In this document: positions 1-64,000 of the stretch, piece by piece
How positions within the stretch are numbered: the first letter of the stretch is position 1
How the letters are laid out: each line of letters begins with the position of its first letter
DNA from: Acetobacteraceae bacterium
GTDB lineage: Bacteria; Pseudomonadota; Alphaproteobacteria; Acetobacterales; Acetobacteraceae
Length of the DNA stretch: 64,000 nucleotides
NCBI GenBank assembly: GCA_947475245.1
Contig: CANJLW010000014.1
Location: 1-64,000 of the forward strand
Direction of reading: 5' to 3'
Position numbers and translations under genes: made by a program
The notes under the pieces: model-generated
Database searches by the model: none
Seen by the model: the letters and a program-made list of their open reading frames with translations, nothing else
Told to the model about the DNA's origin: nothing

Positions 1-178
1 AGTTGCGCGGGTCATTGATCAGCCGGGCAAGCCTGTCGGCAATGCCGATCCTGGTCTCGATGGCGCTGAGCAGCAGGACCCCGCCGTCGGAAGTGATGCG
101 ACCGCCATCGAAAGCGGCGGAGACTTTCTTGCGCCGCACGGATGGCAGAGAAAACGGCAGTGGAGTATTTTCGACCAT
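1..178 (-). mobile_element. IS1380-family transposase, N-terminal part (gene continues off the window)
   Basis: Read on the minus strand from the ATG at 178, the first 59 codons give a peptide with the stretch VSAAFDGGRITSDGGVLLL followed by IGIADRLARLINDPRN. This is the conserved amino end of IS1380-family DDE transposases. The rest of the gene lies before base 1. The bases from 179 to about 240 should hold the end of the element, but I could not fix its terminal inverted repeat because the other end is not in the window. The neighbouring kinase-like gene starts without its amino end, which fits an insertion or rearrangement here. Confidence 0.8.
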
Positions 179-288
179 GGCGGGTGTGGCACCGTCCGAT
201 TCGGCAGATGTTGGTCTCGACACCTAAATCTCTGCATCAAATCAGACGCTTACGCTACGCCCGCCAACGAATCCCTGGCATGCGATGA

Positions 289-1176
289 ATAAGATGGGTT
301 AGCGGCGGTCTTTCTGACGCGAAAGTCGTGAAAGCGACCGCCGTCGATCGAAGCCGTAAGCCTCAGGCGCTCTGCGCGGCCAAAATGGGTAAGCGCGAAA
401 TTATCATGTCTGAGAAGGAAGCTTACGAAAAGCACGTTCGTAAGCTGACAATCGGTGCGTGCCCGCAGCTTTTTTGCGTGATTGAAACCGGGGTCGGAAA
501 GAGTGGATCGATCTTCTATACGTTGACAGACGCCGATACGTTGTCCTTGTTTGAACGGTTGGCGGCTAGTCCGGCTATCGGACCCAACGCAGTCTACCAT
601 GTACGCCGAGCCCTCTCTCGTTGGAGCGAGGCAGCTACCGCCGACATTGTCACCATCAGCGCGGTCCGAGAGCGCATGATCGGCGGAAATGACGCTGCAA
701 CCGTCTATCACAAATTCAATCTTGGGGATCTGCGACATGTGGAAGCGAGAAGTTTACAAGCGTCACAAAGCTGCATTCATGGAGATCTTCATTGTGGTAA
801 CGTACTGGTAAAGGGATCGGGTGAAGCGGTCGTGATCGACTTCGGCGACGCTGATCAGGGCTTCACCGCCTTGGACCCGATCGCGCTCGAACTAAGTCTC
901 GTCTTTCATCCCGACGCTAAAAAATTGGGTTTGCGCGATACATTGATTGGCAACCTCGATGCATGGCCGGATATCGACGGCTTCGCAGCCAATAGCGAGC
1001 TCAAGCCGATGATCGTTGCCTGCCGAGATTGGGCCCACGATGTTGGCGGAGGGGACCTTGCCGTGCTGGCCGCCGCATATGCCTACGCCCTTCGTCAGCT
1101 CAAGTATGATACCGTCCCACCGGAGACAACAATCGGTTTTTTGAAGAAGCTGGCCGCGCGCATCAGCGCAATGTAA
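289..1176 (+). pseudogene. Kinase-fold phosphotransferase (APH-like), 5'-truncated
   Basis: The open frame runs from just after a TGA at 286-288 to the stop at 1174-1176. The product has the HGDLHCGNVLV motif (catalytic Asp and metal-binding Asn) near base 778 and VIDFGD near 832 (the DFG-type metal site). This is the core of aminoglycoside-phosphotransferase-like kinases. The usual glycine-rich loop reads SGGLSDAKVV and is encoded at about 301-330. It therefore lies upstream of, or overlaps, the first usable start (GTG at 328), so a product made from any downstream start would lack part of the N-lobe. With a transposase end less than 200 bases upstream, I read this as a gene that lost its 5' end. 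A shortened live protein is the alternative. The substrate is unknown. Confidence 0.6.
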
Positions 1177-1583
1177 CCGCGCCTGCGGTCACTTTGACGG
1201 GTACACACGTGCCAATCGTCTCACCGACGTCACCACCAAAAAATTTCTGGTCGTCTCCGGGACCAACCCCGCCAGATTGCCGCTGGCAAAGTTGCCTTTA
1301 GTCGTTGACCTATCCGCCCCTAGTCGCGGATAGAACTGGCCCATATTCGAAGGTCGACACGCCCCCAGCGGCTGGCACCGTCGTCCCAACTGCTTCACCC
1401 GCGCCACTTGCGTCGCGCGCGACCATGGCGGTCATCGAAAGCCGACCGCCAACCCGTATCCCTAAGCGAGGCTCAGCAAGCCAAGCCACGTGCCGCCCCC
1501 GGCAATACGTAGCCCAACTACTCACACGCCCCCCCCAACCGCGCCCCTGTCCCAAACCCCGCAACCCTGCTTAAAATCAATCC
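1177..1583. other. Intergenic stretch, no gene recognised
   Basis: These 407 bases separate the truncated kinase from mutS. Open frames on both strands are short and overlap one another, with no recognisable protein motif. No tRNA-like cloverleaf was seen. The last 80 bases are C-rich and lead into mutS without a strong ribosome binding site. Confidence 0.5.
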
Positions 1584-4202
1584 ATGCCCCCGCCCCGCAA
1601 CTCCGAAGGCGCCACGCCCGCCATGGCGCAATGGTTCGCCGCCAAGGCCGAACACCCAGACGCCCTGCTGTTCTTCCGCATGGGGGATTTTTACGAGCTG
1701 TTTTTCGACGACGCCCAGGCCGCCGCCGCCGCCCTCGACATCGCCCTGTCGCATCGCGGCGAACACAACGGCCAACCCGTCGCCATGTGCGGCGTCCCGC
1801 ACCACGCCGCCGAAACCTACCTCGCCCGCCTGATCCGGCGCGGCTTCCGCGTTGCCGTCGTCGAGCAGATGGAAGACGCCAAAAACCGCACCGGCAAAGC
1901 CCCGATCAAGCGAGAGGTCGTGCGCCTCGTCACCCCCGGCACGATCACCGAGGACGCGCTGCTCGAAGCCGGCAAGGCCAACCTGCTGCTCGCCGTCGCC
2001 CGCGATCGCGACGGCTTCGGCGTCGCCTGGCTCGATGTCTCCACCGGCCTGTTTGAAACCGCGGCCCTCGCCGCCGCCGAATTGCCCGCCCTCCTCGGCC
2101 GGCTCGAACCCGCCGAAATCCTTGCGACCCCGGATATTCCCCTCGGCGAATGGACCGATCGCAAGGCGCCCGACGTCGCCCCGTCGCCGCCGATCACCGC
2201 GCGCCGACGCCTGGCAGAGGCTTTTGGCGCCGTCAGCCTCGACGCCTTCGGCGCCTTCGCGGATGGGGAAGCCGTGGCGGCGTCGATGGCCCTGGACTAC
2301 GTCCGCGCCACCCAGGCCGGCGCCATGCCCAGGCTCACGCGGCCGGAACCGCGCGGACAAACCGCGTTCCTGCTGATGGACGCCGCCACCCGAGCCAGCC
2401 TGGAAATCCAACGCTCCCGCGACGGCACAACCCGCCACACCCTGCTCGGCGCCGTACAGCGGACGCTGACACCCGCCGGAGCGCGCATGCTGTCGGCCTG
2501 GCTGTCCGCGCCGCTGACCGACACGATCGCGATCGCCCATCGCCAGGACGCCTGGTCCTGGCTGCTGACGCACGCCGATGCCGCCGCGGCTCTGCGCCTG
2601 GCGCTGCGCGGCGTGCCCGACATCGCCCGCGCGCTGGGGCGGCTGTCGCTGAACCGAGGCGGTCCGCGCGATCTGGCCGCCCTGCGCGACGGTCTCACCG
2701 CCGCCGCCACCATCGCCGGTCTCCTCCAAGGCCCGTTGCCGCAGGCGCTGGAACAGGCCCGCGCCGCCCTGCCGACGGACCTGCCGCTGACGCGGCATCT
2801 GACAGACGCGCTGCAGGACCCTGCCCCGCCGCGCATCGACGACGGCAACACCATTCGCCCCGGCTATGACGGCGAGTTGGACGCCCACCGCACCCTGCGC
2901 GACGACAGCCGCCGCGTTCTGACGACGATGCAACTCGACTACGCCCAGCGCTTCGGCGTCGCCAGCCTGAAAATCAAGCACCACGCCCAGATCGGCTATG
3001 TGGTGGAGGTCCCGACCGTCGCGGTCGAAAAACTGCGCGACAATCCGGAAATGACCCTGCGCCAGGGCATGGCAAACGGCGCGCGCTTTACCACCGCCGA
3101 ACTCTCCGACCTCGATCGCCGGATTGGGGAGGCCGCGGACCGCTTCGCCGCGCGGGAAAAAGCCGTGTTCGCCCATCTGGTGAAATTGGCGCTGGAACAG
3201 GCCGACCTGCTGGCCGCCTGCGCCGAGGCACTCGCGCTGCTCGATACCATCCAATCCGCCGCGCGGCTGGCCGAAGGCGGCACCTGGCGTCGCCCGGCGG
3301 TCACCGACGAGGCGGCCTTCTTGGTCAAGGCCGCGCGCCATCCGGTGGTGGAAAACGCCATCGCCGGACAGGCCGCGTTCGTGCCGAACGACTGCGACCT
3401 GTCGCCGGATCGGCGCGTGCTGCTGCTGACCGGTCCGAACATGGCGGGCAAGTCGACGTTTCTGCGTCAGAACGCGCTGATCGTCGTATTGGCGCAGGCC
3501 GGCCTGCCGGTGCCCGCCGAACACGCCGAAATCGGGGTGGTGGATCGGCTGTTCAGCCGTGTCGGCGCCGCGGACGATCTGGCGCGCGGACGCTCCACCT
3601 TCATGGTGGAAATGACCGAAACCGCCGCGATTCTGCATCAGGCCGGCCCACGCTCCCTGGTCGTCGTGGATGAAATCGGCCGCGGCACCGCGACGCTCGA
3701 CGGCCTCGCCATCGCCTGGGCCGTGTTGGAAGCGTTGCACTCCGCCGTCCGATGCCGCACCATTTTCGCCACACATTTCCACGAGCTTGCGGAGCTCGCC
3801 GATCGGCTGCCGCGTCTGCGGCCGCACACGATGCGAGTGAAGGAATGGAAGGGTACGGTCGTGTTTCTGCACGAAGTGGCCGCCGGCGCGGCGGGGCGAT
3901 CCTGGGGCGTGCATGTCGCGGAACTCGCGGGCGTGCCCGCGCCCGTCGTGCGGCGCGCCGGATCGCTGCTGGCCGCCCTGGAAAAACAGGGTGGGCCGTT
4001 GGGCGCGGGCACCAAACTGACCGCGCTGCCGCTGTTCGCTCTCGCTGATTCCCAGGAACCACCTGCCGCCGCCGAACAGGACGATCCCTTGCACACGGCA
4101 TTGGATGACCTGGACCCCGATCGTCTGACCCCGCGGGAGGCGCTGGACGCGCTTTACCGCCTTAAATCGCTCAGGCCGGTATCCGCCGGCGAGTCCAGGT
4201 AG
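1584..4202 (+). CDS. mutS: DNA mismatch repair protein MutS
   Basis: This 872-residue protein is the normal size for MutS, the ATPase that recognises base mismatches and small loops after replication and recruits MutL. The mismatch-reading motif GDFYELF sits at residues 34-40, with Phe36 and Glu38 being the residues that contact the mispair. The Walker A loop GPNMAGKST begins at residue 617, followed by the VDEIGRGT Walker B region and the ATHFHEL switch. The ATG at 1584 places the FYE motif at the expected distance from the amino end. Only 14 bases separate its stop from glnD, so the two are probably co-transcribed. The gene appears intact. Confidence 0.97.
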   Translation: MPPPRNSEGATPAMAQWFAAKAEHPDALLFFRMGDFYELFFDDAQAAAAALDIALSHRGEHNGQPVAMCGVPHHAAETYLARLIRRGFRVAVVEQMEDAKNRTGKAPIKREVVRLVTPGTITEDALLEAGKANLLLAVARDRDGFGVAWLDVSTGLFETAALAAAELPALLGRLEPAEILATPDIPLGEWTDRKAPDVAPSPPITARRRLAEAFGAVSLDAFGAFADGEAVAASMALDYVRATQAGAMPRLTRPEPRGQTAFLLMDAATRASLEIQRSRDGTTRHTLLGAVQRTLTPAGARMLSAWLSAPLTDTIAIAHRQDAWSWLLTHADAAAALRLALRGVPDIARALGRLSLNRGGPRDLAALRDGLTAAATIAGLLQGPLPQALEQARAALPTDLPLTRHLTDALQDPAPPRIDDGNTIRPGYDGELDAHRTLRDDSRRVLTTMQLDYAQRFGVASLKIKHHAQIGYVVEVPTVAVEKLRDNPEMTLRQGMANGARFTTAELSDLDRRIGEAADRFAAREKAVFAHLVKLALEQADLLAACAEALALLDTIQSAARLAEGGTWRRPAVTDEAAFLVKAARHPVVENAIAGQAAFVPNDCDLSPDRRVLLLTGPNMAGKSTFLRQNALIVVLAQAGLPVPAEHAEIGVVDRLFSRVGAADDLARGRSTFMVEMTETAAILHQAGPRSLVVVDEIGRGTATLDGLAIAWAVLEALHSAVRCRTIFATHFHELAELADRLPRLRPHTMRVKEWKGTVVFLHEVAAGAAGRSWGVHVAELAGVPAPVVRRAGSLLAALEKQGGPLGAGTKLTALPLFALADSQEPPAAAEQDDPLHTALDDLDPDRLTPREALDALYRLKSLRPVSAGESR

Positions 4203-4216
4203 TACGGTATCGCCCT

Positions 4217-7051
4217 ATGTTGACACCCATCCCCCTGCCCAAGGCTCCCGAGGTCGCTGCCGGCACGCTGCGCGATGCCCTGACCGCGCTTGCGGACCCC
4301 TCCGGCGCCATTCAACGCGACGCCGCGCTGACCGCGTTCCGCCGCCATCTGGCGCGGATCCAGACCTATGTGCAGAACGCGTTCGAGCAGGAACAACTCA
4401 CCGGTTTGCAAGCCGCGCGCCTGCTGGGCAGCCTGATCGACGGCGTCATCGCCGAACTCTATCGCCACGCCGCCGCCAATGCGGGCTACGGCAAACCGGA
4501 AAAACTCAGCGTCGCGGCCACCGGCGGGTATGGGCGCGGCGTATTGGCTCCGTTCAGCGACATCGATCTGCTGTTTCTGACCGAAGAAGAACCCGCCGAG
4601 AATACGCTGCGGATCGTCGAATACCTGCTCTACTTCCTGTGGGACCTCGGCCTGAAAGTCGGCCACGCCACACGCTCCATCGAAGATTGCCTGGTGGAAG
4701 GCGCAAAGGACACCACCATCCGCACCGCGTTGCTGGATTCGCGCCATGTGGTGGGGGACAAGGCGCTGTTCGGCGACTTCCATCGCCGCTTCCGCGCCGC
4801 CTGCAAGGAAGCCGGAGCCGCCGATTACGTCGCCGCCAAGCAGGCCGAACGTCAGGCCCGCCATCGCAAATACGGCGACAGCCCGTTCATGGTCGAACCC
4901 AACGTCAAGGAAGGCCGCGGCGGGCTGCGCGACCTGCAAACCCTGTACTGGATCGCGCGCTATGTGTTCGATACCCAGACCATGGGCGAACTGGCCGATC
5001 TCGGCGGCATCCTGACGCAACAGGAAGCCCGTCACGGGCGGCGCGCCTGGGAATTCCTGTGGACCGTGCGCTTTCACCTCCACTACGTCGCCGGACGAGC
5101 GGAAGAACGCCTGACATTCGACCTGCAACCCGTCGTCGGTGCCCGCATGGGCTATACGCGGCACGGCAAGCAAGACGGCGTCGAACGTTTCATGCGCCAT
5201 TACTTCCTGACCGCGCGCGAAATCGCGCGTCTGACCCGCATTCTGGAACCCGCCATTCTGCGCGCGGCGCTGGGCCCGCCGGCCATCGAGGCGGAAACCG
5301 ACAAGGCGCTGCTGGCCGCCGGTTTCGTGCTGGCCGAAGGCAAGCTGCTGCCCATCAGCGGTCGCGATTTCGACGCCGAACCGATCCAGATGCTGCGCAT
5401 CCTGCAGGTCGCCCGCGACCGCAACCTCGACCTGCACCCGCTGGCGCTGCGCTCGTTCATCCAGAACGAACGACGTGCCGTTTCGCTCCGGGGCGACAAA
5501 AAGGCGGCGGCGATCTTCATGGACCTGCTCTGCGGCAAAGAGCCGGAGCGCAGCCGACCCGGCGGACAGAACGCCCCCGGCCAACACCCCGACGGCGCCA
5601 AATGGCTGGCCATTCTCAACGAAACCGGCTTCTTCGGTCGCTTCATGCCGGATTGGGCGCGCATCGTCGGGCAGATGCAGTTCGACACCTACCACATCTT
5701 CACCGTCGACGAGCATACGATCGAGGCCGTGCGCGTCCTGAACATGCTCGAACGCGGAGAATTGTCGGAAATCGCGCCGATCGCCAGCGAACTCGTCGAT
5801 CACCTGCAATCGCGACGATCGCTCTATGCCGCGATGATGTTGCACGACATCGCCAAGGGACGCGGCGGCGATCATTCCGTTCTGGGCGCCGACGTGGCGC
5901 TGGAAGTCGGCCCCGCCCTGGGCCTGTCGGCCGAGGAAACCGAAACGGTCTCGTGGCTGGTACTGCATCATCTGCTGCTCAGCACGACGGCGTTCAAGCG
6001 CGACATCGACGACCCCAAAACCATCCTGGACCTCGCCGAAACCATCCAATCGCCGGAACGGCTGCGCCTGCTGCTGATCCTGACCGTCGCCGACATGCGC
6101 GCCGTATCCGCCAAGGTGTGGAACGGCTGGAAAGCCACCTTGCTGCGCGAACTCTACGCCCGCGTCGCCGAGGTGCTGGCCGGCGGCCTGTCCACCACCG
6201 AACGCGACGTGCGCGTGCAGCGCGCCCGTCAGGCGGCCAGTCTGTTGCTGACGGACTGGCCGGAAGAAGACATTCGCGCCTTCCAGGACCTCGGCTACCC
6301 CGGTTACTGGCTATCGTTCGACCCCGATACCCACGCTCGGCACGCCCGCCTGACGCGGGACGCGCGGTTACGCGACGCGCCGCTGACGGTTGAAACGCAG
6401 CCGCTGCCGGCCCGCGCGGTGACCGAGGTCACCATCTACACGGCCGATCACGCCGGTTTGTTCAGCAAGATTTCCGGTGCCCTGGCCGTCGCCGGCGCGT
6501 CGATCGTCGATGCGCGCATCCATACGATGACCAACGGCATGGCGCTGGATACCTTCTGGATCCAGGACGCCGCCGGCGGCACGTTCGACGCGCCGCACCG
6601 CCTGGCGCGCCTGTCGGTCGTGATCGAACAGGCCCTGTCCGGCCGTATTCGACTCGCCGCCGAAATCCGCAAGGTATCGAAGGTTCTGCTGGGCCGACGC
6701 ACCCGCGCGCTGCACGCCCCGCCGCGCGTGGTGATCGATAACCACGCATCGAACACCTATACCGTCGTGGAAGTGAACGGGCGCGACCGCCCCGGCCTGC
6801 TGCACGACGTGACCGCCGCGATCAGCGACCAGGGCGTGCAAATCGCCTCGGCCCACGTATCGACCTATGGCGTGCGGGCCGTGGACGTCTTCTACGTCAA
6901 GGACATCTTCGGCCTGAAGGTCGAAAACGAGCGCAAGCTGGGGCAGTTGCGCGATGCCCTGCTTGCGGCCCTGGCCAACCCCGACGAAACCGACGCCGAT
7001 CCCGCCGACGTTCCGGTTCCCCGCAAAAGACGACGCGCGGCGGCCGCGTAA
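4217..7051 (+). CDS. glnD: Bifunctional [protein-PII] uridylyltransferase / uridylyl-removing enzyme
   Basis: GlnD senses glutamine and adds or removes UMP on the PII proteins that control nitrogen assimilation. The 944-residue product has the nucleotidyltransferase loop GGYGRGVLAPFSDIDLLF from residue 103, an HD phosphohydrolase core with the HD pair at residues 543-544 (MLHDIAKGRGGDHS), and two C-terminal ACT domains (about 735-810 and 848-925), which bind glutamine in this family. Length and order match the family. It follows mutS by 14 bases. A short inverted repeat lies about 30 bases after its stop. Confidence 0.96.
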   Translation: MLTPIPLPKAPEVAAGTLRDALTALADPSGAIQRDAALTAFRRHLARIQTYVQNAFEQEQLTGLQAARLLGSLIDGVIAELYRHAAANAGYGKPEKLSVAATGGYGRGVLAPFSDIDLLFLTEEEPAENTLRIVEYLLYFLWDLGLKVGHATRSIEDCLVEGAKDTTIRTALLDSRHVVGDKALFGDFHRRFRAACKEAGAADYVAAKQAERQARHRKYGDSPFMVEPNVKEGRGGLRDLQTLYWIARYVFDTQTMGELADLGGILTQQEARHGRRAWEFLWTVRFHLHYVAGRAEERLTFDLQPVVGARMGYTRHGKQDGVERFMRHYFLTAREIARLTRILEPAILRAALGPPAIEAETDKALLAAGFVLAEGKLLPISGRDFDAEPIQMLRILQVARDRNLDLHPLALRSFIQNERRAVSLRGDKKAAAIFMDLLCGKEPERSRPGGQNAPGQHPDGAKWLAILNETGFFGRFMPDWARIVGQMQFDTYHIFTVDEHTIEAVRVLNMLERGELSEIAPIASELVDHLQSRRSLYAAMMLHDIAKGRGGDHSVLGADVALEVGPALGLSAEETETVSWLVLHHLLLSTTAFKRDIDDPKTILDLAETIQSPERLRLLLILTVADMRAVSAKVWNGWKATLLRELYARVAEVLAGGLSTTERDVRVQRARQAASLLLTDWPEEDIRAFQDLGYPGYWLSFDPDTHARHARLTRDARLRDAPLTVETQPLPARAVTEVTIYTADHAGLFSKISGALAVAGASIVDARIHTMTNGMALDTFWIQDAAGGTFDAPHRLARLSVVIEQALSGRIRLAAEIRKVSKVLLGRRTRALHAPPRVVIDNHASNTYTVVEVNGRDRPGLLHDVTAAISDQGVQIASAHVSTYGVRAVDVFYVKDIFGLKVENERKLGQLRDALLAALANPDETDADPADVPVPRKRRRAAAA

Positions 7052-7079
7052 CCGACGATCCTTCAGGCCGTTACCGCCG

Positions 7080-7100
7080 GCGCGGCAATTCAAGCCGCGC
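7080..7100. terminator. Short hairpin between glnD and the convergent small gene
   Basis: A perfect 7-bp stem (GCGCGGC/GCCGCGC) with a 7-base loop lies 28 bases after the glnD stop and across the stop codon of the convergent small gene. There is no T-run, so intrinsic termination is only possible, not shown. Confidence 0.35.
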
Positions 7101-7347
7101 TGGGACCGGAAGGCGGGTTCCGAAACGCCGTCAGCGCCGCCCCGATGTCCTTGGCCAAATCCCGCGCCGCATCGCCCAGCGCGGAGTTTTCCGGCCACAG
7201 CAAACCGGCCACGCCCGCGACCATCAGCGGAATCGCCGTGGACCAGTCCATCGAACCCGACAGCACCGACAACAGCGTGGGCGCGAGAATCATCACGCCA
7301 TGCCCGGTCGTGACCTGACCCAACCAGAGTTTGAAACGATCATCCAT
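7090..7347 (-). CDS. Small two-helix membrane protein, function unknown
   Basis: An 85-residue protein begins MDDRFKLWLGQVTTGHG. The ATG at 7347 is chosen because an AGGAG ribosome binding site sits 8 bases before it; an upstream in-frame start would add 17 residues of unlikely sequence. Two hydrophobic segments (about residues 15-32 and 37-51) suggest a small inner-membrane protein. The tail carries an amphipathic stretch, DAARDLAKDIGAALTAF. Size and shape resemble phage holins, but nothing else nearby is phage-like, so I do not assign that role. It is convergent with glnD. Confidence 0.55.
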   Translation of the reverse strand: MDDRFKLWLGQVTTGHGVMILAPTLLSVLSGSMDWSTAIPLMVAGVAGLLWPENSALGDAARDLAKDIGAALTAFRNPPSGPSAA

Positions 7348-7525
7348 TCGAAATGCTCCTGAACCAATACAATGCCCCGACGCATCAAGCGCCCGCATGG
7401 GAGGAAATTCCTCATCGGGAAAATCGCGTCAAGGTAATTATTCCTCTCTGGCGTCCACGCCCTTCTCGCGCGAGGATGCGCGCCAGGCCCGCGCCGGCCG
7501 AACCTCGCCACAAGGAAACGCCATA

Positions 7526-8638
7526 ATGAAGATCGTCGCAGTCGAAACCTGGTGGACACGCATTCCCTTCGACATGGGCGGCAAACCCGCCGTCATGGGT
7601 GGCCTGAACTGGCAAACCATGAACACCGTCTGGCTGCGCGTCGTCACCGATCAGGGGATCGAAGGGTGGGGCGAAGCCTTCGGTCACAACGCCGCCGCGA
7701 CCACCGTCGCCGCGATCGACAGCCAACTCGCCCCCGCGCTGATCGGCCAGGACGCCCGCGACATCGCCGGGCTGCGCCTGCGGCTGAGCAAGTCGTTCCA
7801 CGGCTTCGGCCGCAATGGCCCGCACGTCTTCGCGCTTTCGGCGTTGGACATCGCCCTGTGGGACATCGCCGGCAAAGCCGCCAACATGCCCATCTGGCGT
7901 CTGCTCGGCGGGTCCCCCGCGACGTCGATGACCGCCTATGCCAGCCTGTTGAAGTATGGCGAGGCCAGCCAGGTCGCCGCGTCGTGCGCCCGTGCGATCG
8001 AGCGCGGCTACAGCGACATCAAACTGCACGAGATCACGGTGCCGGAAATCGAGGCCGCCCGCGACGCCATCGGCCCCGATGCGCGCCTGATGGTCGATAC
8101 CAACTGCCCCTGGACGGTGTGGCAGGCGGTCGACATGGCCCGCAAGCTGGAGGCCTGCGACCTGACCTGGTTGGAAGAACCGGTCTGGCCGCCCGGCGAT
8201 TACGAAGGTCTGGCACGGGTCCGGTTGGAGGGCGGCGCGACCATCGCCGCGGGCGAAAACGCCGCCGGCCTGCATGACTTCAAGGCCGCGTTCGACGCCG
8301 GCGCCCTGGATGTCGCGCAGCCGAGCGTGATCAAGATCGGAGGGATTTCGGGGATGCAGGAGATCGCGGCGCTCGCGAAATCGTACGGCGTGCGCGTCGT
8401 GCCGCACAATGCGTATTTCGGCGCGGGGTATCTGGCGTCGCTGCACTGCAACGCGGCCCTGGCGCCGGATGCGCCGTTCGAGCGGCTGTTTCTGGACCTG
8501 GAAGCCAGCCCGTATCACGAGATGGTCACCGCGAAAGACGGCCGCGTTGCGGTGCCGGACGGTCCGGGCCTTGGGCGCGATCCGGATATGGCGGTGATGC
8601 GGAAGTATTCGGTGAACGAGCCGACGGTGACGAAATAG
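7526..8638 (+). CDS. Mandelate racemase / muconate lactonizing enzyme family protein
   Basis: This 370-residue protein belongs to the enolase superfamily, whose members abstract a proton next to a carboxylate using a Mg ion. The three metal ligands can be seen in order as LMVDTN, LEEPVW and AAGEN. A KLHE segment lies at the usual position of the first catalytic base, and a VPHNAYF histidine region lies after VIKIGGISG. The ATG at 7526 follows a purine-rich AAGGAAA site. The open frame extends 65 codons further upstream, but those residues do not look like the family. Substrate cannot be told from sequence; sugar acid dehydratases and racemases are the likely classes. A strong hairpin follows the stop. 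Confidence 0.88.
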   Translation: MKIVAVETWWTRIPFDMGGKPAVMGGLNWQTMNTVWLRVVTDQGIEGWGEAFGHNAAATTVAAIDSQLAPALIGQDARDIAGLRLRLSKSFHGFGRNGPHVFALSALDIALWDIAGKAANMPIWRLLGGSPATSMTAYASLLKYGEASQVAASCARAIERGYSDIKLHEITVPEIEAARDAIGPDARLMVDTNCPWTVWQAVDMARKLEACDLTWLEEPVWPPGDYEGLARVRLEGGATIAAGENAAGLHDFKAAFDAGALDVAQPSVIKIGGISGMQEIAALAKSYGVRVVPHNAYFGAGYLASLHCNAALAPDAPFERLFLDLEASPYHEMVTAKDGRVAVPDGPGLGRDPDMAVMRKYSVNEPTVTK

Positions 8639-8646
8639 CGCGGCGA

Positions 8647-8680
8647 CGGCGATTGGCCGGAACTTTCCGGTCAATCGCCG
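8647..8680. terminator. 15-bp stem hairpin between convergent genes
   Basis: Two arms of 15 bases (8647-8661 and 8666-8680) pair along their whole length with a single G-T pair and enclose a 4-base loop. The hairpin begins 8 bases after the enolase-superfamily gene stops and lies in the gap before the convergent TIR gene ends. It lacks a U-tract, so it may stop transcription only weakly, or may protect the 3' end. Confidence 0.6.
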
Positions 8681-8835
8681 AAGACGTGCCTCGCGTCTGA
8701 TCTGGCGTAGATATCGATCCTCGGCGCCAAATATGCGCTGCGTTGAGCAACAGATGCGGACCGCGCGACATCGACGGATTGGGGCGAAAGGCGGACGACC
8801 AAAGAAACTGGCCGCGACAGCGCCATAAATGTCGT

Positions 8836-10785
8836 TCAGACGGGGAGTCGCGTCGCCGACCTCGCCGCTTGGTCTTGATCGACACCGAGCGCCATGTAGT
8901 AAAGCTTGTCGTTGAAATGAAGATGCTTCCATTCATCCGGTGGCAACGGGACCGGCGGGTCGCCGATCACCACCGGCTTGACCTCCGGCTCGTGCACCGC
9001 GGACGTCTTTTGTCGATCGAGAGCGTAATTGACCTCTTTTTTGACCCACTCCGATGCGGCGGCATTCTTCGACCAGAACAGCAGCACGGTGTCGCAGCGG
9101 TCGATTTCCTCGAACAGTCTCTGCGCCCAACGTTTTCCGGGGTCGAGGACCAGGATATCCTGACGAACGGAGATGCCGGCGGCCTCCAGCGCTTGCGCGC
9201 AGCGAGTCACTGCGGAGCGGTCTTCCGACGAGTACGAAATGAAGGCCCGCTGCGCCCGACGCGCGAAGTCGCCACGGATCGCCGGCGGGTGGTTCATCCC
9301 GGATTGCCCGTCGATCGTGATCTTGAAGATCACGACGCCAATTGAAACTCCGTTATGAAACACACGGACCTTGATCTGGATGCCGCCGAACGCTCGGCCC
9401 GGCGCGATTCGACCGCTGAACTGAATCGAATGGGGCCGCCCCTGCCAAACCAGGGATTGCATCGGCTCGTCGAATATTACGTCGTCGGCTTCCAGGCGAA
9501 CATCCAGACGATCGCCGCGCGGCACGCGAATATCCAAGGTCTGCACTCCTTGACGTTCGGCATCGGGATCGACTTCGGTCGCCAGACCCGCTGCCACCGT
9601 GGCGTCCTCGATGCGATGAAACAGCACCTGCACAAGGATCGTGTCTCCGGCCGCGGCACGTTCAGGCGCGAAAGGGCTGACATTGACCCAGTCCTTTGTC
9701 GTCGATCGGCGGCCGCCGGAAGCGGGAGATGTCGCACCGGCCATTGCCAACGAGGCGGGACCGAAGAGGGAGGAACTGCGTCCTGACAGACTGTGCCAAA
9801 ACCCGGAGACAAGGTCCGCGATTTCTTGTCGCCACCACCACGCCGCGCCCCCTACCGCGAGGATCGCCGTGATCGGGAGCAGCCGCGCAGTTGCCCATCG
9901 CGGTAGCGGTGGCATCGGCTGCGGCAATGCATCGTAGTACGCTGGTACAGCAGCGACCGGAGACGCCGCTTGTGTCAACTCGGCGACGGTTTTGGACAGA
10001 TAATCCAGATTTCCCGTCGCCGGGCCCCAAGGTTCATTGTCGCGCTCATGAACCAAAAATGCCAAATCGGCAGATTCTGCCGAACCGGCGACGGTGTCAG
10101 CTCCAGCGCCTTCGCCATCCGACATTGCCAGACCGTCACTGGCTTCAACAAAGCCCGCGTCCCCCTGGATTTCGGCGGAGACAATCGGGTCAGAAGTTAA
10201 GGAGTCAATCGGCGGCGGCGTCGGTCGTGGTGGTTCTGGAGGTGGTGACGGTCGTGGTGTCACTCTCGTCGGTGGACCCAGAGCAGCGTAGATATCAGAC
10301 GCGAGGCGATCAATTTGACGTTTTGACGCTTCACTGGCGAGGTCGAGGAAGCGCTTTTCCCGGAAATCAAACCATTGGCGCTCTTGTAGCAGAGCGAGGA
10401 CCTGGGGGTCATAGTACTCTCCTCTGCGACTCTGGTCGATGTCCACGTACAAAATAGGAAACATCAGATCGCCGCGACCGAGCGCTTTCTCACGTTCGAC
10501 GAATCTCCTCACCTCCCGGCAGCACCATTCGCTTTGCACGAAACCCGGCGTGATAATCGGTATAAAAAATGATGAGCGATCCATCGCTTCGTAGATCTGG
10601 CGCTCCCACTCCCCACCGTGGGATATATCGGCAACGTCCTGCCATATATCCACTATGGTCCGACCCACGCGGATTTGGAGCGCATCCGCGACAAGGCGTC
10701 GCAATTGGCCCAGCCGCCCCCTCGACGCTACATCATCCCTTCTGGCATACGCCCAGAACCCCGTCGGAGGCAGCCGATCAGACAT
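8836..10785 (-). CDS. Membrane protein with two TIR domains
   Basis: The product is 649 residues counted from the ATG at 10785. An amino-terminal TIR-like domain (about residues 8-160) has FWAYARRDD in place of the usual FISYS and contains SEWCCREV, whose Glu matches the catalytic Glu of TIR NADases. A proline-rich linker follows, then one membrane helix at about 301-318. Next comes a beta-rich segment (about 365-495). A second TIR domain at about 512-620 has RAFISYSSEDR and SEWVKKEV, again with the Glu. TIR domains in bacteria cleave NAD or signal in anti-phage defence; that role here is inference. The start overlaps the stop of the Uma2 gene by 8 bases, so the two should be translated together. 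Confidence 0.85.
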   Translation of the reverse strand: MSDRLPPTGFWAYARRDDVASRGRLGQLRRLVADALQIRVGRTIVDIWQDVADISHGGEWERQIYEAMDRSSFFIPIITPGFVQSEWCCREVRRFVEREKALGRGDLMFPILYVDIDQSRRGEYYDPQVLALLQERQWFDFREKRFLDLASEASKRQIDRLASDIYAALGPPTRVTPRPSPPPEPPRPTPPPIDSLTSDPIVSAEIQGDAGFVEASDGLAMSDGEGAGADTVAGSAESADLAFLVHERDNEPWGPATGNLDYLSKTVAELTQAASPVAAVPAYYDALPQPMPPLPRWATARLLPITAILAVGGAAWWWRQEIADLVSGFWHSLSGRSSSLFGPASLAMAGATSPASGGRRSTTKDWVNVSPFAPERAAAGDTILVQVLFHRIEDATVAAGLATEVDPDAERQGVQTLDIRVPRGDRLDVRLEADDVIFDEPMQSLVWQGRPHSIQFSGRIAPGRAFGGIQIKVRVFHNGVSIGVVIFKITIDGQSGMNHPPAIRGDFARRAQRAFISYSSEDRSAVTRCAQALEAAGISVRQDILVLDPGKRWAQRLFEEIDRCDTVLLFWSKNAAASEWVKKEVNYALDRQKTSAVHEPEVKPVVIGDPPVPLPPDEWKHLHFNDKLYYMALGVDQDQAARSATRLPV

Positions 10786-11359
10786 CGCCGATGTCTCCGA
10801 CCGAGCGCGGCGCAATGGCCACGCCCTCGTAAAGCTCCGTCATCGGGAGTGATATCCCCAGTTCGGGCAACCCGATTTCACCGTCGCTCGCCACCAGGTG
10901 CCCGACCCAATCCTCTCCCGCGCGTGAAAACACAGTCGCGGCGGCGCGGGACTGTTCCAGCATGACGTAGTGCTGGATCGATGGCGTGGCGCGATACTCC
11001 CAGTTTTTCTCGAACCGATCGGTATCCGCCGTGCTCGGGCTTAGGATTTCGAAGACCACCACCGGGTCGTGAACGAGCGTGCTTCCCGGCGGAATGGGCG
11101 TACAGACGATGAAGGCGTCGGGATAGCGGACGCGTCCGGCAACCTGGATTTTCAGTCCTTCGCCAAACCCCCGGCAGCGATGGCCGCGCAGCCGGTTGAA
11201 CAACACGCCGGACAGGTTGAATTGAATGGCTGCATGCGCCGCGGAAGCGCCGGTCATCGCGACCGGTTCGAACCCGTCGAACTCATAACGAGCTTCCTGT
11301 CGGCTTTCCCACTCCAGGAATGCCTCCAGCGTCATTGGTTGTTTCAAGGCCGCGCTCAT
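10778..11359 (-). CDS. Uma2-family (DUF820) restriction-endonuclease-fold protein
   Basis: A 193-residue protein starts at the ATG at 11359; a TTG nine bases upstream is a possible alternative. It has the Uma2 pattern: MTLEAFLEWE near the start, YEFDGFEPVAMTG, then RYPDAFIV and VVFEILSPST with a following lysine. The Asp, Glu and Lys form a PD-(D/E)xK-like active site. Uma2 proteins are common and mostly uncharacterised; a DNA-cleaving role is predicted from the fold. The last codons overlap the start of the TIR gene (ATGTCTGA), which makes a tight two-gene operon and suggests a shared function, possibly defence. Confidence 0.85.
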   Translation of the reverse strand: MSAALKQPMTLEAFLEWESRQEARYEFDGFEPVAMTGASAAHAAIQFNLSGVLFNRLRGHRCRGFGEGLKIQVAGRVRYPDAFIVCTPIPPGSTLVHDPVVVFEILSPSTADTDRFEKNWEYRATPSIQHYVMLEQSRAAATVFSRAGEDWVGHLVASDGEIGLPELGISLPMTELYEGVAIAPRSVGDIGDV

Positions 11360-11368
11360 GCCACTCAA

Positions 11369-12113
11369 TTAACACCGCGCGGACCGCCAGGGAACAACGC
11401 GTTGCCGGCCGGAACCACCAATCCTGGGCAGATTGCCGCCATCGCTCTCAATCGCCAAACCGAAGATGACAATCCCCTCGCGTGCCGAGATGAACCAGCA
11501 CGTCGCGATTGGCGCGAGACTGGCAATTGGGTAGTACGAATGGATGACAGAACCCAGCCAAAATGCCGCGCCTGCCGAACCGGCGCCGCAAGCGAAGTGT
11601 GACTTTCGTCCGGCAAAACGGGCGTGCTCACCGGCATCGGCACGGACGCTGTTCGCCGTCCCGGTTCGGCACCTAACCACGCGCAACACAAAAATCGGCG
11701 GGCAATACCCCTTGCGCCGTGAGAACCCGGCAGAAGCACCGCGCCTCCGCGACTTCCGACAAGCGCGTCGTCCGTCCCAACAAAACGCAAAGCCCACCAA
11801 CGCAAACCCGGCCCATCCCTTCCACCCCACATGGCAGAAACCGCTTTCCCGGTGGAAGAACCTCATGCGCCGTGAGACACAGGCAGCAGTGCCCAACCCT
11901 GGCGATCTGCGTGACCACCGGCAAGTCACCGCGTCACGGTCGAAGCCGACCGATCCATCCCGCCGCCCGGATTCAGCGCAGGCCTTTTCCCGGCGAAAGA
12001 ACCCCATGCACCCAGAGAACCCACCTTTGCCGCGTGGGTCTATTGCCGCCCTCGCCATCCCTCGCCAATCTGACGTCCTCAATCTGACGATAATCGAATC
12101 CAAGGAGGATCCC
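11369..12113. repeat. Gene-free stretch with at least three copies of a dispersed repeat core
   Basis: No convincing gene lies in these 745 bases. Read on the minus strand, a core resembling CTCACGGCGYANGGGGT recurs about every 150 bases: at 11703-11723, at about 11855-11876, and in a weaker copy at 11983-12019. The first copy is followed by a GCCCGCCGATTTTTGTG extension. The same core and extension make up the 200-bp tandem units at 30001-30680, in the opposite orientation. The long open frame across this stretch on the minus strand arises from the repeat and is not a gene. Confidence 0.65.
12102..12109 (+). promoter_or_regulatory. Ribosome binding site that fixes a GTG start
   Basis: AAGGAGGA lies 4 bases before the GTG at 12114. 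It decides the start of the enoyl-CoA hydratase gene, whose frame stays open for another 190 codons upstream through repeat sequence. Confidence 0.85.
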
Positions 12114-12896
12114 GTGCCCGACCTACTCGAATCCGTGGAAGACGGCGTCGCCGTCCTGACCCTGAACCGGCCGGAGGCGCTGAATGCGCTGTCGATGGAT
12201 ATCCGGAACGGACTGATCGACGCGCTCGCCCGCTACGCGGACGACAGCTCGGTCGGCTGTATCGTCATCACCGGAGCGGGGCGCGGCTTCAGCTCGGGCG
12301 GGGATGTGAAAGGCATGGGAGAACGCGCGGCACGCGGCTTTGAGTCCCGCGCGCGCGGCATCCAGTTCTCCAACTCGATCCCGATGGCGATGCGCAAGCA
12401 CCCCAAGGTCATCATCGGCATGATCAACGGCGTCGCCGCCGGGGCGGGGCTCAGCATGGCGCTGGCCACGGACCTGCGCATCGCCGGCAAGTCGGCCCGC
12501 TTCACCACGGCATTCCTGAAAATCGGCCTGTCCGGCGACTGGGGCGGCAGTTGGACGCTGACCCGGTTGGTCGGCACCGCCAAGGCGCGCGAACTGTATT
12601 TCATGCCCGACATCATCGGCGCCGACGAAGCCTTGTCGATCGGCATGGTCAACCGCGTCGTGGAAGACGCCGACCTTCGCGCCGCGACGATGGAAATGGC
12701 GCGCCGGATCGCCAACATGCCCCAGATCGCAATGGCCGCGAACAAGCGCAATCTGTTCGCCGCCGAAACTGAGAGCTTCGAGACCGTGCTGGACATGGAA
12801 GCCTTCAACCAGGCCCGCTGCTCACAGACCGAGGATCACCTCGAAGCCGTCGCCGCGTTCAAGGAAAAGCGCCCGCCCGTGTTCACGGGTCGATAA
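12114..12896 (+). CDS. Enoyl-CoA hydratase/isomerase family protein
   Basis: The 260-residue product starts MPDLLESVEDGVAVLTLNRPEALNALS, the typical opening of crotonase-fold enzymes. The two oxyanion-hole segments are visible as FSSGGDVKGM and GVAAGAGLSMALATD. The segment IGLSGDWGGSWTL has Asp-Trp where many hydratases keep a catalytic Glu, so it may act as an isomerase or hydrolase of acyl-CoA rather than a classical hydratase. It is followed 55 bases later by a GST-like gene on the same strand. Confidence 0.9.
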   Translation: MPDLLESVEDGVAVLTLNRPEALNALSMDIRNGLIDALARYADDSSVGCIVITGAGRGFSSGGDVKGMGERAARGFESRARGIQFSNSIPMAMRKHPKVIIGMINGVAAGAGLSMALATDLRIAGKSARFTTAFLKIGLSGDWGGSWTLTRLVGTAKARELYFMPDIIGADEALSIGMVNRVVEDADLRAATMEMARRIANMPQIAMAANKRNLFAAETESFETVLDMEAFNQARCSQTEDHLEAVAAFKEKRPPVFTGR

Positions 12897-12951
12897 CACG
12901 CGTATTTTCGATGCACCGCGGGCACAAGCCGTCAAAGGATACTGAAGCCTT

Positions 12952-13548
12952 ATGGTAACGTTGTTCTATTCACCCGGATCACCCTATGCCCGCATGGTCC
13001 GGGTGGCGCTGATCGAGATCGGCCTGGCCGATCAGGTCGAGCATATCGAAGCGACGTTGCGCGATCCCGCCTCCGTGCTGTTGCCGTACAACCCCGTCGG
13101 CCGCGTGCCGACATTGCGGCTCGACGACGGAACCGTGCTGACCGAAAGCCTGCTGATCCTGTCGTGGCTCGATACCCGCGTTCCCGCCGCCGGCCTGTGG
13201 CCCAGGGACGACACGGAACGCGCCCGGATGGGAACGGCGATGGGCCTGATGGACGGTATCGCGGTCTGGAACCGGGAATTACGCCGCCCGGAGCACGAAC
13301 GTTCCCCCGGCGTGCTGGCGCTGGAAGAAACACGCGCCAATCGCACCGCGGATGCGTTGGAAACCCTGGTCGCGAACGGCGGCTATGCCGGCCCGATCGA
13401 CGCCGCGCGGATCGCCCTGGCCTGCGTGCTGAATTATTGCGAGCATCGCCAAAAGGTTTTCCCCTGGCGCGCCGGACGGCCGACATTGTCGGACTGGCAT
13501 GATCGGATCGTGCAACGTCCGTCCTTCCGGGCGACAATGCCGGTGTAA
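12952..13548 (+). CDS. Glutathione S-transferase family protein
   Basis: The 198-residue protein has an N-terminal thioredoxin-like GST domain beginning MVTLFYSPGSPYARMVRVAL. A SPYAR loop stands where Ser or Cys activates glutathione, PVGRVPTL gives the cis-proline, and TESLLILSWLD corresponds to the glutathione gamma-Glu-binding region. The C-terminal part is helical. Substrate is unknown. It converges on dnaE2 with 16 bases between stops. An AAAGGA ribosome binding site precedes the ATG. Confidence 0.88.
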   Translation: MVTLFYSPGSPYARMVRVALIEIGLADQVEHIEATLRDPASVLLPYNPVGRVPTLRLDDGTVLTESLLILSWLDTRVPAAGLWPRDDTERARMGTAMGLMDGIAVWNRELRRPEHERSPGVLALEETRANRTADALETLVANGGYAGPIDAARIALACVLNYCEHRQKVFPWRAGRPTLSDWHDRIVQRPSFRATMPV

Positions 13549-13564
13549 TCGAACGTTCCGGCGA

Positions 13565-16500
13565 TCAACGGAAATTCCGTGTCGGTACCTTGATCTCACG
13601 CTCCCCCACACCGCGCAGCATGGGCGTCAGGTCGGTCAATTCCTCGGCGATTACATGGATGACCTCGCCCTCTTTTTGCAGCCGACCGCGACAGGCGATC
13701 ATGTCGGCCGACAGGATCAGGCGCCTCTGCGCCTCGAAGACCGAGGACCAGAGGATCAGGTTGGCATGACCTGTTTCATCTTCAATCGTAACGAATAACA
13801 CGCCGCGCGCGCTGCCGGGGCGTTGACGTACCAGGACGATGCCCGCCACCGTCACGCGCCGGCCGTCGCGGATGCGCGACAGGGCGGCGGCGGGCACAAT
13901 CCGCCGTGTCTCCAACTCCGCGCGCAGGAAGGCCACCGGATGGTTGCGTAAACTCAGTCCGGTACTGTGATAATCCGCCACCACCTGCCCACCGTCGGTG
14001 ATGGTCGGCAGCGTCACGGCCGGTTCGTTGGCATCCTCCGCCGGCAGGAAGTCGAACAGCGGCAGCGTGTTGTCGGCCAGGCCGCGAATGGCCCACTCCG
14101 CCTGACGCCGATCCTGGCCGAAGGCATGGAACGCATCCGCCGCCGCCAGATGCTCCAACGCCGCGACGGGAACCCGCGCGCGCCGCCAGACATCCTCGAT
14201 CGAGCGATAACCGTCGCGGCGATGGGCGATCAGCGTATCTGCGTGCTGCCGGTTCAACCCCCGGGCCATGCGCATACCCAGCCTGACCGCCAGAAAGCGG
14301 CGGCCGGCGTGCTCCAACGTGCAATCCCACCGCGACCGATCGATGCAGACCGGACGGACCTCTACCCCATGATCGCGGGCATCGCGCACGATCTGCGCCG
14401 GGGCGTAGAATCCCATCGGCTGAGCGTTCAACAGCGCGCAACAGAACACATCGGGATGATGGCATTTCAACCAGGCGGAGGCATAGGCGATCAGCGCGAA
14501 ACTGGCCGCGTGGCTTTCCGGGAAGCCGTAACTGCCGAAGCCCTCGATCTGAGAGAACGTGCGTTCCGCGAAGTCGCGCGCATAACCGTTCGCGATCATC
14601 CCGTCGATCATCTTGTCATGAAAACGATGCACCCCGCCGGTGAACTTAAAGGTCGCCATAGAGCGGCGCAGCGCATCGGCCTCCCCCGGCGTGAAGCCGG
14701 CGCAGACGATGGCAATCTGCATCGCCTGTTCCTGAAACAGCGGAATACCCAGGGTCTTCTCCAGCACGCGGCGCAACGCCTGGGTGGGGTACTCGACCGG
14801 CTCCAACCCCTCTCTTCGGCGCAGATAGGGATGCACCATATCGCCCTGGATCGGCCCGGGACGCACAATGGCGACCTGGATCACGATATCGTAGAACGTG
14901 CGCGGCCTCAGCCGCGGCAACATCGACATCTGCGCGCGGGATTCGATCTGAAAGGTGCCCAGCGTGTCGGCCTTGGCGATCATCGCATAGGTCGGCGGGT
15001 CCTCCGGCGGCACGCTCGCCAGGTCCAGCCGCAGGCCGCGATGAGTCGCCAACAGATCGAATGCCCGCCGCATGCAGCCCAGCATGCCCAGGCCGAGGAT
15101 ATCGACCTTCATGAAGCGCAGCGCGTCGATATCGTCCTTGTCCCACTCGATGATCTGACGGTTCGCCATGCTGGCCGGCTCGATCGGCACCAGATCGTCG
15201 AGGCGTTCTTCGGTCAGGACGAACCCGCCCGGATGCTGCGACAGGTGGCGCGGGAAACCCACCAACCCGCGCGCCAGTTCAATGGTCAGGCGCAGTCGGC
15301 GATCATGGGGATTCAGGTTCAGTTCGGCGACCCGCTCGTCGGTGACTTCGTCCTCTCCCCAATGCGACATCTGCGAGGCCAGGGCCGCGGTCACATCCTC
15401 CGTCAGGCCCAGTGCCTTGCCCACATCCCGCACCGCGCCGCGACCGCGATAGCGAATGACGGTGGCGCACAGGGCGGCCCGATCGCGGCCATACGTGTCG
15501 TAAACCCATTGGATCACCTCCTCCCGCCGCTCGTGCTCGAAATCGACATCGATATCGGGGGGTTCCCTGCGTTCGGCGCTGACGAACCGTTCAAACAGCA
15601 AACCGCTGCGTGTCGGATCGATGGAGGTGATGCCCAACACGTAACAAACGGCGGAATTGGCCGCCGATCCGCGCCCCTGGCAGAGGATATGACGGGATCG
15701 CGCAAAGCGAACGATGCTGTCCACGGTCAGGAAATACGGCGCGTAGTCCAGTTGAGCGATCAGATCGAGCTCGTGCCGAAGCTGGCGCTGCACATCGTCG
15801 GGCACACCGTCCGGATATCGCCGAACCGCGCCGTCCAACGTCAGTCGTTCCAGGGATTGTTGCGCGGTCATCCCGGCAATACGGACCTCGTGCGGGTATT
15901 GATAGGACAACTCGTCCAACGAAAACCGGCAGCGATCGGCGATCTCCAGAGTCCGCGCCACGGCCTCCGGATACGGGGCGAACAGCCTGACCATTTCCTC
16001 CGGCGGCTTCAGCGCGCGATCGACCGATCGTTCACGGCGGAAGCCGGCGGCATCGATCGTGCAACCCTCGCGTATGCAGGTCAGCACATCCTGCAGGATA
16101 CGGCGTCCGGGCGTGTGATACAGCACGTCGCCGGTCGCAACCGTCGCCACGCGCGCGACACGCGCCATATCCCCAATACACCGCAAGCGTTCGGCATCGC
16201 CGGGGCGGCGATGCAGGGTCAGCGCGACATAGGCGCGATCGGCAAAATCCGCCTTCAGGCGGCGCAGATCCTGCGGCGTCGGCGGCGTGCACAGAATGGC
16301 GATCAGGCCCGCGCCCGCGGCGGCCAGATCGTCCCAGGCCAGATCGCAGGCCCCCTTGCCGGCGCGCTGCTTACCGACGGTCAACAACCGGCACAGGCGC
16401 GCGTAGGACGCCCGATCGGTTGGGTAAACCAGCACGCCCAGCCCGTCGTTCAGATCGAGTCGGCACCCGACGATCGGCCGGATGCCGGCATCTTTCGCCA

Positions 16501-16687
16501 ACCGATGGGCGCGGACGATCCCGGCCAGAGAGTTGCGATCCGCAATGCCGAGCGCCGGCATGTTGAACATCGTTGCCTGAGTGCATAACTCCTCGATATG
16601 CGATGCACCGCGCAGGAACGAGAAGTTCGTCGTCACCTGAAGCTCGACATAGGGCACAGTCGCGGACTTCATCCCGGTACGCTTCAT
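13565..16687 (-). CDS. dnaE2: Error-prone DNA polymerase DnaE2 (ImuC)
   Basis: DnaE2 is the alternative replicative polymerase that, with ImuA and ImuB, copies past DNA damage during the SOS response. The 1040-residue protein has an N-terminal PHP domain, the polymerase core with [17 protein letters not shown], and the catalytic PDIDVDF with its three Asp at residues 378, 380 and 382. A C-terminal OB-fold follows. Its length matches the DnaE2 class and is shorter than replicative DnaE1. The start is ambiguous: a 15-bp tandem repeat has duplicated the GGGATGAAG start context, giving ATGs at 16687 and 16672. It is the last gene of the imuA-imuB-orf-dnaE2 unit. Confidence 0.95.
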
Positions 16688-16710
16688 CCCGGTACGCTTT
16701 ATCCCGGCAC
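16667..16710. repeat. Three 15-bp tandem units over the dnaE2 start
   Basis: The unit CTTCATCCCGGTACG occurs at 16667-16681 and 16682-16696, and a third, altered copy (CTTTATCCCGGCAC) at 16697-16710. Read on the minus strand, two copies each supply a GGGATGAAG start context for dnaE2, while the altered copy supplies the TAA stop of the upstream 73-codon gene. Confidence 0.85.
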
Positions 16711-16920
16711 ATGATCTGTCGTTGTCGGCGCGGAACCGTCCGGCTGCTTCATCAGCACAAAGCCGGATCCTTGCAGGTGCCGCACCAGGCGATCCGCGGT
16801 AATCCGAGCCATCATGTCATCCGCATGGTTCACCCGCTTCCGCCCCTCGTAACGCAGCGCGAACGCCAGGCTGTCGGCGATTTCCTGCTCCGTCGCGGGA
16901 CGCAGGCGTGGCTCATTCAT
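16699..16920 (-). CDS. Small conserved-looking protein inside the SOS mutasome operon
   Basis: A 73-residue protein begins [20 protein letters not shown] and carries [19 protein letters not shown], then [13 protein letters not shown]. The ATG at 16920 is chosen over one nine codons upstream because GGGAGG lies just before it. The sequence is mostly helical and charged, with no membrane segment. Its place between imuB and dnaE2 and its good ribosome binding site argue that it is a real gene and perhaps an accessory to translesion synthesis. I do not recognise a named family. Confidence 0.65.
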
Positions 16921-17025
16921 GATGGACCTCCCAATGCGCGATCGCACCGAACGGAACTCCCGAAGGCGCGCGTCGCGAGACTAAGCAGACGATGGAACGC
17001 ACCGACCGCTCGCGGCCGGCGCGCT

Positions 17026-18531
17026 CTAGAAAAACCCGTGCAGATACCAACTCATGTCGCCGGTCTGGCCGTCCTGACCGTCGCCGCGGCGAAACAACCA
17101 GAAGCGTCGACCGATCTCGTCCTCGACCTGGAAGTAATCGCGCACCGAGCGCATTTCGCCGTCACGCTTCCACCATTCCCCGGCGATGCGCTCCGGCCCA
17201 TCGGCGTGGCGCACGCGATGGCGCACGCGACGCCAGACGAACGCCAACGGCGGATGATCGGGCAGCAGCGCCATCGCCTCTACCCGCTGCGGCGGATCAA
17301 GCAGCCGCACCGGGCGCGGCAGATTGGCCGGCCACGACCCCGGATCGGTCGAGCCGATGGGCGGCATCCGCCGAACGGATCGTTCAGGTACGTCGCTTTC
17401 CACCGGCGCGACACGATAGACGCGCGCCGCGCCCAGCCGATTCGCCAATCGATCGATCAATGGCGCGATATCGACCTCTCGCGCATCCGTATCCCGCAGC
17501 CGCACCGCCGTCTGCGCGTAAGCCAGCGCATCGATATGCGGCACGGTCAGGCGCATGGCTTCCACCCCCAGGCCGGGGTCGACGCGTTCCAACCGCTCGT
17601 CGAACATGCGCGCCAGATGACGAGCATCGCGGGACGGTCGCGCCGAACCGACGCGCAGGGTTTGGACGGAGCCGTCGACCCGTTCGAAGAGCAGATCGAG
17701 CCGACGCGCGCCTTGGCCGGTTTCCTCCAGATCGGTGCAGACCGCGCGCATCAACCGTCCGATGACCGATGAAAACGCTTCCGCCGTCAGAAGCGGTTCG
17801 ATGAAGGTCAGACGCGCCTGGATCAGTTCAGGCGGAAACACCGGCACGATCGGTTCAAACACGGCCCCCAGCGCCTGGTCCAGCCGTGTGGCGATGTGTT
17901 GGCCGAAACGCCGCACAAGGGGCGCGCGGGGCATGGCGGTGAGTTGACCGACCCGTTCAATGCCTAGGCGGCGCAAAGGCGTGGCGTCCAATCGTAACGC
18001 CGCCACCGGGAAATCCGCCAGGGCGGTGGCAATTCCGCCCACCGGGATCACCATGGCATCGCGCGATCCAAAGCGGGCAGCGGCATGCGCCGCCCCGGGC
18101 GTATCGGCAATGGCGGTGCGGCCACCGATGTTCTGGGCCAGCAGCCGGCCCAGGACATCGTGGAGCACGGCGCTCTCCCCACCCAACAAATGCGCGGCGC
18201 CGGTCACGTCGATAAACACGCCATCCGGCGGATCGGGCGCGACCAGGGGCGCATAGCGCAGGCACCAACCGGCCAGGCGCCGCAAGGCCGCCGCATCGTC
18301 GTCCAAGGCGGCGGCGTGGATGACGAGTCCGGGTACCAAGGATTGCGCCTGCGCCACGGCCATGCCGGGATGCAACCCAAGCCTGAAAGCCGTGACATCG
18401 ACCGCCGCGAGCACGCGACGGCGCCCGTCATGGGATGCGGTGACAAGGGGCGTATCATCCGGCGCGCCGGTGGACGCCCTGATCCGATCCGTCGCTAAAT
18501 GCGGCATCCAGAGTGAGATGACCCGTCGCAT
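17026..18531 (-). CDS. imuB: ImuB, Y-family polymerase-like mutasome protein
   Basis: The 501-residue product begins RRVISLWMPHLATDRIRA, the typical ImuB opening. ImuB resembles Y-family polymerases but is generally inactive and acts as a hub that ties DnaE2 to the beta clamp (family knowledge). The palm and finger regions and a helix-hairpin-helix-like part (RRLGIERVGQLTAMPRAPLVRRFG) are visible. Its start overlaps the end of imuA by 77 bases, so the two are translationally linked. Confidence 0.93.
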   Translation of the reverse strand: MRRVISLWMPHLATDRIRASTGAPDDTPLVTASHDGRRRVLAAVDVTAFRLGLHPGMAVAQAQSLVPGLVIHAAALDDDAAALRRLAGWCLRYAPLVAPDPPDGVFIDVTGAAHLLGGESAVLHDVLGRLLAQNIGGRTAIADTPGAAHAAARFGSRDAMVIPVGGIATALADFPVAALRLDATPLRRLGIERVGQLTAMPRAPLVRRFGQHIATRLDQALGAVFEPIVPVFPPELIQARLTFIEPLLTAEAFSSVIGRLMRAVCTDLEETGQGARRLDLLFERVDGSVQTLRVGSARPSRDARHLARMFDERLERVDPGLGVEAMRLTVPHIDALAYAQTAVRLRDTDAREVDIAPLIDRLANRLGAARVYRVAPVESDVPERSVRRMPPIGSTDPGSWPANLPRPVRLLDPPQRVEAMALLPDHPPLAFVWRRVRHRVRHADGPERIAGEWWKRDGEMRSVRDYFQVEDEIGRRFWLFRRGDGQDGQTGDMSWYLHGFF

Positions 18532-19207
18532 CGCATGCCTCCACGATCCAGGATCCGGTTTCCCCGCCGCGACACCGCGTCAGGTCCAGCCGCCAGCGCG
18601 CGCGGGCCAATCCGCCCGTAGACGGCAAGACCCCCACCCGCCAACGCGTCATCGCTGAACTGGGTTCGTTCAAGGCTGGATCGTCGAACACGTGGCTGCG
18701 GCGCAGCAGCACCGCCATGACCCCGCCTTGTTCGGCGGCAAGCTGCAAACGGCGGGATGCAATCAGCGACAGTCGACCGGAGAACTCCCCAACTACTGAG
18801 GCCAGGGTCGTATGCCGCAACCCTTCTTCCATCACCGGCAGCACGTTCTTGCCCGCTTCGGCGAACACCAGACGTTGGGGGTGCAGTCCGACCGCAGCCA
18901 GGCCGGGCGCGAACAGGTCCGCCTGCTGCACGACCCACAGCACCGGGCCGGACAGCCGAGCCAGGATACCGGCGACGAACAGCGTCGCCGCCGCGGCCTG
19001 TTCGGTATCCGGTCCGGCACCCGCGGCTTCGTGCAAGGCCCCCAGCGCCAAACCGCCCGCCGGGAGGGCTTGATCGATAGCCGGCACGCCCAGGCCAACA
19101 CTCCGCCCGGGCTCACGCCCCGTATCCGACCGCCCTATGCGCGCGATGCGATCGCGGAGGTCGCGCAGGACAAGGGTGTTGGCCGGAGGATGGCTGGAAG
19201 AGAACAT
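18455..19207 (-). CDS. imuA: ImuA, SOS mutasome RecA-like protein
   Basis: The 250-residue protein is the first gene of the SOS mutagenesis cassette. It shows the ImuA/SulA-like RecA fold pattern: LRDLRDRIARIG, VPAIDQALPAGGLALGALHE, then PVLWVVQQADLFAPGLAAVGL. ImuA is needed with ImuB and DnaE2 for damage-induced mutagenesis. A LexA-type box overlaps its start codon, which points to control by DNA damage. The gene overlaps imuB by 77 bases. Confidence 0.9.
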   Translation of the reverse strand: MFSSSHPPANTLVLRDLRDRIARIGRSDTGREPGRSVGLGVPAIDQALPAGGLALGALHEAAGAGPDTEQAAAATLFVAGILARLSGPVLWVVQQADLFAPGLAAVGLHPQRLVFAEAGKNVLPVMEEGLRHTTLASVVGEFSGRLSLIASRRLQLAAEQGGVMAVLLRRSHVFDDPALNEPSSAMTRWRVGVLPSTGGLARARWRLDLTRCRGGETGSWIVEACDATGHLTLDAAFSDGSDQGVHRRAG

Positions 19208-19216
19208 AGAGGGAAC
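19202..19216 (-). promoter_or_regulatory. LexA (SOS) box of the imuA-imuB-dnaE2 operon
   Basis: GAAC, seven bases, GAAC on the plus strand is the alphaproteobacterial LexA site GTTC-N7-GTTC read on the minus strand. The match is exact. The site overlaps the ATG of imuA at 19205-19207, so bound LexA would cover the start region. Either transcription starts very close upstream or the true start codon is further downstream. Confidence 0.85.
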
Positions 19217-19268
19217 ATACGGGCAGGCTCGACCCAGAGTCGAGTCCGGAATCGTGTTCCCGGATCAA

Positions 19269-20513
19269 TCATCCCGCGCGGATCAGCTTGTGCTGCTTCC
19301 GTCCGGCCGACAGCTTGATCGCACCGTCGATCATATCCGCCATCGACACCACCCGATCCTCTCCCGTCACCGCGACGTCGTTCACGCGGGCACCGCCGCC
19401 GCGAATCAGTCGGCGCGACTCGCCATTGGTCGTGGCAAGACCGGCAAGGGCGAACAGTCGAAACGCCGGAATTCCCGCTTCCAGCTCTGCCCGAGGAACA
19501 TCCACGCTCGGCAGGCTGGCCGCCGCGGCGCCTTCCTCGAACGCCAGACGCGCGGTTTCGGCCGCTTCGGCGGCGGCCGCGGCACCGTGTGCCAGGCCGG
19601 TCGCGGCGGTCGCCAGGATCTTCTTGGCTTCGTTGATTTCCGCCCCGCCGAGAGCTTCCAGGCGCGCGATTTCGTCGAGGGGAAGATCGGTGAACAGCCG
19701 CATGAAGCGGCCCACGTCGGCATCCTCGGTATTCCGCCAGAATTGCCAGTAGTCGTAGACAGATACCCGATCGGTGGTCAGCCACACCGCCCCCTGCGCC
19801 GTCTTGCCCATTTTCGCGCCGGACGCGGTGGCAATCAGCGGTGTGGTCAGACCGAACACCGGCTTCGCGTCGGTGCGACGCGTCAGTTCCATCCCCGAGA
19901 CGATGTTGCCCCACTGGTCCGAGCCGCCGATCTGCAACATCACCCCGTGGCGACGATTGAGTTCCCGGAAATCGTAGCTCTGCAGGATCATGTAGTTGAA
20001 TTCCAGGAACGTCAGCGGTTGCTCACGATCCAGCCGCAGTTTCACGGAATCGAAGGTCAGCATGCGATTGATGGTGAAATGCGTGCCGACGTCGCGCAAC
20101 AGGCCGATATAGCCGAGCTTGTCGAGCCAATCGGCGTTGTTGACCATGGTGGCGTCCGATGCGCCGTCGCCGAATCGCAGGAACGGCGCGAAGCATCGGC
20201 GGATGCCGGTCATGTTGGCGGCGATGGTTTCATCGGTCAGCATCTGACGGGATTCATCCCGCCCCGACGGATCGCCGATCCGCGTGGTGCCGCCGCCCAT
20301 CAGCACGACCGGCTTGTGCCCGTGCTTTTGCAGCAGACGCAGGATCATGATCTGCACCAGGCTGCCGACATGCAGGCTGTCGGCAGTGCAGTCGAAGCCG
20401 ATATAGGCCTTGATAGGCCCTGCCGCCATTGCGGCGCCCAACGCCTCGGTATCGGTGCATTGGAACACAAAGCCGCGTTCGGTGGCTTCGGTCAGGAAAT
20501 CGCTGTTCGCCAT
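19269..20513 (-). CDS. tyrS: Tyrosyl-tRNA synthetase
   Basis: TyrS charges tRNA-Tyr with tyrosine. The 414-residue protein, started at the ATG at 20513, has the class I signature [12 protein letters not shown] (HIGH-like) and the GAKMGKT loop (KMSKS-like). [11 protein letters not shown], which contacts tyrosine, is present. An S4 RNA-binding domain ends the protein (from about residue 350, with [15 protein letters not shown]). The open frame continues 167 codons further upstream but without family similarity. It is transcribed away from anmK with a 59-bp shared promoter region, a common pairing in alphaproteobacteria. Confidence 0.96.
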
Positions 20514-20572
20514 GGGGGCAGACCCGTCTATTTTGATCGAACCTTCCCTAGCAGAGACGGAGACCACGGAAA

Positions 20573-21640
20573 ATGCCGAGAGCGATCGGATTGATGAGTG
20601 GCACGTCGCTGGATGGCGTCGACGCGGCCTGGATAGAGACGGACGGTCGGACCGTGACCCGCTTCGGGCCCACGCTGACTTTACCCTACGACGACGCGTT
20701 GCGCGGCGATCTGAGGCAAATTCTCGATATCGCGGGGTCGTTGGAGGCGGACGATCCTCGGTTGGTGTCGGCAATCGATCGGCTGACCGCGTATCATGTG
20801 CGCGCCGTTCGGGCCTTGGACACACCCGCCGATCTGATCGGCTTTCACGGCCAGACCATTCTGCACCAGCCGGATCGTCGGCGTACCTGGCAAATCGGCG
20901 CCGCCGCCGAACTGGTTCGGCAAACCGGGCTGCCGGTCGCATACGATTTCCGTTCGGCGGATGTCGCCGCCGGGGGGCAAGGCGCGCCCTTGGTGCCGGT
21001 CTATCACGCCGCATTGGCCGCGGACCTGCCGAAGCCGCTGGCGGTGCTCAACATCGGCGGGGTCGCCAACGTAACCTGGATCGGCGCGGACGGCGCGCTG
21101 TCGGCTTTCGATACCGGTCCGGGCAATGGTCCTCTGGACGATTGGGTTATGCGTCATACCGGCAGTGCGTTTGACCGCGACGGCGTCCTGGCCAGGGCGG
21201 GTCAGGTCGATGCCATGGTCTTGTCCCGCCTGCTCGCACATCCGTATTTCGCGCGCCTACCGCCGAAATCGCTGGATCGGTTGGATTTCAGCCCGGCATT
21301 GGCGGGTAGCGGACTGGGGTCGTTGGCACCCGCGGACGGTGCGGCGACGTTGGTTGCGTTCACTGCCGGTGCCGTCGCCGCCGCGCGCTTTCCTGCCCCG
21401 CCGAAGCGTTGGCTGGTGTGCGGCGGTGGTCGGAACAACCCCGCGCTGATGCAGGCCTTGCGCGACGTGTTGGCCGCGCCGGTCGATCCGGTGGAGTTGG
21501 TCGGCTGGGATGGCGACGCGTTGGAGGCTCAGTGCTTCGGCTTCCTCGCCGCGCGCGTGCAAGCGGAACTGCCGTTGAGCTTTCCGGGTACTACGGGTGT
21601 GGCGGAGCCACGGTCGGGTGGCCGCATCATCTATCCATGA
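20573..21640 (+). CDS. anmK: Anhydro-N-acetylmuramic acid kinase
   Basis: AnmK phosphorylates 1,6-anhydro-MurNAc, a product of cell wall turnover, and so feeds it back into amino sugar metabolism. The 355-residue protein opens with [19 protein letters not shown], the ATP-binding loop of the family. [18 protein letters not shown] and [12 protein letters not shown] are also family hallmarks. Length is normal. It is divergent from tyrS and ends 21 bases before a perfect palindromic terminator. Confidence 0.95.
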
Positions 21641-21661
21641 TCGATCGGAGCCAATAAACGG

Positions 21662-21693
21662 AAAAGGCGGGGATCGATCGATCCCCGCCTTTT
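21662..21693. terminator. Perfect palindromic, bidirectional rho-independent terminator
   Basis: Thirty-two bases are perfectly self-complementary. They start with AAAAGGCGGGG and end with CCCCGCCTTTT, which gives a GC-rich stem with a short U-run on either strand. The site lies between the ends of anmK (plus) and the alpha/beta hydrolase gene (minus), and can stop both. Confidence 0.9.
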
Positions 21694-21718
21694 GCCCGTT
21701 CGCCTGATATGGAAGGCG

Positions 21719-22384
21719 TCAGTCCGCCGCCATCGCCATTTGGCGACGCGCGATGGCCTTACCGCAGTGATCGTCGACCGCTTCGGCGACCATGTCGGCG
21801 TGGCTGGCGAAAACGTGATCGGCGCCCGGGAAGACGCGATAATCGACGTGAACGCCTTTCTGGGTATTGAGTTTATCGACCAGCTTGCGCACGGCCGGCT
21901 CCGGAACCAGTTCGTCGGCGTCGCCGTGGAGCATCAGGCCACCGGTTGGGCATGGCGCGAGGAAGCCGAAATCATAATGGTTGGCGGGTGGCGCGACGCT
22001 GACCCAGCCGGAGATTTCGGGGCGACGCATCAGCAATTGCATGCCGATGAAAGCGCCGAAGGAGTAGCCGGCGACCCAAAGGCCGCCATGGCCGGGGTTG
22101 ACGGCCTGCATCCAGTCGAGTGCCGCGGCGGCGTCGCCGATTTCACCGATGCCGCCGTCGTAGCGGCCCTGGCTGCGACCGACGCCGCGGAAGTTGAACC
22201 GCATCACGGAACAACCCAGCTTCTGGAACGCCTGGTACATCGAATATGCAATTCGATTGTTCATGGTTCCGCCGTGCAGCGGATGCGGATGTAGAATTAA
22301 CGCGACGGGCGCACCGGTCTCCTTGGAGTGGTGGTAGCGGCCTTCGAGCCGACCGTCTGGGCCGGCGAACATTACCTCGGGCAT
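21719..22384 (-). CDS. Alpha/beta hydrolase (dienelactone hydrolase-like)
   Basis: A 221-residue protein starts at the ATG at 22384 (MPEVMFAGPDGRLEGRYH). It has HPHPLHGGTMNN near the start, RFNFRGVGRSQG, the nucleophile elbow GYSFGAF with its Ser, a later Asp in LHGDADELVP and a His in PGADHVF. This completes a Ser-Asp-His triad. The family is common in alphaproteobacteria and the natural substrate is not known. It ends against the palindromic terminator shared with anmK. Confidence 0.88.
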   Translation of the reverse strand: MPEVMFAGPDGRLEGRYHHSKETGAPVALILHPHPLHGGTMNNRIAYSMYQAFQKLGCSVMRFNFRGVGRSQGRYDGGIGEIGDAAAALDWMQAVNPGHGGLWVAGYSFGAFIGMQLLMRRPEISGWVSVAPPANHYDFGFLAPCPTGGLMLHGDADELVPEPAVRKLVDKLNTQKGVHVDYRVFPGADHVFASHADMVAEAVDDHCGKAIARRQMAMAAD

Positions 22385-22750
22385 GGCAATTCGAAACCTG
22401 TTTCCTGTAGTACACGATGGCGCATGACGAAGGCCCCCTTGACCTCCACCCCGCACACCGGCCCCAACTCGCTTTCGCGGTCCTTAACTCCCACTTATTA
22501 GAGCAAGCCATCGGTTCGATCTAAGGAATCTTTGCACCTTGGTTAAATTCCCGCGCGACCGGCATCGACCACAATAGTTGACTTGTGGAGTAGGGTATTA
22601 TAAGACCCGTGACGATTGGTCAGTTGGTGCAAGGTTTGCGTTTCCTCGAAATCAATCTTCCCTTTGGTTGCCCGCCTTTGGTGGGCGCACCCATCCAAGG
22701 CAGATTGATTATAGGACATGTCGAACCATCTTTCATAATGGAAATGTCGC
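22385..22750. promoter_or_regulatory. Shared upstream region of the hydrolase gene and cysE operon
   Basis: This 366-bp gap is more AT-rich than its surroundings. It holds the IscR-type site described separately, followed by an approximately 145-base leader before cysE. The leader contains a possible hairpin, GCCCGCC-TTT-GGTGGGC, near 22669-22686. No convincing gene was found in it. Confidence 0.5.
22574..22598 (+). promoter_or_regulatory. Type 1 IscR binding site over the cysE-iscR operon promoter
   Basis: The 25 bases begin ATAGTTGACT and end AGTAGGGTAT. They match the enterobacterial type 1 IscR pattern (ATAS-TTGACT-N5-AGTCRR-STAT) at nearly every informative position. The TTGACT at 22578-22583 can also serve as a -35 element, with TATAAG at 22599-22604 as the -10 (spacing 15). 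Bound [2Fe-2S]-IscR would block the promoter. iscR is the second gene downstream, so self-repression is expected. Confidence 0.7.
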
Positions 22751-23467
22751 ATGGCTTTCATGTTCCTACGCGAAACCATCCGCACATATCGGGAGCGCGA
22801 TCCCGCAGCGCGATCCACGCTTGAAGTCATTTTGTGCTACCCTGGCGTGCATGCCGTCATTTGGCACAAACTATCGCACTTTTTGTGGCAGAATAAATTC
22901 TATCTATTGGGGCGCTTTTCTTCGCACATCGCCCGCTGGTTGACCGGCATCGAGATTCACCCCGCCGCTAAACTGGGGCGCCGTCTTGTTATTGATCACG
23001 GCATGGGAGTCGTGATCGGCGAAACCGCCGTCATCGGAGACGATTGCTACCTCTATCATCAGGTCACTCTCGGCGTCGCGCGCACCATGGGCGGCAAAAG
23101 ACACCCCACCATCGGCAACAACGTCATCATCGGCGCCGGTGCCAAGGTCCTCGGACCCATCACCGTCGGCGACAACGCACGGGTCGGATCAAACGCCGTC
23201 GTCGTCGACGCCGTCCCAGCCGATACCACCGTCGTCGGCATCCCCGCGCGACCCGTCGATCGCAGCCTGAAACACCGCAAGCAGGACTTCGACCCCTACG
23301 GCATGCCCTGCGACGACAGCATCGACCCTCTCCTTAAGGACCTCGAAGGCCTGCGCGCCGAACTCAGCGACCTCGAAGTACGGATCGGCCGACTGTCCTC
23401 GGCACCCGGCCAAACCCGCCAGACCTCCGCCGCACCGGCCATCCCGCGACAGACGGCGGCCGAGTAA
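22751..23467 (+). CDS. cysE: Serine O-acetyltransferase
   Basis: CysE makes O-acetylserine from serine and acetyl-CoA, the committed step of cysteine synthesis. The 238-residue protein has the short N-terminal helical part ([22 protein letters not shown]) and a left-handed beta helix of hexapeptide repeats. These include [18 protein letters not shown] and [18 protein letters not shown], with the catalytic His-Asp pair. The last 40 residues are a loose Ala/Gln/Thr tail. It is the first gene of a six-gene operon that uses cysteine as a sulfur source. Confidence 0.94.
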
Positions 23468-23471
23468 GACC

Positions 23472-23963
23472 ATGCAACTCTCAACCCGCGGCCGATACGC
23501 CGTGATGGCCCTTGTCGACCTGGCCTCCCGCCAGATCGAAGGCTGCGAATGCGGCCCCATCTGTCTCGCCGAAATCGCCGCTCGGCAGCAATTGTCCCTT
23601 TCGTACCTTGAACAACTGTTCGCCAAGCTGCGCAGAGCCGGACTGGTCGCCTCCGCCCGCGGCCCCGGCGGCGGCTATCGCCTGTCCCGCCCAACCGACG
23701 AGATCGCCATCGCCCACATCGTCGCCGCGGTGGAAGAGCCCATCCGCGCCACGCGCTGCGAGGAAGGCAGCGGCGGCTGCATGGCCGGCGCCGGCATAGG
23801 CTCCGGCGAACGATGTCAAACCCACGATCTCTGGTTCGAACTGGGACGCCAGATCGAACTGTTCCTCGAAGGCGTCACCCTGGCCGATGTCGTCGGCCGC
23901 CGGGTACGCGGCCTCGCCGTTCCTATGCTGCCCCCATCGCTCCGACCGCTCGCGGCGGAATGA
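23472..23963 (+). CDS. iscR: Rrf2-family iron-sulfur regulator IscR
   Basis: A 163-residue winged-helix regulator begins MQLSTRGRYAVMALVDLA, the classic IscR start. Three Cys and a His sit in the cluster-binding region RCEEGSGGCMAG...RCQTHDLW, the same ligand set as in Escherichia coli IscR, with a few extra residues between the second and third Cys. It probably represses its own operon through the site at 22574-22598. It follows cysE by 4 bases and its stop overlaps the start of the first desulfurase gene (ATGA). Confidence 0.92.
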   Translation: MQLSTRGRYAVMALVDLASRQIEGCECGPICLAEIAARQQLSLSYLEQLFAKLRRAGLVASARGPGGGYRLSRPTDEIAIAHIVAAVEEPIRATRCEEGSGGCMAGAGIGSGERCQTHDLWFELGRQIELFLEGVTLADVVGRRVRGLAVPMLPPSLRPLAAE

Positions 23964-25078
23964 TGCCACATTACCTCGACGCCAACGCCACGGAGCCACT
24001 TCGCCCCGAAGCCATGGCGGCGATGCTCGACGCAATGGCGACCACCGGCAACCCATCATCCATCCATCGCGCCGGCCGCGACGCGCGTCGCATCATGGAA
24101 GACGCGCGTGAATCGCTCGCGCGCGGGTTTGGCGGCGACCCGGCCGATCTCGTCTTCACCTCCGGCGGGACGGAGGCCGATGCCCTGGCCGTGCACGCGC
24201 TGGGCACGAACCGCCGCATCGTCGTCGGGGCCACCGAACACGACGCCATCCGATCCGCCGCCCCCAACGCCGCGATCCTGCCGGTTGACCGAAACGGGGT
24301 CGTCGACATCGACAGACTCGCCGCGATCCTGGCGGACGGGCCGCCCGCATTGGTGTGCGTGATGCTGGCGAACAACGAGGCCGGCACGATCCAGCCAATT
24401 CCCGCAATCGCGGCGCTCTGCCGCCGCTTCGGCGCCTTACTGCATGTCGACGCCGTGCAAGCCGCCGGCCGCATGCCGGTTACCCTCGTCTCCGACAGCA
24501 TGGCCATTTCCTCCCATAAGCTTGGCGGGCCCGCCGGCGTCGGCGCGCTGCTGCTGTCCGCCGAACACAGCCACATCACCCCCCTGATCCGCGGCGGCGG
24601 GCAGGAGCGTGGGCGACGCGGCGGCACCCCGCCCGTGGCAATCATCGCCGGCTTCGCCGCCGCCGCGCGCATCGCCGCCGCCGACGGCGCACGGGACAGG
24701 CTTGGCGCGCTGCGCGACTCGATTGAACGCGCCGCCCTTGCCCAAGGGGCAATCGTCTGCGGCGCGGGTGCCCCCAGGCTCGCCAATACGACCTGCATCG
24801 CCCTGCCGAACGTCCGTGCCGACGCGCAGGTCATCGCGCTCGATATCGACGGCATCTCCGTCAGCGCCGGTTCCGCGTGCAGTTCGGGAAAGGTCGCGGC
24901 CAGCCACGTTTTGCAGGCAATGGGCCTGGGCACGCTGGCCGGACAGGCCATCCGCGTCTCGCTGCCCTGGAACGCCACGACGGCGGATGTCGAGGCCTTC
25001 GCCGATTCCTATGCCCGCATGGCAGGCCGGATGCGACCATCCGGCATGACCAACCCAATGGCCGATCGCGCGGCCTGA
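23960..25078 (+). CDS. Cysteine desulfurase (first of two, NifS/IscS-like)
   Basis: This 372-residue PLP enzyme takes sulfur from cysteine and leaves it as a persulfide on an active-site Cys. The product begins MMPHYLDANATEPLRPEAM. The PLP lysine lies in SSHKLGGPAGVGAL and the catalytic Cys in SAGSACSSGK. The start ATGATG at 23960 overlaps the iscR stop. It diverges clearly from the next gene, so the two are old paralogues and not a recent duplication. The protein is slightly shorter than classical IscS (about 400). Confidence 0.92.
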   Translation: MMPHYLDANATEPLRPEAMAAMLDAMATTGNPSSIHRAGRDARRIMEDARESLARGFGGDPADLVFTSGGTEADALAVHALGTNRRIVVGATEHDAIRSAAPNAAILPVDRNGVVDIDRLAAILADGPPALVCVMLANNEAGTIQPIPAIAALCRRFGALLHVDAVQAAGRMPVTLVSDSMAISSHKLGGPAGVGALLLSAEHSHITPLIRGGGQERGRRGGTPPVAIIAGFAAAARIAAADGARDRLGALRDSIERAALAQGAIVCGAGAPRLANTTCIALPNVRADAQVIALDIDGISVSAGSACSSGKVAASHVLQAMGLGTLAGQAIRVSLPWNATTADVEAFADSYARMAGRMRPSGMTNPMADRAA

Positions 25079-25094
25079 CGTCATAGTCCGCACC

Positions 25095-26273
25095 ATGACC
25101 GACCAGCCCCCACGCCCCAACCGTCCGGTCTACCTGGATAACCAGGCGACCACGCGCTGCGATCCCCGCGTCCTCCAGGCCATGCTGCCCTGGTTCACCG
25201 AGCAATACGGCAACCCCCACAGCGCCGAACACATCATGGGCACGACGGCGGAAGCCGCCGTAGAGGAAGCCCGCGCGCACATCGCCTCCCTGTTGGGCGC
25301 CGATCCGCGAGAGATCGTGCTGACCTCCGGCGCGACGGAAAGCAACAACATCGCGATCAAGGGCGCGGCGCGCTTTGCCCGATCCATGGGCAGCGACCGC
25401 AAGCGCATCGTCACCGTGGCGACCGAGCACAAGTGCGTGCTCGAATCGGTGCTCGACCTGCGGGACGACGGCTTCGAACCCGTCATCCTCCCGGTCGGCG
25501 CGGACGGCCTGCTCGATCCCGATACCCTGCGCGAAGCCCTGACCGTCCCCACACTACTGGTCAGCGTCATGGCGGTGAACAACGAGATCGGCGTGGTGCA
25601 GGACATCCGCGGCCTCGCCGCGATCGCCAAGGACGCCGGCGCGCTGTTCCATACCGATATCGCCCAGGCCACCGGCAAGATCCCGCTCGACCTGACCGGC
25701 TGGCGCGTCGACCTCGCCTCGGTCAGCGGTCACAAGCTCTACGGGCCGAAGGGGATCGGCGCCCTGTTCGTGCGCCGCCGACCGCGCGCACGGATCGCGC
25801 CCCTCTTCTCCGGCGGCGGTCAGGAACGCGGCCTGCGATCGGGCACGCTGGCGACGCCGCTGATCGTCGGCCTTGGGGAAGCATGCCGTCTCGCCGCCAT
25901 GGAGATGGCGACCGACGACGCGCGGATCGCCAATCTGCGCACCCGGTTGCTGGAACGGCTTAACCGCGACATTCCCGGGATCGCCATCAACGGCAGCCTG
26001 GCCTCCCGCATCGCGGGCAATCTGAACCTGACCTTCCCGGCGACCACCGCCGCCGATCTGATGGCACGCGTGCCCGACCTGTGCGTATCCACCGGGTCCG
26101 CCTGCTCCTCGGCCGAGGTTGAACCGTCTTATGTGCTGGGCGCGCTGGGCCTGTCCGATGAGGCGGCATCCCGCACCTTGCGCATCGGGATCGGACGCTT
26201 TACCTCCGCCGCCGATATAGACTACGCGGCGGCCGCGCTGGCCGCGGCCCATGCCGGGATGTCCGCCCCATAA
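25095..26273 (+). CDS. iscS: Cysteine desulfurase IscS (second)
   Basis: The 392-residue product is closer to classical Isc[17 protein letters not shown] at the start, [10 protein letters not shown], the PLP lysine in [15 protein letters not shown], and the active Cys in [17 protein letters not shown]. It provides sulfur for iron-sulfur clusters and, with MnmA encoded two genes later, for tRNA thiolation. Its stop overlaps the ferredoxin start (TAATG). No iscU, iscA or hscBA gene is present in the window. Confidence 0.94.
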
Positions 26274-26602
26274 TGCCTAAGATCACCTTCGTCGAGCGCG
26301 ATGGAACGCGCAAGAACGTCGACGCCCCACTCGGGTTGTCGGTGCTGGAAGTCGCCCATAAGCACGGCGTCGATATCGAGGGCGCCTGCGAAGGCTCGCT
26401 CGCCTGCTCGACCTGCCATGTCATCGTCGATCCGGAATGGATCGACGCGCTGTCCCCGGCGACGGAGGACGAGGAAGACATGCTCGATCTGGCCTTCGGA
26501 CTGACGGAAACCTCGCGCCTGGGCTGCCAGATCGTGATCACGGATGCGCTCGACGGGCTGGTGGTGAAGCTGCCCGCCGCGACGCGCAACTTGATGGGGT
26601 AG
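26273..26602 (+). CDS. fdx: [2Fe-2S] ferredoxin, adrenodoxin/Isc type
   Basis: A 109-residue plant/vertebrate-type ferredoxin. Three cluster Cys sit in [10 protein letters not shown] (C-x5-C-x2-C) and the fourth in RLGCQI. The acidic stretch [12 protein letters not shown] is typical of the Isc ferredoxin, which gives electrons for cluster assembly. It overlaps the end of iscS and is directly followed by mnmA. Confidence 0.94.
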
Positions 26603-27676
26603 ATGCGTATCGTCGTAGCCATGTCGGGCGGCGTCGACAGCAGCGTCGTTGCCGGCCTGCTGCACGAAGCCGGGCACGAGGTGATCGGCGTGACGCTGCA
26701 ACTCTATGACCACGGCGTCGCCGTCGGGCGCAAAGGCGCGTGCTGCGCCGGTCAGGACATCCACGACGCGCGCCGGGTCGCCGATCGGCTTGGTATCGCG
26801 CACTACGTCATCGACGCCGAAGACCGCTTCAGGCAATCGGTCATCGCCAACTTCGCCGACAGCTATGCCGCCGGAGAGACACCGGTTCCCTGCGTACGCT
26901 GCAACCAATCGGTGAAGTTCCACGATCTGACCGTGCTGGCCCGCGACCTGGGCGCCGAACGGCTGGCGACCGGCCATTACGTCCGGCGGATCGACGGGCC
27001 GAACGGCGCCGAACTGCATCGCGCGATTGATGCGGAGCGCGATCAAAGCTGGTTCCTGTTCGCCACGACCCGCAGCCAACTGGACGGCTGCCTGTTCCCC
27101 CTGGGCGCCATGCCCGACAAGCGCGCCGTGCGCGGCGTCGCCGAACGGCTGGGGTTGATGGTCGCCGATAAGCCGGACAGCCAGGATATCTGCTTCGTCC
27201 CGTCGGGCACCTATATCGATACCGTCGCGAAACTGCGCCCGGACGCGGTCGCAGCCGGCGACATCGTAACGGCGGACGGCACCGTCGTCGGGCAACACGA
27301 CGGCATCGCCCGTTTCACCGTCGGGCAGGGCAAGCGTCTGGGCCAGGCCGCCATGCTGTCCGGCCAGCGCCAGATGGTCGTCGCCACCGAACCCGGCACC
27401 AGGCGAGTCGTGATCGGGCCACGCGGCGCGGCGGGCACCGATCGTGTCAGCCTGCGGGAAGTCAACTGGCTGATCGATCCGCCAACGACTTCCTTGCGGT
27501 GTCGGGTCAAACTGCGGGCGCGGGAAGAACCGCATTGGGCCGATGTGACACCGACACCCGAAGGTGCCGCGGTGCATCTCGATATGCCCGCATTGCCCGC
27601 CCCCGGTCAGGCCTGCGTCTTCTATGACGGAGACCGCGTTCTGGGCGGCGGCTTCATCCAGCGCCCCGACGCCTGA
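26603..27676 (+). CDS. mnmA: tRNA-specific 2-thiouridylase MnmA
   Basis: MnmA activates the wobble uridine of Lys, Glu and Gln tRNAs with ATP and adds sulfur delivered from IscS. The 357-residue protein has the PP-loop AMSGGVDSSVVAGLL, the first catalytic Cys in PCVRCNQ and the second in DSQDICFV. The ATG directly follows the ferredoxin stop. Its TGA at 27674-27676 lies within the edge of a remnant of a flavin monooxygenase gene. Confidence 0.95.
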   Translation: MRIVVAMSGGVDSSVVAGLLHEAGHEVIGVTLQLYDHGVAVGRKGACCAGQDIHDARRVADRLGIAHYVIDAEDRFRQSVIANFADSYAAGETPVPCVRCNQSVKFHDLTVLARDLGAERLATGHYVRRIDGPNGAELHRAIDAERDQSWFLFATTRSQLDGCLFPLGAMPDKRAVRGVAERLGLMVADKPDSQDICFVPSGTYIDTVAKLRPDAVAAGDIVTADGTVVGQHDGIARFTVGQGKRLGQAAMLSGQRQMVVATEPGTRRVVIGPRGAAGTDRVSLREVNWLIDPPTTSLRCRVKLRAREEPHWADVTPTPEGAAVHLDMPALPAPGQACVFYDGDRVLGGGFIQRPDA

Positions 27677-27772
27677 TCAAGGGGAAAACGCCCCTAGATC
27701 GGTACGGTTCCGTATCAAATAAGCCCCTCCTCGATCGCCTTGATCCGCGGCGCGAGATACAGCGGGCGGAAT
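27673..27772 (-). pseudogene. 3' remnant of a flavin monooxygenase gene
   Basis: Read on the minus strand these 100 bases translate as LYLAPRIKAIEEGLI, a stop, then PI, a stop, GRFPLDQ. They match the end of the monooxygenase remnant at 28829-28930 at roughly 80 percent of bases by eye. Both copies begin at the same CTGATC. The fragment has in-frame stops and no start, and is a decayed 3' end next to mnmA. Confidence 0.75.
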
Positions 27773-27858
27773 GGCGTGGCTGTCGGAATTTTTTACAGGT
27801 TCGGAAATTCAATGGACCTCTATAATGATAAGTTATTGATTTAGCGTATTTTAATGTT

Positions 27859-27874
27859 TGGCCCATTTTTTGCT
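27859..27874 (+). promoter_or_regulatory. Sigma-54 (RpoN) type promoter of the PEP-CTERM gene
   Basis: TGGCCC-ATTTT-TTGCT fits the RpoN consensus TGGCAC-N5-TTGCW, with the GG (27860-27861) and GC (27872-27873) at the required 10-base spacing. It lies about 83 bases before the PEP-CTERM start. Other PEP-CTERM genes are known to be under RpoN and the PrsK/PrsR pair. A small inverted repeat (CCGAGG-TGGCG-CCTCGG, about 27884-27900) follows in the leader. Confidence 0.7.
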
Positions 27875-27956
27875 CTAACTGGTGCCGAGGTGGCGCCTCG
27901 GGGAATAATCCGATGGGGGTGTGCCAACCTGCGCTGAGATTGGAACGGATACACCC

Positions 27957-28520
27957 ATGCGTCTGACAACGAGTGCCTTACGCCTGATCGCCCCCGCCGC
28001 GGTCGCCCTTGGACTGGCGATTGCGCCGGTCGCGCAGTCCCAGGCCGCGATGATCACGCTCGACTACACCGCCACGGCCAGTGATTTCTCGGGCGGCACA
28101 TCGCCGGTGAGCCCGGCCACCGTCTCCTTCACCCTGGTCTTCGACAACAGTGCCGATATCAGCTCGACGTCGGCGGGCCTGACGATCAACTCCGCGAATT
28201 TCGCTTATGCATCGACAGTCCGGTTCGCCTATTTCACCGCAAACGACATGGTGCTCATCGGAGCGAATTCCAGCGAAAGCGCTATTGTAGCACACACTGA
28301 CGATTTCGGGCTCCAAATCGACAGCGCCTCAACGGCACCGACTCTCGGTGGCTTCAGTATCTCGGCGGCGTCGACCGCGAGCACCCCGTTCGCGCTGACG
28401 CGCTCCCTGAACTCCAACAACGTCAGCGAGGTGCCGGAGCCCGCTTCCCTGGCCCTGCTGGGCATGGCGCTCGCGGGCGTTGGCGCCATGCGTGGCCGCC
28501 GGTCCCGGACGTCCGTCTGA
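27957..28520 (+). CDS. PEP-CTERM sorting-domain protein
   Basis: A 187-residue exported protein. The start is the ATG at 27957 (MRLTTSALRLIAPAAVALGL), which gives a normal signal peptide ending near SQAAM. The middle is Ser/Thr-rich and predicted to be beta-structured. The end reads VPEPASLALLGMALAGVGA followed by basic residues, the PEP-CTERM signal that exosortase processes in organisms making a matching exopolysaccharide. The sorting enzyme and polysaccharide genes are not in this window. A sigma-54 promoter precedes it. Confidence 0.9.
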   Translation: MRLTTSALRLIAPAAVALGLAIAPVAQSQAAMITLDYTATASDFSGGTSPVSPATVSFTLVFDNSADISSTSAGLTINSANFAYASTVRFAYFTANDMVLIGANSSESAIVAHTDDFGLQIDSASTAPTLGGFSISAASTASTPFALTRSLNSNNVSEVPEPASLALLGMALAGVGAMRGRRSRTSV

Positions 28521-28673
28521 TCCCCAGGGTCTGACACCGCCATCGTGCCGTCGGGTGGCCGTCGCCTGGTCACCCGACGCCGCGTGCTCCAGCTTCGGCC
28601 TCCCCATGCACCCGCTTGCCTCGTCCCCCCACCTGTAGCCACCGCGCATCCGGTAGACAGCAGGACTGGACGA

Positions 28674-28829
28674 TGGACCAGCCAGGACGCGCCGCGTTGA
28701 TCGCCGCTGGCGCATCCGGCCTGGGGGCCGCGACCACGCCTCGCGGCCGCGGGCCGCACGGTCGCCGTTCTCGACATCAACGAAGCCATCGCCAGGGCAG
28801 TGCCGAGCGCGTGGGCGGCATCGGCTTTC
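28674..28829 (+). pseudogene. N-terminal remnant of a short-chain dehydrogenase
   Basis: From the ATG at 28674 the sequence reads as ALIAAGASGLGAAT, the Rossmann glycine motif of SDR enzymes. A one-base shift then continues as LAAAGRTVAVLDINEAIARA, and a second shift gives AERVGGIGF. At least two frameshifts are needed, and the gene stops abruptly where the monooxygenase remnant begins (28829). This is a dead 5' fragment. Confidence 0.7.
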
Positions 28830-30007
28830 TGATCGAAGGGCAAGCGCCCCTTGATCGGCGCGGTTTCGTCTGAAATCAGGCCCTCCTCAATCGCCTTGAT
28901 CTGTAGCGCGCGATACAGCGAACAGACGCGGCACTGAGTCAGGCCGCCGCCCATGAACCACAGACCGTCCAGGGCCGTGCGCTTCCGCATGTTCTCCATC
29001 TCCCCATCGGAATCGATGCCCCAGACCTGTCCGATGCGATTGGCGACCTCATCGCCCAATAGCCGACGAATGACCTCCCGCGGCGAGTAATACCCGGTGG
29101 CCAATACCGACAGGTCGGCCTTCTTGATCGTGCCGTCCTTCAAACGCTCGATATTCGCGTATTGCAGCAGCCCGACCTCTCCGCCGGTGATCAACCGGGA
29201 ACAGCCGGCATCACCGATGTCATACTCAAAGCCCCGCGCGATCAGACCGGCGATCAGGTAGTTGTCCAGTTCCACCATCCGATTCATTCCGGCCTGATAG
29301 AAGCGGATCATCAGGGGATAGGTCGTGGCGGTCGCGATCAGATCGCAATCCTCCAACGGATTGCCTTCCTCACACAGCGTATAATTCAGCCGCGCGCTCG
29401 GCCCGATACTGACGACGGTGGTGGAGCCGCGCTGGATGATGGTGGTGTCGACATCGTGGCCGCTGTTGCCGGTGCCGATGACCAGCGCTTTCTTGCCGCG
29501 CCAGGCCGAACCATTGCGGAACCCGTGGGCGAGCATGACGTCGCCGGCAAAGTCGGACAGGTCGGGCGGGACCGGCATGCGGGCGATGCCATTGGTGCCG
29601 TTGGCGCATTCGTCCAGGGATGTCAGCAGAACCCAAGCGCGTGTGGGGTCGCTGACGAGCAGGCGCACGACGCCGTGGCCGCGGCCAAGACGCGTCTGGA
29701 ATTTGAAAATGCCCTCGAACACTTCGATCCCGAGGCGGCGCACGCGCCCTGGCGCGGTCCGGTCGTCGGCGACGACGAAATCACAGGCCTGGGTGGATGC
29801 CTGCGCGCCGATCAGAAACGACGCGACCGAGTCCGCGCCGGCGTCGGGCCGGATGGTCCAGGAGAACGCAAGCAGATCGCGATAATGGCATTCCTCCGCG
29901 AACAGGCCGGCGAGGATGCCGGTGTTGCCGCCGGCCAGGGCGGCTTCGAACTGCCGCAGCCAGGCGCGTATCGCGCTACGCGCTTCGACGGCGGACGACG
30001 TGCTCAC
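28829..30007 (-). pseudogene. Flavin-containing monooxygenase with internal deletion and lost stop
   Basis: The frame is open from the GTG at 30007. It gives an NTF2/SnoaL-like domain (about 130 residues, with EECHYRDLLAFSW), then jumps from WVLLTSLDE directly to a segment ending GKKALVIGTGNSGHDVD, the NADP Rossmann site. Relatives carry some 150-180 residues between these parts, including the FAD site GxGxxG, which is absent here. The C-terminus GLWFMGGGLTQCRVCSLYRALQIKAIEEGLI is normal. The codon after it is TCA where the related remnant has TGA, so the frame runs on for about 200 codons antisense to the SDR remnant and the PEP-CTERM gene. I judge it inactive as a monooxygenase. Confidence 0.75.
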
Positions 30008-30680
30008 GGTGTATGGGGTATTGCGCACCGATTTTTCATGAGCGGCGACATCGGCATCCGTGCGCGCGGGCGCTGAGGTTGAGCTTCTCACGGCGTACGG
30101 GGTTCTTTCGTCGGAAAAGCTGTTCGCTCCGGCTGGGGCCATGGGGATGGACCGCGCTTCCGGATTGGCGGTGTTTGACTTTGGGTGAGCGGTAAAGGCG
30201 TGCTCACGGTGTATGGGGTATTGCGCACCGATTTTTCATGAGCGGCGGCATCGGCATCCGTGCGCGAGGGCGCTGAGGCTGAGCTTCTCACGGCGTACGG
30301 GGTTCTTTCGTCGGAAAAGCTGTTCGCGCCGGCTGAGGCCATGGGGATGGGCCAGGCTTCCGGATTGGCGGTGTTTGACTTTGGGTGGGCGGTAAAGGCG
30401 TGCTCACGGCGTATGGGGTATTGCCCACCGATTTTTTGTCGGGGGTCGTGATCGGCGATATCGGCGTCCGTACGCGCGGGTGCCGAGGTTGGGTTTCTCA
30501 GGGCGCAAGGGGTTTTATGCGCCGGTTTTGAGTCGGGGGAACAAACAGCGGTTCGGCTTCTCACGGTGGGGCAGATCTTTCGTCGGGAAGGCAGTTCTGC
30601 CGATCGTGTCCCTTGGGGATGGGGCGCGACCGGATTGGCGGGGTTGGGATTTGGTTTGGGGGGAACGCGGAAGCCTCGGC
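30001..30680 (+). repeat. 200-bp tandem repeat, two near-identical units and a diverged third
   Basis: Units start at 30001, 30201 and 30401, each with TGCTCACGG(T/C)GTATGGGGTATTG. The first two differ at only a few positions; the third has drifted and is longer. Each unit contains two sub-units 85 bases apart that share the core CTCACGGYGTAYGGGGT. The period of 200 is not a multiple of three, so open frames across it are not repeats of a protein. The first unit touches the start of the monooxygenase remnant. Related cores occur at 11.7-12.0 kb. Confidence 0.85.
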
Positions 30681-30810
30681 CTTCCGTCACCGGAGCGTGC
30701 TACCAAAACGCCATCTCCGCGCCAATCACGACGTGCGCGGCGGGGCCGACAGCTTGGCCAATCGGCGGCCAGGGTACAACATAGGCGTCAAATCCCGAAA
30801 GGCTGACAGC

Positions 30811-31236
30811 ATGAGCGACTGGACCAAGGTGACCCGACCGATCCCGGTTCCGAACGAATGGACCAAACCGTTTTGGGACGCGGCGAAGCGGGAGTCCCTG
30901 GAACTGCAACGCTGTCAGGGATGCGGTCACTTCCAGCATCCGCCCTATGCGACCTGCGTGCAGTGCATGGGCATCGACCTGAAGTTCGAGCCGGTGCGCG
31001 GCATCGGGACGATCTATGCCTACACGATCATGTATCACACCGGCGACAAGCGGTTTGCGTCGGTCGTTCCCTACGCCAGCATCGTCGTGGAACTCGACGA
31101 TGCGCCCGGCGCATTGATGGCCGGCAACCTTCTGGGCGCGGAGTATACCGAGGCCAAGGTCGGGCGTCGGGTCGAGGTGATTTTCGAGAAGCTGAACGAC
31201 GACATCACGCTGCCGCAATTCCGGCTCGCGGTTTAG
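30811..31236 (+). CDS. DUF35 OB-fold / zinc-ribbon acyl-CoA-associated protein
   Basis: This 141-residue protein has a four-Cys zinc ribbon (RCQGCGHFQHPPYATCVQC) followed by an OB-fold (GIGTIYAYTIMYH, VPYASIVVELD). DUF35 proteins pair with thiolase-like enzymes and hydratases and probably hold CoA substrates, as in steroid side-chain degradation (ChsH2, Ltp2). It is 12 bases upstream of a thiolase-like gene, the normal partnership. The ATG at 30811 follows AAAGG. Confidence 0.9.
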   Translation: MSDWTKVTRPIPVPNEWTKPFWDAAKRESLELQRCQGCGHFQHPPYATCVQCMGIDLKFEPVRGIGTIYAYTIMYHTGDKRFASVVPYASIVVELDDAPGALMAGNLLGAEYTEAKVGRRVEVIFEKLNDDITLPQFRLAV

Positions 31237-31248
31237 GGGGAACGGAAC

Positions 31249-32433
31249 ATGTGGGATAATCGTTGCAAAATCGCCATCAGCGGCGTGGGCTATTCCAAGG
31301 TGTCTCGCACCGCCGACAAGCCGTTGGCCGCGCACGCGCTGGATGCGGTGATCGACGCGGTGGCGGATTCCGGGCTGGAGATGGCCGACATCGACGGTCT
31401 GGCGACCTATCCGGAACTGCCGGCGACCGGCCATGCGGAGGTGGACGGAATCTCCGTCGTGTCCGTCAACTGCATGATGGCGATGCTGAAGCTGCCGAAC
31501 CTGACCTGGCACATTCAGGTGGGCACGACGAATATCGGCGGGGCCTTGCAGCAGGCGGTGAACGCGCTGCTGGCCGGCGTCTGCAAATACGCCGTTGTCT
31601 GGCGCGCGATGCACAACCCGCGCGGGACCTACCAAAATCTGCCGGGCGCCCATGCCGCGGGCGCGACGCAGTTCACCGCTCCCTACGGTTTCGGCGGGCC
31701 GGGACAGGGCATGGCGGTCGCCTATACGCGTTGGCTGGAACGGCATGGGCAGAGCCGCGACAAGATGGCGACTCTGGCGGTGACGCAGCGGAAGCACACG
31801 CAACACAACCCGCACGCCTATTTCTACGGCACGCCGTTGACCCGCGAAGACTACTTCGCGTCGCGCATGGTCGCGCATCCGTTCTGCCTGTTCGATTGCG
31901 ACATCCCCGTGCAGGGCGCGGTCGCGGTGGTGCTGACGACGGCCGAACGGGCGCGGGATTTGAAGCCGCAACCGGCGTATATCGCGGGGTATGGGCAGCG
32001 GCTGCATTTCGAAACCGCCGGGCGCATCGGCAGCCTGTCCAGCTATATGGAAGGCGGCAGCAGTTCCGCGAAACTGACCTGGGAACGGTCGGGGTTCACG
32101 CCCAAGGACGTCGATGTCGCGCAAATCTACGACGGCTTCTCCGCGTCGGTGATCTACGGTCTGGAATCCTATGGCTTCTGCAAGGAAGGCGAAGCGCTGG
32201 ACTTCATTCAGGACGGACGGATCGAGCTTGACGGCGAACTGCCGCTCAACACCTTTGGCGGGTCGTTGGGGACGGGGCGCATTCACGGGCTGTGGCATAT
32301 CATAGAAGGCGCGTTGCAGGCTTCGGGTCGCGCGGGGTCGCGGCAGGTGAAGGATGCCAATGTCTCGTTTGTCGGAGCGAGCGCGCCGATCGTGACCGGC
32401 ACGACGTTCATATTCGTCCGAGACCCGTATTAA
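31249..32433 (+). CDS. Thiolase-like (lipid-transfer/Ltp-type) protein without thiolase active-site residues
   Basis: A 394-residue thiolase-fold protein of the SCP-x/lipid-transfer class. The segment VGTTNIGGALQQAVNALLAG has Thr where true thiolases have the nucleophilic Cys, and FGGSLGTGRIHG replaces the GHP His motif. The last catalytic Cys region is VGASAPIVTG. It is therefore unlikely to be a degradative thiolase. Partners of DUF35 proteins in this class can act as aldolases on acyl-CoA (Ltp2). The pair with the upstream DUF35 gene supports that idea; the substrate is unknown. A GGGGGAACGG site precedes the ATG. Confidence 0.85.
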   Translation: MWDNRCKIAISGVGYSKVSRTADKPLAAHALDAVIDAVADSGLEMADIDGLATYPELPATGHAEVDGISVVSVNCMMAMLKLPNLTWHIQVGTTNIGGALQQAVNALLAGVCKYAVVWRAMHNPRGTYQNLPGAHAAGATQFTAPYGFGGPGQGMAVAYTRWLERHGQSRDKMATLAVTQRKHTQHNPHAYFYGTPLTREDYFASRMVAHPFCLFDCDIPVQGAVAVVLTTAERARDLKPQPAYIAGYGQRLHFETAGRIGSLSSYMEGGSSSAKLTWERSGFTPKDVDVAQIYDGFSASVIYGLESYGFCKEGEALDFIQDGRIELDGELPLNTFGGSLGTGRIHGLWHIIEGALQASGRAGSRQVKDANVSFVGASAPIVTGTTFIFVRDPY

Positions 32434-32488
32434 AAATCAGGCCTGTATCGACTTTTCCTACACCTCGATATCAGCATGGAATTGTAAA

Positions 32489-32518
32489 TTGACATAAATT
32501 CAAGACTTTTTGTATCAT
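32489..32518 (+). promoter_or_regulatory. Consensus-like sigma-70 promoter upstream of the tpsA-like gene
   Basis: TTGACA at 32489-32494 and TATCAT at 32513-32518 are separated by 18 bases in an AT-rich patch that stands out from the GC-rich flanks. The promoter lies about 110 bases before the giant adhesin gene and is the likely start of the 26-kb cluster. Confidence 0.6.
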
Positions 32519-32631
32519 TGTGACATGTGATGCACGAGTGAGATGTAGGACAGACGTGCTGTTATTCGACCCGCGGGCAAGCAATAATCCCACGGCGTCA
32601 GCTTGATCGGCGATGCGCGCATGCGGTTGCC

Positions 32632-35600
32632 GTGACGGGTGATGGCCGGGGAGACTTTCGTCGACTACGGCATGCGCTGCTTGCCGCGACCGCACTTGCT
32701 CCTACGCAGTGGGTATTGCCCGCGTACGCCGGTAGCCCTCCGCCCAGCAACACGCTCCCAACCGGCGGCAATTTCGCCGCCGGTGCCGGCGCGATCGCGC
32801 AGCAGGGCACCGCGCTGGCGATTTCGCAATCCAGCCAGCGCGCGGTCATCGACTGGAAAAGCTTCTCCATAGGATCGGGCGCGTCGGTCACCATCAACAA
32901 CGGCGCCGGCGCGACGCTTAATCGCGTGACCGGTGCCGATATGTCCCAGATCGCCGGCAGCCTGCGGGCAACCGGCAGCATGTACCTGGTTAATCCGAAC
33001 GGCGTCGTCATTGGGCCGCAGGGCCGGATCGTGACCGGGGGCGCCTTCGTCGCCGCCACATCGGGACCGTCGGCGAGCGCGTTCATGCAGGGGTCGAGTC
33101 TGGTCTTTGCCGGCGACAGCAAGGCCGCGATCAGCAATGCCGGGACGATCGCGTCGGATCGCGGCGACGTGCTGATGTTCGCGCGGACCATCGAGAACAC
33201 CGGCACAATATTGGCCCCGAGCGGGTCCGCGTCGTTGATCTCCGCGCAGCAGGTCGTGCTGACGGAAGCCCGATCCGGCGGGCGCATTCGGGTCGAGGTC
33301 CCCGCCGGATCGGCGGGCGGGGGCGACATCACGACCAGCGGCGTGATCGACGCGGCGCGGGTTCGCCTTCAGGCCGCGGGCGGCAACATCTATGCCCTGG
33401 CCGGCAAGGACGGGGGACTGGTGCAGGCGACCGGGATCGCCAACCGAGACGGACGGCTTTGGCTGAGCGCGAGCGGAAGCATCGTCAATTCCGGGACGCT
33501 GGTCGCGACGGAGGGTCCTGCGCCCGTCAGGCCGATCGCGAACACGGCGACACCGGCGGCGTCGCGGGGCGGCTCGGTGCAGTTGAACGCCGGGCAGCGC
33601 ATCGTGAATACGGCATCCGGCACCATTCAGGCCAAGGGCGGCTCCATCGCCGTGCGCGGTTCGACGGGAAGCCGGGTCGATCTGTCAGGCGTGCTCGATG
33701 CCGGTTCGCCGACCGGCAAAGGCGGCCGTATCACGGTCGACGGCGGCACAATCGGCCTGGCGGGCGCGCGACTGGATACATCCGGCGCTACAGGCGGCGG
33801 GTCGATCCTGGTGGGCGACGGACGACAGAGCGCAACCGGCTTGTCGGCCGAACGCCTGACCGTCGATGCCGCGTCGCTGCTGCTGGCGAACGCGCTGACG
33901 ACGGGGGACGGCGGCACGGTTTCGCTGTGGTCGACGGCGAGCACCGAATTTCGCGGCGCGATCCAGGCTAAAGGGGCCGCGGACGGTCGCGGCGGGTCGG
34001 CCGAGGTTTCCTCGCTGGGGGTGCTGACCTTCGCCGGTCTCGTCAATCTCAATGGCGGCAAGGCGGTCGGTAATTTGCTGCTCGATCCCGCCTCGATCGA
34101 CATCAACGTCGTCGGGGGCGGGCCGATCGGCGGGTCCATCATCGATCCGGCGGAAATCGTCACCGCGCTCGATACCGCGAACGTGACGATCGCCAACTCC
34201 GCCGGCGGCGATATCGACGTATCGTCGGCCATCAGCTGGTCGACGGCGAATACGCTGACGCTGAATTCCACGGGCACGCTGACGGTCAACGCCCCGATCA
34301 CCCAGGCGGCGCCGATCGGGACGACCGGCGGCATTACGCTGCTTGCCGGCAGCGATATTTTCATTCGCAGCGACATCGTCGGTAGCGGCGGCACGGTCAA
34401 TCTGCTGGTGAACGCCAACATGAACGGCACCGGCGGCGGCATCACTGTCGGGTCCTTCACCGGCACGCCGCCGACCGGGGCCAGCATGACGGGATCACCG
34501 GTTACGGTGAAGGTCACGGGCGATATCGTGTTTGGCGGCGGCGTGGCCGGCGACGGCAAGTCCTATGCCGTCGGGCTGAACGGCTTCAACGCTGTCGGCG
34601 TGGCGCTGTTGAACGGCACGACCATCGATGCCGGCGGTACCGTCACCATTCGCGGCGAAGGCGGGGCGTCTTCCTTCGCCGACGGCATCGCATTGTACGG
34701 CGGAACGATCGTCGGCGCCGCGATTGTCATGGATGGCCGAGCGACCGATGCAGGGACGAGCACGTTTGGGGTAAGGCTGGGAGATTCCGGTCAGCCGACT
34801 TCGGTCACCGCGACCTCCGGCGATATCGACATCGTCGGGAACGAGAGCGCGGTTTCGACCAACGGCGTAACGAACGGCGGCGTGTCGATCGACTCCGCCA
34901 CCACGATTTCCGCCACGGCGGGTTCGGTGACGCTGACCGGCTTCGGCGGCGGAACCGGTGCCGGCGGCGGCGTCGGGATCATTGTGAACGCCGGGGCCGT
35001 CATCAATGCCGGGCCGGGCGAAATTCTCCATCTGATCGGCACATCCGCCGCCGACGTGCCGCTGTCGATCTCCATGCAGGGCACCCTGGGCGGGGCGTCA
35101 TCGGACGCGACGATCCTGCTAAGCGGCGATCGGATCGATATCGGCGGCACCATCGTCACGAAGGACGACGTGTGGATCCGGCCGTTCACGAGCGGCCTTG
35201 CCATCGATGTCGGGTCGAGCACGGACTCGGCCGCCGCGACACTCGAAATCTCGGCGGCGGAACTGCAACGGATCGACGCGACCGCGATCGAGGTCGGCAG
35301 GGCCAATGCCGGCGACCTGAAAGTCACCTCGGCGATCGCGTTGACGTCCGTCGGCACGTTGACGCTGACCACCGGCGGCGACCTGACGGTCGGCGGGCCG
35401 ATCACCAATACCGTCGGGGCCGGAGATCTCGGCGCGATCGAGCTGATCGCCGGCAAGGATATTTATATCGGCAACGATATCGTCGGCAACGGCGGCACGG
35501 TGGATTTGCTGGTCAACGCCAATACCAAGGGCGGCGGCGGCGGGATTACCATCGGCAAGTTCACGGGCACGCCACCGGCCGGCGCTACGATGACCGGGGG

Positions 35601-38600
35601 GCCGGTCACGTTGAACGTCACCGGCGACGTCGACCTTGGCGGCGGCACCGCGGGCGACGCCAGCGATTACGCCGTCGGCCTCAACAGCTTTGACGGGGCC
35701 GGCGTCGCGCTATTGGCCGGCACGACAATCGTCGCCGGCGGCACCGTTACGATCAACGGCGAAGGCGGGTCAGGTTCGTCCCGTGCCCACGGCATCGCCC
35801 TGTATGGCGGCACGATCACCGCCGACGAAATCGTTCTGGACGGCGTGGCCACGACGGCCGGTACAAAGACCTTCGGCGTCATGATCGGGGACGCCGGTCG
35901 CGTCGCCATCCTGAAAGCGACGGGCGGAGATATCGAGATCACCGGCGATCAGTCGTCGGTCTCCTCCAACGGTGCGTTGAACGCGGGCATCTACCTCGAC
36001 ACCAAGGCGACGGTAACGGCCGATAGCGGCTCCGTCCTGTTGGGGGGCAGGGGCGGCGGCACCGGGGCGGGCGGCGGACAGGGCGTCATCATCGCGGCCG
36101 GCGCGGTCGTGACGGCGGGCGCCGGTGAGACGATCACCCTGATCGGTTCTTCCACCGCCGGCGCGCCGCTGGCGATCTCCATTCAGGGAACCGTCGGCAC
36201 CGCGACGTCCGACGCAAAGGTCGTCCTGACCGGCGATCGGATCGATATCGGCGGGTCGATCATGACGACCGGAACCGTATCGATTGGCCCCGCCGCGACG
36301 AACTGGGGCGTGGACCTTGGTTCGGCGGTCGACACGGCCGGATCGAAACTGGAATTATCTCCGGCCGAGATCGGCAGGATTTCCGCCGACGTGCTGTCGA
36401 TTTCCGCCGCGGGCACCGGAACCATGACGCAGTCGGCGGCAATCGATACGTCGGCTTCGATTCGCGTGTTGCACCTGCATGCGCCCGCGGGCTTGACGCA
36501 GACGGCCGGCAGCCTGATCGCGGACGAGTTGTCGTTGACCGGGTCCGACGCGACGTTGAAATCGTCGGGCAACAGCATCGGCGCGCTTTCCGCCAACCTG
36601 ACCGGCTCGCTGAATCTTAAGCTTACCGGCGATGTCGCGATCGACTTTGTGAACGGCACCGGCGGCGTGACGACCGGCGGCACGGTCGCGCTGGCCACCG
36701 ATGGGGTCATCACGCTGGACTACCCGATCGTCGCCAACGGGAACGGCGACGCGCTTATCTTGTCCGGCAGCAGCATCATCAACGACACCGGCCCCACCGC
36801 GCTCGGCGTTACCGCGGTCGGCGCGCGCTGGCTGGCGTTCACACCGACCTTGACCGATCTGTCGGCCGGCGGACTGACCGCGAGCCTGTGGTTGGGCACG
36901 TCGTTCACCGCGTATTCGACAGGCGCGACGGTCGGGGCGAATAATCGGTTTGTCCTTGCCCAGACGGGCACGCTGACCGTGACTCCGGACGCGGCGGTGA
37001 CGACGTACGGCACGACGGCAACGCCGACGTTTACGATCTCCGGCGTACTGCCGGGCGATACGGCGGCGGCGGCCTATTCGGGTACGGCGGGGCTATCCGG
37101 TGCCGGATTGAATGCCGGAACCTATACGGTGAACGCAACGATCGGATCGTTGGCGTCGCCCGAGAATTATGCGTTCGCTTTTGCGACCGGGACTCTGACC
37201 GTGTCGAAAGCGCCGCTGACGGTCACGACGCAGCCCGCTACCTTCACTTACGGTCAGGCGCAGAGCTTCGCGGTCGGATATGCAGGGTTCCAATATACCG
37301 ACACCTCGGCGGCGTTGGGTGGAGCGGTGGCGTTTACCGGTCAGGGGAACAACGTCGGGACGTATCCCGTTACGGGTTCCGGCCTGACGTCTGGCAATTA
37401 CGCCTTCACCTATGTGCCGGGCACGTTGACCGTGACCAAGGCACCGCTGACCGTCACGACTTTGCCCGCGACGTTCACCTATGGGCAGGCGCAGAGCTTC
37501 GCGGTCGGGTATGGGGGGTTCCAATACTCGGACACGGCGGCGTCCTTGGGTGGAACGCTCGCGTTCACCGGCCAGGGGACTAACGCCGGGACGTATTCCG
37601 TCACCGGATCGGGTCTGACGTCCGGCAATTACGCTCTGAACTACGTGGCGGGCGCGCTGACCGTTACGAAAGCACCGCTGACCGTCACTACCCTGCCCGC
37701 GACGTTTACCTATGGTCAGGCGCTGAGCTTCGCGGTCGGGTATGGCGGCTTCCAGTACTCGGACACCTCGGCGGCTTTGGGCGGGACCTTGGCATTCTCA
37801 GGCCAGGGGAATAACGCCGGCACGTATTCCGTTACGGGATCGGGACTGACGTCCGGGAATTACACCTTCAGCTACGTGCCCGGCACGCTGACCGTGACCA
37901 AGGCACCACTGACGGTCACGACGCAGCCTCTGTCCGCCGCCTACGGGCAGGCACAGCCGCTTACGGTCGGCTATTCCGGCCTGCAATACGCCGACACCGC
38001 GGCGTCCTTGGGCGGAGCTTTGGCGTTCAGCGGTCAGGGGGCCAATGTCGGAACCTATTCCGTCACGCCCTCGGGACTGACATCCGGCAATTATACCATC
38101 TATTACTTGCCCGGAACATTGACGGTGACGCCGGCGGCGCTGACGGTTACCGCGAGCGATCTGCAAAAGCGCTTCGGCACGGAACTCACCTTCACGGGAT
38201 CGGAATTCTCGGCATCCGGTCTGGTGGGTTCCGATCTGGTGCAGACAGTGACGCTCAGCAGCCCCGGTTCGGCGAGCAGCGCGACGGTCGCGGACGGCCC
38301 GTACACAATCGCTGCGGCCGGCGCGGTCGGAACAGGGCTTGCGAACTACGCGATTACCTACCGGTCGGGGCGCTTGACGGTGACGGCCGCGACGACATCC
38401 ACCCCGGCGTCGGTCGATACCGCCCTGCAAACCGCCGCCGCGATCTATGTGCCGACACCGGTTCCCTACACCCCGCCGACCGCGATCGCACCGGCGCGGG
38501 TAGAGCTGTCCTCGCTGACCGTTACCGGCAGAGGCAGCGTCGCGACCTGGCTCGGCCGATCCGACCTGTCGATTTCCAACCAACTGAGTGTGCCGCAGTT

Positions 38601-40401
38601 GCAGGTGCCGACGGAAACAACCCCGACCGGGCGGACCGCCGCAACGAAGCAGGACCCCGCCGGAGGGAATACCGATTCCAAGGCACCGACGACGACGGTG
38701 CAGACGGAGCAAGCGACAACCCCGGCACCGACCACAGCAAATCCCAACGCCACCCCGGCCGCGCCCGCGACACCCGCACCGACCGACGTGGCGACGACAC
38801 CGCCCGCCCCGGACCCGGCGCCACCTTCAACCACGGTGACCCAGGCACCGCAGCCCGTCGAAGTAGTCGCGCCCACCGTTACACCCACTGTGGCGCAGGC
38901 GGAGCCAGCACCCACCGTTACGCCGACCGTAACACCCACCGTAACGCCCACTGTGGCACAGGCGGAGCCAGCGCCCACTGTTGCGCCGACCGTAACCCCA
39001 ACTGTCACGCCGACGATTGTCCCGACAGTGACGCCGACCGAAGCCCCGTTCCAGGTCGCCACGCTCGGCACGGTTCGCCCACCTGAACCGACCATATCCA
39101 AAAATCTGACTCCCACCGTCGACGCGCGCGGCGGGTTGGCGCAGGGCAAGGCGACCGGGCTCCGGTCCCTCGGCGAGGCCGCGACCGCGAACCTGCCCTC
39201 CGGCGTTCCAACCGGCACGGCGCAGGGGGCGTTTTCCGCCCGCACCACCGAGTTGATTGCCCGCGGCGCATCCCCATCCGCAGCGGCGGAAGGCGGCGCG
39301 CGCGCCGTCGCACAGGTCGGGGACGCCTCGACGCGCTCCGCCCCGGCCTCCCCGTCGCAGGCGTTGGGCGACGCGCTCGCGACCGGCGGAACCTTACCCT
39401 CGACACCGAATGCGGCCCTGGGCGCGGCGCTCGCATCCGGCATGTCGCCGAGCAGAGCGCTGGCCGCGTCTTCGGCATCGGCGGCGCGGGAAACGGCGAT
39501 GACCAGTGCCGCGCGCGTGCCTACCGGCCCCGGTGAATCGGCGGCGGGCGGGGCGAGCGCGGGCCGACTGCCGACCAACGCGCCGGCGCCCGGCGCTTTC
39601 GCGTCGGCGCTGGCATCGGGAAAGACGCCCTCCGCGGCGTGGGAAGCCTCCGCCAACGCCGCGCGCACGCGTGATGCGATGACGAGCCAGGCGACCTTGC
39701 CGACCACGCCGGGCCGTCAGGCCGGCAGCGCCCTGGCCGCCGGGCAGATGGGTTCCGTGCTGTCCCTGATCGGCCCCGGCGGCGGCCCGAATGCCCAGGC
39801 CGCGCTGCTGAACCAGCTACGCCGAGGGGCCAATCCGGAAGCCGCGTTGCAGGCGGCGATCCGCGCCGCCGCCACCAGGCAGGAACAGGAGCGTCTCGGC
39901 GCGGTCCCCATGACCGACGCCGCGCGACGCCGAGCGGCGATGGCCGAAGGACGGGTGCCGGAGGGGTGCGATACCGCGGCGTGCGAGGCCGCCGCCGCCC
40001 AATTGACCCAATCGACGGTCCCGGCAAACACCGCCGCCCAATCGATGTCGGAAGGGCGGCCGTCGATCGATCCGGCGGGCATACCGTCCGACCCCGCGAC
40101 CAGCGCGCGACTGTTCCAAAAGCCGGCAAGCCCCGAGGTTTTGCTGGAAACGTTGAACACCCGCTCCGCCGCCGCAACACGCGATGCCGATGCCGCGCGG
40201 GTCGCGAACGGCGATCCGGCGGGCGCGGCGTTGCTGGAACGTCTGGCCCAGGGGCGCACCACGCCGGAAGACCGCGCGCTGCTGGCGCGCAGTACCGACC
40301 TCGCAACTTTCTTCAGGTTACTGACCGCCGGATATTCTCCGGACAATGCCCTGCTCGGATCGCGCCCGTCGCAACCGGTTCAGGCGGGAACACGGCCATG
40401 A
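32632..40401 (+). CDS. Giant TpsA-type secreted adhesin with MBG repeats (filamentous haemagglutinin-like)
   Basis: The 2589-residue product starts at GTG 32632 with a basic, then hydrophobic, leader ending PAYAGS. The two-partner-secretion domain follows (about 40-280) with the hallmark NPNG at residues 121-124. A 370-residue beta-helix block occurs twice (about 537-906 and 907-1270). Then come MBG-type domains: one divergent copy, four near-identical 77-residue copies (1526-1833) and a final divergent copy. A Pro/Thr-rich linker with TPTV runs leads to an Ala-rich end with repeated ALASGxxPSxA motifs. It should be exported by the TpsB protein encoded two genes later and act at the cell surface. 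No ribosome binding site is obvious. Confidence 0.88.
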   Translation: MTGDGRGDFRRLRHALLAATALAPTQWVLPAYAGSPPPSNTLPTGGNFAAGAGAIAQQGTALAISQSSQRAVIDWKSFSIGSGASVTINNGAGATLNRVTGADMSQIAGSLRATGSMYLVNPNGVVIGPQGRIVTGGAFVAATSGPSASAFMQGSSLVFAGDSKAAISNAGTIASDRGDVLMFARTIENTGTILAPSGSASLISAQQVVLTEARSGGRIRVEVPAGSAGGGDITTSGVIDAARVRLQAAGGNIYALAGKDGGLVQATGIANRDGRLWLSASGSIVNSGTLVATEGPAPVRPIANTATPAASRGGSVQLNAGQRIVNTASGTIQAKGGSIAVRGSTGSRVDLSGVLDAGSPTGKGGRITVDGGTIGLAGARLDTSGATGGGSILVGDGRQSATGLSAERLTVDAASLLLANALTTGDGGTVSLWSTASTEFRGAIQAKGAADGRGGSAEVSSLGVLTFAGLVNLNGGKAVGNLLLDPASIDINVVGGGPIGGSIIDPAEIVTALDTANVTIANSAGGDIDVSSAISWSTANTLTLNSTGTLTVNAPITQAAPIGTTGGITLLAGSDIFIRSDIVGSGGTVNLLVNANMNGTGGGITVGSFTGTPPTGASMTGSPVTVKVTGDIVFGGGVAGDGKSYAVGLNGFNAVGVALLNGTTIDAGGTVTIRGEGGASSFADGIALYGGTIVGAAIVMDGRATDAGTSTFGVRLGDSGQPTSVTATSGDIDIVGNESAVSTNGVTNGGVSIDSATTISATAGSVTLTGFGGGTGAGGGVGIIVNAGAVINAGPGEILHLIGTSAADVPLSISMQGTLGGASSDATILLSGDRIDIGGTIVTKDDVWIRPFTSGLAIDVGSSTDSAAATLEISAAELQRIDATAIEVGRANAGDLKVTSAIALTSVGTLTLTTGGDLTVGGPITNTVGAGDLGAIELIAGKDIYIGNDIVGNGGTVDLLVNANTKGGGGGITIGKFTGTPPAGATMTGGPVTLNVTGDVDLGGGTAGDASDYAVGLNSFDGAGVALLAGTTIVAGGTVTINGEGGSGSSRAHGIALYGGTITADEIVLDGVATTAGTKTFGVMIGDAGRVAILKATGGDIEITGDQSSVSSNGALNAGIYLDTKATVTADSGSVLLGGRGGGTGAGGGQGVIIAAGAVVTAGAGETITLIGSSTAGAPLAISIQGTVGTATSDAKVVLTGDRIDIGGSIMTTGTVSIGPAATNWGVDLGSAVDTAGSKLELSPAEIGRISADVLSISAAGTGTMTQSAAIDTSASIRVLHLHAPAGLTQTAGSLIADELSLTGSDATLKSSGNSIGALSANLTGSLNLKLTGDVAIDFVNGTGGVTTGGTVALATDGVITLDYPIVANGNGDALILSGSSIINDTGPTALGVTAVGARWLAFTPTLTDLSAGGLTASLWLGTSFTAYSTGATVGANNRFVLAQTGTLTVTPDAAVTTYGTTATPTFTISGVLPGDTAAAAYSGTAGLSGAGLNAGTYTVNATIGSLASPENYAFAFATGTLTVSKAPLTVTTQPATFTYGQAQSFAVGYAGFQYTDTSAALGGAVAFTGQGNNVGTYPVTGSGLTSGNYAFTYVPGTLTVTKAPLTVTTLPATFTYGQAQSFAVGYGGFQYSDTAASLGGTLAFTGQGTNAGTYSVTGSGLTSGNYALNYVAGALTVTKAPLTVTTLPATFTYGQALSFAVGYGGFQYSDTSAALGGTLAFSGQGNNAGTYSVTGSGLTSGNYTFSYVPGTLTVTKAPLTVTTQPLSAAYGQAQPLTVGYSGLQYADTAASLGGALAFSGQGANVGTYSVTPSGLTSGNYTIYYLPGTLTVTPAALTVTASDLQKRFGTELTFTGSEFSASGLVGSDLVQTVTLSSPGSASSATVADGPYTIAAAGAVGTGLANYAITYRSGRLTVTAATTSTPASVDTALQTAAAIYVPTPVPYTPPTAIAPARVELSSLTVTGRGSVATWLGRSDLSISNQLSVPQLQVPTETTPTGRTAATKQDPAGGNTDSKAPTTTVQTEQATTPAPTTANPNATPAAPATPAPTDVATTPPAPDPAPPSTTVTQAPQPVEVVAPTVTPTVAQAEPAPTVTPTVTPTVTPTVAQAEPAPTVAPTVTPTVTPTIVPTVTPTEAPFQVATLGTVRPPEPTISKNLTPTVDARGGLAQGKATGLRSLGEAATANLPSGVPTGTAQGAFSARTTELIARGASPSAAAEGGARAVAQVGDASTRSAPASPSQALGDALATGGTLPSTPNAALGAALASGMSPSRALAASSASAARETAMTSAARVPTGPGESAAGGASAGRLPTNAPAPGAFASALASGKTPSAAWEASANAARTRDAMTSQATLPTTPGRQAGSALAAGQMGSVLSLIGPGGGPNAQAALLNQLRRGANPEAALQAAIRAAATRQEQERLGAVPMTDAARRRAAMAEGRVPEGCDTAACEAAAAQLTQSTVPANTAAQSMSEGRPSIDPAGIPSDPATSARLFQKPASPEVLLETLNTRSAAATRDADAARVANGDPAGAALLERLAQGRTTPEDRALLARSTDLATFFRLLTAGYSPDNALLGSRPSQPVQAGTRP
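34240..36450 (+). repeat. Two 1110-bp (370-codon) direct repeats inside the adhesin gene
   Basis: The blocks beginning near 34240 and 35350 are in frame and share long strings, for example the TIVAGGTVTI/TIDAGGTVTI, HGIALYGGTI/DGIALYGGTI and LTGDRIDIGG/LSGDRIDIGG stretches. They have diverged to many substitutions, so the duplication is old. Confidence 0.8.
37207..38130 (+). repeat. Four tandem 231-bp (77-codon) MBG repeats
   Basis: Unit boundaries at 37207, 37438, 37669 and 37900 are exactly 231 bases apart. Each unit encodes APLTVTT(Q/L)PATFTYGQAQSF-like starts and SGNY...YVPGTLTVTK-like ends. Near identity at the DNA level makes this a likely site of copy-number change. Confidence 0.92.
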
Positions 40402-40428
40402 TTTTTTTGACTGACGACACAGACACGT

Positions 40429-40457
40429 CGATCCGAGCGAGCGGGCGCGTCGGATCG
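40429..40457. promoter_or_regulatory. 8-bp inverted repeat between the adhesin and channel genes
   Basis: CGATCCGA and TCGGATCG are exact arms separated by 13 bases in the 77-bp gap. The repeat could be an operator or a weak processing hairpin; nothing further can be said. Confidence 0.3.
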
Positions 40458-40478
40458 GCACAACGGGGATAGTTCACT

Positions 40479-43409
40479 ATGGCAAGTCTGTTCACGAGTA
40501 TCCGCGGCCTGTCCAAATGGCGGCTGTTTTTGCTCCTCGTCACGGCCGCCGCGATGCTCGCGACGATCACGTCAGCGCTGACCTATCGCTTCGTCCTGAC
40601 GGAATCGACGGCTTCCCCCGTGCGGATCGCACTGATCGCGCCGTTGTCGGGGCCGTTGAGCGCAACGGGTTCGGCGATGCAGGCGGGCGTCAGACAGGCG
40701 CTGTCGCAACAGCGTAATACGATCGCCGGCCATCCGGTCGAACTGGTGCTGATCGACGAAAGCGCCCCCGACGCCGCCAACCGCGCGGTGGCCGATCCGC
40801 TGATCGTCGGCGTCGTCGGCCCCTATAGCGAGGCCGCCGCCGAACGTGTTCGTCCCGTGCTGTCCGCCGCCGGTATCGCTTCGCTCAGCTTCGCGTCCCC
40901 CGCCGGCGCGGCGGCGCCCGGCTTCTTTTCGATTGTCCCGAAAGCGGACCAGGAAGTGCGGTTCCTCGCGAACTACGTCCGCAACGTGCTGGGAGAGCCG
41001 CTGGTTTCGGTGATCCTGCCCAACCGGCCGGAAGCCGCCGCGCTGGCCGATGCTTTCGACGAAGTGTTGCAACGCTTCGGCACGCGGGTTGTTTATCGCT
41101 GGTCGGTCGCCGATCAAGCGGGGCTTCGGGCCGCGATCGCGGAGATCGCCGACAAGCAGATCGCCGGCAGCGTGCTGGTGCTGGGCGATCCGCTGTTCTC
41201 CGCCCAGGCATTGGCGTCGCTGCGATCGGCGGGCGTTCCGAACCGCGTGGTCGGCCTGCGCGATCTTGCCACGCAATCGTTTGAAACCGCGTTCAAGGCG
41301 GCCTGGACCGGGTCGGGAACACCGGGATCGGGAATGAACGGCACCGTCGCGACGGCGCCGGCCTTGTTCGATACGGCGGGCGCGGCGGCGCAGGAGTTCC
41401 GCACCGCGATCATCGCGCGCGGCGGGGTCGCGCCCGACTGGATTTCGGTTCTGGCGCACGATGCGACGACGCATCTGGCATCGGCCATCGCATCTCTTTC
41501 GGCCGGCGGGCCGATCGACGGGCCGACGCTGCGCAAGCGCATCCCGGCCAATCTGGCGGGCCACAACAGCGCCGAACGAGCCTTGCCCGGTCTGGCCGGA
41601 CCAATCTTCTTCGACGCCAACGCGATTGCCGAACGCGGGCAGCCCGTCGGCATCTATGACGGCATGGAGCTGATTTCCGCGCCGACCCAGCTTTCCCCGA
41701 TCCGCGAGGAAGGCGTGTCGAACTATCTGGAGGAACTGGCCGCCGGGCGGGCGCTGTACGTCAACGATCGGTTCATGTATAAAACCAACGTTGTCTACAC
41801 CGGCGTCCGACCGGAAAAGGTGTTCGACATCAATCCCGACGCCAATACGGTCGATATCGAGTTCCAGGTGTGGTTCCGTTGGCGCGGCGAACTGGACCCG
41901 CAGTCCATCGTCTTCCCCAACGCGTTGACGCCGATCGACATGAGCAAGGCGGAGCGGGAAGGCAAGTCGGGCGACCTGTCCTATCGCGCCTATCGGGTGC
42001 GCGGCCGCTTCTTCATGAACTATTCCAACGCGGCGCATGCCTACGGCACCCAGTTGGTGGAAGTGGCGTTCCGTCACCGCACCCTGGGCGCCAACAATCT
42101 GCTCTACGTGACCGACGTCCTCGGCATGGGGTTGGATAAAGGCTCCGCCCAAGGCGAAAGCGCGGAGAAACCGTCCGGCCTGCTCAACCGCCTGTTCGGC
42201 ACCTTGCCGACCGGAACACTCGCTCGGCAGCTTGCTTCCACCCGTCTGCTGGCCGGTATTTCCGGTTGGCTGGTGGATCGGGCGTGGTTGTCGCAGGAGG
42301 TCACGATTGCCGCCGGCACGGGCGATCCGACCTTTGTCGGCTTCGGCAAACCCGCGCCGCTATTCTCGACGATCGGCCTGGGCGTTGTGCTGAAGCCGGA
42401 CGTGATCGATCTGCAAGGCGCGATTCCGCCGAACTGGATGGTCTACGTGGCGATTTTTGCCGCGTTCGGCACGGTGCTGGCGCATATGCTGGACTGGAAG
42501 GACCGCAGCCACTTCTGGCGGGTGCAGACGCTGCTGCTGCGCATCGTCACCTGGCCGTTGCTGTTGATGTCGGTCTCGGCGCTGGCGCTGGATAACGCGC
42601 AGGACACGCTTTCCCCCAGCGTGGTGCGCACGATCGACATGACGGCGAGCGCGCTGTGGTGGGTGATCGGCGCATGGCTGATGAACATCGTCGTCGAACG
42701 CTTCGTCTGGGTGCCGTTGGAAGCGCGCAGCGAGCGGCGGATTCCGACGGTCTTCCGCATGATCGTGACGCTGATCATCTTCATCCTCGCGTCCTTCGGC
42801 ATTGTCGCGTTCGTGCTGGGTAAAACGATTACCAGCCTGCTCGCGACCTCCGGCATCCTGACCTTGATCGTCGGCCTGGCGGTCCAGTCCAACCTGCGCG
42901 ACGTGTTTTCCGGCATCATGCTGAACCTCGAACGACCGTTCAGGATCGGCGACTATCTGCGGGTTAACCGCAACATCGCGCAGGTCGTCGATATCTCGTG
43001 GCGCACCACGCGGTTGCAGGTGAAGGACGGGCGTATGATCGCGCTGCCGAACGGGCGGCTGTCGGACTCGGAAATCGAAAATCTGAGCGAGACGACGGAA
43101 TACGATGCCGATCTGACGATTGCGGTAGACGCGAATCTGGCGCCCGAAGCAATCATCGCCGCGATACGAGAGGCGGTGGAGGGCGTGGCGATCAAGCACG
43201 AGTTGAAGCGCGTGGGCCTGAAAGAGGTCGTCCGGGTCGGCGACGAATGGGTCGCGACGTATGTCGCCAGTGTCCTGGTCGGCAAATACAACGATATCGC
43301 GAAAATGCGCGAGGCCGGGATGCTCGGAATCTGGAACAATCTGCGGGCGATCGGGGTCAGCTGGGGGCCGGACAAGACCACGGCCGGCGGAGCACGCCCG
43401 ATTGGCTGA
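40479..43409 (+). CDS. Fusion of periplasmic binding domain, Cys-loop-receptor-like domain and MscS channel
   Basis: The 976-residue protein starts with a membrane helix (12-34). A complete type I periplasmic binding fold (about 47-405) follows, of the Leu/Ile/Val receptor class, with RIALIAPLSGPLSATG and VGVVGPYSEAAAERVRPVLS. Residues about 435-560 look like the ligand-binding beta sandwich of Cys-loop (pentameric) receptors: DINPDANTVDIEFQVWFRW, later RVRGRFFMNYSNAA. About four helices follow (653-780). The MscS pore helix and beta domain come last (785-870: TSGILTLIVGLAVQSNLRD, LERPFRIGDYL, ALPNG). This predicts a ligand-controlled small-conductance channel (inference). It lies between the adhesin and its TpsB transporter. 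Confidence 0.88.
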   Translation: MASLFTSIRGLSKWRLFLLLVTAAAMLATITSALTYRFVLTESTASPVRIALIAPLSGPLSATGSAMQAGVRQALSQQRNTIAGHPVELVLIDESAPDAANRAVADPLIVGVVGPYSEAAAERVRPVLSAAGIASLSFASPAGAAAPGFFSIVPKADQEVRFLANYVRNVLGEPLVSVILPNRPEAAALADAFDEVLQRFGTRVVYRWSVADQAGLRAAIAEIADKQIAGSVLVLGDPLFSAQALASLRSAGVPNRVVGLRDLATQSFETAFKAAWTGSGTPGSGMNGTVATAPALFDTAGAAAQEFRTAIIARGGVAPDWISVLAHDATTHLASAIASLSAGGPIDGPTLRKRIPANLAGHNSAERALPGLAGPIFFDANAIAERGQPVGIYDGMELISAPTQLSPIREEGVSNYLEELAAGRALYVNDRFMYKTNVVYTGVRPEKVFDINPDANTVDIEFQVWFRWRGELDPQSIVFPNALTPIDMSKAEREGKSGDLSYRAYRVRGRFFMNYSNAAHAYGTQLVEVAFRHRTLGANNLLYVTDVLGMGLDKGSAQGESAEKPSGLLNRLFGTLPTGTLARQLASTRLLAGISGWLVDRAWLSQEVTIAAGTGDPTFVGFGKPAPLFSTIGLGVVLKPDVIDLQGAIPPNWMVYVAIFAAFGTVLAHMLDWKDRSHFWRVQTLLLRIVTWPLLLMSVSALALDNAQDTLSPSVVRTIDMTASALWWVIGAWLMNIVVERFVWVPLEARSERRIPTVFRMIVTLIIFILASFGIVAFVLGKTITSLLATSGILTLIVGLAVQSNLRDVFSGIMLNLERPFRIGDYLRVNRNIAQVVDISWRTTRLQVKDGRMIALPNGRLSDSEIENLSETTEYDADLTIAVDANLAPEAIIAAIREAVEGVAIKHELKRVGLKEVVRVGDEWVATYVASVLVGKYNDIAKMREAGMLGIWNNLRAIGVSWGPDKTTAGGARPIG

Positions 43410-43449
43410 ACCCCGGGCCCTTGATGCCGGCGGACGGTTTCGGAGGGCC

Positions 43450-45096
43450 GTGACCCTGTTGCGGGTCATGGCCGTCGCGCTGCCGGCGATCGTCGGCGCG
43501 ACCCTGACGGCGGCGGCGGCGGATAATACGCCGACGCTGCGCGGTCTGGTGTTCGTGCCCGACGACGGTTCCTTCAAACGCAACGGCATCGCTTTGCCCG
43601 CGGGCGCGGCGGTCGATCTGACGCGCGTTACAATCCTGGATCGGGACGCGTTCCGCGCCGACATGCGCGCGCTGATCGGCAAGCCGTTGGCAATCGCGAC
43701 GCTGTCAGAAATCGTGCCGCTGGCGACGAAGGTTTTCGAGGCCGCCGGCCGACCGCTGGTGAACATCACGATCCCTGAACAGGATATCGGCTCCGGCATC
43801 GTTCAGGTCGTCGTGGGTGAGTATCGGGTCGGCAAGGTGACCATCGAAGGCGCCAACCACTTCAGCCCGGAGCTTTACAAGCGCGCGATCGGCGCGGTGC
43901 CGAACGAAACGATCGACATGCCGACCATGTCGGTCGGGCTGCGCCAGTTGAATACCAGCGACTATCGCTCCGTGGAGGTCGGCTTGCAGCCGGGCGGGCA
44001 GAGCGGGACGGTCGATGTGACGTTGCGCGCCACGGAACGCCGGCCGGTGACGGTTTCCCTGGGCTACGACAACGCGGGCAGCACCGGCACCGGTCGCAAC
44101 CAATGGACAGCCGGCGTCGGCGTCGCCAATACCGTCGGCACCCTCGACGATACCCTGTCCTATCAGTTCCTGAGCAGCGACTTCGTCAATCGGCGCCCTT
44201 CGTTGCTGTCGCACAGTCTTTCCTATGCGCTGACCGTGCCGCGCGTCGGCATATTCTCCCTGTCCGGCAACTATTCGACCACGCGCCCGCTGGTGGACAG
44301 CTTCCTGACCAGTCTGGGTCAAAGCACGCAGGTCGGGGCGCGCTTTACGCGCGAGGTGTTTGGGACGGAAGACACGTCTTTCCTGGTCCGCGCCGGTTTC
44401 GATTACAAAAGCACGAACAACGATCTTGCGTTCGGCGGTCAGACCATCGCCAACAGCGTCGGCAGGATCGGTCAGTTCGAACTTGCCGCCATTCTGGGGG
44501 CGGGCGACCGTTGGGGGCGCACGGACGGCAGTGTTTCCGGCATCGTCAGCCCCGGTCGGCTGTTCGGCGGCAACGACGATGCCAGCTTCTCCCGCCTGTC
44601 TCCCACCGCGCGGGCACGCTATGCCTATGTGCGCGCGGAGGCGACACGTTCGACGAATTTGCCCGCCAGCTTCGTCTGGTGGACCAAGGCCACGGCACAG
44701 TTCGCCGGTCAGGGACTGCTGGCGAGCGAACAACTGAACGGCGGTGGCGTTGCGAGCGCGCGGGGCTATCCGACCAGCACCGTGCGGGGCGACGGCGGAC
44801 TGATGGTCAGCAACGAGCTTCGCTTTCCGGGGTTCGGCCTGACCGGACTCGCGGGGCGCGATCTGATGGATCGGTTCCAGCCCTATCTGTTTCTGGACTA
44901 TGCGGCCGTATCCGCGCATCGCGCCGCCGGAACACGATCGGAGGACGGAACCTTGACCAGCTTTGGCCCCGGCGTTCGCATCATTGTCGACCGCTACGTC
45001 TCCCTGGGTCTCGATACCGGCGTGCAGCTTCGCACCGCCGGCGGACAGCGGTATCCGGGCCAGTTCCTGGACGTCTCGCTGACCGTTCGCTACTGA
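43450..45096 (+). CDS. TpsB-type outer membrane transporter (ShlB/FhaC family)
   Basis: From the GTG at 43450 the product has about 548 residues: a signal peptide (VMAVALPAIVGATLTAAAA), a POTRA part (with GIVQVVVGEYRVGKVTIEGANHFSPELY) and a 16-strand barrel. The barrel carries the ASARGYPTSTVRGDGG loop motif that plugs the pore in this family, and ends in VSLTVRY with a terminal aromatic. Its job is to export the giant adhesin encoded two genes upstream. The ATG at 43468 and a TTG at 43459 are other possible starts. The open frame extends upstream into the channel gene but is not coding there. Confidence 0.88.
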   Translation: MTLLRVMAVALPAIVGATLTAAAADNTPTLRGLVFVPDDGSFKRNGIALPAGAAVDLTRVTILDRDAFRADMRALIGKPLAIATLSEIVPLATKVFEAAGRPLVNITIPEQDIGSGIVQVVVGEYRVGKVTIEGANHFSPELYKRAIGAVPNETIDMPTMSVGLRQLNTSDYRSVEVGLQPGGQSGTVDVTLRATERRPVTVSLGYDNAGSTGTGRNQWTAGVGVANTVGTLDDTLSYQFLSSDFVNRRPSLLSHSLSYALTVPRVGIFSLSGNYSTTRPLVDSFLTSLGQSTQVGARFTREVFGTEDTSFLVRAGFDYKSTNNDLAFGGQTIANSVGRIGQFELAAILGAGDRWGRTDGSVSGIVSPGRLFGGNDDASFSRLSPTARARYAYVRAEATRSTNLPASFVWWTKATAQFAGQGLLASEQLNGGGVASARGYPTSTVRGDGGLMVSNELRFPGFGLTGLAGRDLMDRFQPYLFLDYAAVSAHRAAGTRSEDGTLTSFGPGVRIIVDRYVSLGLDTGVQLRTAGGQRYPGQFLDVSLTVRY

Positions 45097-45186
45097 TCCG
45101 TCGTTTGCACCAGGACATCCGGGGAACACGCTGGCAAACCCGCCCGACCGCGCGCATGCTTCCACCGGAATGGGACGCGCCGTGAC

Positions 45187-46383
45187 ATGAGTTGGCTCAA
45201 CCGTCTGTGGGACCGCGTCAGCGCCGAACTCTTTGTCGCGCCCAAGGCAGCGGCCATCCTGCCCGCGGCCGCGCCCGTTGTCTGGCTGCTGGGCAAGACA
45301 GGCGCGGGCAAGACATCGATCGTCGCGGCCCTGACCGGCGACACCCGCGCGGAAATCGGACCGGGGTTTCGGCCCTGCACGCGCACCGCCGCGTTTTACG
45401 ATCTGCCGCCCGAAGCCCCTCTGCTGCGCTTTCTGGACACGCGCGGGTTGGAAGAAAGCGATTACGACGCCGATGCCGACCTGACGTGGAGCGAGGGGCA
45501 ATCCCATCTGCTGCTGGCGGTGATGCGCGTGAACGACCTGGCGCAGGACGCCGTCGTTCGCGTGCTGAAAGCGGTTCGGCACCGGCATCCCGGATGGGGC
45601 CTGATCGTCGCGCAAACCGCGCTGCACACGCTGTATCCGCCGAACGTCCCGCATCCGCCGGCCTATCCGTACACCGGCGGCGCGGAGGACGAGATCAACC
45701 CGGCCCTGCCGCATCCGCTGCGCCAGGCGCTGGCCTATCAACGTCGGCAATTGGACAGCCTCCCCGGGCCGCGCCCCATTTTTGTGCCGTTGGATTTCAC
45801 CGACGCGGACGACCTCTATCCACCGGCGGCGTTCGGGATCGATGCATTGCTGACCGCCATGGCGACGGCCGGGGCGGACGCCGCCGCCGCGCTGCGTCGG
45901 GTGGCGATCGCGCGCGACATCGACCGCGTGCATGCCGGCTCGCAACGGCTTGTGCTGGGCTGCGCCACCGCCGCGGCGGTTTCCGGCGCGGTGCCGGTGC
46001 CGGCGGTCGGTATCGGCGGCGTCGCCTCGGCGGTCGCGGTCATGCTGCGCGGCATGGGGGAGCGCTACGGCGTGCAGTGGACCCGCGCCAATTTCGCGCG
46101 CTTTACCGGCGCGATCGGCATTGGCGGTCTGGCCTGGCTGGGTGTGCGTTTCGGCGTCGTGGAACTCGCCAAGTTGGTGCCCGTGGCCGGCAGCATTCTG
46201 GGCGGCACATTGAACGCCGCCGCCGCGTTTTCAATTGTCTACGGTACCGCGGAAGCCGCTCGGGTCTGGCTGCGTTACCAAAGCACCGGCACGGTCGCCC
46301 CCACTGATGAAGTACGCCGAGCATTTTTGACGGGACTGAGGGAGGGGCTGCGACGGCACCGGGATGAAAGGCGGCGGACGTGA
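45187..46383 (+). CDS. GTPase with C-terminal DUF697 membrane domain
   Basis: The 398-residue product has a P-loop GKTGAGKT at residues 36-43 and a G3 motif DTRGL at 84-88. The usual G4 NKxD is not seen (VAQTALHT stands in its place), so guanine specificity is uncertain. The region from about 245 to 360 is rich in Gly and Ala with hydrophobic helices (GCATAAAVSGAVPVPAVGIGGVAS, then LVPVAGSILGGTLNAAAAFS), which is the DUF697/YcjF pattern. Such proteins sit at the inner membrane. Its stop overlaps the start of the next GTPase gene by 3 bases. Confidence 0.85.
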   Translation: MSWLNRLWDRVSAELFVAPKAAAILPAAAPVVWLLGKTGAGKTSIVAALTGDTRAEIGPGFRPCTRTAAFYDLPPEAPLLRFLDTRGLEESDYDADADLTWSEGQSHLLLAVMRVNDLAQDAVVRVLKAVRHRHPGWGLIVAQTALHTLYPPNVPHPPAYPYTGGAEDEINPALPHPLRQALAYQRRQLDSLPGPRPIFVPLDFTDADDLYPPAAFGIDALLTAMATAGADAAAALRRVAIARDIDRVHAGSQRLVLGCATAAAVSGAVPVPAVGIGGVASAVAVMLRGMGERYGVQWTRANFARFTGAIGIGGLAWLGVRFGVVELAKLVPVAGSILGGTLNAAAAFSIVYGTAEAARVWLRYQSTGTVAPTDEVRRAFLTGLREGLRRHRDERRRT

Positions 46384-47921
46384 CGGAACGCGGCCTCGTC
46401 AAACGCTATTGGCCGGAAGCGATCCTTGCCGCGGCGCTCGCTCTGCCCTGGATTTCCCTGATCGGCCTCGGCCTGGTTTGGCTTTGGCAGCAAAATGCCC
46501 TGCTGCCGTGGACCATCGGCGCGGCCGTGCTGGGGCTTGCCGCGATACCGCTGTTGCCCGCGCGCGGGCGGGAAACTGCGGCAGCCGCGAAGGCCGCCGT
46601 TGCGGCGATGGTGCCGGACGTGCCGGATTGGGATCGCAACGCGAAGACAGCCATGGTCGCCGTACAGACCATCGCGGAAACCGCAACGCCGTTGACGTTC
46701 GACGATCTGGATCAGGCGTTGAACCTGGGTCAGCGCACGATTGAAGCGGTCGCCGCCGTCTACCATCCCGACCGCCCGCATGCCTGGGCGCATTTTACCC
46801 TGCCGGAAGCGTTGCTGCTGACCGAACACCTCGCCGCCACCCTGCGGCGGGAGACCTTGCGCAGCTTTCCCGGCGCGCGGGTGTTCCGCCTCGATCACGT
46901 CTTGCGGATCAGAGAGGGGCATCATCGCTACGGGTCCGCGGTGCGCTGGGTGACCAGGGTCGGATGGCGCGTGACGCGGATCGGTCGCGTGGTGCTGAGC
47001 CCGGCCTCCGCCCTGGCCGCGGAAGCAAAAGCCCTGGTCCTCGACCGCACCAGCACCCTCCTCTCCGAACGCGCTCGGCGGCACGCGACGCGGCTTTTGG
47101 TGATCGAGCTGGGGCGCACCGCGATCGAGCTTTATTCGGGCCGATTGGTGCTGTCGGCGACGGAATTGTCGGATGCGGCGGCGGCGGAAGCGGTGGGCGC
47201 GACGGGAGCGAGCGACGACGCGCCGCTGCGGGTCATGCTGGCGGGTGCGATCAACGCCGGGAAGTCCAGCACGTTGAATGCCCTGGCGGGGGAAATTCGC
47301 GGCGAGGTCAGCCCCCTGCCCGGACGGAACGATGTCGTCGAACATATCGTCCGCCAGGACGGCAAGCCGGTTCTGGTGCTGGTCGATCCCCCGGGGATCG
47401 GACCGGACGCGGCGCGCAACGCGCGGCTGGAGACTCTGGCCCATCGGGCCGACATGGTGCTGTGGGTGATCTCCGCCACCCAACCCGCGCGCCAAAGCGA
47501 CGTTGCCGCGCTGCGTGCCTTGCGTTCGAGCTTTGCCGCTGAACTCGATCGTCGTCCTCCGCCCATTCTCGTCGTGCTGACCCATATCGATCAGTTGCGG
47601 CCGGCGGCGGAATGGAACCCGCCATACAATGTCGTTACCCCGCGAGGCCGGAAGGAAACCATGATCGCCGAGGCGCTGCGCGAGGTCGCGCGGGAATTGG
47701 ACATGCCCGAGGACGCCGTGGTTCCCGTCGCGCTCGCTCCCGGTCGCGATACTTACAATATCGATATGCTTTGGGGCAGTATCGCGCAGCGGCTGGCCGA
47801 AAGTCGCTCTCGGCAGTTAGAGCGTATTCGGGCCGGGCGGTCCGGTTTGTCCTTGAGAGAGGTCGCGGGGCAATTGTCCGGGTCGGTGCGCCTGATCACG
47901 CGACTGGTCACGAAAGGCTAG
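46380..47921 (+). CDS. Membrane-anchored GTPase (dynamin/Era-like)
   Basis: The 513-residue protein begins at a GTG inside the stop of the previous gene. Two hydrophobic helices (about 13-35 and 41-59) anchor it, then a long helical region with basic residues leads to a late GTPase domain. The P-loop GAINAGKSS is at 289-297, G3 DPPGIG at 336-341 and G4 THID at 401-404. The DUF697 GTPase next to it lacks this complete motif set, so the two may work as a pair. The order helix-hairpin then GTPase fits a membrane remodelling role (inference). The next gene starts 7 bases later. Confidence 0.85.
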   Translation: MTERGLVKRYWPEAILAAALALPWISLIGLGLVWLWQQNALLPWTIGAAVLGLAAIPLLPARGRETAAAAKAAVAAMVPDVPDWDRNAKTAMVAVQTIAETATPLTFDDLDQALNLGQRTIEAVAAVYHPDRPHAWAHFTLPEALLLTEHLAATLRRETLRSFPGARVFRLDHVLRIREGHHRYGSAVRWVTRVGWRVTRIGRVVLSPASALAAEAKALVLDRTSTLLSERARRHATRLLVIELGRTAIELYSGRLVLSATELSDAAAAEAVGATGASDDAPLRVMLAGAINAGKSSTLNALAGEIRGEVSPLPGRNDVVEHIVRQDGKPVLVLVDPPGIGPDAARNARLETLAHRADMVLWVISATQPARQSDVAALRALRSSFAAELDRRPPPILVVLTHIDQLRPAAEWNPPYNVVTPRGRKETMIAEALREVARELDMPEDAVVPVALAPGRDTYNIDMLWGSIAQRLAESRSRQLERIRAGRSGLSLREVAGQLSGSVRLITRLVTKG

Positions 47922-47928
47922 CGCGCGC

Positions 47929-49518
47929 ATGCGGCTGCTTTCACTGGCGTTTGCTCCGGAGCGCGCACGCCCCTTCAGCTTCGGCCTGATCTGTCTCGCG
48001 CTGGCCGGCGGCTATGGGTTGGAAAACCTGATCCTGGGTTCGACCGTTCATTCCCGGCAACTCGGCGAGGAACGCACGGATCTGGCGGTTGCCCTGCTGT
48101 TCGTTTCCGCCGGCTACATTTCCGCGATGATCGGCCTTGCGTGGCGCGGGATCGTCAATCTGGAGCGCGCGGCGCTGCGTGGGCGACGTCGATTGATCGC
48201 AACGCTGATGGATCGCGACCTCGCGACGATGGAACGTGTCGGCCGCGATCGGGTGTTGCACGGGCTGACGGCTGCGCCGCGGGAAATGACCGACAACGCG
48301 CCCATCCTGTTGCGGGTCACGGAGGCGACCTGCTTCGTGGTCGGCATGGTGCTGGTTCTGGCTGTCCTCTCCTGGCACCTGTTGTTGATCATGGGTTCCG
48401 TCCTGGTGGTCGCCGGTCTGTCGCTGGCGGCCAATCATGAAGCCGTGATGCGCGCCCACTCGGCCGCCGAGGCGATCGAGAACCGTAATCGCGCCGACTG
48501 CGTCGCGTTGGTCGACGGCTTCAAGGAACTGAAACTGCATGCCGAACGCCGGATCGCGTTCCTGCAGGCACTGCGCGCCCGCATGGATGTGGCTCGGCGC
48601 GCCCGCGCGCGCGCCGATCAACGGTTTGTCCTGGGGTTCATGTTGCAGACCGCCGCTGTCATCGGTGCCAGCGCGTCGTGTATCTTTCTGCTCCCGAGCC
48701 TGCTGCACGACACCAGCCATGCGATGTTCATGGCCACGGCCCTGTTGATGGCCAATATCCCGCTGGGGACGGTCAGGGACATCCCGATCCTGGCGCGCAC
48801 CGATGCCGAGGTTGTCGGGATGGAAGCGCTGTTCGCGGCGTTGGGAGAAGCGAAACCAGCGGAACCTCCGCCCCCCGAGGAGCCGTTTCGATCCATTGCG
48901 CTGACCGAGGCATCGTATCGCTATATCGGAGAGGGCGGGGAGGCCGGGTTCACGCTGCGACCCGCCACGTTGGAATTCGCGGCGGGATCGATCATCTTCA
49001 TCGTCGGCGGCAATGGCAGCGGCAAGTCGACGGTGATGAAGTTGCTCGCCGGGCTGTATCGACCGACCGGCGGGCAGGTTGTCGTGAACGGGCGGCCGAT
49101 CGGGCTTTCGGCGCTGCGCGAACTGTCCACGGCGATCTTTGCCGATCACCACGTATTCGACCGTCTTTACGGTGTCCCCGATCCCGATCCCGCGGCGATC
49201 CAGTCCGCCCTGGAAGACATGGGGATAGCCGGACAGACGCGCTTCGAGGACGGGCGCTTTACCCGGCGCGATCTGTCGAGCGGGCAGCGTAAGCGCCTGG
49301 CCTGGGTTGCCGGCATGGTTGAAAATCGTCCCCTCGTGCTGTTGGACGAATGGGCCGCCGACCAGGACCCGGAATTCCGCGACCGGTTTTATCGCGTGCT
49401 GCTGCCCGCGCTGCGCGCGTCGGGTAAGGCGGTCGTGGCCGTCAGTCACGACGATCGCTATTTCGACCTCGCCGACAGGATCGTCCGCATGGACTATGGC
49501 CGGGTGGTCTCCTCATGA
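47929..49518 (+). CDS. Half ABC transporter, SyrD/YojI-like (1 of 4)
   Basis: The 529-residue permease-ATPase fusion has about six helices in residues 1-290, then Walker A GGNGSGKST at 360-368. FADHHVF takes the place of the Q-loop, LSSGQRKR is the signature (449 on), Walker B LVLLDEW is at 468-474 and the switch SHDDRYF is near 506. The extended LDEWAADQDPEFR is typical of the cyclic peptide and siderophore exporter group (SyrD, PvdE, YojI). A cargo peptide gene is not apparent. It overlaps the next ABC gene by 4 bases (ATGA), so the two may form a heterodimer. Confidence 0.9.
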   Translation: MRLLSLAFAPERARPFSFGLICLALAGGYGLENLILGSTVHSRQLGEERTDLAVALLFVSAGYISAMIGLAWRGIVNLERAALRGRRRLIATLMDRDLATMERVGRDRVLHGLTAAPREMTDNAPILLRVTEATCFVVGMVLVLAVLSWHLLLIMGSVLVVAGLSLAANHEAVMRAHSAAEAIENRNRADCVALVDGFKELKLHAERRIAFLQALRARMDVARRARARADQRFVLGFMLQTAAVIGASASCIFLLPSLLHDTSHAMFMATALLMANIPLGTVRDIPILARTDAEVVGMEALFAALGEAKPAEPPPPEEPFRSIALTEASYRYIGEGGEAGFTLRPATLEFAAGSIIFIVGGNGSGKSTVMKLLAGLYRPTGGQVVVNGRPIGLSALRELSTAIFADHHVFDRLYGVPDPDPAAIQSALEDMGIAGQTRFEDGRFTRRDLSSGQRKRLAWVAGMVENRPLVLLDEWAADQDPEFRDRFYRVLLPALRASGKAVVAVSHDDRYFDLADRIVRMDYGRVVSS

Positions 49519-51125
49519 GCCTGCGTCCGGCCTCCGGCACGATTGGGCTGATGCTAAGGGAGGGCAATGTCGACGCCTGGGTGGTGTTCGTCCTGACCTT
49601 CGGCGCCGGGCTGAGCCAGGCGCTGACCATTGCCTTGATCGGATTGGGCGCGACGGAAATAGCCGGCGAGGCCATTCCGTGGCGCGAGGCGGTCGTGTTC
49701 GTGGCGATGTTCAAGGTCATGCTGATCCTGGTGGGTCTGGCGCAGCTTCGGGGACGGCAATTTGCCGAACGCGTGACGAACGCGGCGATTTTCCGCATCG
49801 CCGAGCGGATGCCGGCAAGCGAGTTGGACCGGTTGGAGCGATTGGGCGGGCGGGCCTTGGTTGCCGAGATGACGGTTCGGGCGACGGCCCTGGGTTCGGC
49901 GACGCACGCAGCGTTTGGCGTTGTCTACTGTGCCGGACAAATCATCGGCGCGCTGGGCGCGTTGTGCTTCTTCGCGCCCTTCGTCGCGCTGCTGGTGACC
50001 GCGGCGGGCGGGGCTTGTTTTCTGCTCCAACATCGCATGCGCCTGACCGCCGATGTCTGGGGCGGGCACGCGGACCGCCTGGAGTCACGGTTCACCGCCT
50101 CGGCCCGGGAGTTCGTCGACGGCTACCGCGAGCTTCAGGCGGGGCGGGCGCGTTTCGTCGATCTGGTCGAACATTACCTGTTGCCCGCGGCGCGGGCAGC
50201 CGCGTCCGCTCGGCGCCCGCTGGCACGGGTCAGTGCCTTGTCGCTTGGTGCCGCGTCCGGCAGTTGGTCCGTCATGGCGTTCGCCGCCGCATTCGTCGCC
50301 CCGGCGCTGGGCTTCGATACCGGGATTACGCTTGCCATTTTCGTGACGTCGCTGGGATTCGATGCGTTTCTGGGCATCGTGACATATGTCCCGGTGCTTC
50401 GCCTGGGACACGACTCCGTCGCCTGGTTTGAGCGGACCGGCAACGAACTGGCCGACGGACAGGGATCGTTGACGCCAGGCGCGCCGCAAACGCGGGGCTT
50501 TACCCGGATCGAGTTGCGCAAGGTCGTCTATGCCTATGCCGTGAGCGACGCCCAACCGCTGGGTCCGATCGATCTGACCCTGACCGCAGGGGAGATCGTG
50601 CTGGTGACCGGCGGAAACGGGAGCGGCAAGTCGACATTGATGAAGCTGCTGGCGGGGCTTTACGTGCCGATGGGCGGGGACGTCATGGTGGACCGGACGA
50701 TTTGGCACCCCGACGATTACCGGTCGTTGTTTTCCGCCGTGTTCACCGACTTTCACGTCTTCGATATCCAACCGACGGAGCTTCTGGCCGATCCGGAACG
50801 GATCGCAGGCCTGATCGAGGTTTGGGGGTTGAAGGGAAAGGTCACGCTCGACGCAAACGGTTTTTCGTCGACCCAGCTTTCCACCGGCCAACGCAAGCGG
50901 TTGGCGCTGATCCAGGCGCTGTTGGAGGATCGACCCATCTTGCTGTTGGACGAATGGACGGCGGATCAGGACCCGGAATTCCGCGCCTGGTTTTTCGACA
51001 GCCTGCTGCCGGAACTGAAAGCGCGGGGGCGCACCGTCGTGGCGGTGACGCATGACGATCGGTATTTCGACCGTGGCGATCGCGTCATTCGGATGGCGGA
51101 CGGTCAGGTCGTATCAAGCCGGTGA
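49515..51125 (+). CDS. Half ABC transporter, SyrD/YojI-like (2 of 4)
   Basis: The 536-residue paralogue of the preceding gene has a transmembrane part (1-310) and an ATPase with Walker A GGNGSGKST at 366-374, TDFHVF in the Q-loop region, LSTGQRKR from 455, Walker B ILLLDE at 475-480 and THDDRYF near 512. All catalytic motifs are intact. The start ATG overlaps the stop of the first half transporter. A gap of 169 bases follows before the SPFH gene. Confidence 0.9.
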   Translation: MSLRPASGTIGLMLREGNVDAWVVFVLTFGAGLSQALTIALIGLGATEIAGEAIPWREAVVFVAMFKVMLILVGLAQLRGRQFAERVTNAAIFRIAERMPASELDRLERLGGRALVAEMTVRATALGSATHAAFGVVYCAGQIIGALGALCFFAPFVALLVTAAGGACFLLQHRMRLTADVWGGHADRLESRFTASAREFVDGYRELQAGRARFVDLVEHYLLPAARAAASARRPLARVSALSLGAASGSWSVMAFAAAFVAPALGFDTGITLAIFVTSLGFDAFLGIVTYVPVLRLGHDSVAWFERTGNELADGQGSLTPGAPQTRGFTRIELRKVVYAYAVSDAQPLGPIDLTLTAGEIVLVTGGNGSGKSTLMKLLAGLYVPMGGDVMVDRTIWHPDDYRSLFSAVFTDFHVFDIQPTELLADPERIAGLIEVWGLKGKVTLDANGFSSTQLSTGQRKRLALIQALLEDRPILLLDEWTADQDPEFRAWFFDSLLPELKARGRTVVAVTHDDRYFDRGDRVIRMADGQVVSSR

Positions 51126-51294
51126 GCGATGCCATTCGGCCTGAATCGTTGATTCTGATTGGCTTTATACCGTTGCTTACGAACGTCGTTGTCGGTAATC
51201 GTGGGGCTGTCGTCAGACCGCATCAGTACGGTGGAAACCCCGGCTGTGGAGGCCGCGCGGGTGCCCGGACGGTGCCGCGTCATGAGGTGTTGGA

Positions 51295-52197
51295 ATGAGT
51301 GCGTCTTTGTTCTCGCGCCGAAGGGACGACGGTCTGGAAGACGAACTTCCGGAAGAACCTGCCCGTGGCGGGCGGCTTATGCGCACCATGCGGGCGGGCG
51401 GCAAGGCGGCGGCTTTCGCTTTGGTCACCGTCAGTCTGGCGGCGTTCATCCTGTGGCAGCGCGTTGTTTACGTGGTCCCCGCCGGCGGTGCCGGCGTGCT
51501 GTATCATACGCTGTCGGGCGGCACGATCACCGACTATGTCTACGGCGAAGGGATCCAACTGATCTTTCCGTGGGATCGGTTCACAATCTACGATACCCGC
51601 GTGCAGGTAGTGTTGAGCGAGTTTACCGCGCTGACTAACAAGGGTCTGCCGATTCAACTGCGCCTCGCGATCCGGTATCATCCCGAATACGATACGGTTG
51701 GCTTGCTGCACCAGCGCGTTGGGCCGGACTACGTGGCGAAGATCGTCCAACCCCAGGTTGAATCCGTTCTGCGCCGCTACATCGGTAAGGAAGAGCCGGA
51801 AGCCATCTACACCAACAAGGAAGGCGTGCTGTCGTCGATCATTTCCCGCGCGATCGAGGAAACCTCGGAAAAATTCGTAACGATCGAGGATATTATCATT
51901 CGGGAGGTCTCTCTGCCCGAGCAGATGCGGGAGGCGATCACCACCAAGCTGGCGTTCCAGCAGCAGGCCGAAGCGTATGAGTACCGTCTGGCCGCGGAAC
52001 TGCGTGAAGCGGAACGCAAGCGGATCGAGGCGGAAGGCACCGCGGCCGCGCAAAAGATCATCGCGCGCGGATTGACGCAGGATCTGCTGCGCTGGGAAGC
52101 GATCCGGGTTGAGGCCGAATTGGCGAAATCCAATAACTCCAAGATGATCATTATGAACGGCGTCGATGCAGGGCGTTTCAACCTCAATGTCCCCTGA
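51295..52197 (+). CDS. SPFH (band 7/prohibitin-like) membrane protein
   Basis: The 300-residue protein has a cytoplasmic Arg/Glu-rich head and one membrane helix (about 37-53). The SPFH domain follows (about 55-210, with VPAGGAGVLYHTLSGG and IIREVSLPEQMREAI). A coiled coil with EAERKRIEAEGTAAAQKII ends the protein. Such proteins form rings that organise membrane patches and often control proteases or transporters. The ATG at 51295 follows GAGGTGTTGGA. The last codons overlap the start of the next gene, a binding protein, which is an unusual partner. Confidence 0.9.
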   Translation: MSASLFSRRRDDGLEDELPEEPARGGRLMRTMRAGGKAAAFALVTVSLAAFILWQRVVYVVPAGGAGVLYHTLSGGTITDYVYGEGIQLIFPWDRFTIYDTRVQVVLSEFTALTNKGLPIQLRLAIRYHPEYDTVGLLHQRVGPDYVAKIVQPQVESVLRRYIGKEEPEAIYTNKEGVLSSIISRAIEETSEKFVTIEDIIIREVSLPEQMREAITTKLAFQQQAEAYEYRLAAELREAERKRIEAEGTAAAQKIIARGLTQDLLRWEAIRVEAELAKSNNSKMIIMNGVDAGRFNLNVP

Positions 52198-53335
52198 CGG
52201 CATCGACCGCAGAACGGTATTGAGGGCCGCCATCGGCGGGGCGCTGACGCTTCGGAACGGCGCTTCCCGGGCCGAGGATAAGCCGCCCGAGTACGTCATC
52301 GGCCTTGTCGGTCAGGGGCCGGTCGGCGATGCGATGCGCGAGGGCGCCCTGTTGGCCGTCGAAGTCATCAACCAGGCCGGCGGGCTTGCGGGGCGCAAGC
52401 TGCGTTTGCGGGCGGAGACATTGAATCCGGCAGACAAGGAAATCCGGGCACAGGCGATCAAGATTTCCGGCGCGCTGATGAAGGAGAAAGACCTGATCGC
52501 CGTCATCGGCCACGATGAAATGAGTGACGCGCTGCCCGCCGCCATCGCCTATCGCCGTCGGAATGTCCTGTTCATCGCGCCGACCATCACAATCTCGGAC
52601 CTGTCGCGACACGGGCTGGAAAACGTCTTCGCCACCATCCCCGACAACACCGATATCGCCACCCAAACCGCTCGGCTGGCCTTTGATATCGGGTTGCGCC
52701 GAGCGGTTGTGTTGCGGGATCGGAGTATGGAGGCGCTGGAGATCGGGTTGGCGTTCCGCGACGAAGCCGCGGTACTGGGCATCACGATCATCAACGAACG
52801 TTCGTTCCGGGCGGAAACCGCCAATGCGCGCGATGTGCTGGCGGGTCTTCAGGGTTTGCGCGTCGATCACTTGTTGATCGCCACCCCGCTGGACCTTGCG
52901 GTGCGACTGGTCCGGCAAGCCGGCGCGATGGGGTTGGGGCTGACTTCGGTGCTGCCGCAATTCACGGACCCCGATGCGTTGCGGCCTCAACTGGCGAAAA
53001 TCAACGGCCGGATTTTGTTGCCGGTGTTACGAAACCGCGTATCTCCCAGCATTGTTCAGGCGAACTGGGCGAAAAGCTTCGAAACGCGGTTCCAGAAACA
53101 GGCGTCGGACTGGGCTATGCAGGGGGCCGACGCGGTCGGACTGCTCGCCCATGCGATCGGACGCAGCGGCACGGTGGACGCCGACGAGTTGATCAGTCTT
53201 CTGCGGCTTGAACTGGCCTACACAGGGATTGGCGGGCGGATATCGTTCCGCCGGAACGGGCGCATCTATACGCGGCTGCTGGCATTCGCGTCCGTGCGCC
53301 CGGACGAGGTCGTTTACTACATGCCCGGAGCCTGA
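52187..53335 (+). CDS. Periplasmic ligand-binding protein, type I fold (Leu/Ile/Val-like)
   Basis: The ATG at 52187 gives a 382-residue protein with a twin-arginine-like leader DRRTVLRAAIGGALTL, then YVIGLVGQGPVGDAMREGALLAVEVINQAGGLAG, the usual opening of type I substrate-binding proteins. It is similar in fold to the receptor part of the MscS fusion in the same cluster. No matching branched-chain amino acid permease is nearby, so it may serve as a ligand sensor and not in uptake (inference). An ATG at 52166 is an alternative start. It overlaps the SPFH gene by 11 bases. Confidence 0.85.
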   Translation: MSPDGIDRRTVLRAAIGGALTLRNGASRAEDKPPEYVIGLVGQGPVGDAMREGALLAVEVINQAGGLAGRKLRLRAETLNPADKEIRAQAIKISGALMKEKDLIAVIGHDEMSDALPAAIAYRRRNVLFIAPTITISDLSRHGLENVFATIPDNTDIATQTARLAFDIGLRRAVVLRDRSMEALEIGLAFRDEAAVLGITIINERSFRAETANARDVLAGLQGLRVDHLLIATPLDLAVRLVRQAGAMGLGLTSVLPQFTDPDALRPQLAKINGRILLPVLRNRVSPSIVQANWAKSFETRFQKQASDWAMQGADAVGLLAHAIGRSGTVDADELISLLRLELAYTGIGGRISFRRNGRIYTRLLAFASVRPDEVVYYMPGA

Positions 53336-53339
53336 CGAG

Positions 53340-54440
53340 ATGGCCATGCTCCGCCTTGTCATTGTGCTGTTCATCGGGCTGTTCTGCCGGATCGACGCGG
53401 CTTCGGCGCAGGACGGGCGCGACTATGTGCGCGTCATCGGTCGACCGGAAACCTTGGCCTATGCCGCCGATGTTGCGGAGGCATTGGTCCGGAACGCTCA
53501 GCGCAAATATCCGCAACTGGAACAATCATCGGACGAAGGCGCGATCCGGACGTTTTGCACGACGGTGCGCGACACGCCGGACCTGATGCTGTTGCCGCAA
53601 GCGATCGAGGACGCGCGGCCGGTTGTCTGTCCGAGCCTTGAGCCGTTGTTGAATTTGCCGATCGGGCGTCAGGTCTTCGTCGTATACAGCGCGCCCGACG
53701 CGCCGGAGTTTCGGTTAACGCGGGAGATTCTGTTCCGGGCCATGGCGCGCGAACTGCCGCGCCGCGATTCAGAGGGCGCGCTGGCATCGTTCGAGCGTAA
53801 TCCAAACCTGCGCTGGTCGGAGATCGATCCGAGCCTGCCGGACGTTCCCATTCGTTTGTTGTTGCCGCCGCGCCGTTCGGTGCAGTGGCTTGCGATCGAG
53901 GACCTGGTGATGCGGCCCGGCTGCGCGTCGATCCCGGCAATCGCCGAGTTGGCCTTGATCGATCAGCAGATGGCCAGTCAACGCTGCCTTGCTCGGCGTA
54001 CCGACTTTTCCCTGAACTATGCCGATCCGTCCGCGGCATCCGGTTCTCAGGCGCGTATTCCCAAGGGCACCGAGTTGAGCCTGAATGAACTGCGCTTTGT
54101 GCCGGAAGGTATGGCGCTGGTGGCGGTCGAGGGGACAATACCCGACCGCGCCGCTATTGAGAGCGGACACTATCGCATGGCGCGTCAGGTCGTGGCGGTC
54201 GTCAAGCGCAACCGGCTGGATGCGATCCCCAGTTTGCGGGATTACCTGCAAGAGATGACCTCTCCCGCCGCGGCGGGACCGGGTGGCTATCTGCAACGCA
54301 GCGGTCTTGATCCACTGTCTGAAACAGTATTGCGGCAGAGCGCCACGCAGGCGCGTTTTGCGATGCCGGAAGCGGTGCGAAGATTACAGGCGAAGACGGT
54401 CGGCGATGCCGCGAAGCCGGATGCGGGTTTGGCGCGTTAG
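53340..54440 (+). CDS. Exported substrate-binding-like protein (PstS/type II fold)
   Basis: The 366-residue protein starts at the ATG at 53340, 4 bases after the previous stop. It has a signal peptide ending ASAQDG, then DYVRVIGRPETLAYAADVAEAL and EGAIRTFC, which resemble PstS-type phosphate-binding proteins at the amino end. The ligand loops are altered and a further conserved-looking domain follows (KGTELSLNELRFVPEGMALVAVEG). The identity of the ligand cannot be read. The TrkA or Pst genes that would accompany a transporter are absent, so it belongs functionally to this cluster. Confidence 0.65.
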   Translation: MAMLRLVIVLFIGLFCRIDAASAQDGRDYVRVIGRPETLAYAADVAEALVRNAQRKYPQLEQSSDEGAIRTFCTTVRDTPDLMLLPQAIEDARPVVCPSLEPLLNLPIGRQVFVVYSAPDAPEFRLTREILFRAMARELPRRDSEGALASFERNPNLRWSEIDPSLPDVPIRLLLPPRRSVQWLAIEDLVMRPGCASIPAIAELALIDQQMASQRCLARRTDFSLNYADPSAASGSQARIPKGTELSLNELRFVPEGMALVAVEGTIPDRAAIESGHYRMARQVVAVVKRNRLDAIPSLRDYLQEMTSPAAAGPGGYLQRSGLDPLSETVLRQSATQARFAMPEAVRRLQAKTVGDAAKPDAGLAR

Positions 54441-54447
54441 CGCGAAT

Positions 54448-54621
54448 TCAATCGCGTGGCCGTGAGTCCGAGGCCAGGACAAGGAGGAGTCCGATCGGCG
54501 GCGTCAGCGCCAGACCGGCGAAAAAATAGCCCCATGGGCCGAATTTCCTGCGCCGTCCCAAAGCCCCAACGATAATGGCCAGGGCGACATAAATCACGGC
54601 CGCTTCTCCGTATCCCGCCAT
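54448..54621 (-). CDS. 57-residue membrane protein antisense in the cluster
   Basis: From the ATG at 54621, on the strand opposite the cluster, a 57-codon frame reads MAGYGEAAVIYVALAIIVGA, then a basic loop LGRRRKFGPWGYF, then FAGLALTPPIGLLLVLAS. This gives two membrane helices joined by a positive loop. A GGGAGAG ribosome binding site lies just before the ATG. The pattern is that of a real small membrane protein. Function unknown. Confidence 0.6.
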   Translation of the reverse strand: MAGYGEAAVIYVALAIIVGALGRRRKFGPWGYFFAGLALTPPIGLLLVLASDSRPRD

Positions 54622-54865
54622 GGTACTCTCCCACTGGGCCGGGTGGTCCGGCTTGCCACCAAATCTGTATCAAAATCAGTGTATCCGGCACAAGGTCTTG
54701 CCAGCATCGATGATGAGCAAATTATCACATGCGGGTTGTTGCGAGTTATGCGGCAATGCGATACGAAGCGATATCGTAGTATAATGCGTTAAAAAACTCG
54801 CACCATGCAGTTGTGGGCAGACCGCAGCGATGGGATTTGCGCGGCGCAAAGGAATGGAGTTCACC
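54622..54865. promoter_or_regulatory. Divergent promoter region inside the cluster
   Basis: This AT-rich gap lies between the 57-codon gene (minus) and the DUF697 gene (plus). A perfect TATAAT occurs at 54780-54785 on the plus strand, but no convincing -35 lies at the right spacing. It probably starts a second transcript for the DUF697 gene and ABC transporters 3 and 4. Confidence 0.4.
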
Positions 54866-55432
54866 ATGGATCAAGACAATCCCGCCCACACCGCGGGCGA
54901 AGCAAACGTCGGGACTTCGGAAGCCGTGGACGTATCTCCGGATGTCGGTTCCGTCGACAGCATCATCAAGAACCACGTGATCTCCGCCATGGGCATCGGC
55001 CTGATCCCCATTCCGGGCGTCGATATTGCCGGTGTGGTCGCGGTGCAGTTGCGCATGGTGCAAAAGCTGAGCGAAGTCTATGGCGTCGCCTTCAAGGAAA
55101 ATGTCGCGAAGGCCGCGGTTCTGTCGCTCGCGGGCGGCATTACGCCGGTTGCGCTCGCCGGCGGTTTGGTCAGCGCGCTGAAGATCGTTCCGGGCCTGGG
55201 CAGCATTGCCGGCGCGGCGGGCGTATCCGTTCTGGCCGGCGCGATGACTTATGCGATCGGTCGCGTGTTCCAGCAGCATCTCGACAGCGGCGGCACGCTG
55301 CTCGACTTCGATCCGTCGAAGGTGCGCGACGTGTTGAAGCGGGAATTTGAAGCCGGCAAGAAGCTGGTTAAATCCTGGCGCCCGGGCAAGCCCGCCGAAG
55401 CCACCGAAGCACCGGCACAAACAACCGCCTGA
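54866..55432 (+). CDS. Stand-alone DUF697-like membrane protein
   Basis: The 188-residue protein starts at the ATG at 54866, preceded by GGAG at the right distance. After an acidic head comes VDSIIKNHVISAMGIGLIPIPGVDIAGVVAVQLRMVQKLSEVYG, then Gly/Ala-rich helices (ALKIVPGLGSIAGAAGVSVLAGAMTYAIG). This is the DUF697 pattern without a GTPase. A C-terminal tail is basic then Ala/Pro-rich. It matches the membrane domain of the GTPase at 45187-46383 and may complete or compete with it. ABC transporter 3 begins 35 bases later. Confidence 0.8.
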   Translation: MDQDNPAHTAGEANVGTSEAVDVSPDVGSVDSIIKNHVISAMGIGLIPIPGVDIAGVVAVQLRMVQKLSEVYGVAFKENVAKAAVLSLAGGITPVALAGGLVSALKIVPGLGSIAGAAGVSVLAGAMTYAIGRVFQQHLDSGGTLLDFDPSKVRDVLKREFEAGKKLVKSWRPGKPAEATEAPAQTTA

Positions 55433-55467
55433 TCCGTCGCGCCACGCACGGCGGTGGAGCCTGAGCC

Positions 55468-57081
55468 TTGGTCCTACCGCTGCTGCTGTGGCGCTCGTCC
55501 CCTCTGATCCTGAGTGGTGTATGCCTGCTGGCGTTGCTGGCAGGGCTTTTGGATCGCGGCTTCATCCTGATCCTCGCGGACTTGGCCGTCAAAAGCTCTG
55601 ATGATGCCTGGTCGTGGCTGCGTCTGGCGGGGATCGGCGTCGCCTGCCTCGGCTGCGGATTGCTGGCGGCGCAACAATCCTTTGTGCTGGGCCTGCGGCT
55701 GGCGGAAGAAGCCTGCGACCGGTTCATCCTGAGCATCATCGATCGTATCGCGAACGCGGAGTTGCGCGATATCGAACTGCTGGGTGAGTCGGAATTGCTG
55801 GACGGATTATCCGGCGACACGGCCATTTTGCTGGAGAGTTCGTTCGCCTGCATAGGCCTGCTGCCGTCCATGGCGGCGATGGCAATCTCCATCACCTGGA
55901 TCGTCTTCAACGTGCCGGCGCTGGCCGTCGTTCTGGCCGCTTTTGCCCTGTTCGCCGCGCCGCTGATCAAGCGCATGCTGGCGTCGGCGCGGCAGGCCGA
56001 TACGAATGCATCGACGACCGCGCGGGATTTTTTTGTCACCGCCAGCCGAGCGATCGGCGGGGCAAGTATTTTGAAGCAGAGCCGACGTCAGACGAGCGAT
56101 TTTGTGCGCGCGGAACTTTGGCCTCGGCTTGAAAGCGCGGCGGACGCCGCGACAAAAGCGGGCACGGCCCATGGTAACCTGCATGCCCTGCGCGGTTGGT
56201 TGAACCTGACGGCGATTGCCGCCGTTGTGACATTGGTTCCGGCCGATCTGGTGGAAGGAAGCTGGCTGACCGGCATCCTTATGGTGATCGCGACGCAAAA
56301 CCCGGTGAACCGTGTATCGATCGCGCTGCCGTCGATCCAACGCGCCAGTGCCGCGATTGCTCGGCTCGACGCTCTGGCACAGAGTATTCCGAAGGTCGAA
56401 GCCAAGCGGATTGTTGCGCCACCGCCATTCGAAACGATTGAGCTGCGCGGCGTTTGTTATGTTTACCGCGATGCGGAAGGCAATGCGCTCAGCCATTTCG
56501 GGCCGGTGGATTTCACCCTCCGCCGCGGCGAGATCGTCGCCCTGGTCGGCGCCAACGGCAGTGGAAAATCGACGCTGACAAAGCTGCTCTGCGGCCTGTA
56601 TCAACCAACCGAAGGGTTCGTGCTGGTCGACGGCATACCGGTCACGCAGGAAACCTTGCGCGCCCTGTTTGGCGGTGTTCTGTCGGATTTTCACCTGTTT
56701 CCGCGCCTTTATGGGCACGAGGACGTTGCCCCCGCGCGGGTGGCCGAACTGCTGGCGCGGTATGAACTGGCCGACCTGGTCTCGCTGCGCGACGGCAGGT
56801 TTTCGACGCTCGATCTGTCAACAGGACAGCGCAAGCGTCTGGCGATGGTGGTCGCGGAGATCGAGAACCGGCCGATCCGTCTGTACGACGAATGGACCGC
56901 CGATCAGGAACCCCGCTTCCGGGAAATGTTCCACGCCGAAATCCTGCGGGAGCAAAAGGCTCTCGGCTGCACCATCGTTGCGATCAGTCATGACGACGCC
57001 TTGTACGGCCTCGCCGAACGGGTGGTGCGTATCGAAGAAGGACGGGTTGCGGTTGAAGAAGCATCGGAGCCGAGGTCATGA
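55468..57081 (+). CDS. Half ABC transporter, SyrD/YojI-like (3 of 4)
   Basis: The 537-residue protein starts at a TTG (55468) with GGTGGAG upstream. About six helices are followed by Walker A GANGSGKST at 361-369, SDFHLF, LSTGQRKR from 450 and Walker B RLYDEW near 471. The latter has Tyr where most members keep a hydrophobic Leu/Val, and ADQEP instead of ADQDP. The switch is ISHDDALY. The catalytic Glu and His are present, so ATP hydrolysis is expected. It overlaps the fourth transporter by 4 bases. Confidence 0.88.
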   Translation: MVLPLLLWRSSPLILSGVCLLALLAGLLDRGFILILADLAVKSSDDAWSWLRLAGIGVACLGCGLLAAQQSFVLGLRLAEEACDRFILSIIDRIANAELRDIELLGESELLDGLSGDTAILLESSFACIGLLPSMAAMAISITWIVFNVPALAVVLAAFALFAAPLIKRMLASARQADTNASTTARDFFVTASRAIGGASILKQSRRQTSDFVRAELWPRLESAADAATKAGTAHGNLHALRGWLNLTAIAAVVTLVPADLVEGSWLTGILMVIATQNPVNRVSIALPSIQRASAAIARLDALAQSIPKVEAKRIVAPPPFETIELRGVCYVYRDAEGNALSHFGPVDFTLRRGEIVALVGANGSGKSTLTKLLCGLYQPTEGFVLVDGIPVTQETLRALFGGVLSDFHLFPRLYGHEDVAPARVAELLARYELADLVSLRDGRFSTLDLSTGQRKRLAMVVAEIENRPIRLYDEWTADQEPRFREMFHAEILREQKALGCTIVAISHDDALYGLAERVVRIEEGRVAVEEASEPRS

Positions 57082-58673
57082 GGCTTTGGCAACTGGTCCG
57101 GGTCCGATCGCGCGCGGGTCGCATCACGTTCCTGATTGCGTCGGTGGCGTCGGGGTTGTTGACCGCGCGCTTTGCCTATGGGCTGGCCGGCATCGCGTCG
57201 GACCCTACCTTGGATGATCCCTTCGCCCGGGGATTTGGCGCGCTGCTGGCGATTTCGCTGATCCAATACGGCCGAGCGTGGATCGGGTCGCGGGTAAGCG
57301 GGTGGTTCGCTTTGGCGGCGCGCGACATTCGGCGGCATCTGATGGTCGCGTATTTGCGGCTGGAGCCGGCATCGCTGCCCAAGGTCGATACCATCGAACT
57401 GCGGGAGGCACTGGGTACGTTGCCGCGGCGACTGGCCAATCTGATGGAAAGTCACGGGCTGTTCTTTACGACGGTGTTCGCCACCAGCGGCAATCTGGTG
57501 GGGATTTTTTTGCTGGACGTGCCGGCCGGGTTTGCGCTGCTGACTCTGGTTGTTTCCTATGGGCTGTTTCTGCTGGCGCAGGTCACCCGCATGCGCGACA
57601 GCGAAACCCTGGCGCGCCGGCAGGATGTTGTCGTCGCAAACGGGTTTTCGGACCTGATGCGCGGGTTCAAGGAAACCCGCCTCGACCCGGCGAAGCTGGA
57701 AGCCATTCAGAGGACGGCGATCCGCGACGCCATGGATGCGCGGGTCATTGCGCGATCGGCATATCGCTTGCGGCTTGGGCTGACTGGGGTTCTGGCGCGA
57801 TCCATCGATTTGATCGGCGCGCTGATCTGCGTCGCGGCGGTCAGGCTGACCGGTGGCGATCAGGCGACCGCGCAACTGACGATGGTCGTCGCGCTGCTGT
57901 TCTACTTCAACTGGCTGTCGGTGATCCCGCAACTGGCCAGCGCGGCATCGACGTCGTCTCAATTGGAGCAGTTGGAGGATCGGCTCGCGTCCGCGCAACA
58001 GCCGGGACCGCCGGAGCGTGATACCGATCTGGTTGAATCGCACCCGTTCGAAAGCCTGGAACTGCGCGACGTAACCTATCGGCATCCGCCGCGGCCTGGC
58101 GCGCCGGGGTTTGTGATCGGCCCGCTGTCGTGTTCGATCCGGCCGGGGCAGATTACGTTCATTACGGGCGGCAACGGCAGCGGCAAATCGACACTGACCC
58201 GCCTGCTATGCGGCCTGAATGCGCCGGATAACGGGCAGGTGCTGTATAACGGCATGCAAGTCGACGGACGCGCCTGCCGCGAGCGTGTCGCCTTCGTGCC
58301 GGCGCTGCCGATCCTGTTCGAACAACTGCACGGCGTGACGGTCGATGCGGACGTTATCAACGCTCAGCTCGCGGATTTCGGATTGGGCAACGTCGTGCGG
58401 TTTGAGGACGGTCGCTTTTCTCGGCTGGGGCTGTCGACCGGCCAGCGCAAGCGCGTCGCGCTGATCGGTGCCTTGCAACAGCAGCGGCCCATCCTGGTGC
58501 TGGACGAATGGGCCGCCGATCAGGACCCGCCGATGCGGCAGCGGTTTTACCGGGAGATTCTGCCGTCGCTGCGCGCGCAAGGTATCGCGGTGATCGCAGT
58601 CACGCATGACGACCGCTATTTCGACGCGGCCGATCAGGTGTTGCGGATGGAGTACGGGCAACTCATGAGCTGA
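57078..58673 (+). CDS. Half ABC transporter, SyrD/YojI-like (4 of 4)
   Basis: The 531-residue protein has the same architecture: helices in residues 1-290, Walker A GGNGSGKST at 364-372, LSTGQRKR from 452, Walker B ILVLDEW at 471-477 and THDDRYF near 509. Its Q-loop region differs (AFVPALPILF) from the SDFHLF type of its partner, so the two halves are not equivalent. It is the last gene of the cluster and converges on the OprB porin with 9 bases between stops. Confidence 0.9.
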   Translation: MRLWQLVRVRSRAGRITFLIASVASGLLTARFAYGLAGIASDPTLDDPFARGFGALLAISLIQYGRAWIGSRVSGWFALAARDIRRHLMVAYLRLEPASLPKVDTIELREALGTLPRRLANLMESHGLFFTTVFATSGNLVGIFLLDVPAGFALLTLVVSYGLFLLAQVTRMRDSETLARRQDVVVANGFSDLMRGFKETRLDPAKLEAIQRTAIRDAMDARVIARSAYRLRLGLTGVLARSIDLIGALICVAAVRLTGGDQATAQLTMVVALLFYFNWLSVIPQLASAASTSSQLEQLEDRLASAQQPGPPERDTDLVESHPFESLELRDVTYRHPPRPGAPGFVIGPLSCSIRPGQITFITGGNGSGKSTLTRLLCGLNAPDNGQVLYNGMQVDGRACRERVAFVPALPILFEQLHGVTVDADVINAQLADFGLGNVVRFEDGRFSRLGLSTGQRKRVALIGALQQQRPILVLDEWAADQDPPMRQRFYREILPSLRAQGIAVIAVTHDDRYFDAADQVLRMEYGQLMS

Positions 58674-58682
58674 CCCGCCGGT

Positions 58683-60041
58683 TCAAAACGTTACGGTCAG
58701 ACGGGTGCCGATCGCCAAGGCGTCTTTTAGAATCTCAGTCGGGCGCGACGGATTGGCGATATAAGCGCTGGGGTGGTGGATGTATTGGATCGACGGCTGA
58801 AGCTGCATCCACCCTGTCGCCTGAATTTTATACGTCAGTTCAAAGACCATTTCCCGATCGTGAATGGGCGAGGCCGGCGCGCCGAACGTGCGGTAATCCG
58901 CGTCCAGTCGGCGGACCGATCGGGATGCCCGCAGGTACGAAATGCCGAAACCGGCCACGTCGTCCGCGCGATCCGGCACGATGCCTTTCCAATTGACGCC
59001 CGCGAACAGCGAAAGGTCCGCCGGGTTACGGTCGCTCGGCCCCACCGATGCGCCCGCAAAGACGGTGAGTCCTTCGTCCTTGGTTTCCTGCCGACGCCAC
59101 ACCATCTGGTCGGCGATCGCATACACCCGCCAGTTCCTTGTATGCAGGCGCGGAACGCCGCTACTGGCGGGATTGGCGAGCGACAGACCGCGGTTGTCGT
59201 AATATTCGTCATCGACGCGCGCGGTGCTGAACCAGCCTCCCAACTTGTAGGTGCCGGGCAGGCCGGTATCGCTTTCGCCCTGATTGAGCGCGTACTGCAT
59301 TTCAAGCAGGGAGATCGTTCCGCCGGGCATGCGGAAGAGCAGGCCGTTGCGGTCGTTGCGCCTGTGGTCGAAGGGTTCCCCGGTCAGAACGGCGCCGAGC
59401 ACGGTGATTTGTTCCGTCGGCATCAGTTTGATGCGAATGCCGGGTGCCGCCACGGGGGTCAGCGGCCCGCCGGAATACGTCGTGTCCGCACCCCGCAGCG
59501 ACACCACGTGGCTGGTGGAGAAGCTGACATTCATCAGGATCGCGGCGGCATTGCTGCTCATGAATTCTTCGTCGAGCGACATTTGTCCCAGGCGCACGGA
59601 CAGAAAATCGTCGGCGAAGCGCTGTTCGTACCAAATCGATCCCAGGCGTGTCGTCGGCGCGCCATCGATTCCGCTGATTTCCTGCGCACTGCCGGTCAGT
59701 CGAGACGTGATGGGCGTGCCGTGGAGTTGGAAGACGCTGATATAGGCGCTGCCGCCGGGAAGGCCGACCAGACGTTCGGTATCGATGGCGATTGTTGCGG
59801 TCGTCATGCCGAAATAGGCACCGCCGCGTCGGACGCCGCCGCGCAGATTGCCCCAAATCTCGCTTTGCTCCTGCACGCCGAGCGTGATGCCGCTTTCGAC
59901 CAGGCGGGCACGGGGGCCGGTGGTGCTATCGATCAGGGTCGCGCGGTCCAGCAGGTTCGGCGGCGCGTCCTGCGCCCAGGCGGTGGCCGGCAGCGCGACC
60001 AATGCCGCGAGACATATCGTAAGAACCGGCTGTCTGGGCAT
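58683..60041 (-). CDS. OprB-type carbohydrate porin
   Basis: The 452-residue outer membrane protein has a signal peptide ending ATAWAQ and the OprB features GVQEQSEIWGNLRGG, RLGQMSLDEEFM and GTYKLGGWFST. It ends LTVTF with the terminal Phe typical of outer membrane barrels. OprB porins let sugars or organic acids diffuse in. It is on the opposite strand to the cluster and is probably unrelated to it. Confidence 0.9.
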   Translation of the reverse strand: MPRQPVLTICLAALVALPATAWAQDAPPNLLDRATLIDSTTGPRARLVESGITLGVQEQSEIWGNLRGGVRRGGAYFGMTTATIAIDTERLVGLPGGSAYISVFQLHGTPITSRLTGSAQEISGIDGAPTTRLGSIWYEQRFADDFLSVRLGQMSLDEEFMSSNAAAILMNVSFSTSHVVSLRGADTTYSGGPLTPVAAPGIRIKLMPTEQITVLGAVLTGEPFDHRRNDRNGLLFRMPGGTISLLEMQYALNQGESDTGLPGTYKLGGWFSTARVDDEYYDNRGLSLANPASSGVPRLHTRNWRVYAIADQMVWRRQETKDEGLTVFAGASVGPSDRNPADLSLFAGVNWKGIVPDRADDVAGFGISYLRASRSVRRLDADYRTFGAPASPIHDREMVFELTYKIQATGWMQLQPSIQYIHHPSAYIANPSRPTEILKDALAIGTRLTVTF

Positions 60042-60163
60042 CTGCGCGTTATCCTGTTCGATTCGACCATGCGATGGGGACGATTACAACAATGTTGGCG
60101 TCGCCCATACAATCTTGATAACATGACGCCATCGACCACGACCGGAACGGGGAGGCTGGTGCC

Positions 60164-60532
60164 ATGCTCATGATCAGTCTGACTGTTGCCATCCTGGTGT
60201 TCTTCGCCACCGTGGTGCTCGATTTCCTTTACGTGATTTACAATGCCGCGGTGACATCGGGGCGTCGGCTCGTCGCCGCGACCTTCTCGATGTTTTGGCA
60301 TATCGCCTCGGCGTTGGTGATCATCGCCTATACCAAAAGCGCCATCTACATCGCCGTTGTCGCGGCAGGATCGTGGATCGGCACGTATCTCGCCATGGTG
60401 TGGAAAGAAAAGCCGGACCCGACGCCGCCGTCACCCTCCCCCCGGCGTCCGGCAGCAGACCGTCGGACCCCCGACCGATCGGCGGTTCGCCCGGCACCGC
60501 GTCAGTTGACGGCGCCAGCCCGCTCCAAATAG
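60164..60532 (+). CDS. Small membrane protein with Pro-rich tail, unknown
   Basis: The 122-residue protein has three hydrophobic segments (about 4-27, 43-59 and 62-80). They contain FFATVVLDFLYVIYNAAVTSGRR and YIAVVAAGSWIGTYLAM. The tail of some 40 residues is rich in Pro and Arg and probably disordered. The ATG at 60164 follows GGGGAGG. I do not recognise a family with a known function. It is divergent from the porin gene. Confidence 0.6.
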   Translation: MLMISLTVAILVFFATVVLDFLYVIYNAAVTSGRRLVAATFSMFWHIASALVIIAYTKSAIYIAVVAAGSWIGTYLAMVWKEKPDPTPPSPSPRRPAADRRTPDRSAVRPAPRQLTAPARSK

Positions 60533-60539
60533 CGGATCG

Positions 60540-61028
60540 CTATCGCTTCAGGCGTCGGGCGATGTACGGCGAGAAATGCCCGTCGTAGCGCCTCTGCAAT
60601 TCCGGCAGACGCCAGTCGTCGTCTCGGATCCATCCGCGGCAGTTGGGCGATCGGCAGGTGCAGCGCATCGGTTCGAAGGTATCGGCATCCGATGTCGCGT
60701 AATCGTATCGGATTTCCTCTCCGGGCAGGATCGCGCGCGCGGAGAACAGCGACACCTGCCCGACGAGCACACAGTTCGGGTCGCAACCATGGTTGACGTA
60801 ATCGGCGATGCCGACATGTTCGGGCAGGGTGACGAGATGCAGATCGTCCTCGACCTGGATCGCATAGAGTGGGGGGCCCGGTATGGCCCTCAGCGCGGCG
60901 GTCGTCATGAGTGCGCCGCCCCATACGACCAGTAGCGTTCCGGCGGCGAAAGGGCGGGTTGCGAAAACTCCCAGTCCCTCACGGTCGCCGAGAGGCCGAG
61001 CCTCCAGGCCCGGAAGGATGAAGTGCAT
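60540..61028 (-). CDS. SET-domain protein (predicted lysine methyltransferase)
   Basis: The 162-residue protein is nearly all SET domain: GLGVFATRPFAAGTLL, then ADYVNHGCDPNC (the NHxCxPN core), GEEIRYDYA with the catalytic Tyr, and a post-SET CTCRSPNCRGWI cysteine cluster. SET proteins use S-adenosylmethionine to methylate lysine. Bacterial targets are mostly unknown. It starts 3 bases after the stop of the upstream methyltransferase gene, so both are in one operon. Confidence 0.9.
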   Translation of the reverse strand: MHFILPGLEARPLGDREGLGVFATRPFAAGTLLVVWGGALMTTAALRAIPGPPLYAIQVEDDLHLVTLPEHVGIADYVNHGCDPNCVLVGQVSLFSARAILPGEEIRYDYATSDADTFEPMRCTCRSPNCRGWIRDDDWRLPELQRRYDGHFSPYIARRLKR

Positions 61029-61031
61029 GAG

Positions 61032-61820
61032 TCAGGCGGTACAACGCATGACGCCGATCATTCTGCGGGCGCCTGGGGAGTTGTCGAAGGGTTGATCCAG
61101 CCGGAAATCGCCGAACCATTCGACAAGGTCCAGCGCGCCGGACAGGCACGACAGGGCAATGAATTCGCCGGCGCCGGTGAAGCGTTCGCGTGCGTGGTCT
61201 TGATAGGTTTGCTTTTTGCCGTTGTCGTCGACTTCCACGACGATATCGCAGGCGACGATTTGGGTAACGGGGTCGGCGACCGGGTTGTTGACGGCCCAGT
61301 GGATATCGACCCGTACGCCGTCGCGCTCTCCGGAATAGTGGAAGTCCTGGTAGTCGTAGGGGCGGCAGTCGCGCGGGTGGGTCAATTCGAAGACATACAG
61401 CCCGTCCGGCGTCAGGTTGCGCGCGACGGCGCGGAAGTGTTCGGCGATTTCGGCCCCGTCCGCCAGGCAGTCGATGCTGTCATAGCTGGTCAGGATCAGA
61501 TCGACGGGCGCGCCGAGATCGAAATCGCGGATATCGCCGACCATCCAGTCGATCGGCGGGGATGCCTCCGCCTCTGCCTGTTCCCGGGCGAAGGCGATCA
61601 TTTCCGGGCGCAGATCGAGTCCGATCGAGCGTACGCCGCGTTCGGCGAACGTGCGGGCATGGTAGCCCGGTCCGCAGGCCAAATCCGCCATGGAGGCCAA
61701 CGCCCGTCCGGACCGCTTCTGGAATAAATCCGCAAGGAAGGTCACTTCGTGGGAGATATCGCGCCTGAATGCGATATCGTAATAGTAGGCAAGGCTGTAG
61801 AGCGTATTATATTGGGCCAT
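61032..61820 (-). CDS. Class I SAM-dependent methyltransferase
   Basis: The 262-residue protein has the Rossmann motif ADLACGPGYHARTFAERGV, the acidic loop IGLDLRPEMIAFAREQA and VGDIRDFDL, then LILTSYDSIDCL. Such enzymes act on small molecules as often as on proteins. It opens with MAQYNTLYSLAYYYDIAF and is directly followed by the SET-domain gene. No substrate can be proposed from sequence. Confidence 0.88.
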   Translation of the reverse strand: MAQYNTLYSLAYYYDIAFRRDISHEVTFLADLFQKRSGRALASMADLACGPGYHARTFAERGVRSIGLDLRPEMIAFAREQAEAEASPPIDWMVGDIRDFDLGAPVDLILTSYDSIDCLADGAEIAEHFRAVARNLTPDGLYVFELTHPRDCRPYDYQDFHYSGERDGVRVDIHWAVNNPVADPVTQIVACDIVVEVDDNGKKQTYQDHARERFTGAGEFIALSCLSGALDLVEWFGDFRLDQPFDNSPGARRMIGVMRCTA

Positions 61821-61886
61821 AAATGCAGGTCTGTCTGTGTCGGTTTATGTGATGGTCGGCATAAGGCCGCAGCGCCTTCCGGCCTG

Positions 61887-63995
61887 TCAAGGGACTGGTG
61901 AAGGCGATTTGCCGCTTAATCTTTTCGGCTCCTTATACGTCAGCAAGGGCGTCGCGCGATGCTCCGTGCCTCGCCGTTCGTCGCCGGTCGGGCGGTCTCG
62001 CAGCGCGCCGGGCCAGGGGCGGATGAAGGCCGCCGCCCCGGCGATGATGGTCAGATAGAAGACCGCAAGGGATGTCAGCATCCCCGCGCCGAAGAACAGC
62101 GCCGCCGCCATGCCGGGGATGGTCGGCAGGGTGGATACCAGGATCGACGTGTTCGTGCGTTCGCGGAACATCGTGCCGATCCGCAGCAGGTCGAGCACAT
62201 GGCGAAGGTCGTCGTCATAGATGATGACGCCGGCGACGGCCGTCGCGGCCTCTGTCGCGCCGGCGACGGCGACCGATACCTGGGCTTCGCGCATCGCAAC
62301 GACATCGTTGATGCCGTCGCCGACGAAGCAGACAAAGCGCCCTTCTTCGCGCAAGCGGCGGATCACCGCCGATTTCTCATGCGGCAGGACCTCGGCGTCG
62401 AAGTCCGTCACGCCCAGCGCGTGGGCGACGGCGGCGGTTTGCGCCTGACCGTCGCCGGACAGGATGCGTACGTTGATGCCGTTTGCCTGAAGCGCGGCCA
62501 CGACCTCTCGCGCTTCCTCCCGGATGCGGGTGCGCAGCGACAGGACGCCGATGTGGCGGCCGTCGCGGGCGACGTGCACCGCCATGTGGCCGTTGGCGTG
62601 GCAGGTCTGTTCGACCCCGATTGCGTCGGCCGGCAGAGTGACGGCCATCGCGGCCATGAAGCGGGCGGAGCCGATATGGATCGTGCTGCCCTCTATGCGC
62701 GCCTGGATGCCGTTGCTGATGCGATAATCGGCATCGTCGGGAATCGGCACTGCCAGAACGCGTTCCGCCGCCGCCGCGCGGATGGCATGGGCGATCGGGT
62801 GATTTTGGCGGTGTTCCGCCGCGGCGGCCCAGCGCAGCAGATCGTCGGGTTCGACATCGGGGGCGCAATGGATGCCGCCGAGTTCGGGCACTTTTTCGGT
62901 TAATGTGCCGGTTTTGTCGAAGACGACGGTGTTGACGTTGGGCAGCATCTCCAATGTGCGGCCGTCCATGATGGCGATGCCTCGGCGTCCGGCGCGCGAC
63001 AGCGTATGCAGCATGCCCAGCGGCACGGCGACCATCAGCGACCAGGGTCCCGGCAACACCATCAGGAAGCAGGCGGCGCGGTACAGGCCGACCAGCGGTA
63101 TCGCGGCGACGCCGATGGCGAAGTAATAGGGGGCCAGGCCGTCGGCGATGCGCTTGGCGCGCAATTCGGTGGAAAGCCTGTATTCCGTCGTTCGGTTGAG
63201 CAAATCGACGATGCGCCCCGCCGTTGTTTCCGCGCCCGCGCGCTCTACCCGGATCGTCAGGCGACCGCTGAGGAGATGGGTCGCGGCGAAGGCCTGCGAG
63301 TCCGGCGCCAGTTCGGCCAGCCATTCCTCCCCGGTCAGCATGCGCTGATCGGCCCTGCCGGCGCCGTCGATGACGATGCCGTCGACCGGGATGGTATCGC
63401 CGGCATGCACGGCGATGATGTCGCCGGCGCGCAACTGGCCGACGGGCACTTCTGTTTCCGTGCCGTCGACGATCAGCCAGGCGTTGGAGACCCGCTTGCC
63501 GAAAAGCTCCGTGATCTCCCGCCGGGATCGGTCCTTGGTGGCGATGTAGAGCCGTTGGCGGACCCACCACAGCATCATCATCAACCCGACTGCCAGGAAA
63601 TCCAGGGCCAGGATGACTCCGGCCAGGGTCAAGACGGACACGGCTTCGTCGTTCGCGCTCCGTTTGGCGCGCCAATGGGCGACCGCCGACCGTATAAACG
63701 GCATCGTGCCGACCACGGCGATCGCGGGCGCGGCCAGCATCACCGCGGGTATTACCGGCGAAAGCGCGACGCAGGCCAGCGTGGCGGCACCCGTCCGCAG
63801 AAACAGCGTATGGTTCTGCGCGGTTTCGGCCAAGGGTTCGTCCGGCTTGACGATGCTCGGGCCGGCGGCGGGTGCGAGGGCGATCGGATGTCCGGCCGTC
63901 TTCCGCCGTCGGGGCGCCGGTTTGCGGTCGTCGCGCTTGACCAGATCGAAGACATACCCGGCGATCGCCGAGACCAGGAACGACGCGATCAGCAT
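61887..63995 (-). CDS. P-type ATPase related to heavy-metal (P1B) pumps but lacking the CPx motif
   Basis: The 702-residue product shows DKTGT (phosphorylated Asp at residue 360), an actuator motif TGEE near 221, an HP dipeptide in ENHP-like RQNHPIAH and GDGINDVVAM. This is the P1B layout of nucleotide and hinge motifs. In the membrane segment where P1B pumps have CPC or a variant, the sequence is VLPGPWSLMVAVPLGM, with no Cys. No N-terminal HMA domain or metal-binding Cys is present. The ATG at 63995 is only 5 bases from the window edge, so the true start could be upstream outside the window. Confidence 0.82.
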   Translation of the reverse strand: MLIASFLVSAIAGYVFDLVKRDDRKPAPRRRKTAGHPIALAPAAGPSIVKPDEPLAETAQNHTLFLRTGAATLACVALSPVIPAVMLAAPAIAVVGTMPFIRSAVAHWRAKRSANDEAVSVLTLAGVILALDFLAVGLMMMLWWVRQRLYIATKDRSRREITELFGKRVSNAWLIVDGTETEVPVGQLRAGDIIAVHAGDTIPVDGIVIDGAGRADQRMLTGEEWLAELAPDSQAFAATHLLSGRLTIRVERAGAETTAGRIVDLLNRTTEYRLSTELRAKRIADGLAPYYFAIGVAAIPLVGLYRAACFLMVLPGPWSLMVAVPLGMLHTLSRAGRRGIAIMDGRTLEMLPNVNTVVFDKTGTLTEKVPELGGIHCAPDVEPDDLLRWAAAAEHRQNHPIAHAIRAAAAERVLAVPIPDDADYRISNGIQARIEGSTIHIGSARFMAAMAVTLPADAIGVEQTCHANGHMAVHVARDGRHIGVLSLRTRIREEAREVVAALQANGINVRILSGDGQAQTAAVAHALGVTDFDAEVLPHEKSAVIRRLREEGRFVCFVGDGINDVVAMREAQVSVAVAGATEAATAVAGVIIYDDDLRHVLDLLRIGTMFRERTNTSILVSTLPTIPGMAAALFFGAGMLTSLAVFYLTIIAGAAAFIRPWPGALRDRPTGDERRGTEHRATPLLTYKEPKRLSGKSPSPVP

Positions 63996-64000
63996 GCGGG

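Follow-up and report, generated by a model that had tools for sequence, protein, structure and literature searches.

What kind of protein arises when a periplasmic binding protein, a receptor-like ligand-binding domain (LBD) and a mechanosensitive pore are encoded in one reading frame, and what are its relatives? The question is raised by a gene in the window, a 64,000-nucleotide stretch of an Acetobacteraceae bacterium contig (Table 1). The gene is one uninterrupted frame whose domains and domain order are established here by computation. Its product is likely a receptor-channel: an MscS-type pore topped by the sensing half of a pentameric ligand-gated ion channel (pLGIC) of the PBP-fused kind, namely a type I periplasmic binding protein (PBP) domain followed by a Cys-loop-type LBD. 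That a ligand gates it is inferred from these domains. We found no description of a fusion of PBP, pLGIC-type LBD and MscS in the open-access literature searched.

Table 1. Positions of the fusion gene, its domains and sites, and neighboring genes in the window
Feature	Residues	Coordinates	Strand	Basis
Giant exoprotein TpsA, 2589 aa: TPS secretion domain and six MBG_2 stretches; upstream		32632..40401	+	ORF list, Pfam
Whole gene: PBP - pLGIC-type LBD - MscS fusion, 976 aa		40479..43409	+	ORF list, Pfam, full-length model
N-terminal membrane helix	13-40	40515..40598	+	Model helix; membrane insertion inferred from hydrophobic sequence
PBP domain, LivJ/LivK-like	47-400	40617..41678	+	Pfam, Foldseek, phmmer
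Cys-loop/pLGIC-type ligand-binding beta sandwich	~426-645	41754..42413	+	AF2, Foldseek, hhalign
Cys-loop/Pro-loop position; aPaD replaced, HAYG at 520-523 in window	512-525	42012..42053	+	LBD alignment
Loop C between last two strands	615-630	42321..42368	+	LBD alignment
Pre-TM1 site, KPD in window; conserved Arg of 4TM-type relatives at column 640	639-641	42393..42401	+	LBD alignment
Four predicted membrane helices ahead of pore helix	651-672, 678-710, 713-751, 757-780	42429..42818	+	Full-length model
MscS pore helix TM3, hydrophobic gate positions L796 and L800	784-818	42828..42932	+	Model, sequence comparison
MscS beta-domain match	806-870	42894..43088	+	Pfam
C-terminal alpha/beta vestibule domain	889-957	43143..43349	+	Full-length model
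TpsB outer-membrane transporter (ShlB, POTRA_2)		43468..45096	+	Start inferred from signal-peptide-like sequence; listed ORF opens at 43261
GTPase (MMR_HSR1; DUF697 under cut-off)		45187..46383	+	Pfam
GTPase (MMR_HSR1, Dynamin_N)		46380..47921	+	Pfam
ABC exporter, nearest cyclic-peptide-export and related exporters, under curated cut-offs		47929..49518	+	Domain search

Domains of the fusion protein

From N to C terminus, the protein comprises a helix, the PBP domain, the LBD, a set of five predicted membrane helices, and the pore and vestibule of an MscS channel. A full-length model (mean pLDDT 84.9) contains the PBP, sandwich strands at residues 432-640, five helices at 651-818 and the MscS vestibule. 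The two-lobed fold expected of type I periplasmic binding proteins is present: Pfam placed Peripla_BP_6 (PF13458) at residues 47-380 (E 2.2e-25, above cut-off), Foldseek returned LivJ/LivK-type matches with TMt of up to 0.84 among the 50 listed, and phmmer matched the domain to 4n0q (E 4.3e-7).

The middle domain meets one criterion of pLGICs, an LBD sandwich of the AChBP fold, as judged by AF2, Foldseek and homology to 4TM-type LBDs. An AF2 model of residues 401-660 formed a Cys-loop-type sandwich, and a Foldseek search with the LBD model gave 1106 matches at E <= 1e-3, the 50 listed being acetylcholine-binding proteins (AChBP) without exception (best E 2.7e-10, probability 1.00). Loop C lies between the last strands, 597-610 and 628-640; model confidence is low in the loops around 551-580 and 611-620. 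Residues 427-634 scanned alone against Pfam and NCBIfam yielded no domain, and PDB searches with 3-row and 50-row MscS-type LBD profiles recovered no pLGIC by sequence; an aldolase came top at E 0.85 in one search, and in the other an Lrs14-like protein at E 0.79. Because these profiles alone miss pLGICs, the LBD assignment relies on the predicted fold and on comparison with the 4TM intermediates described below.

In place of the four-helix membrane domain with an M2 pore that defines pLGICs, the protein has an MscS pore. MS_channel_2nd (PF00924) matched residues 806-870 (E 1.9e-16, 60.4 bits vs a cut-off of 20.2), satisfying the MscS beta-domain criterion, and the closest MscS relative by sequence is YnaI (E 3.5e-17). 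Two extra helices precede the three canonical MscS helices. A Gly-bearing TM3 with a hydrophobic gate is likewise present: G792 and G799 occur in 50/50 compared MscS-linked proteins, and the residue is hydrophobic at position 796 in 49/50 and at 800 in 50/50. We take L796 and L800 to be the gate positions by MscS/YnaI numbering. No cyclic-nucleotide-binding domain, the mark of bCNG channels, was matched by Pfam in the protein at E <= 1.

A preliminary description of the locus, made from sequence alone, had proposed this triple fusion, and all three of its domain calls were right. It placed the PBP at 47-405 (47-400 here) and an MscS channel with an intact pore helix at 653-870; the pore helix is confirmed, and the MscS part in fact extends to ~957. 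The Cys-loop-like part, flagged there as an inference from pattern, was borne out by the AChBP-like predicted fold and by homology to pLGIC-type PBP-LBD-4TM proteins; the limits given for it (435-560) were too short. It would have been refuted by a model lacking either the sandwich or the pore helix, and both are present. The profile search of the middle region that it suggested gave, with MscS-type LBD profiles alone, no pLGIC in the PDB. It had recognized neither the conserved family nor the pLGIC ancestry nor the secretion-gene context.

Conservation of the fusion and kinship with PBP-LBD-4TM proteins

Counting the one in the window, a profile scan of genome contigs identified 86 distinct frames with the PBP-LBD-MscS architecture, and a simple filter classed 76 of them as close to full length. 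They are distributed over many genera, mostly of proteobacterial classes and Desulfamplus, and two close relatives show purifying selection (dN 0.092, dS 0.73). The fusion is therefore conserved across a large family and is neither a chance event nor a product of assembly. The alternative, that it is an assembly artefact or a single recent accident, has no supporting evidence that we could find and is all but excluded by the number and spread of the frames and by the selection acting on them. Confinement to the window's genus was also considered and was rejected by a three-row contig scan; a one-sequence scan had found nothing. MscS-linked LBDs form one group in the tree (support 99/98, or 87/66 when three divergent members join). 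Mean pairwise identity is 0.50 in the LBD core, 0.55 in the pore and beta domain, 0.34 in the PBP and 0.23 in the C-terminal part.

Related bacteria also encode PBP-LBD-4TM proteins. The window protein matches one of these across residues 25-562 (E 1.8e-32), and LBD profiles of the MscS and 4TM types align with an hhalign E of 1.8e-20 (probability 99.3); the PBP-LBD halves of the two architectures are homologous. The 4TM relatives in turn resemble pLGICs. P0006, the only one searched against the PDB, matched a GABA-A chimera in both its LBD and its TM region (E 4.6e-7), an LBD profile of four 4TM relatives matched GLIC (E 0.0026), and Neur_chan_memb matches were weak and under cut-off (E 0.0096-0.066). 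Six LBD frames were taken as plain 4TM channels: the Pfam Neur_chan domain was absent from all four that were scanned, and of two searched, one matched GLIC (E 0.0011) and the other matched nothing. It is probable that a 4-TM pore was swapped for an MscS pore at the LBD-membrane junction.

The residues at this junction differ between the two types. Coupling between the LBD and a 4-TM pore is attributed to the aPaD Asp and the pre-M1 Arg. The Asp is present in only 2/50 MscS-linked LBDs vs 11/11 LBDs of 4TM-type relatives, and P.D at the aligned columns in 0/50 (Pro alone in 14/50) vs 11/11; the window's HAYG fails the pLGIC criterion of an aPaD-bearing Cys-loop/Pro-loop. Arg occupies the pre-M1 column in 2/50 vs 11/11, and the window has Pro there with Lys one residue before. 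Some basic character persists among the 50, with Lys at the Arg column in 7, Lys one column before in 21, and Arg somewhere in 634-644 in 20. The main MscS-linked clade has thus lost both the aPaD Asp and the Arg at its column. The three divergent MscS-type LBDs keep the pre-M1 Arg (3/3) and have the aligned Pro in 0/3 and the Asp in 1/3; a regular-expression count of P.D fired in 3/3, yet out of register. Two of them, L131 and L136, are nearly identical, so that they represent two cases rather than three. The loop C GxP is found in 64/64 LBDs compared.

Loss of the aPaD motif favors a rival reading, in which the protein is a mechanosensitive valve whose PBP and LBD serve structural or tethering roles, docking to a secretion machine, an adhesin or the wall without ligand gating. 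Docking would fit the secretion-gene neighborhood, and YnaI, the best-matching MscS relative, functions without such domains. Against this, the identity of the LBD core and the invariant loop C motif exceed what a spacer would need, and the whole PBP fold is kept. We regard this valve-and-tether reading as unlikely.

A 2004 survey of bacterial Cys-loop-type receptors found the LBD and 4-TM core kept through all domain shuffling observed (PMC549065). That core is broken in the conserved family described here, and LBD and pore are therefore separable modules in nature. The two architectures offer a natural comparison for LBD-to-pore coupling, the same PBP-LBD half being joined to pores of two unrelated kinds and the aPaD coupling motif disappearing together with the 4-TM pore.

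Secretion genes around the fusion

The window's immediate neighbors were rejected as a general context for the family: TpsA was matched in 4/80 loci, TpsB in 2/80, and the two GTPases in 1/80 and 0/80. The window's ABC gene was matched in 49/80, and most of these matches come from one cluster, the type I exporter. A complete type I secretion system lies <= 6 kb away in 50/78 loci, and in 37/44 of those having >5.5 kb on both sides; 20 of the 50 carry Azospirillum in their titles and do not count as independent. No match to HlyD, TolC-type proteins or TpsB appeared in the sequence retrieved around the five 4TM loci or around the three divergent MscS loci.

These counts bear on a second rival, a non-conducting receptor that relays sensing through its MscS-derived part to a partner (e.g. 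GTPases or a secretion ATPase) without ion flow. The poorly conserved C-terminal part and the GTPases downstream in the window speak for it. However, the GTPases are mostly missing from related loci, and the pore-helix glycines and hydrophobic gate are retained almost without exception, making this reading very unlikely.

Giant upstream frames appeared in 33/71 loci having >1.5 kb upstream, as a raw count. Twelve are Arg-rich, lie beside hlyD and are probably wrong frames; L053 is also Arg-rich, and L076 and L089 consist almost wholly of unknown bases. Fourteen of the 33 pass a composition filter that we set ourselves. L038, L040 and L104 fail it on Arg; the first two match the window's TpsA and the third has YDG domains by Pfam. 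In L055 and L111 Pfam also revealed domains of adhesin type, and in the large upstream gene of L058 one Cadherin_4; at E 0.001 it found no adhesin-type domain in L047, L095 or L112, and no clear one in the large downstream gene of L079. The giant frame of L090 resembles alanyl-tRNA synthetase, by eye only. Counting loci with either a complete type I system or a filtered giant frame gives 59/78. The remaining 19 include loci cut by contig ends, loci with one or two of the secretion genes, and L092 and L097, which have neither despite ample flank.

Proposed mechanism and comparison with known systems

The reading we favor, and consider likely, is an MscS-type channel that is controlled by a periplasmic ligand and linked to the secretion of giant proteins; its ligand gating is inferred, without a known ligand, current or oligomer behind it. 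A periplasmic small molecule would bind the PBP, the LBD or both. The LBD would move on binding, and the re-made LBD-to-TM junction would bias the MscS pore, either by itself or in concert with membrane tension. The resulting flux of ions or solutes may bear on how the giant protein encoded nearby is exported or displayed at the surface, the putative partners being TpsA/TpsB in the window and, in most relatives whose flanks are long enough, type I secretion genes. The preliminary description's proposal that small molecules open or close the pore thus remains a functional prediction that has not been shown. If correct, the MscS family would gain periplasmic receptor control, and in Azospirillum, magnetotactic bacteria and others the secretion of surface proteins could be tied to small-molecule sensing.

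pLGIC rings are pentameric and MscS rings heptameric, a mismatch that requires one of the two to change. A bolder reading is that a Cys-loop LBD was re-coupled once, in proteobacteria, from a 4-TM to an MscS pore, giving rise to a separate class of chemo-mechanical receptor-channel (periplasmic ligand plus tension) that acts as sensor of a giant-adhesin secretion system and contains either an MscS pore that is not heptameric or an LBD ring of Cys-loop type that is, which would be the first. Taken jointly, these claims are tentative, and we would narrowly bet against all of them holding.

Among known systems, bacterial PBP-I-fused ART-LGICs/pLGICs, with forms in M. magnetotacticum and B. japonicum (Tasneem et al. 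2004, PMC549065), likewise place PBP-I before a Cys-loop-type LBD, and the relatives of this kind identified here are homologous to the window protein over both. They retain the 4-TM pore, aPaD and pre-M1 Arg, whereas the window family has an MscS pore, no aPaD and an altered Arg column. MscS and YnaI share the pore helix, beta domain and alpha/beta vestibule with the window protein. YnaI has five membrane helices; to our knowledge, neither it nor MscS carries a PBP and pLGIC-type LBD outside the membrane. bCNG channels combine an MscS pore with a C-terminal cytoplasmic cyclic-nucleotide domain of an unrelated fold. They provide a precedent for a ligand-controlled MscS-type pore, but their sensor is C-terminal and cytoplasmic, in contrast to the N-terminal, predicted periplasmic and pLGIC-derived sensor of the window protein. 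DeCLIC also stacks an accessory periplasmic domain on a pLGIC LBD (PMC12664993, PMC9897478), although its NTD lobes have another fold and its pore is a normal pLGIC pore. Lastly, AChBP, the best Foldseek match, shares with the window protein an LBD fold without a 4-TM pore; AChBP itself is soluble and lacks any pore.

Architecture, fold and pore of the fusion protein

The fusion gene (window 40479-43409, forward strand) is a single intact frame of 976 aa and one of two places found in this genome that encode an MscS domain. Pfam identified Peripla_BP_6 at residues 47-380 (E 2.2e-25) and MS_channel_2nd at residues 806-870 (E 1.9e-16), both over the cut-off, with no Pfam match between them. Across residues 2-964, the two closest relatives within the same GTDB genus are 46 and 48% identical to the window's protein; both match, identically across the whole frame, the proteins of L041 and L040, loci from records titled Rhodopila. 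A full-length structure model (976 aa, mean pLDDT 84.9) placed a Cys-loop-type ligand-binding domain (LBD) between the periplasmic binding protein domain (PBP) and the MscS part, and the five helices that it predicts between the periplasmic LBD and the cytoplasmic MscS domain make the topology consistent.

Features of the fusion protein (residues, full-length model) and of the ABC exporter region (window positions)
Feature	Position	Remark
N-terminal helix	13-40	full-length model
PBP	48-407	full-length model
LBD sandwich strands	432-452, 457-469, 493-497, 500-512, 525-533, 541-545, 597-610, 628-640	full-length model
Helices after LBD	651-672, 678-710, 713-751, 757-780, 784-818	full-length model
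MscS beta and alpha/beta domains	through 957	full-length model
First ABC exporter pair	47929-49518, 49515-51125	closest to cyclic-peptide-type exporters
Stand-alone Peripla_BP_6	52166-53335	between ABC exporter pairs
PBP_like_2 protein	53208-54440	between ABC exporter pairs
Second ABC exporter pair	55468-57081, 57078-58673	

To model the LBD alone (residues 401-660), this part of the window's protein was aligned with 49 relatives. Mean pLDDT was 77.4, with block means ≥93 across about 441-530 and low confidence in the N-terminal linker and two loops. Foldseek returned 1106 PDB matches at E ≤ 1e-3, and the 50 inspected were all acetylcholine-binding proteins (top E 2.7e-10, probability 1.00; TM-scores 0.59-0.63 target-normalised, about 0.5 query-normalised). 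The sandwich proposed in the preliminary description was thus upheld; its limits of 435-560 were too short and ended ahead of loop C and the final two strands of the full-length model.

A phmmer search with residues 652-976 matched YnaI (E 3.5e-17), and the pore helix aligned without gaps. Two glycines, G792 and G799, do not vary among 50 proteins; at position 796, 49 of them have Met, Leu or Phe, and at position 800 all have Leu, Met, Ile or Phe. By alignment, positions 796 and 800 correspond to gate positions of YnaI and MscS. Mean pairwise identity (n=50) was highest in the pore with the beta domain (0.55), followed by the LBD core (0.50), helices 651-755 (0.44), the PBP (0.34) and the C-terminal part (0.23). 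LBD and pore are thus kept and the PBP is more variable, from which we infer that the ligand may depend on the species.

Every single module of this protein is already known. Ligand-controlled MscS pores exist (bCNG), and PBP-fused pLGICs have been described (PMC549065). A partial search of the open-access literature, without most subscription journals, turned up no conserved family that puts a Cys-loop LBD on an MscS pore.

Relationship to PBP-LBD proteins with a four-helix pore

When 200 genomes of the family were searched with the whole protein, a second kind of match appeared, limited to residues 25-562 (27% identity, E 1.8e-32): a PBP-LBD protein with hydrophobic helices at its end. Order and genus searches yielded further proteins with this pLGIC-like four-helix pore (4TM) at L033, L035 and L036, and a profile added L127. 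The canonical Pro-loop (e.g. YPFD) is present in all five. Their Neur_chan_memb matches are weak and under the cut-off (E 0.0096-0.066); the one protein searched against the PDB matched a GABA-A receptor chimera over both the LBD and the membrane region (E 4.6e-7), and an LBD profile from four of them matched GLIC (E 0.0026). The L033 gene (L033:1822-3729) has an in-frame TAG ahead of its open piece, which a pseudogene or an error in sequencing could explain.

When an LBD profile of the MscS kind (3 rows) was compared in hhalign with one of the 4TM kind (4 rows), 201 columns aligned (E 1.8e-20, probability 99.3). In a multiple alignment the likeness extends past loop C up to the membrane boundary; this places the junction between LBD and membrane, with a different pore behind it. 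The PBP-LBD-4TM architecture was already known from alphaproteobacteria (PMC549065); the new element is the placement of the LBD on another pore, not the PBP-LBD-4TM order.

Tasneem et al. describe two features as nearly universal and possibly related to gating: the Cys-loop's aPaD motif and a basic residue where the LBD ends (PMC549065). We aligned 64 LBDs: 50 MscS-type, three divergent MscS-type, five PBP-4TM and six without a PBP, taken as plain 4TM channels. This last assignment is less sure: Pfam's Neur_chan domain was absent from all four of the six scanned, three have four hydrophobic stretches past the LBD (the others one or three), and of two searched one matched GLIC over LBD and membrane region (E 0.0011) and the other had no match. 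The aPaD Asp occurs in 5/5 PBP-4TM LBDs, 6/6 without a PBP, 1/3 divergent and 2/50 MscS-type (Gly in 46); Arg at the pre-M1 column occurs in 5/5, 6/6, 3/3 and 2/50, respectively. Seven of the 50 MscS-type LBDs carry Lys at the pre-M1 column, 21 carry Lys one column earlier, and 20 have Arg anywhere within 634-644. Thus, the motif has been lost, and the basic residue shifted or lost, in the MscS type. The divergent proteins (L131, L135, L136) retain the pre-M1 Arg, with the aPaD motif not in register; the strand 2 Trp and loop-C GxP are retained in all 64.

The LBD tree puts all 50 MscS-type rows in a single group (support 99/98), which joins the three divergent rows at a node that is not starred (87/66). 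It requires no more than one change between 4TM and MscS. The tree program warned that long branches meet at this junction; a single swap, though the simplest interpretation, is not proved.

Distribution of the family

A collection of 84,980 species, each represented by a single genome, was scanned with a three-row alignment, yielding at least 88 encoding stretches out of 107 candidates, of which 80 were kept; counts are lower bounds because the scan relied on two short peptide patterns. By record title, carriers included Azospirillum (20), Magnetococcales, Magnetospirillum, Desulfamplus, Rhodospirillales, Thiotrichales and other gammaproteobacteria, Gallionellaceae, Sphaerotilus and others. 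LBD and MscS share one frame in 78 of the 80 loci; in the other two (L110, L114) a contig end cuts the frame ahead of the MscS part. Filtering for completeness and unknown bases passed 70 of the 78, leaving 49 at <85% mutual identity.

De-duplicated loci from all searches comprised 86 PBP+LBD+MscS frames (the window's included), five PBP+LBD+4TM, six LBD frames without a PBP, three PBP+LBD and one LBD+MscS. A simple filter classed 76 of the 86 as near full length; the other ten are cut, have a partial PBP, or are divergent. Three of the 86 (L131, L135, L136; wider stretches L162-L164) are a very divergent second kind, found in the window's family. Among 398 genomes drawn from the phylum, 41 gave LBD matches with E ≤ 1e-5; many of the weaker matches lie in frames of 700-790 aa that could be of the 4TM kind. 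All nine hits in plasmid records were from Azospirillum, and the single annotated one was labelled ABC transporter substrate-binding protein.

Two loci (L115, L116) have a partial PBP in the fusion frame and a same-cluster frame immediately before it, pointing to a split gene or a sequencing error. Many of the carriers are named as members of magnetotactic lineages (Magnetococcales, Magnetospirillum, Desulfamplus; e.g. L042, L044, L045, L047, L079, L081, L093), which may reflect sampling.

Gene neighbourhood and proposed mechanism

A type I secretion ABC exporter, an HlyD adaptor and a TolC-type protein lie within 6 kb in 50 of 78 fusion loci, and in 37 of the 44 with >5.5 kb on both sides. 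Azospirillum accounts for 20 of these 50; outside that genus the full set is present in 30 of 58 loci. The genes used to build the profiles came from the very loci counted, with family names from Pfam and NCBIfam on L055, L058 and L090. In 14 loci, by a composition filter, a giant frame ends immediately upstream of the fusion gene; three further such frames are TPS-like. In the window this place is held by the two-partner-secretion exoprotein TpsA (2589 aa, 77 bases from the fusion gene), with its transporter TpsB just downstream, a different secretion route that possibly follows the same logic. As a control, HlyD, TolC-type or TpsB matches were found in none of five PBP-LBD-4TM loci and none of three divergent MscS loci (fetched stretches of 10-18 kb), and generic ABC matches in one; this set is small, and some stretches stop near the gene.

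Architecture, ancestry, pore helix, selection and context are shown by computation; the mechanism is inferred. Periplasmic ligand binding by the PBP and/or the LBD (the ligand is not predicted) would alter MscS opening, which in turn may affect how the giant surface protein is exported or displayed. Two points count against this mechanism: the five-to-seven symmetry conflict and the loss of the classical coupling motif. The latter means that a new coupling path would be required.

Window 47929-58673 holds four genes for ABC exporters, arranged as two pairs, which with the PBP genes between them might form a wider system with the fusion channel. In L041, from the same genus, two matches to the window's ABC gene lie ~6 kb from the fusion gene on the opposite strand. 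Small one-cluster frames (138-190 aa) directly follow the fusion gene in L076, L080, L086, L089 and L105; that of L076 matches TerB. In the window, two overlapping dynamin/MMR_HSR1-type GTPase genes (45187-47921) follow TpsB and fall outside the family's general neighbourhood.
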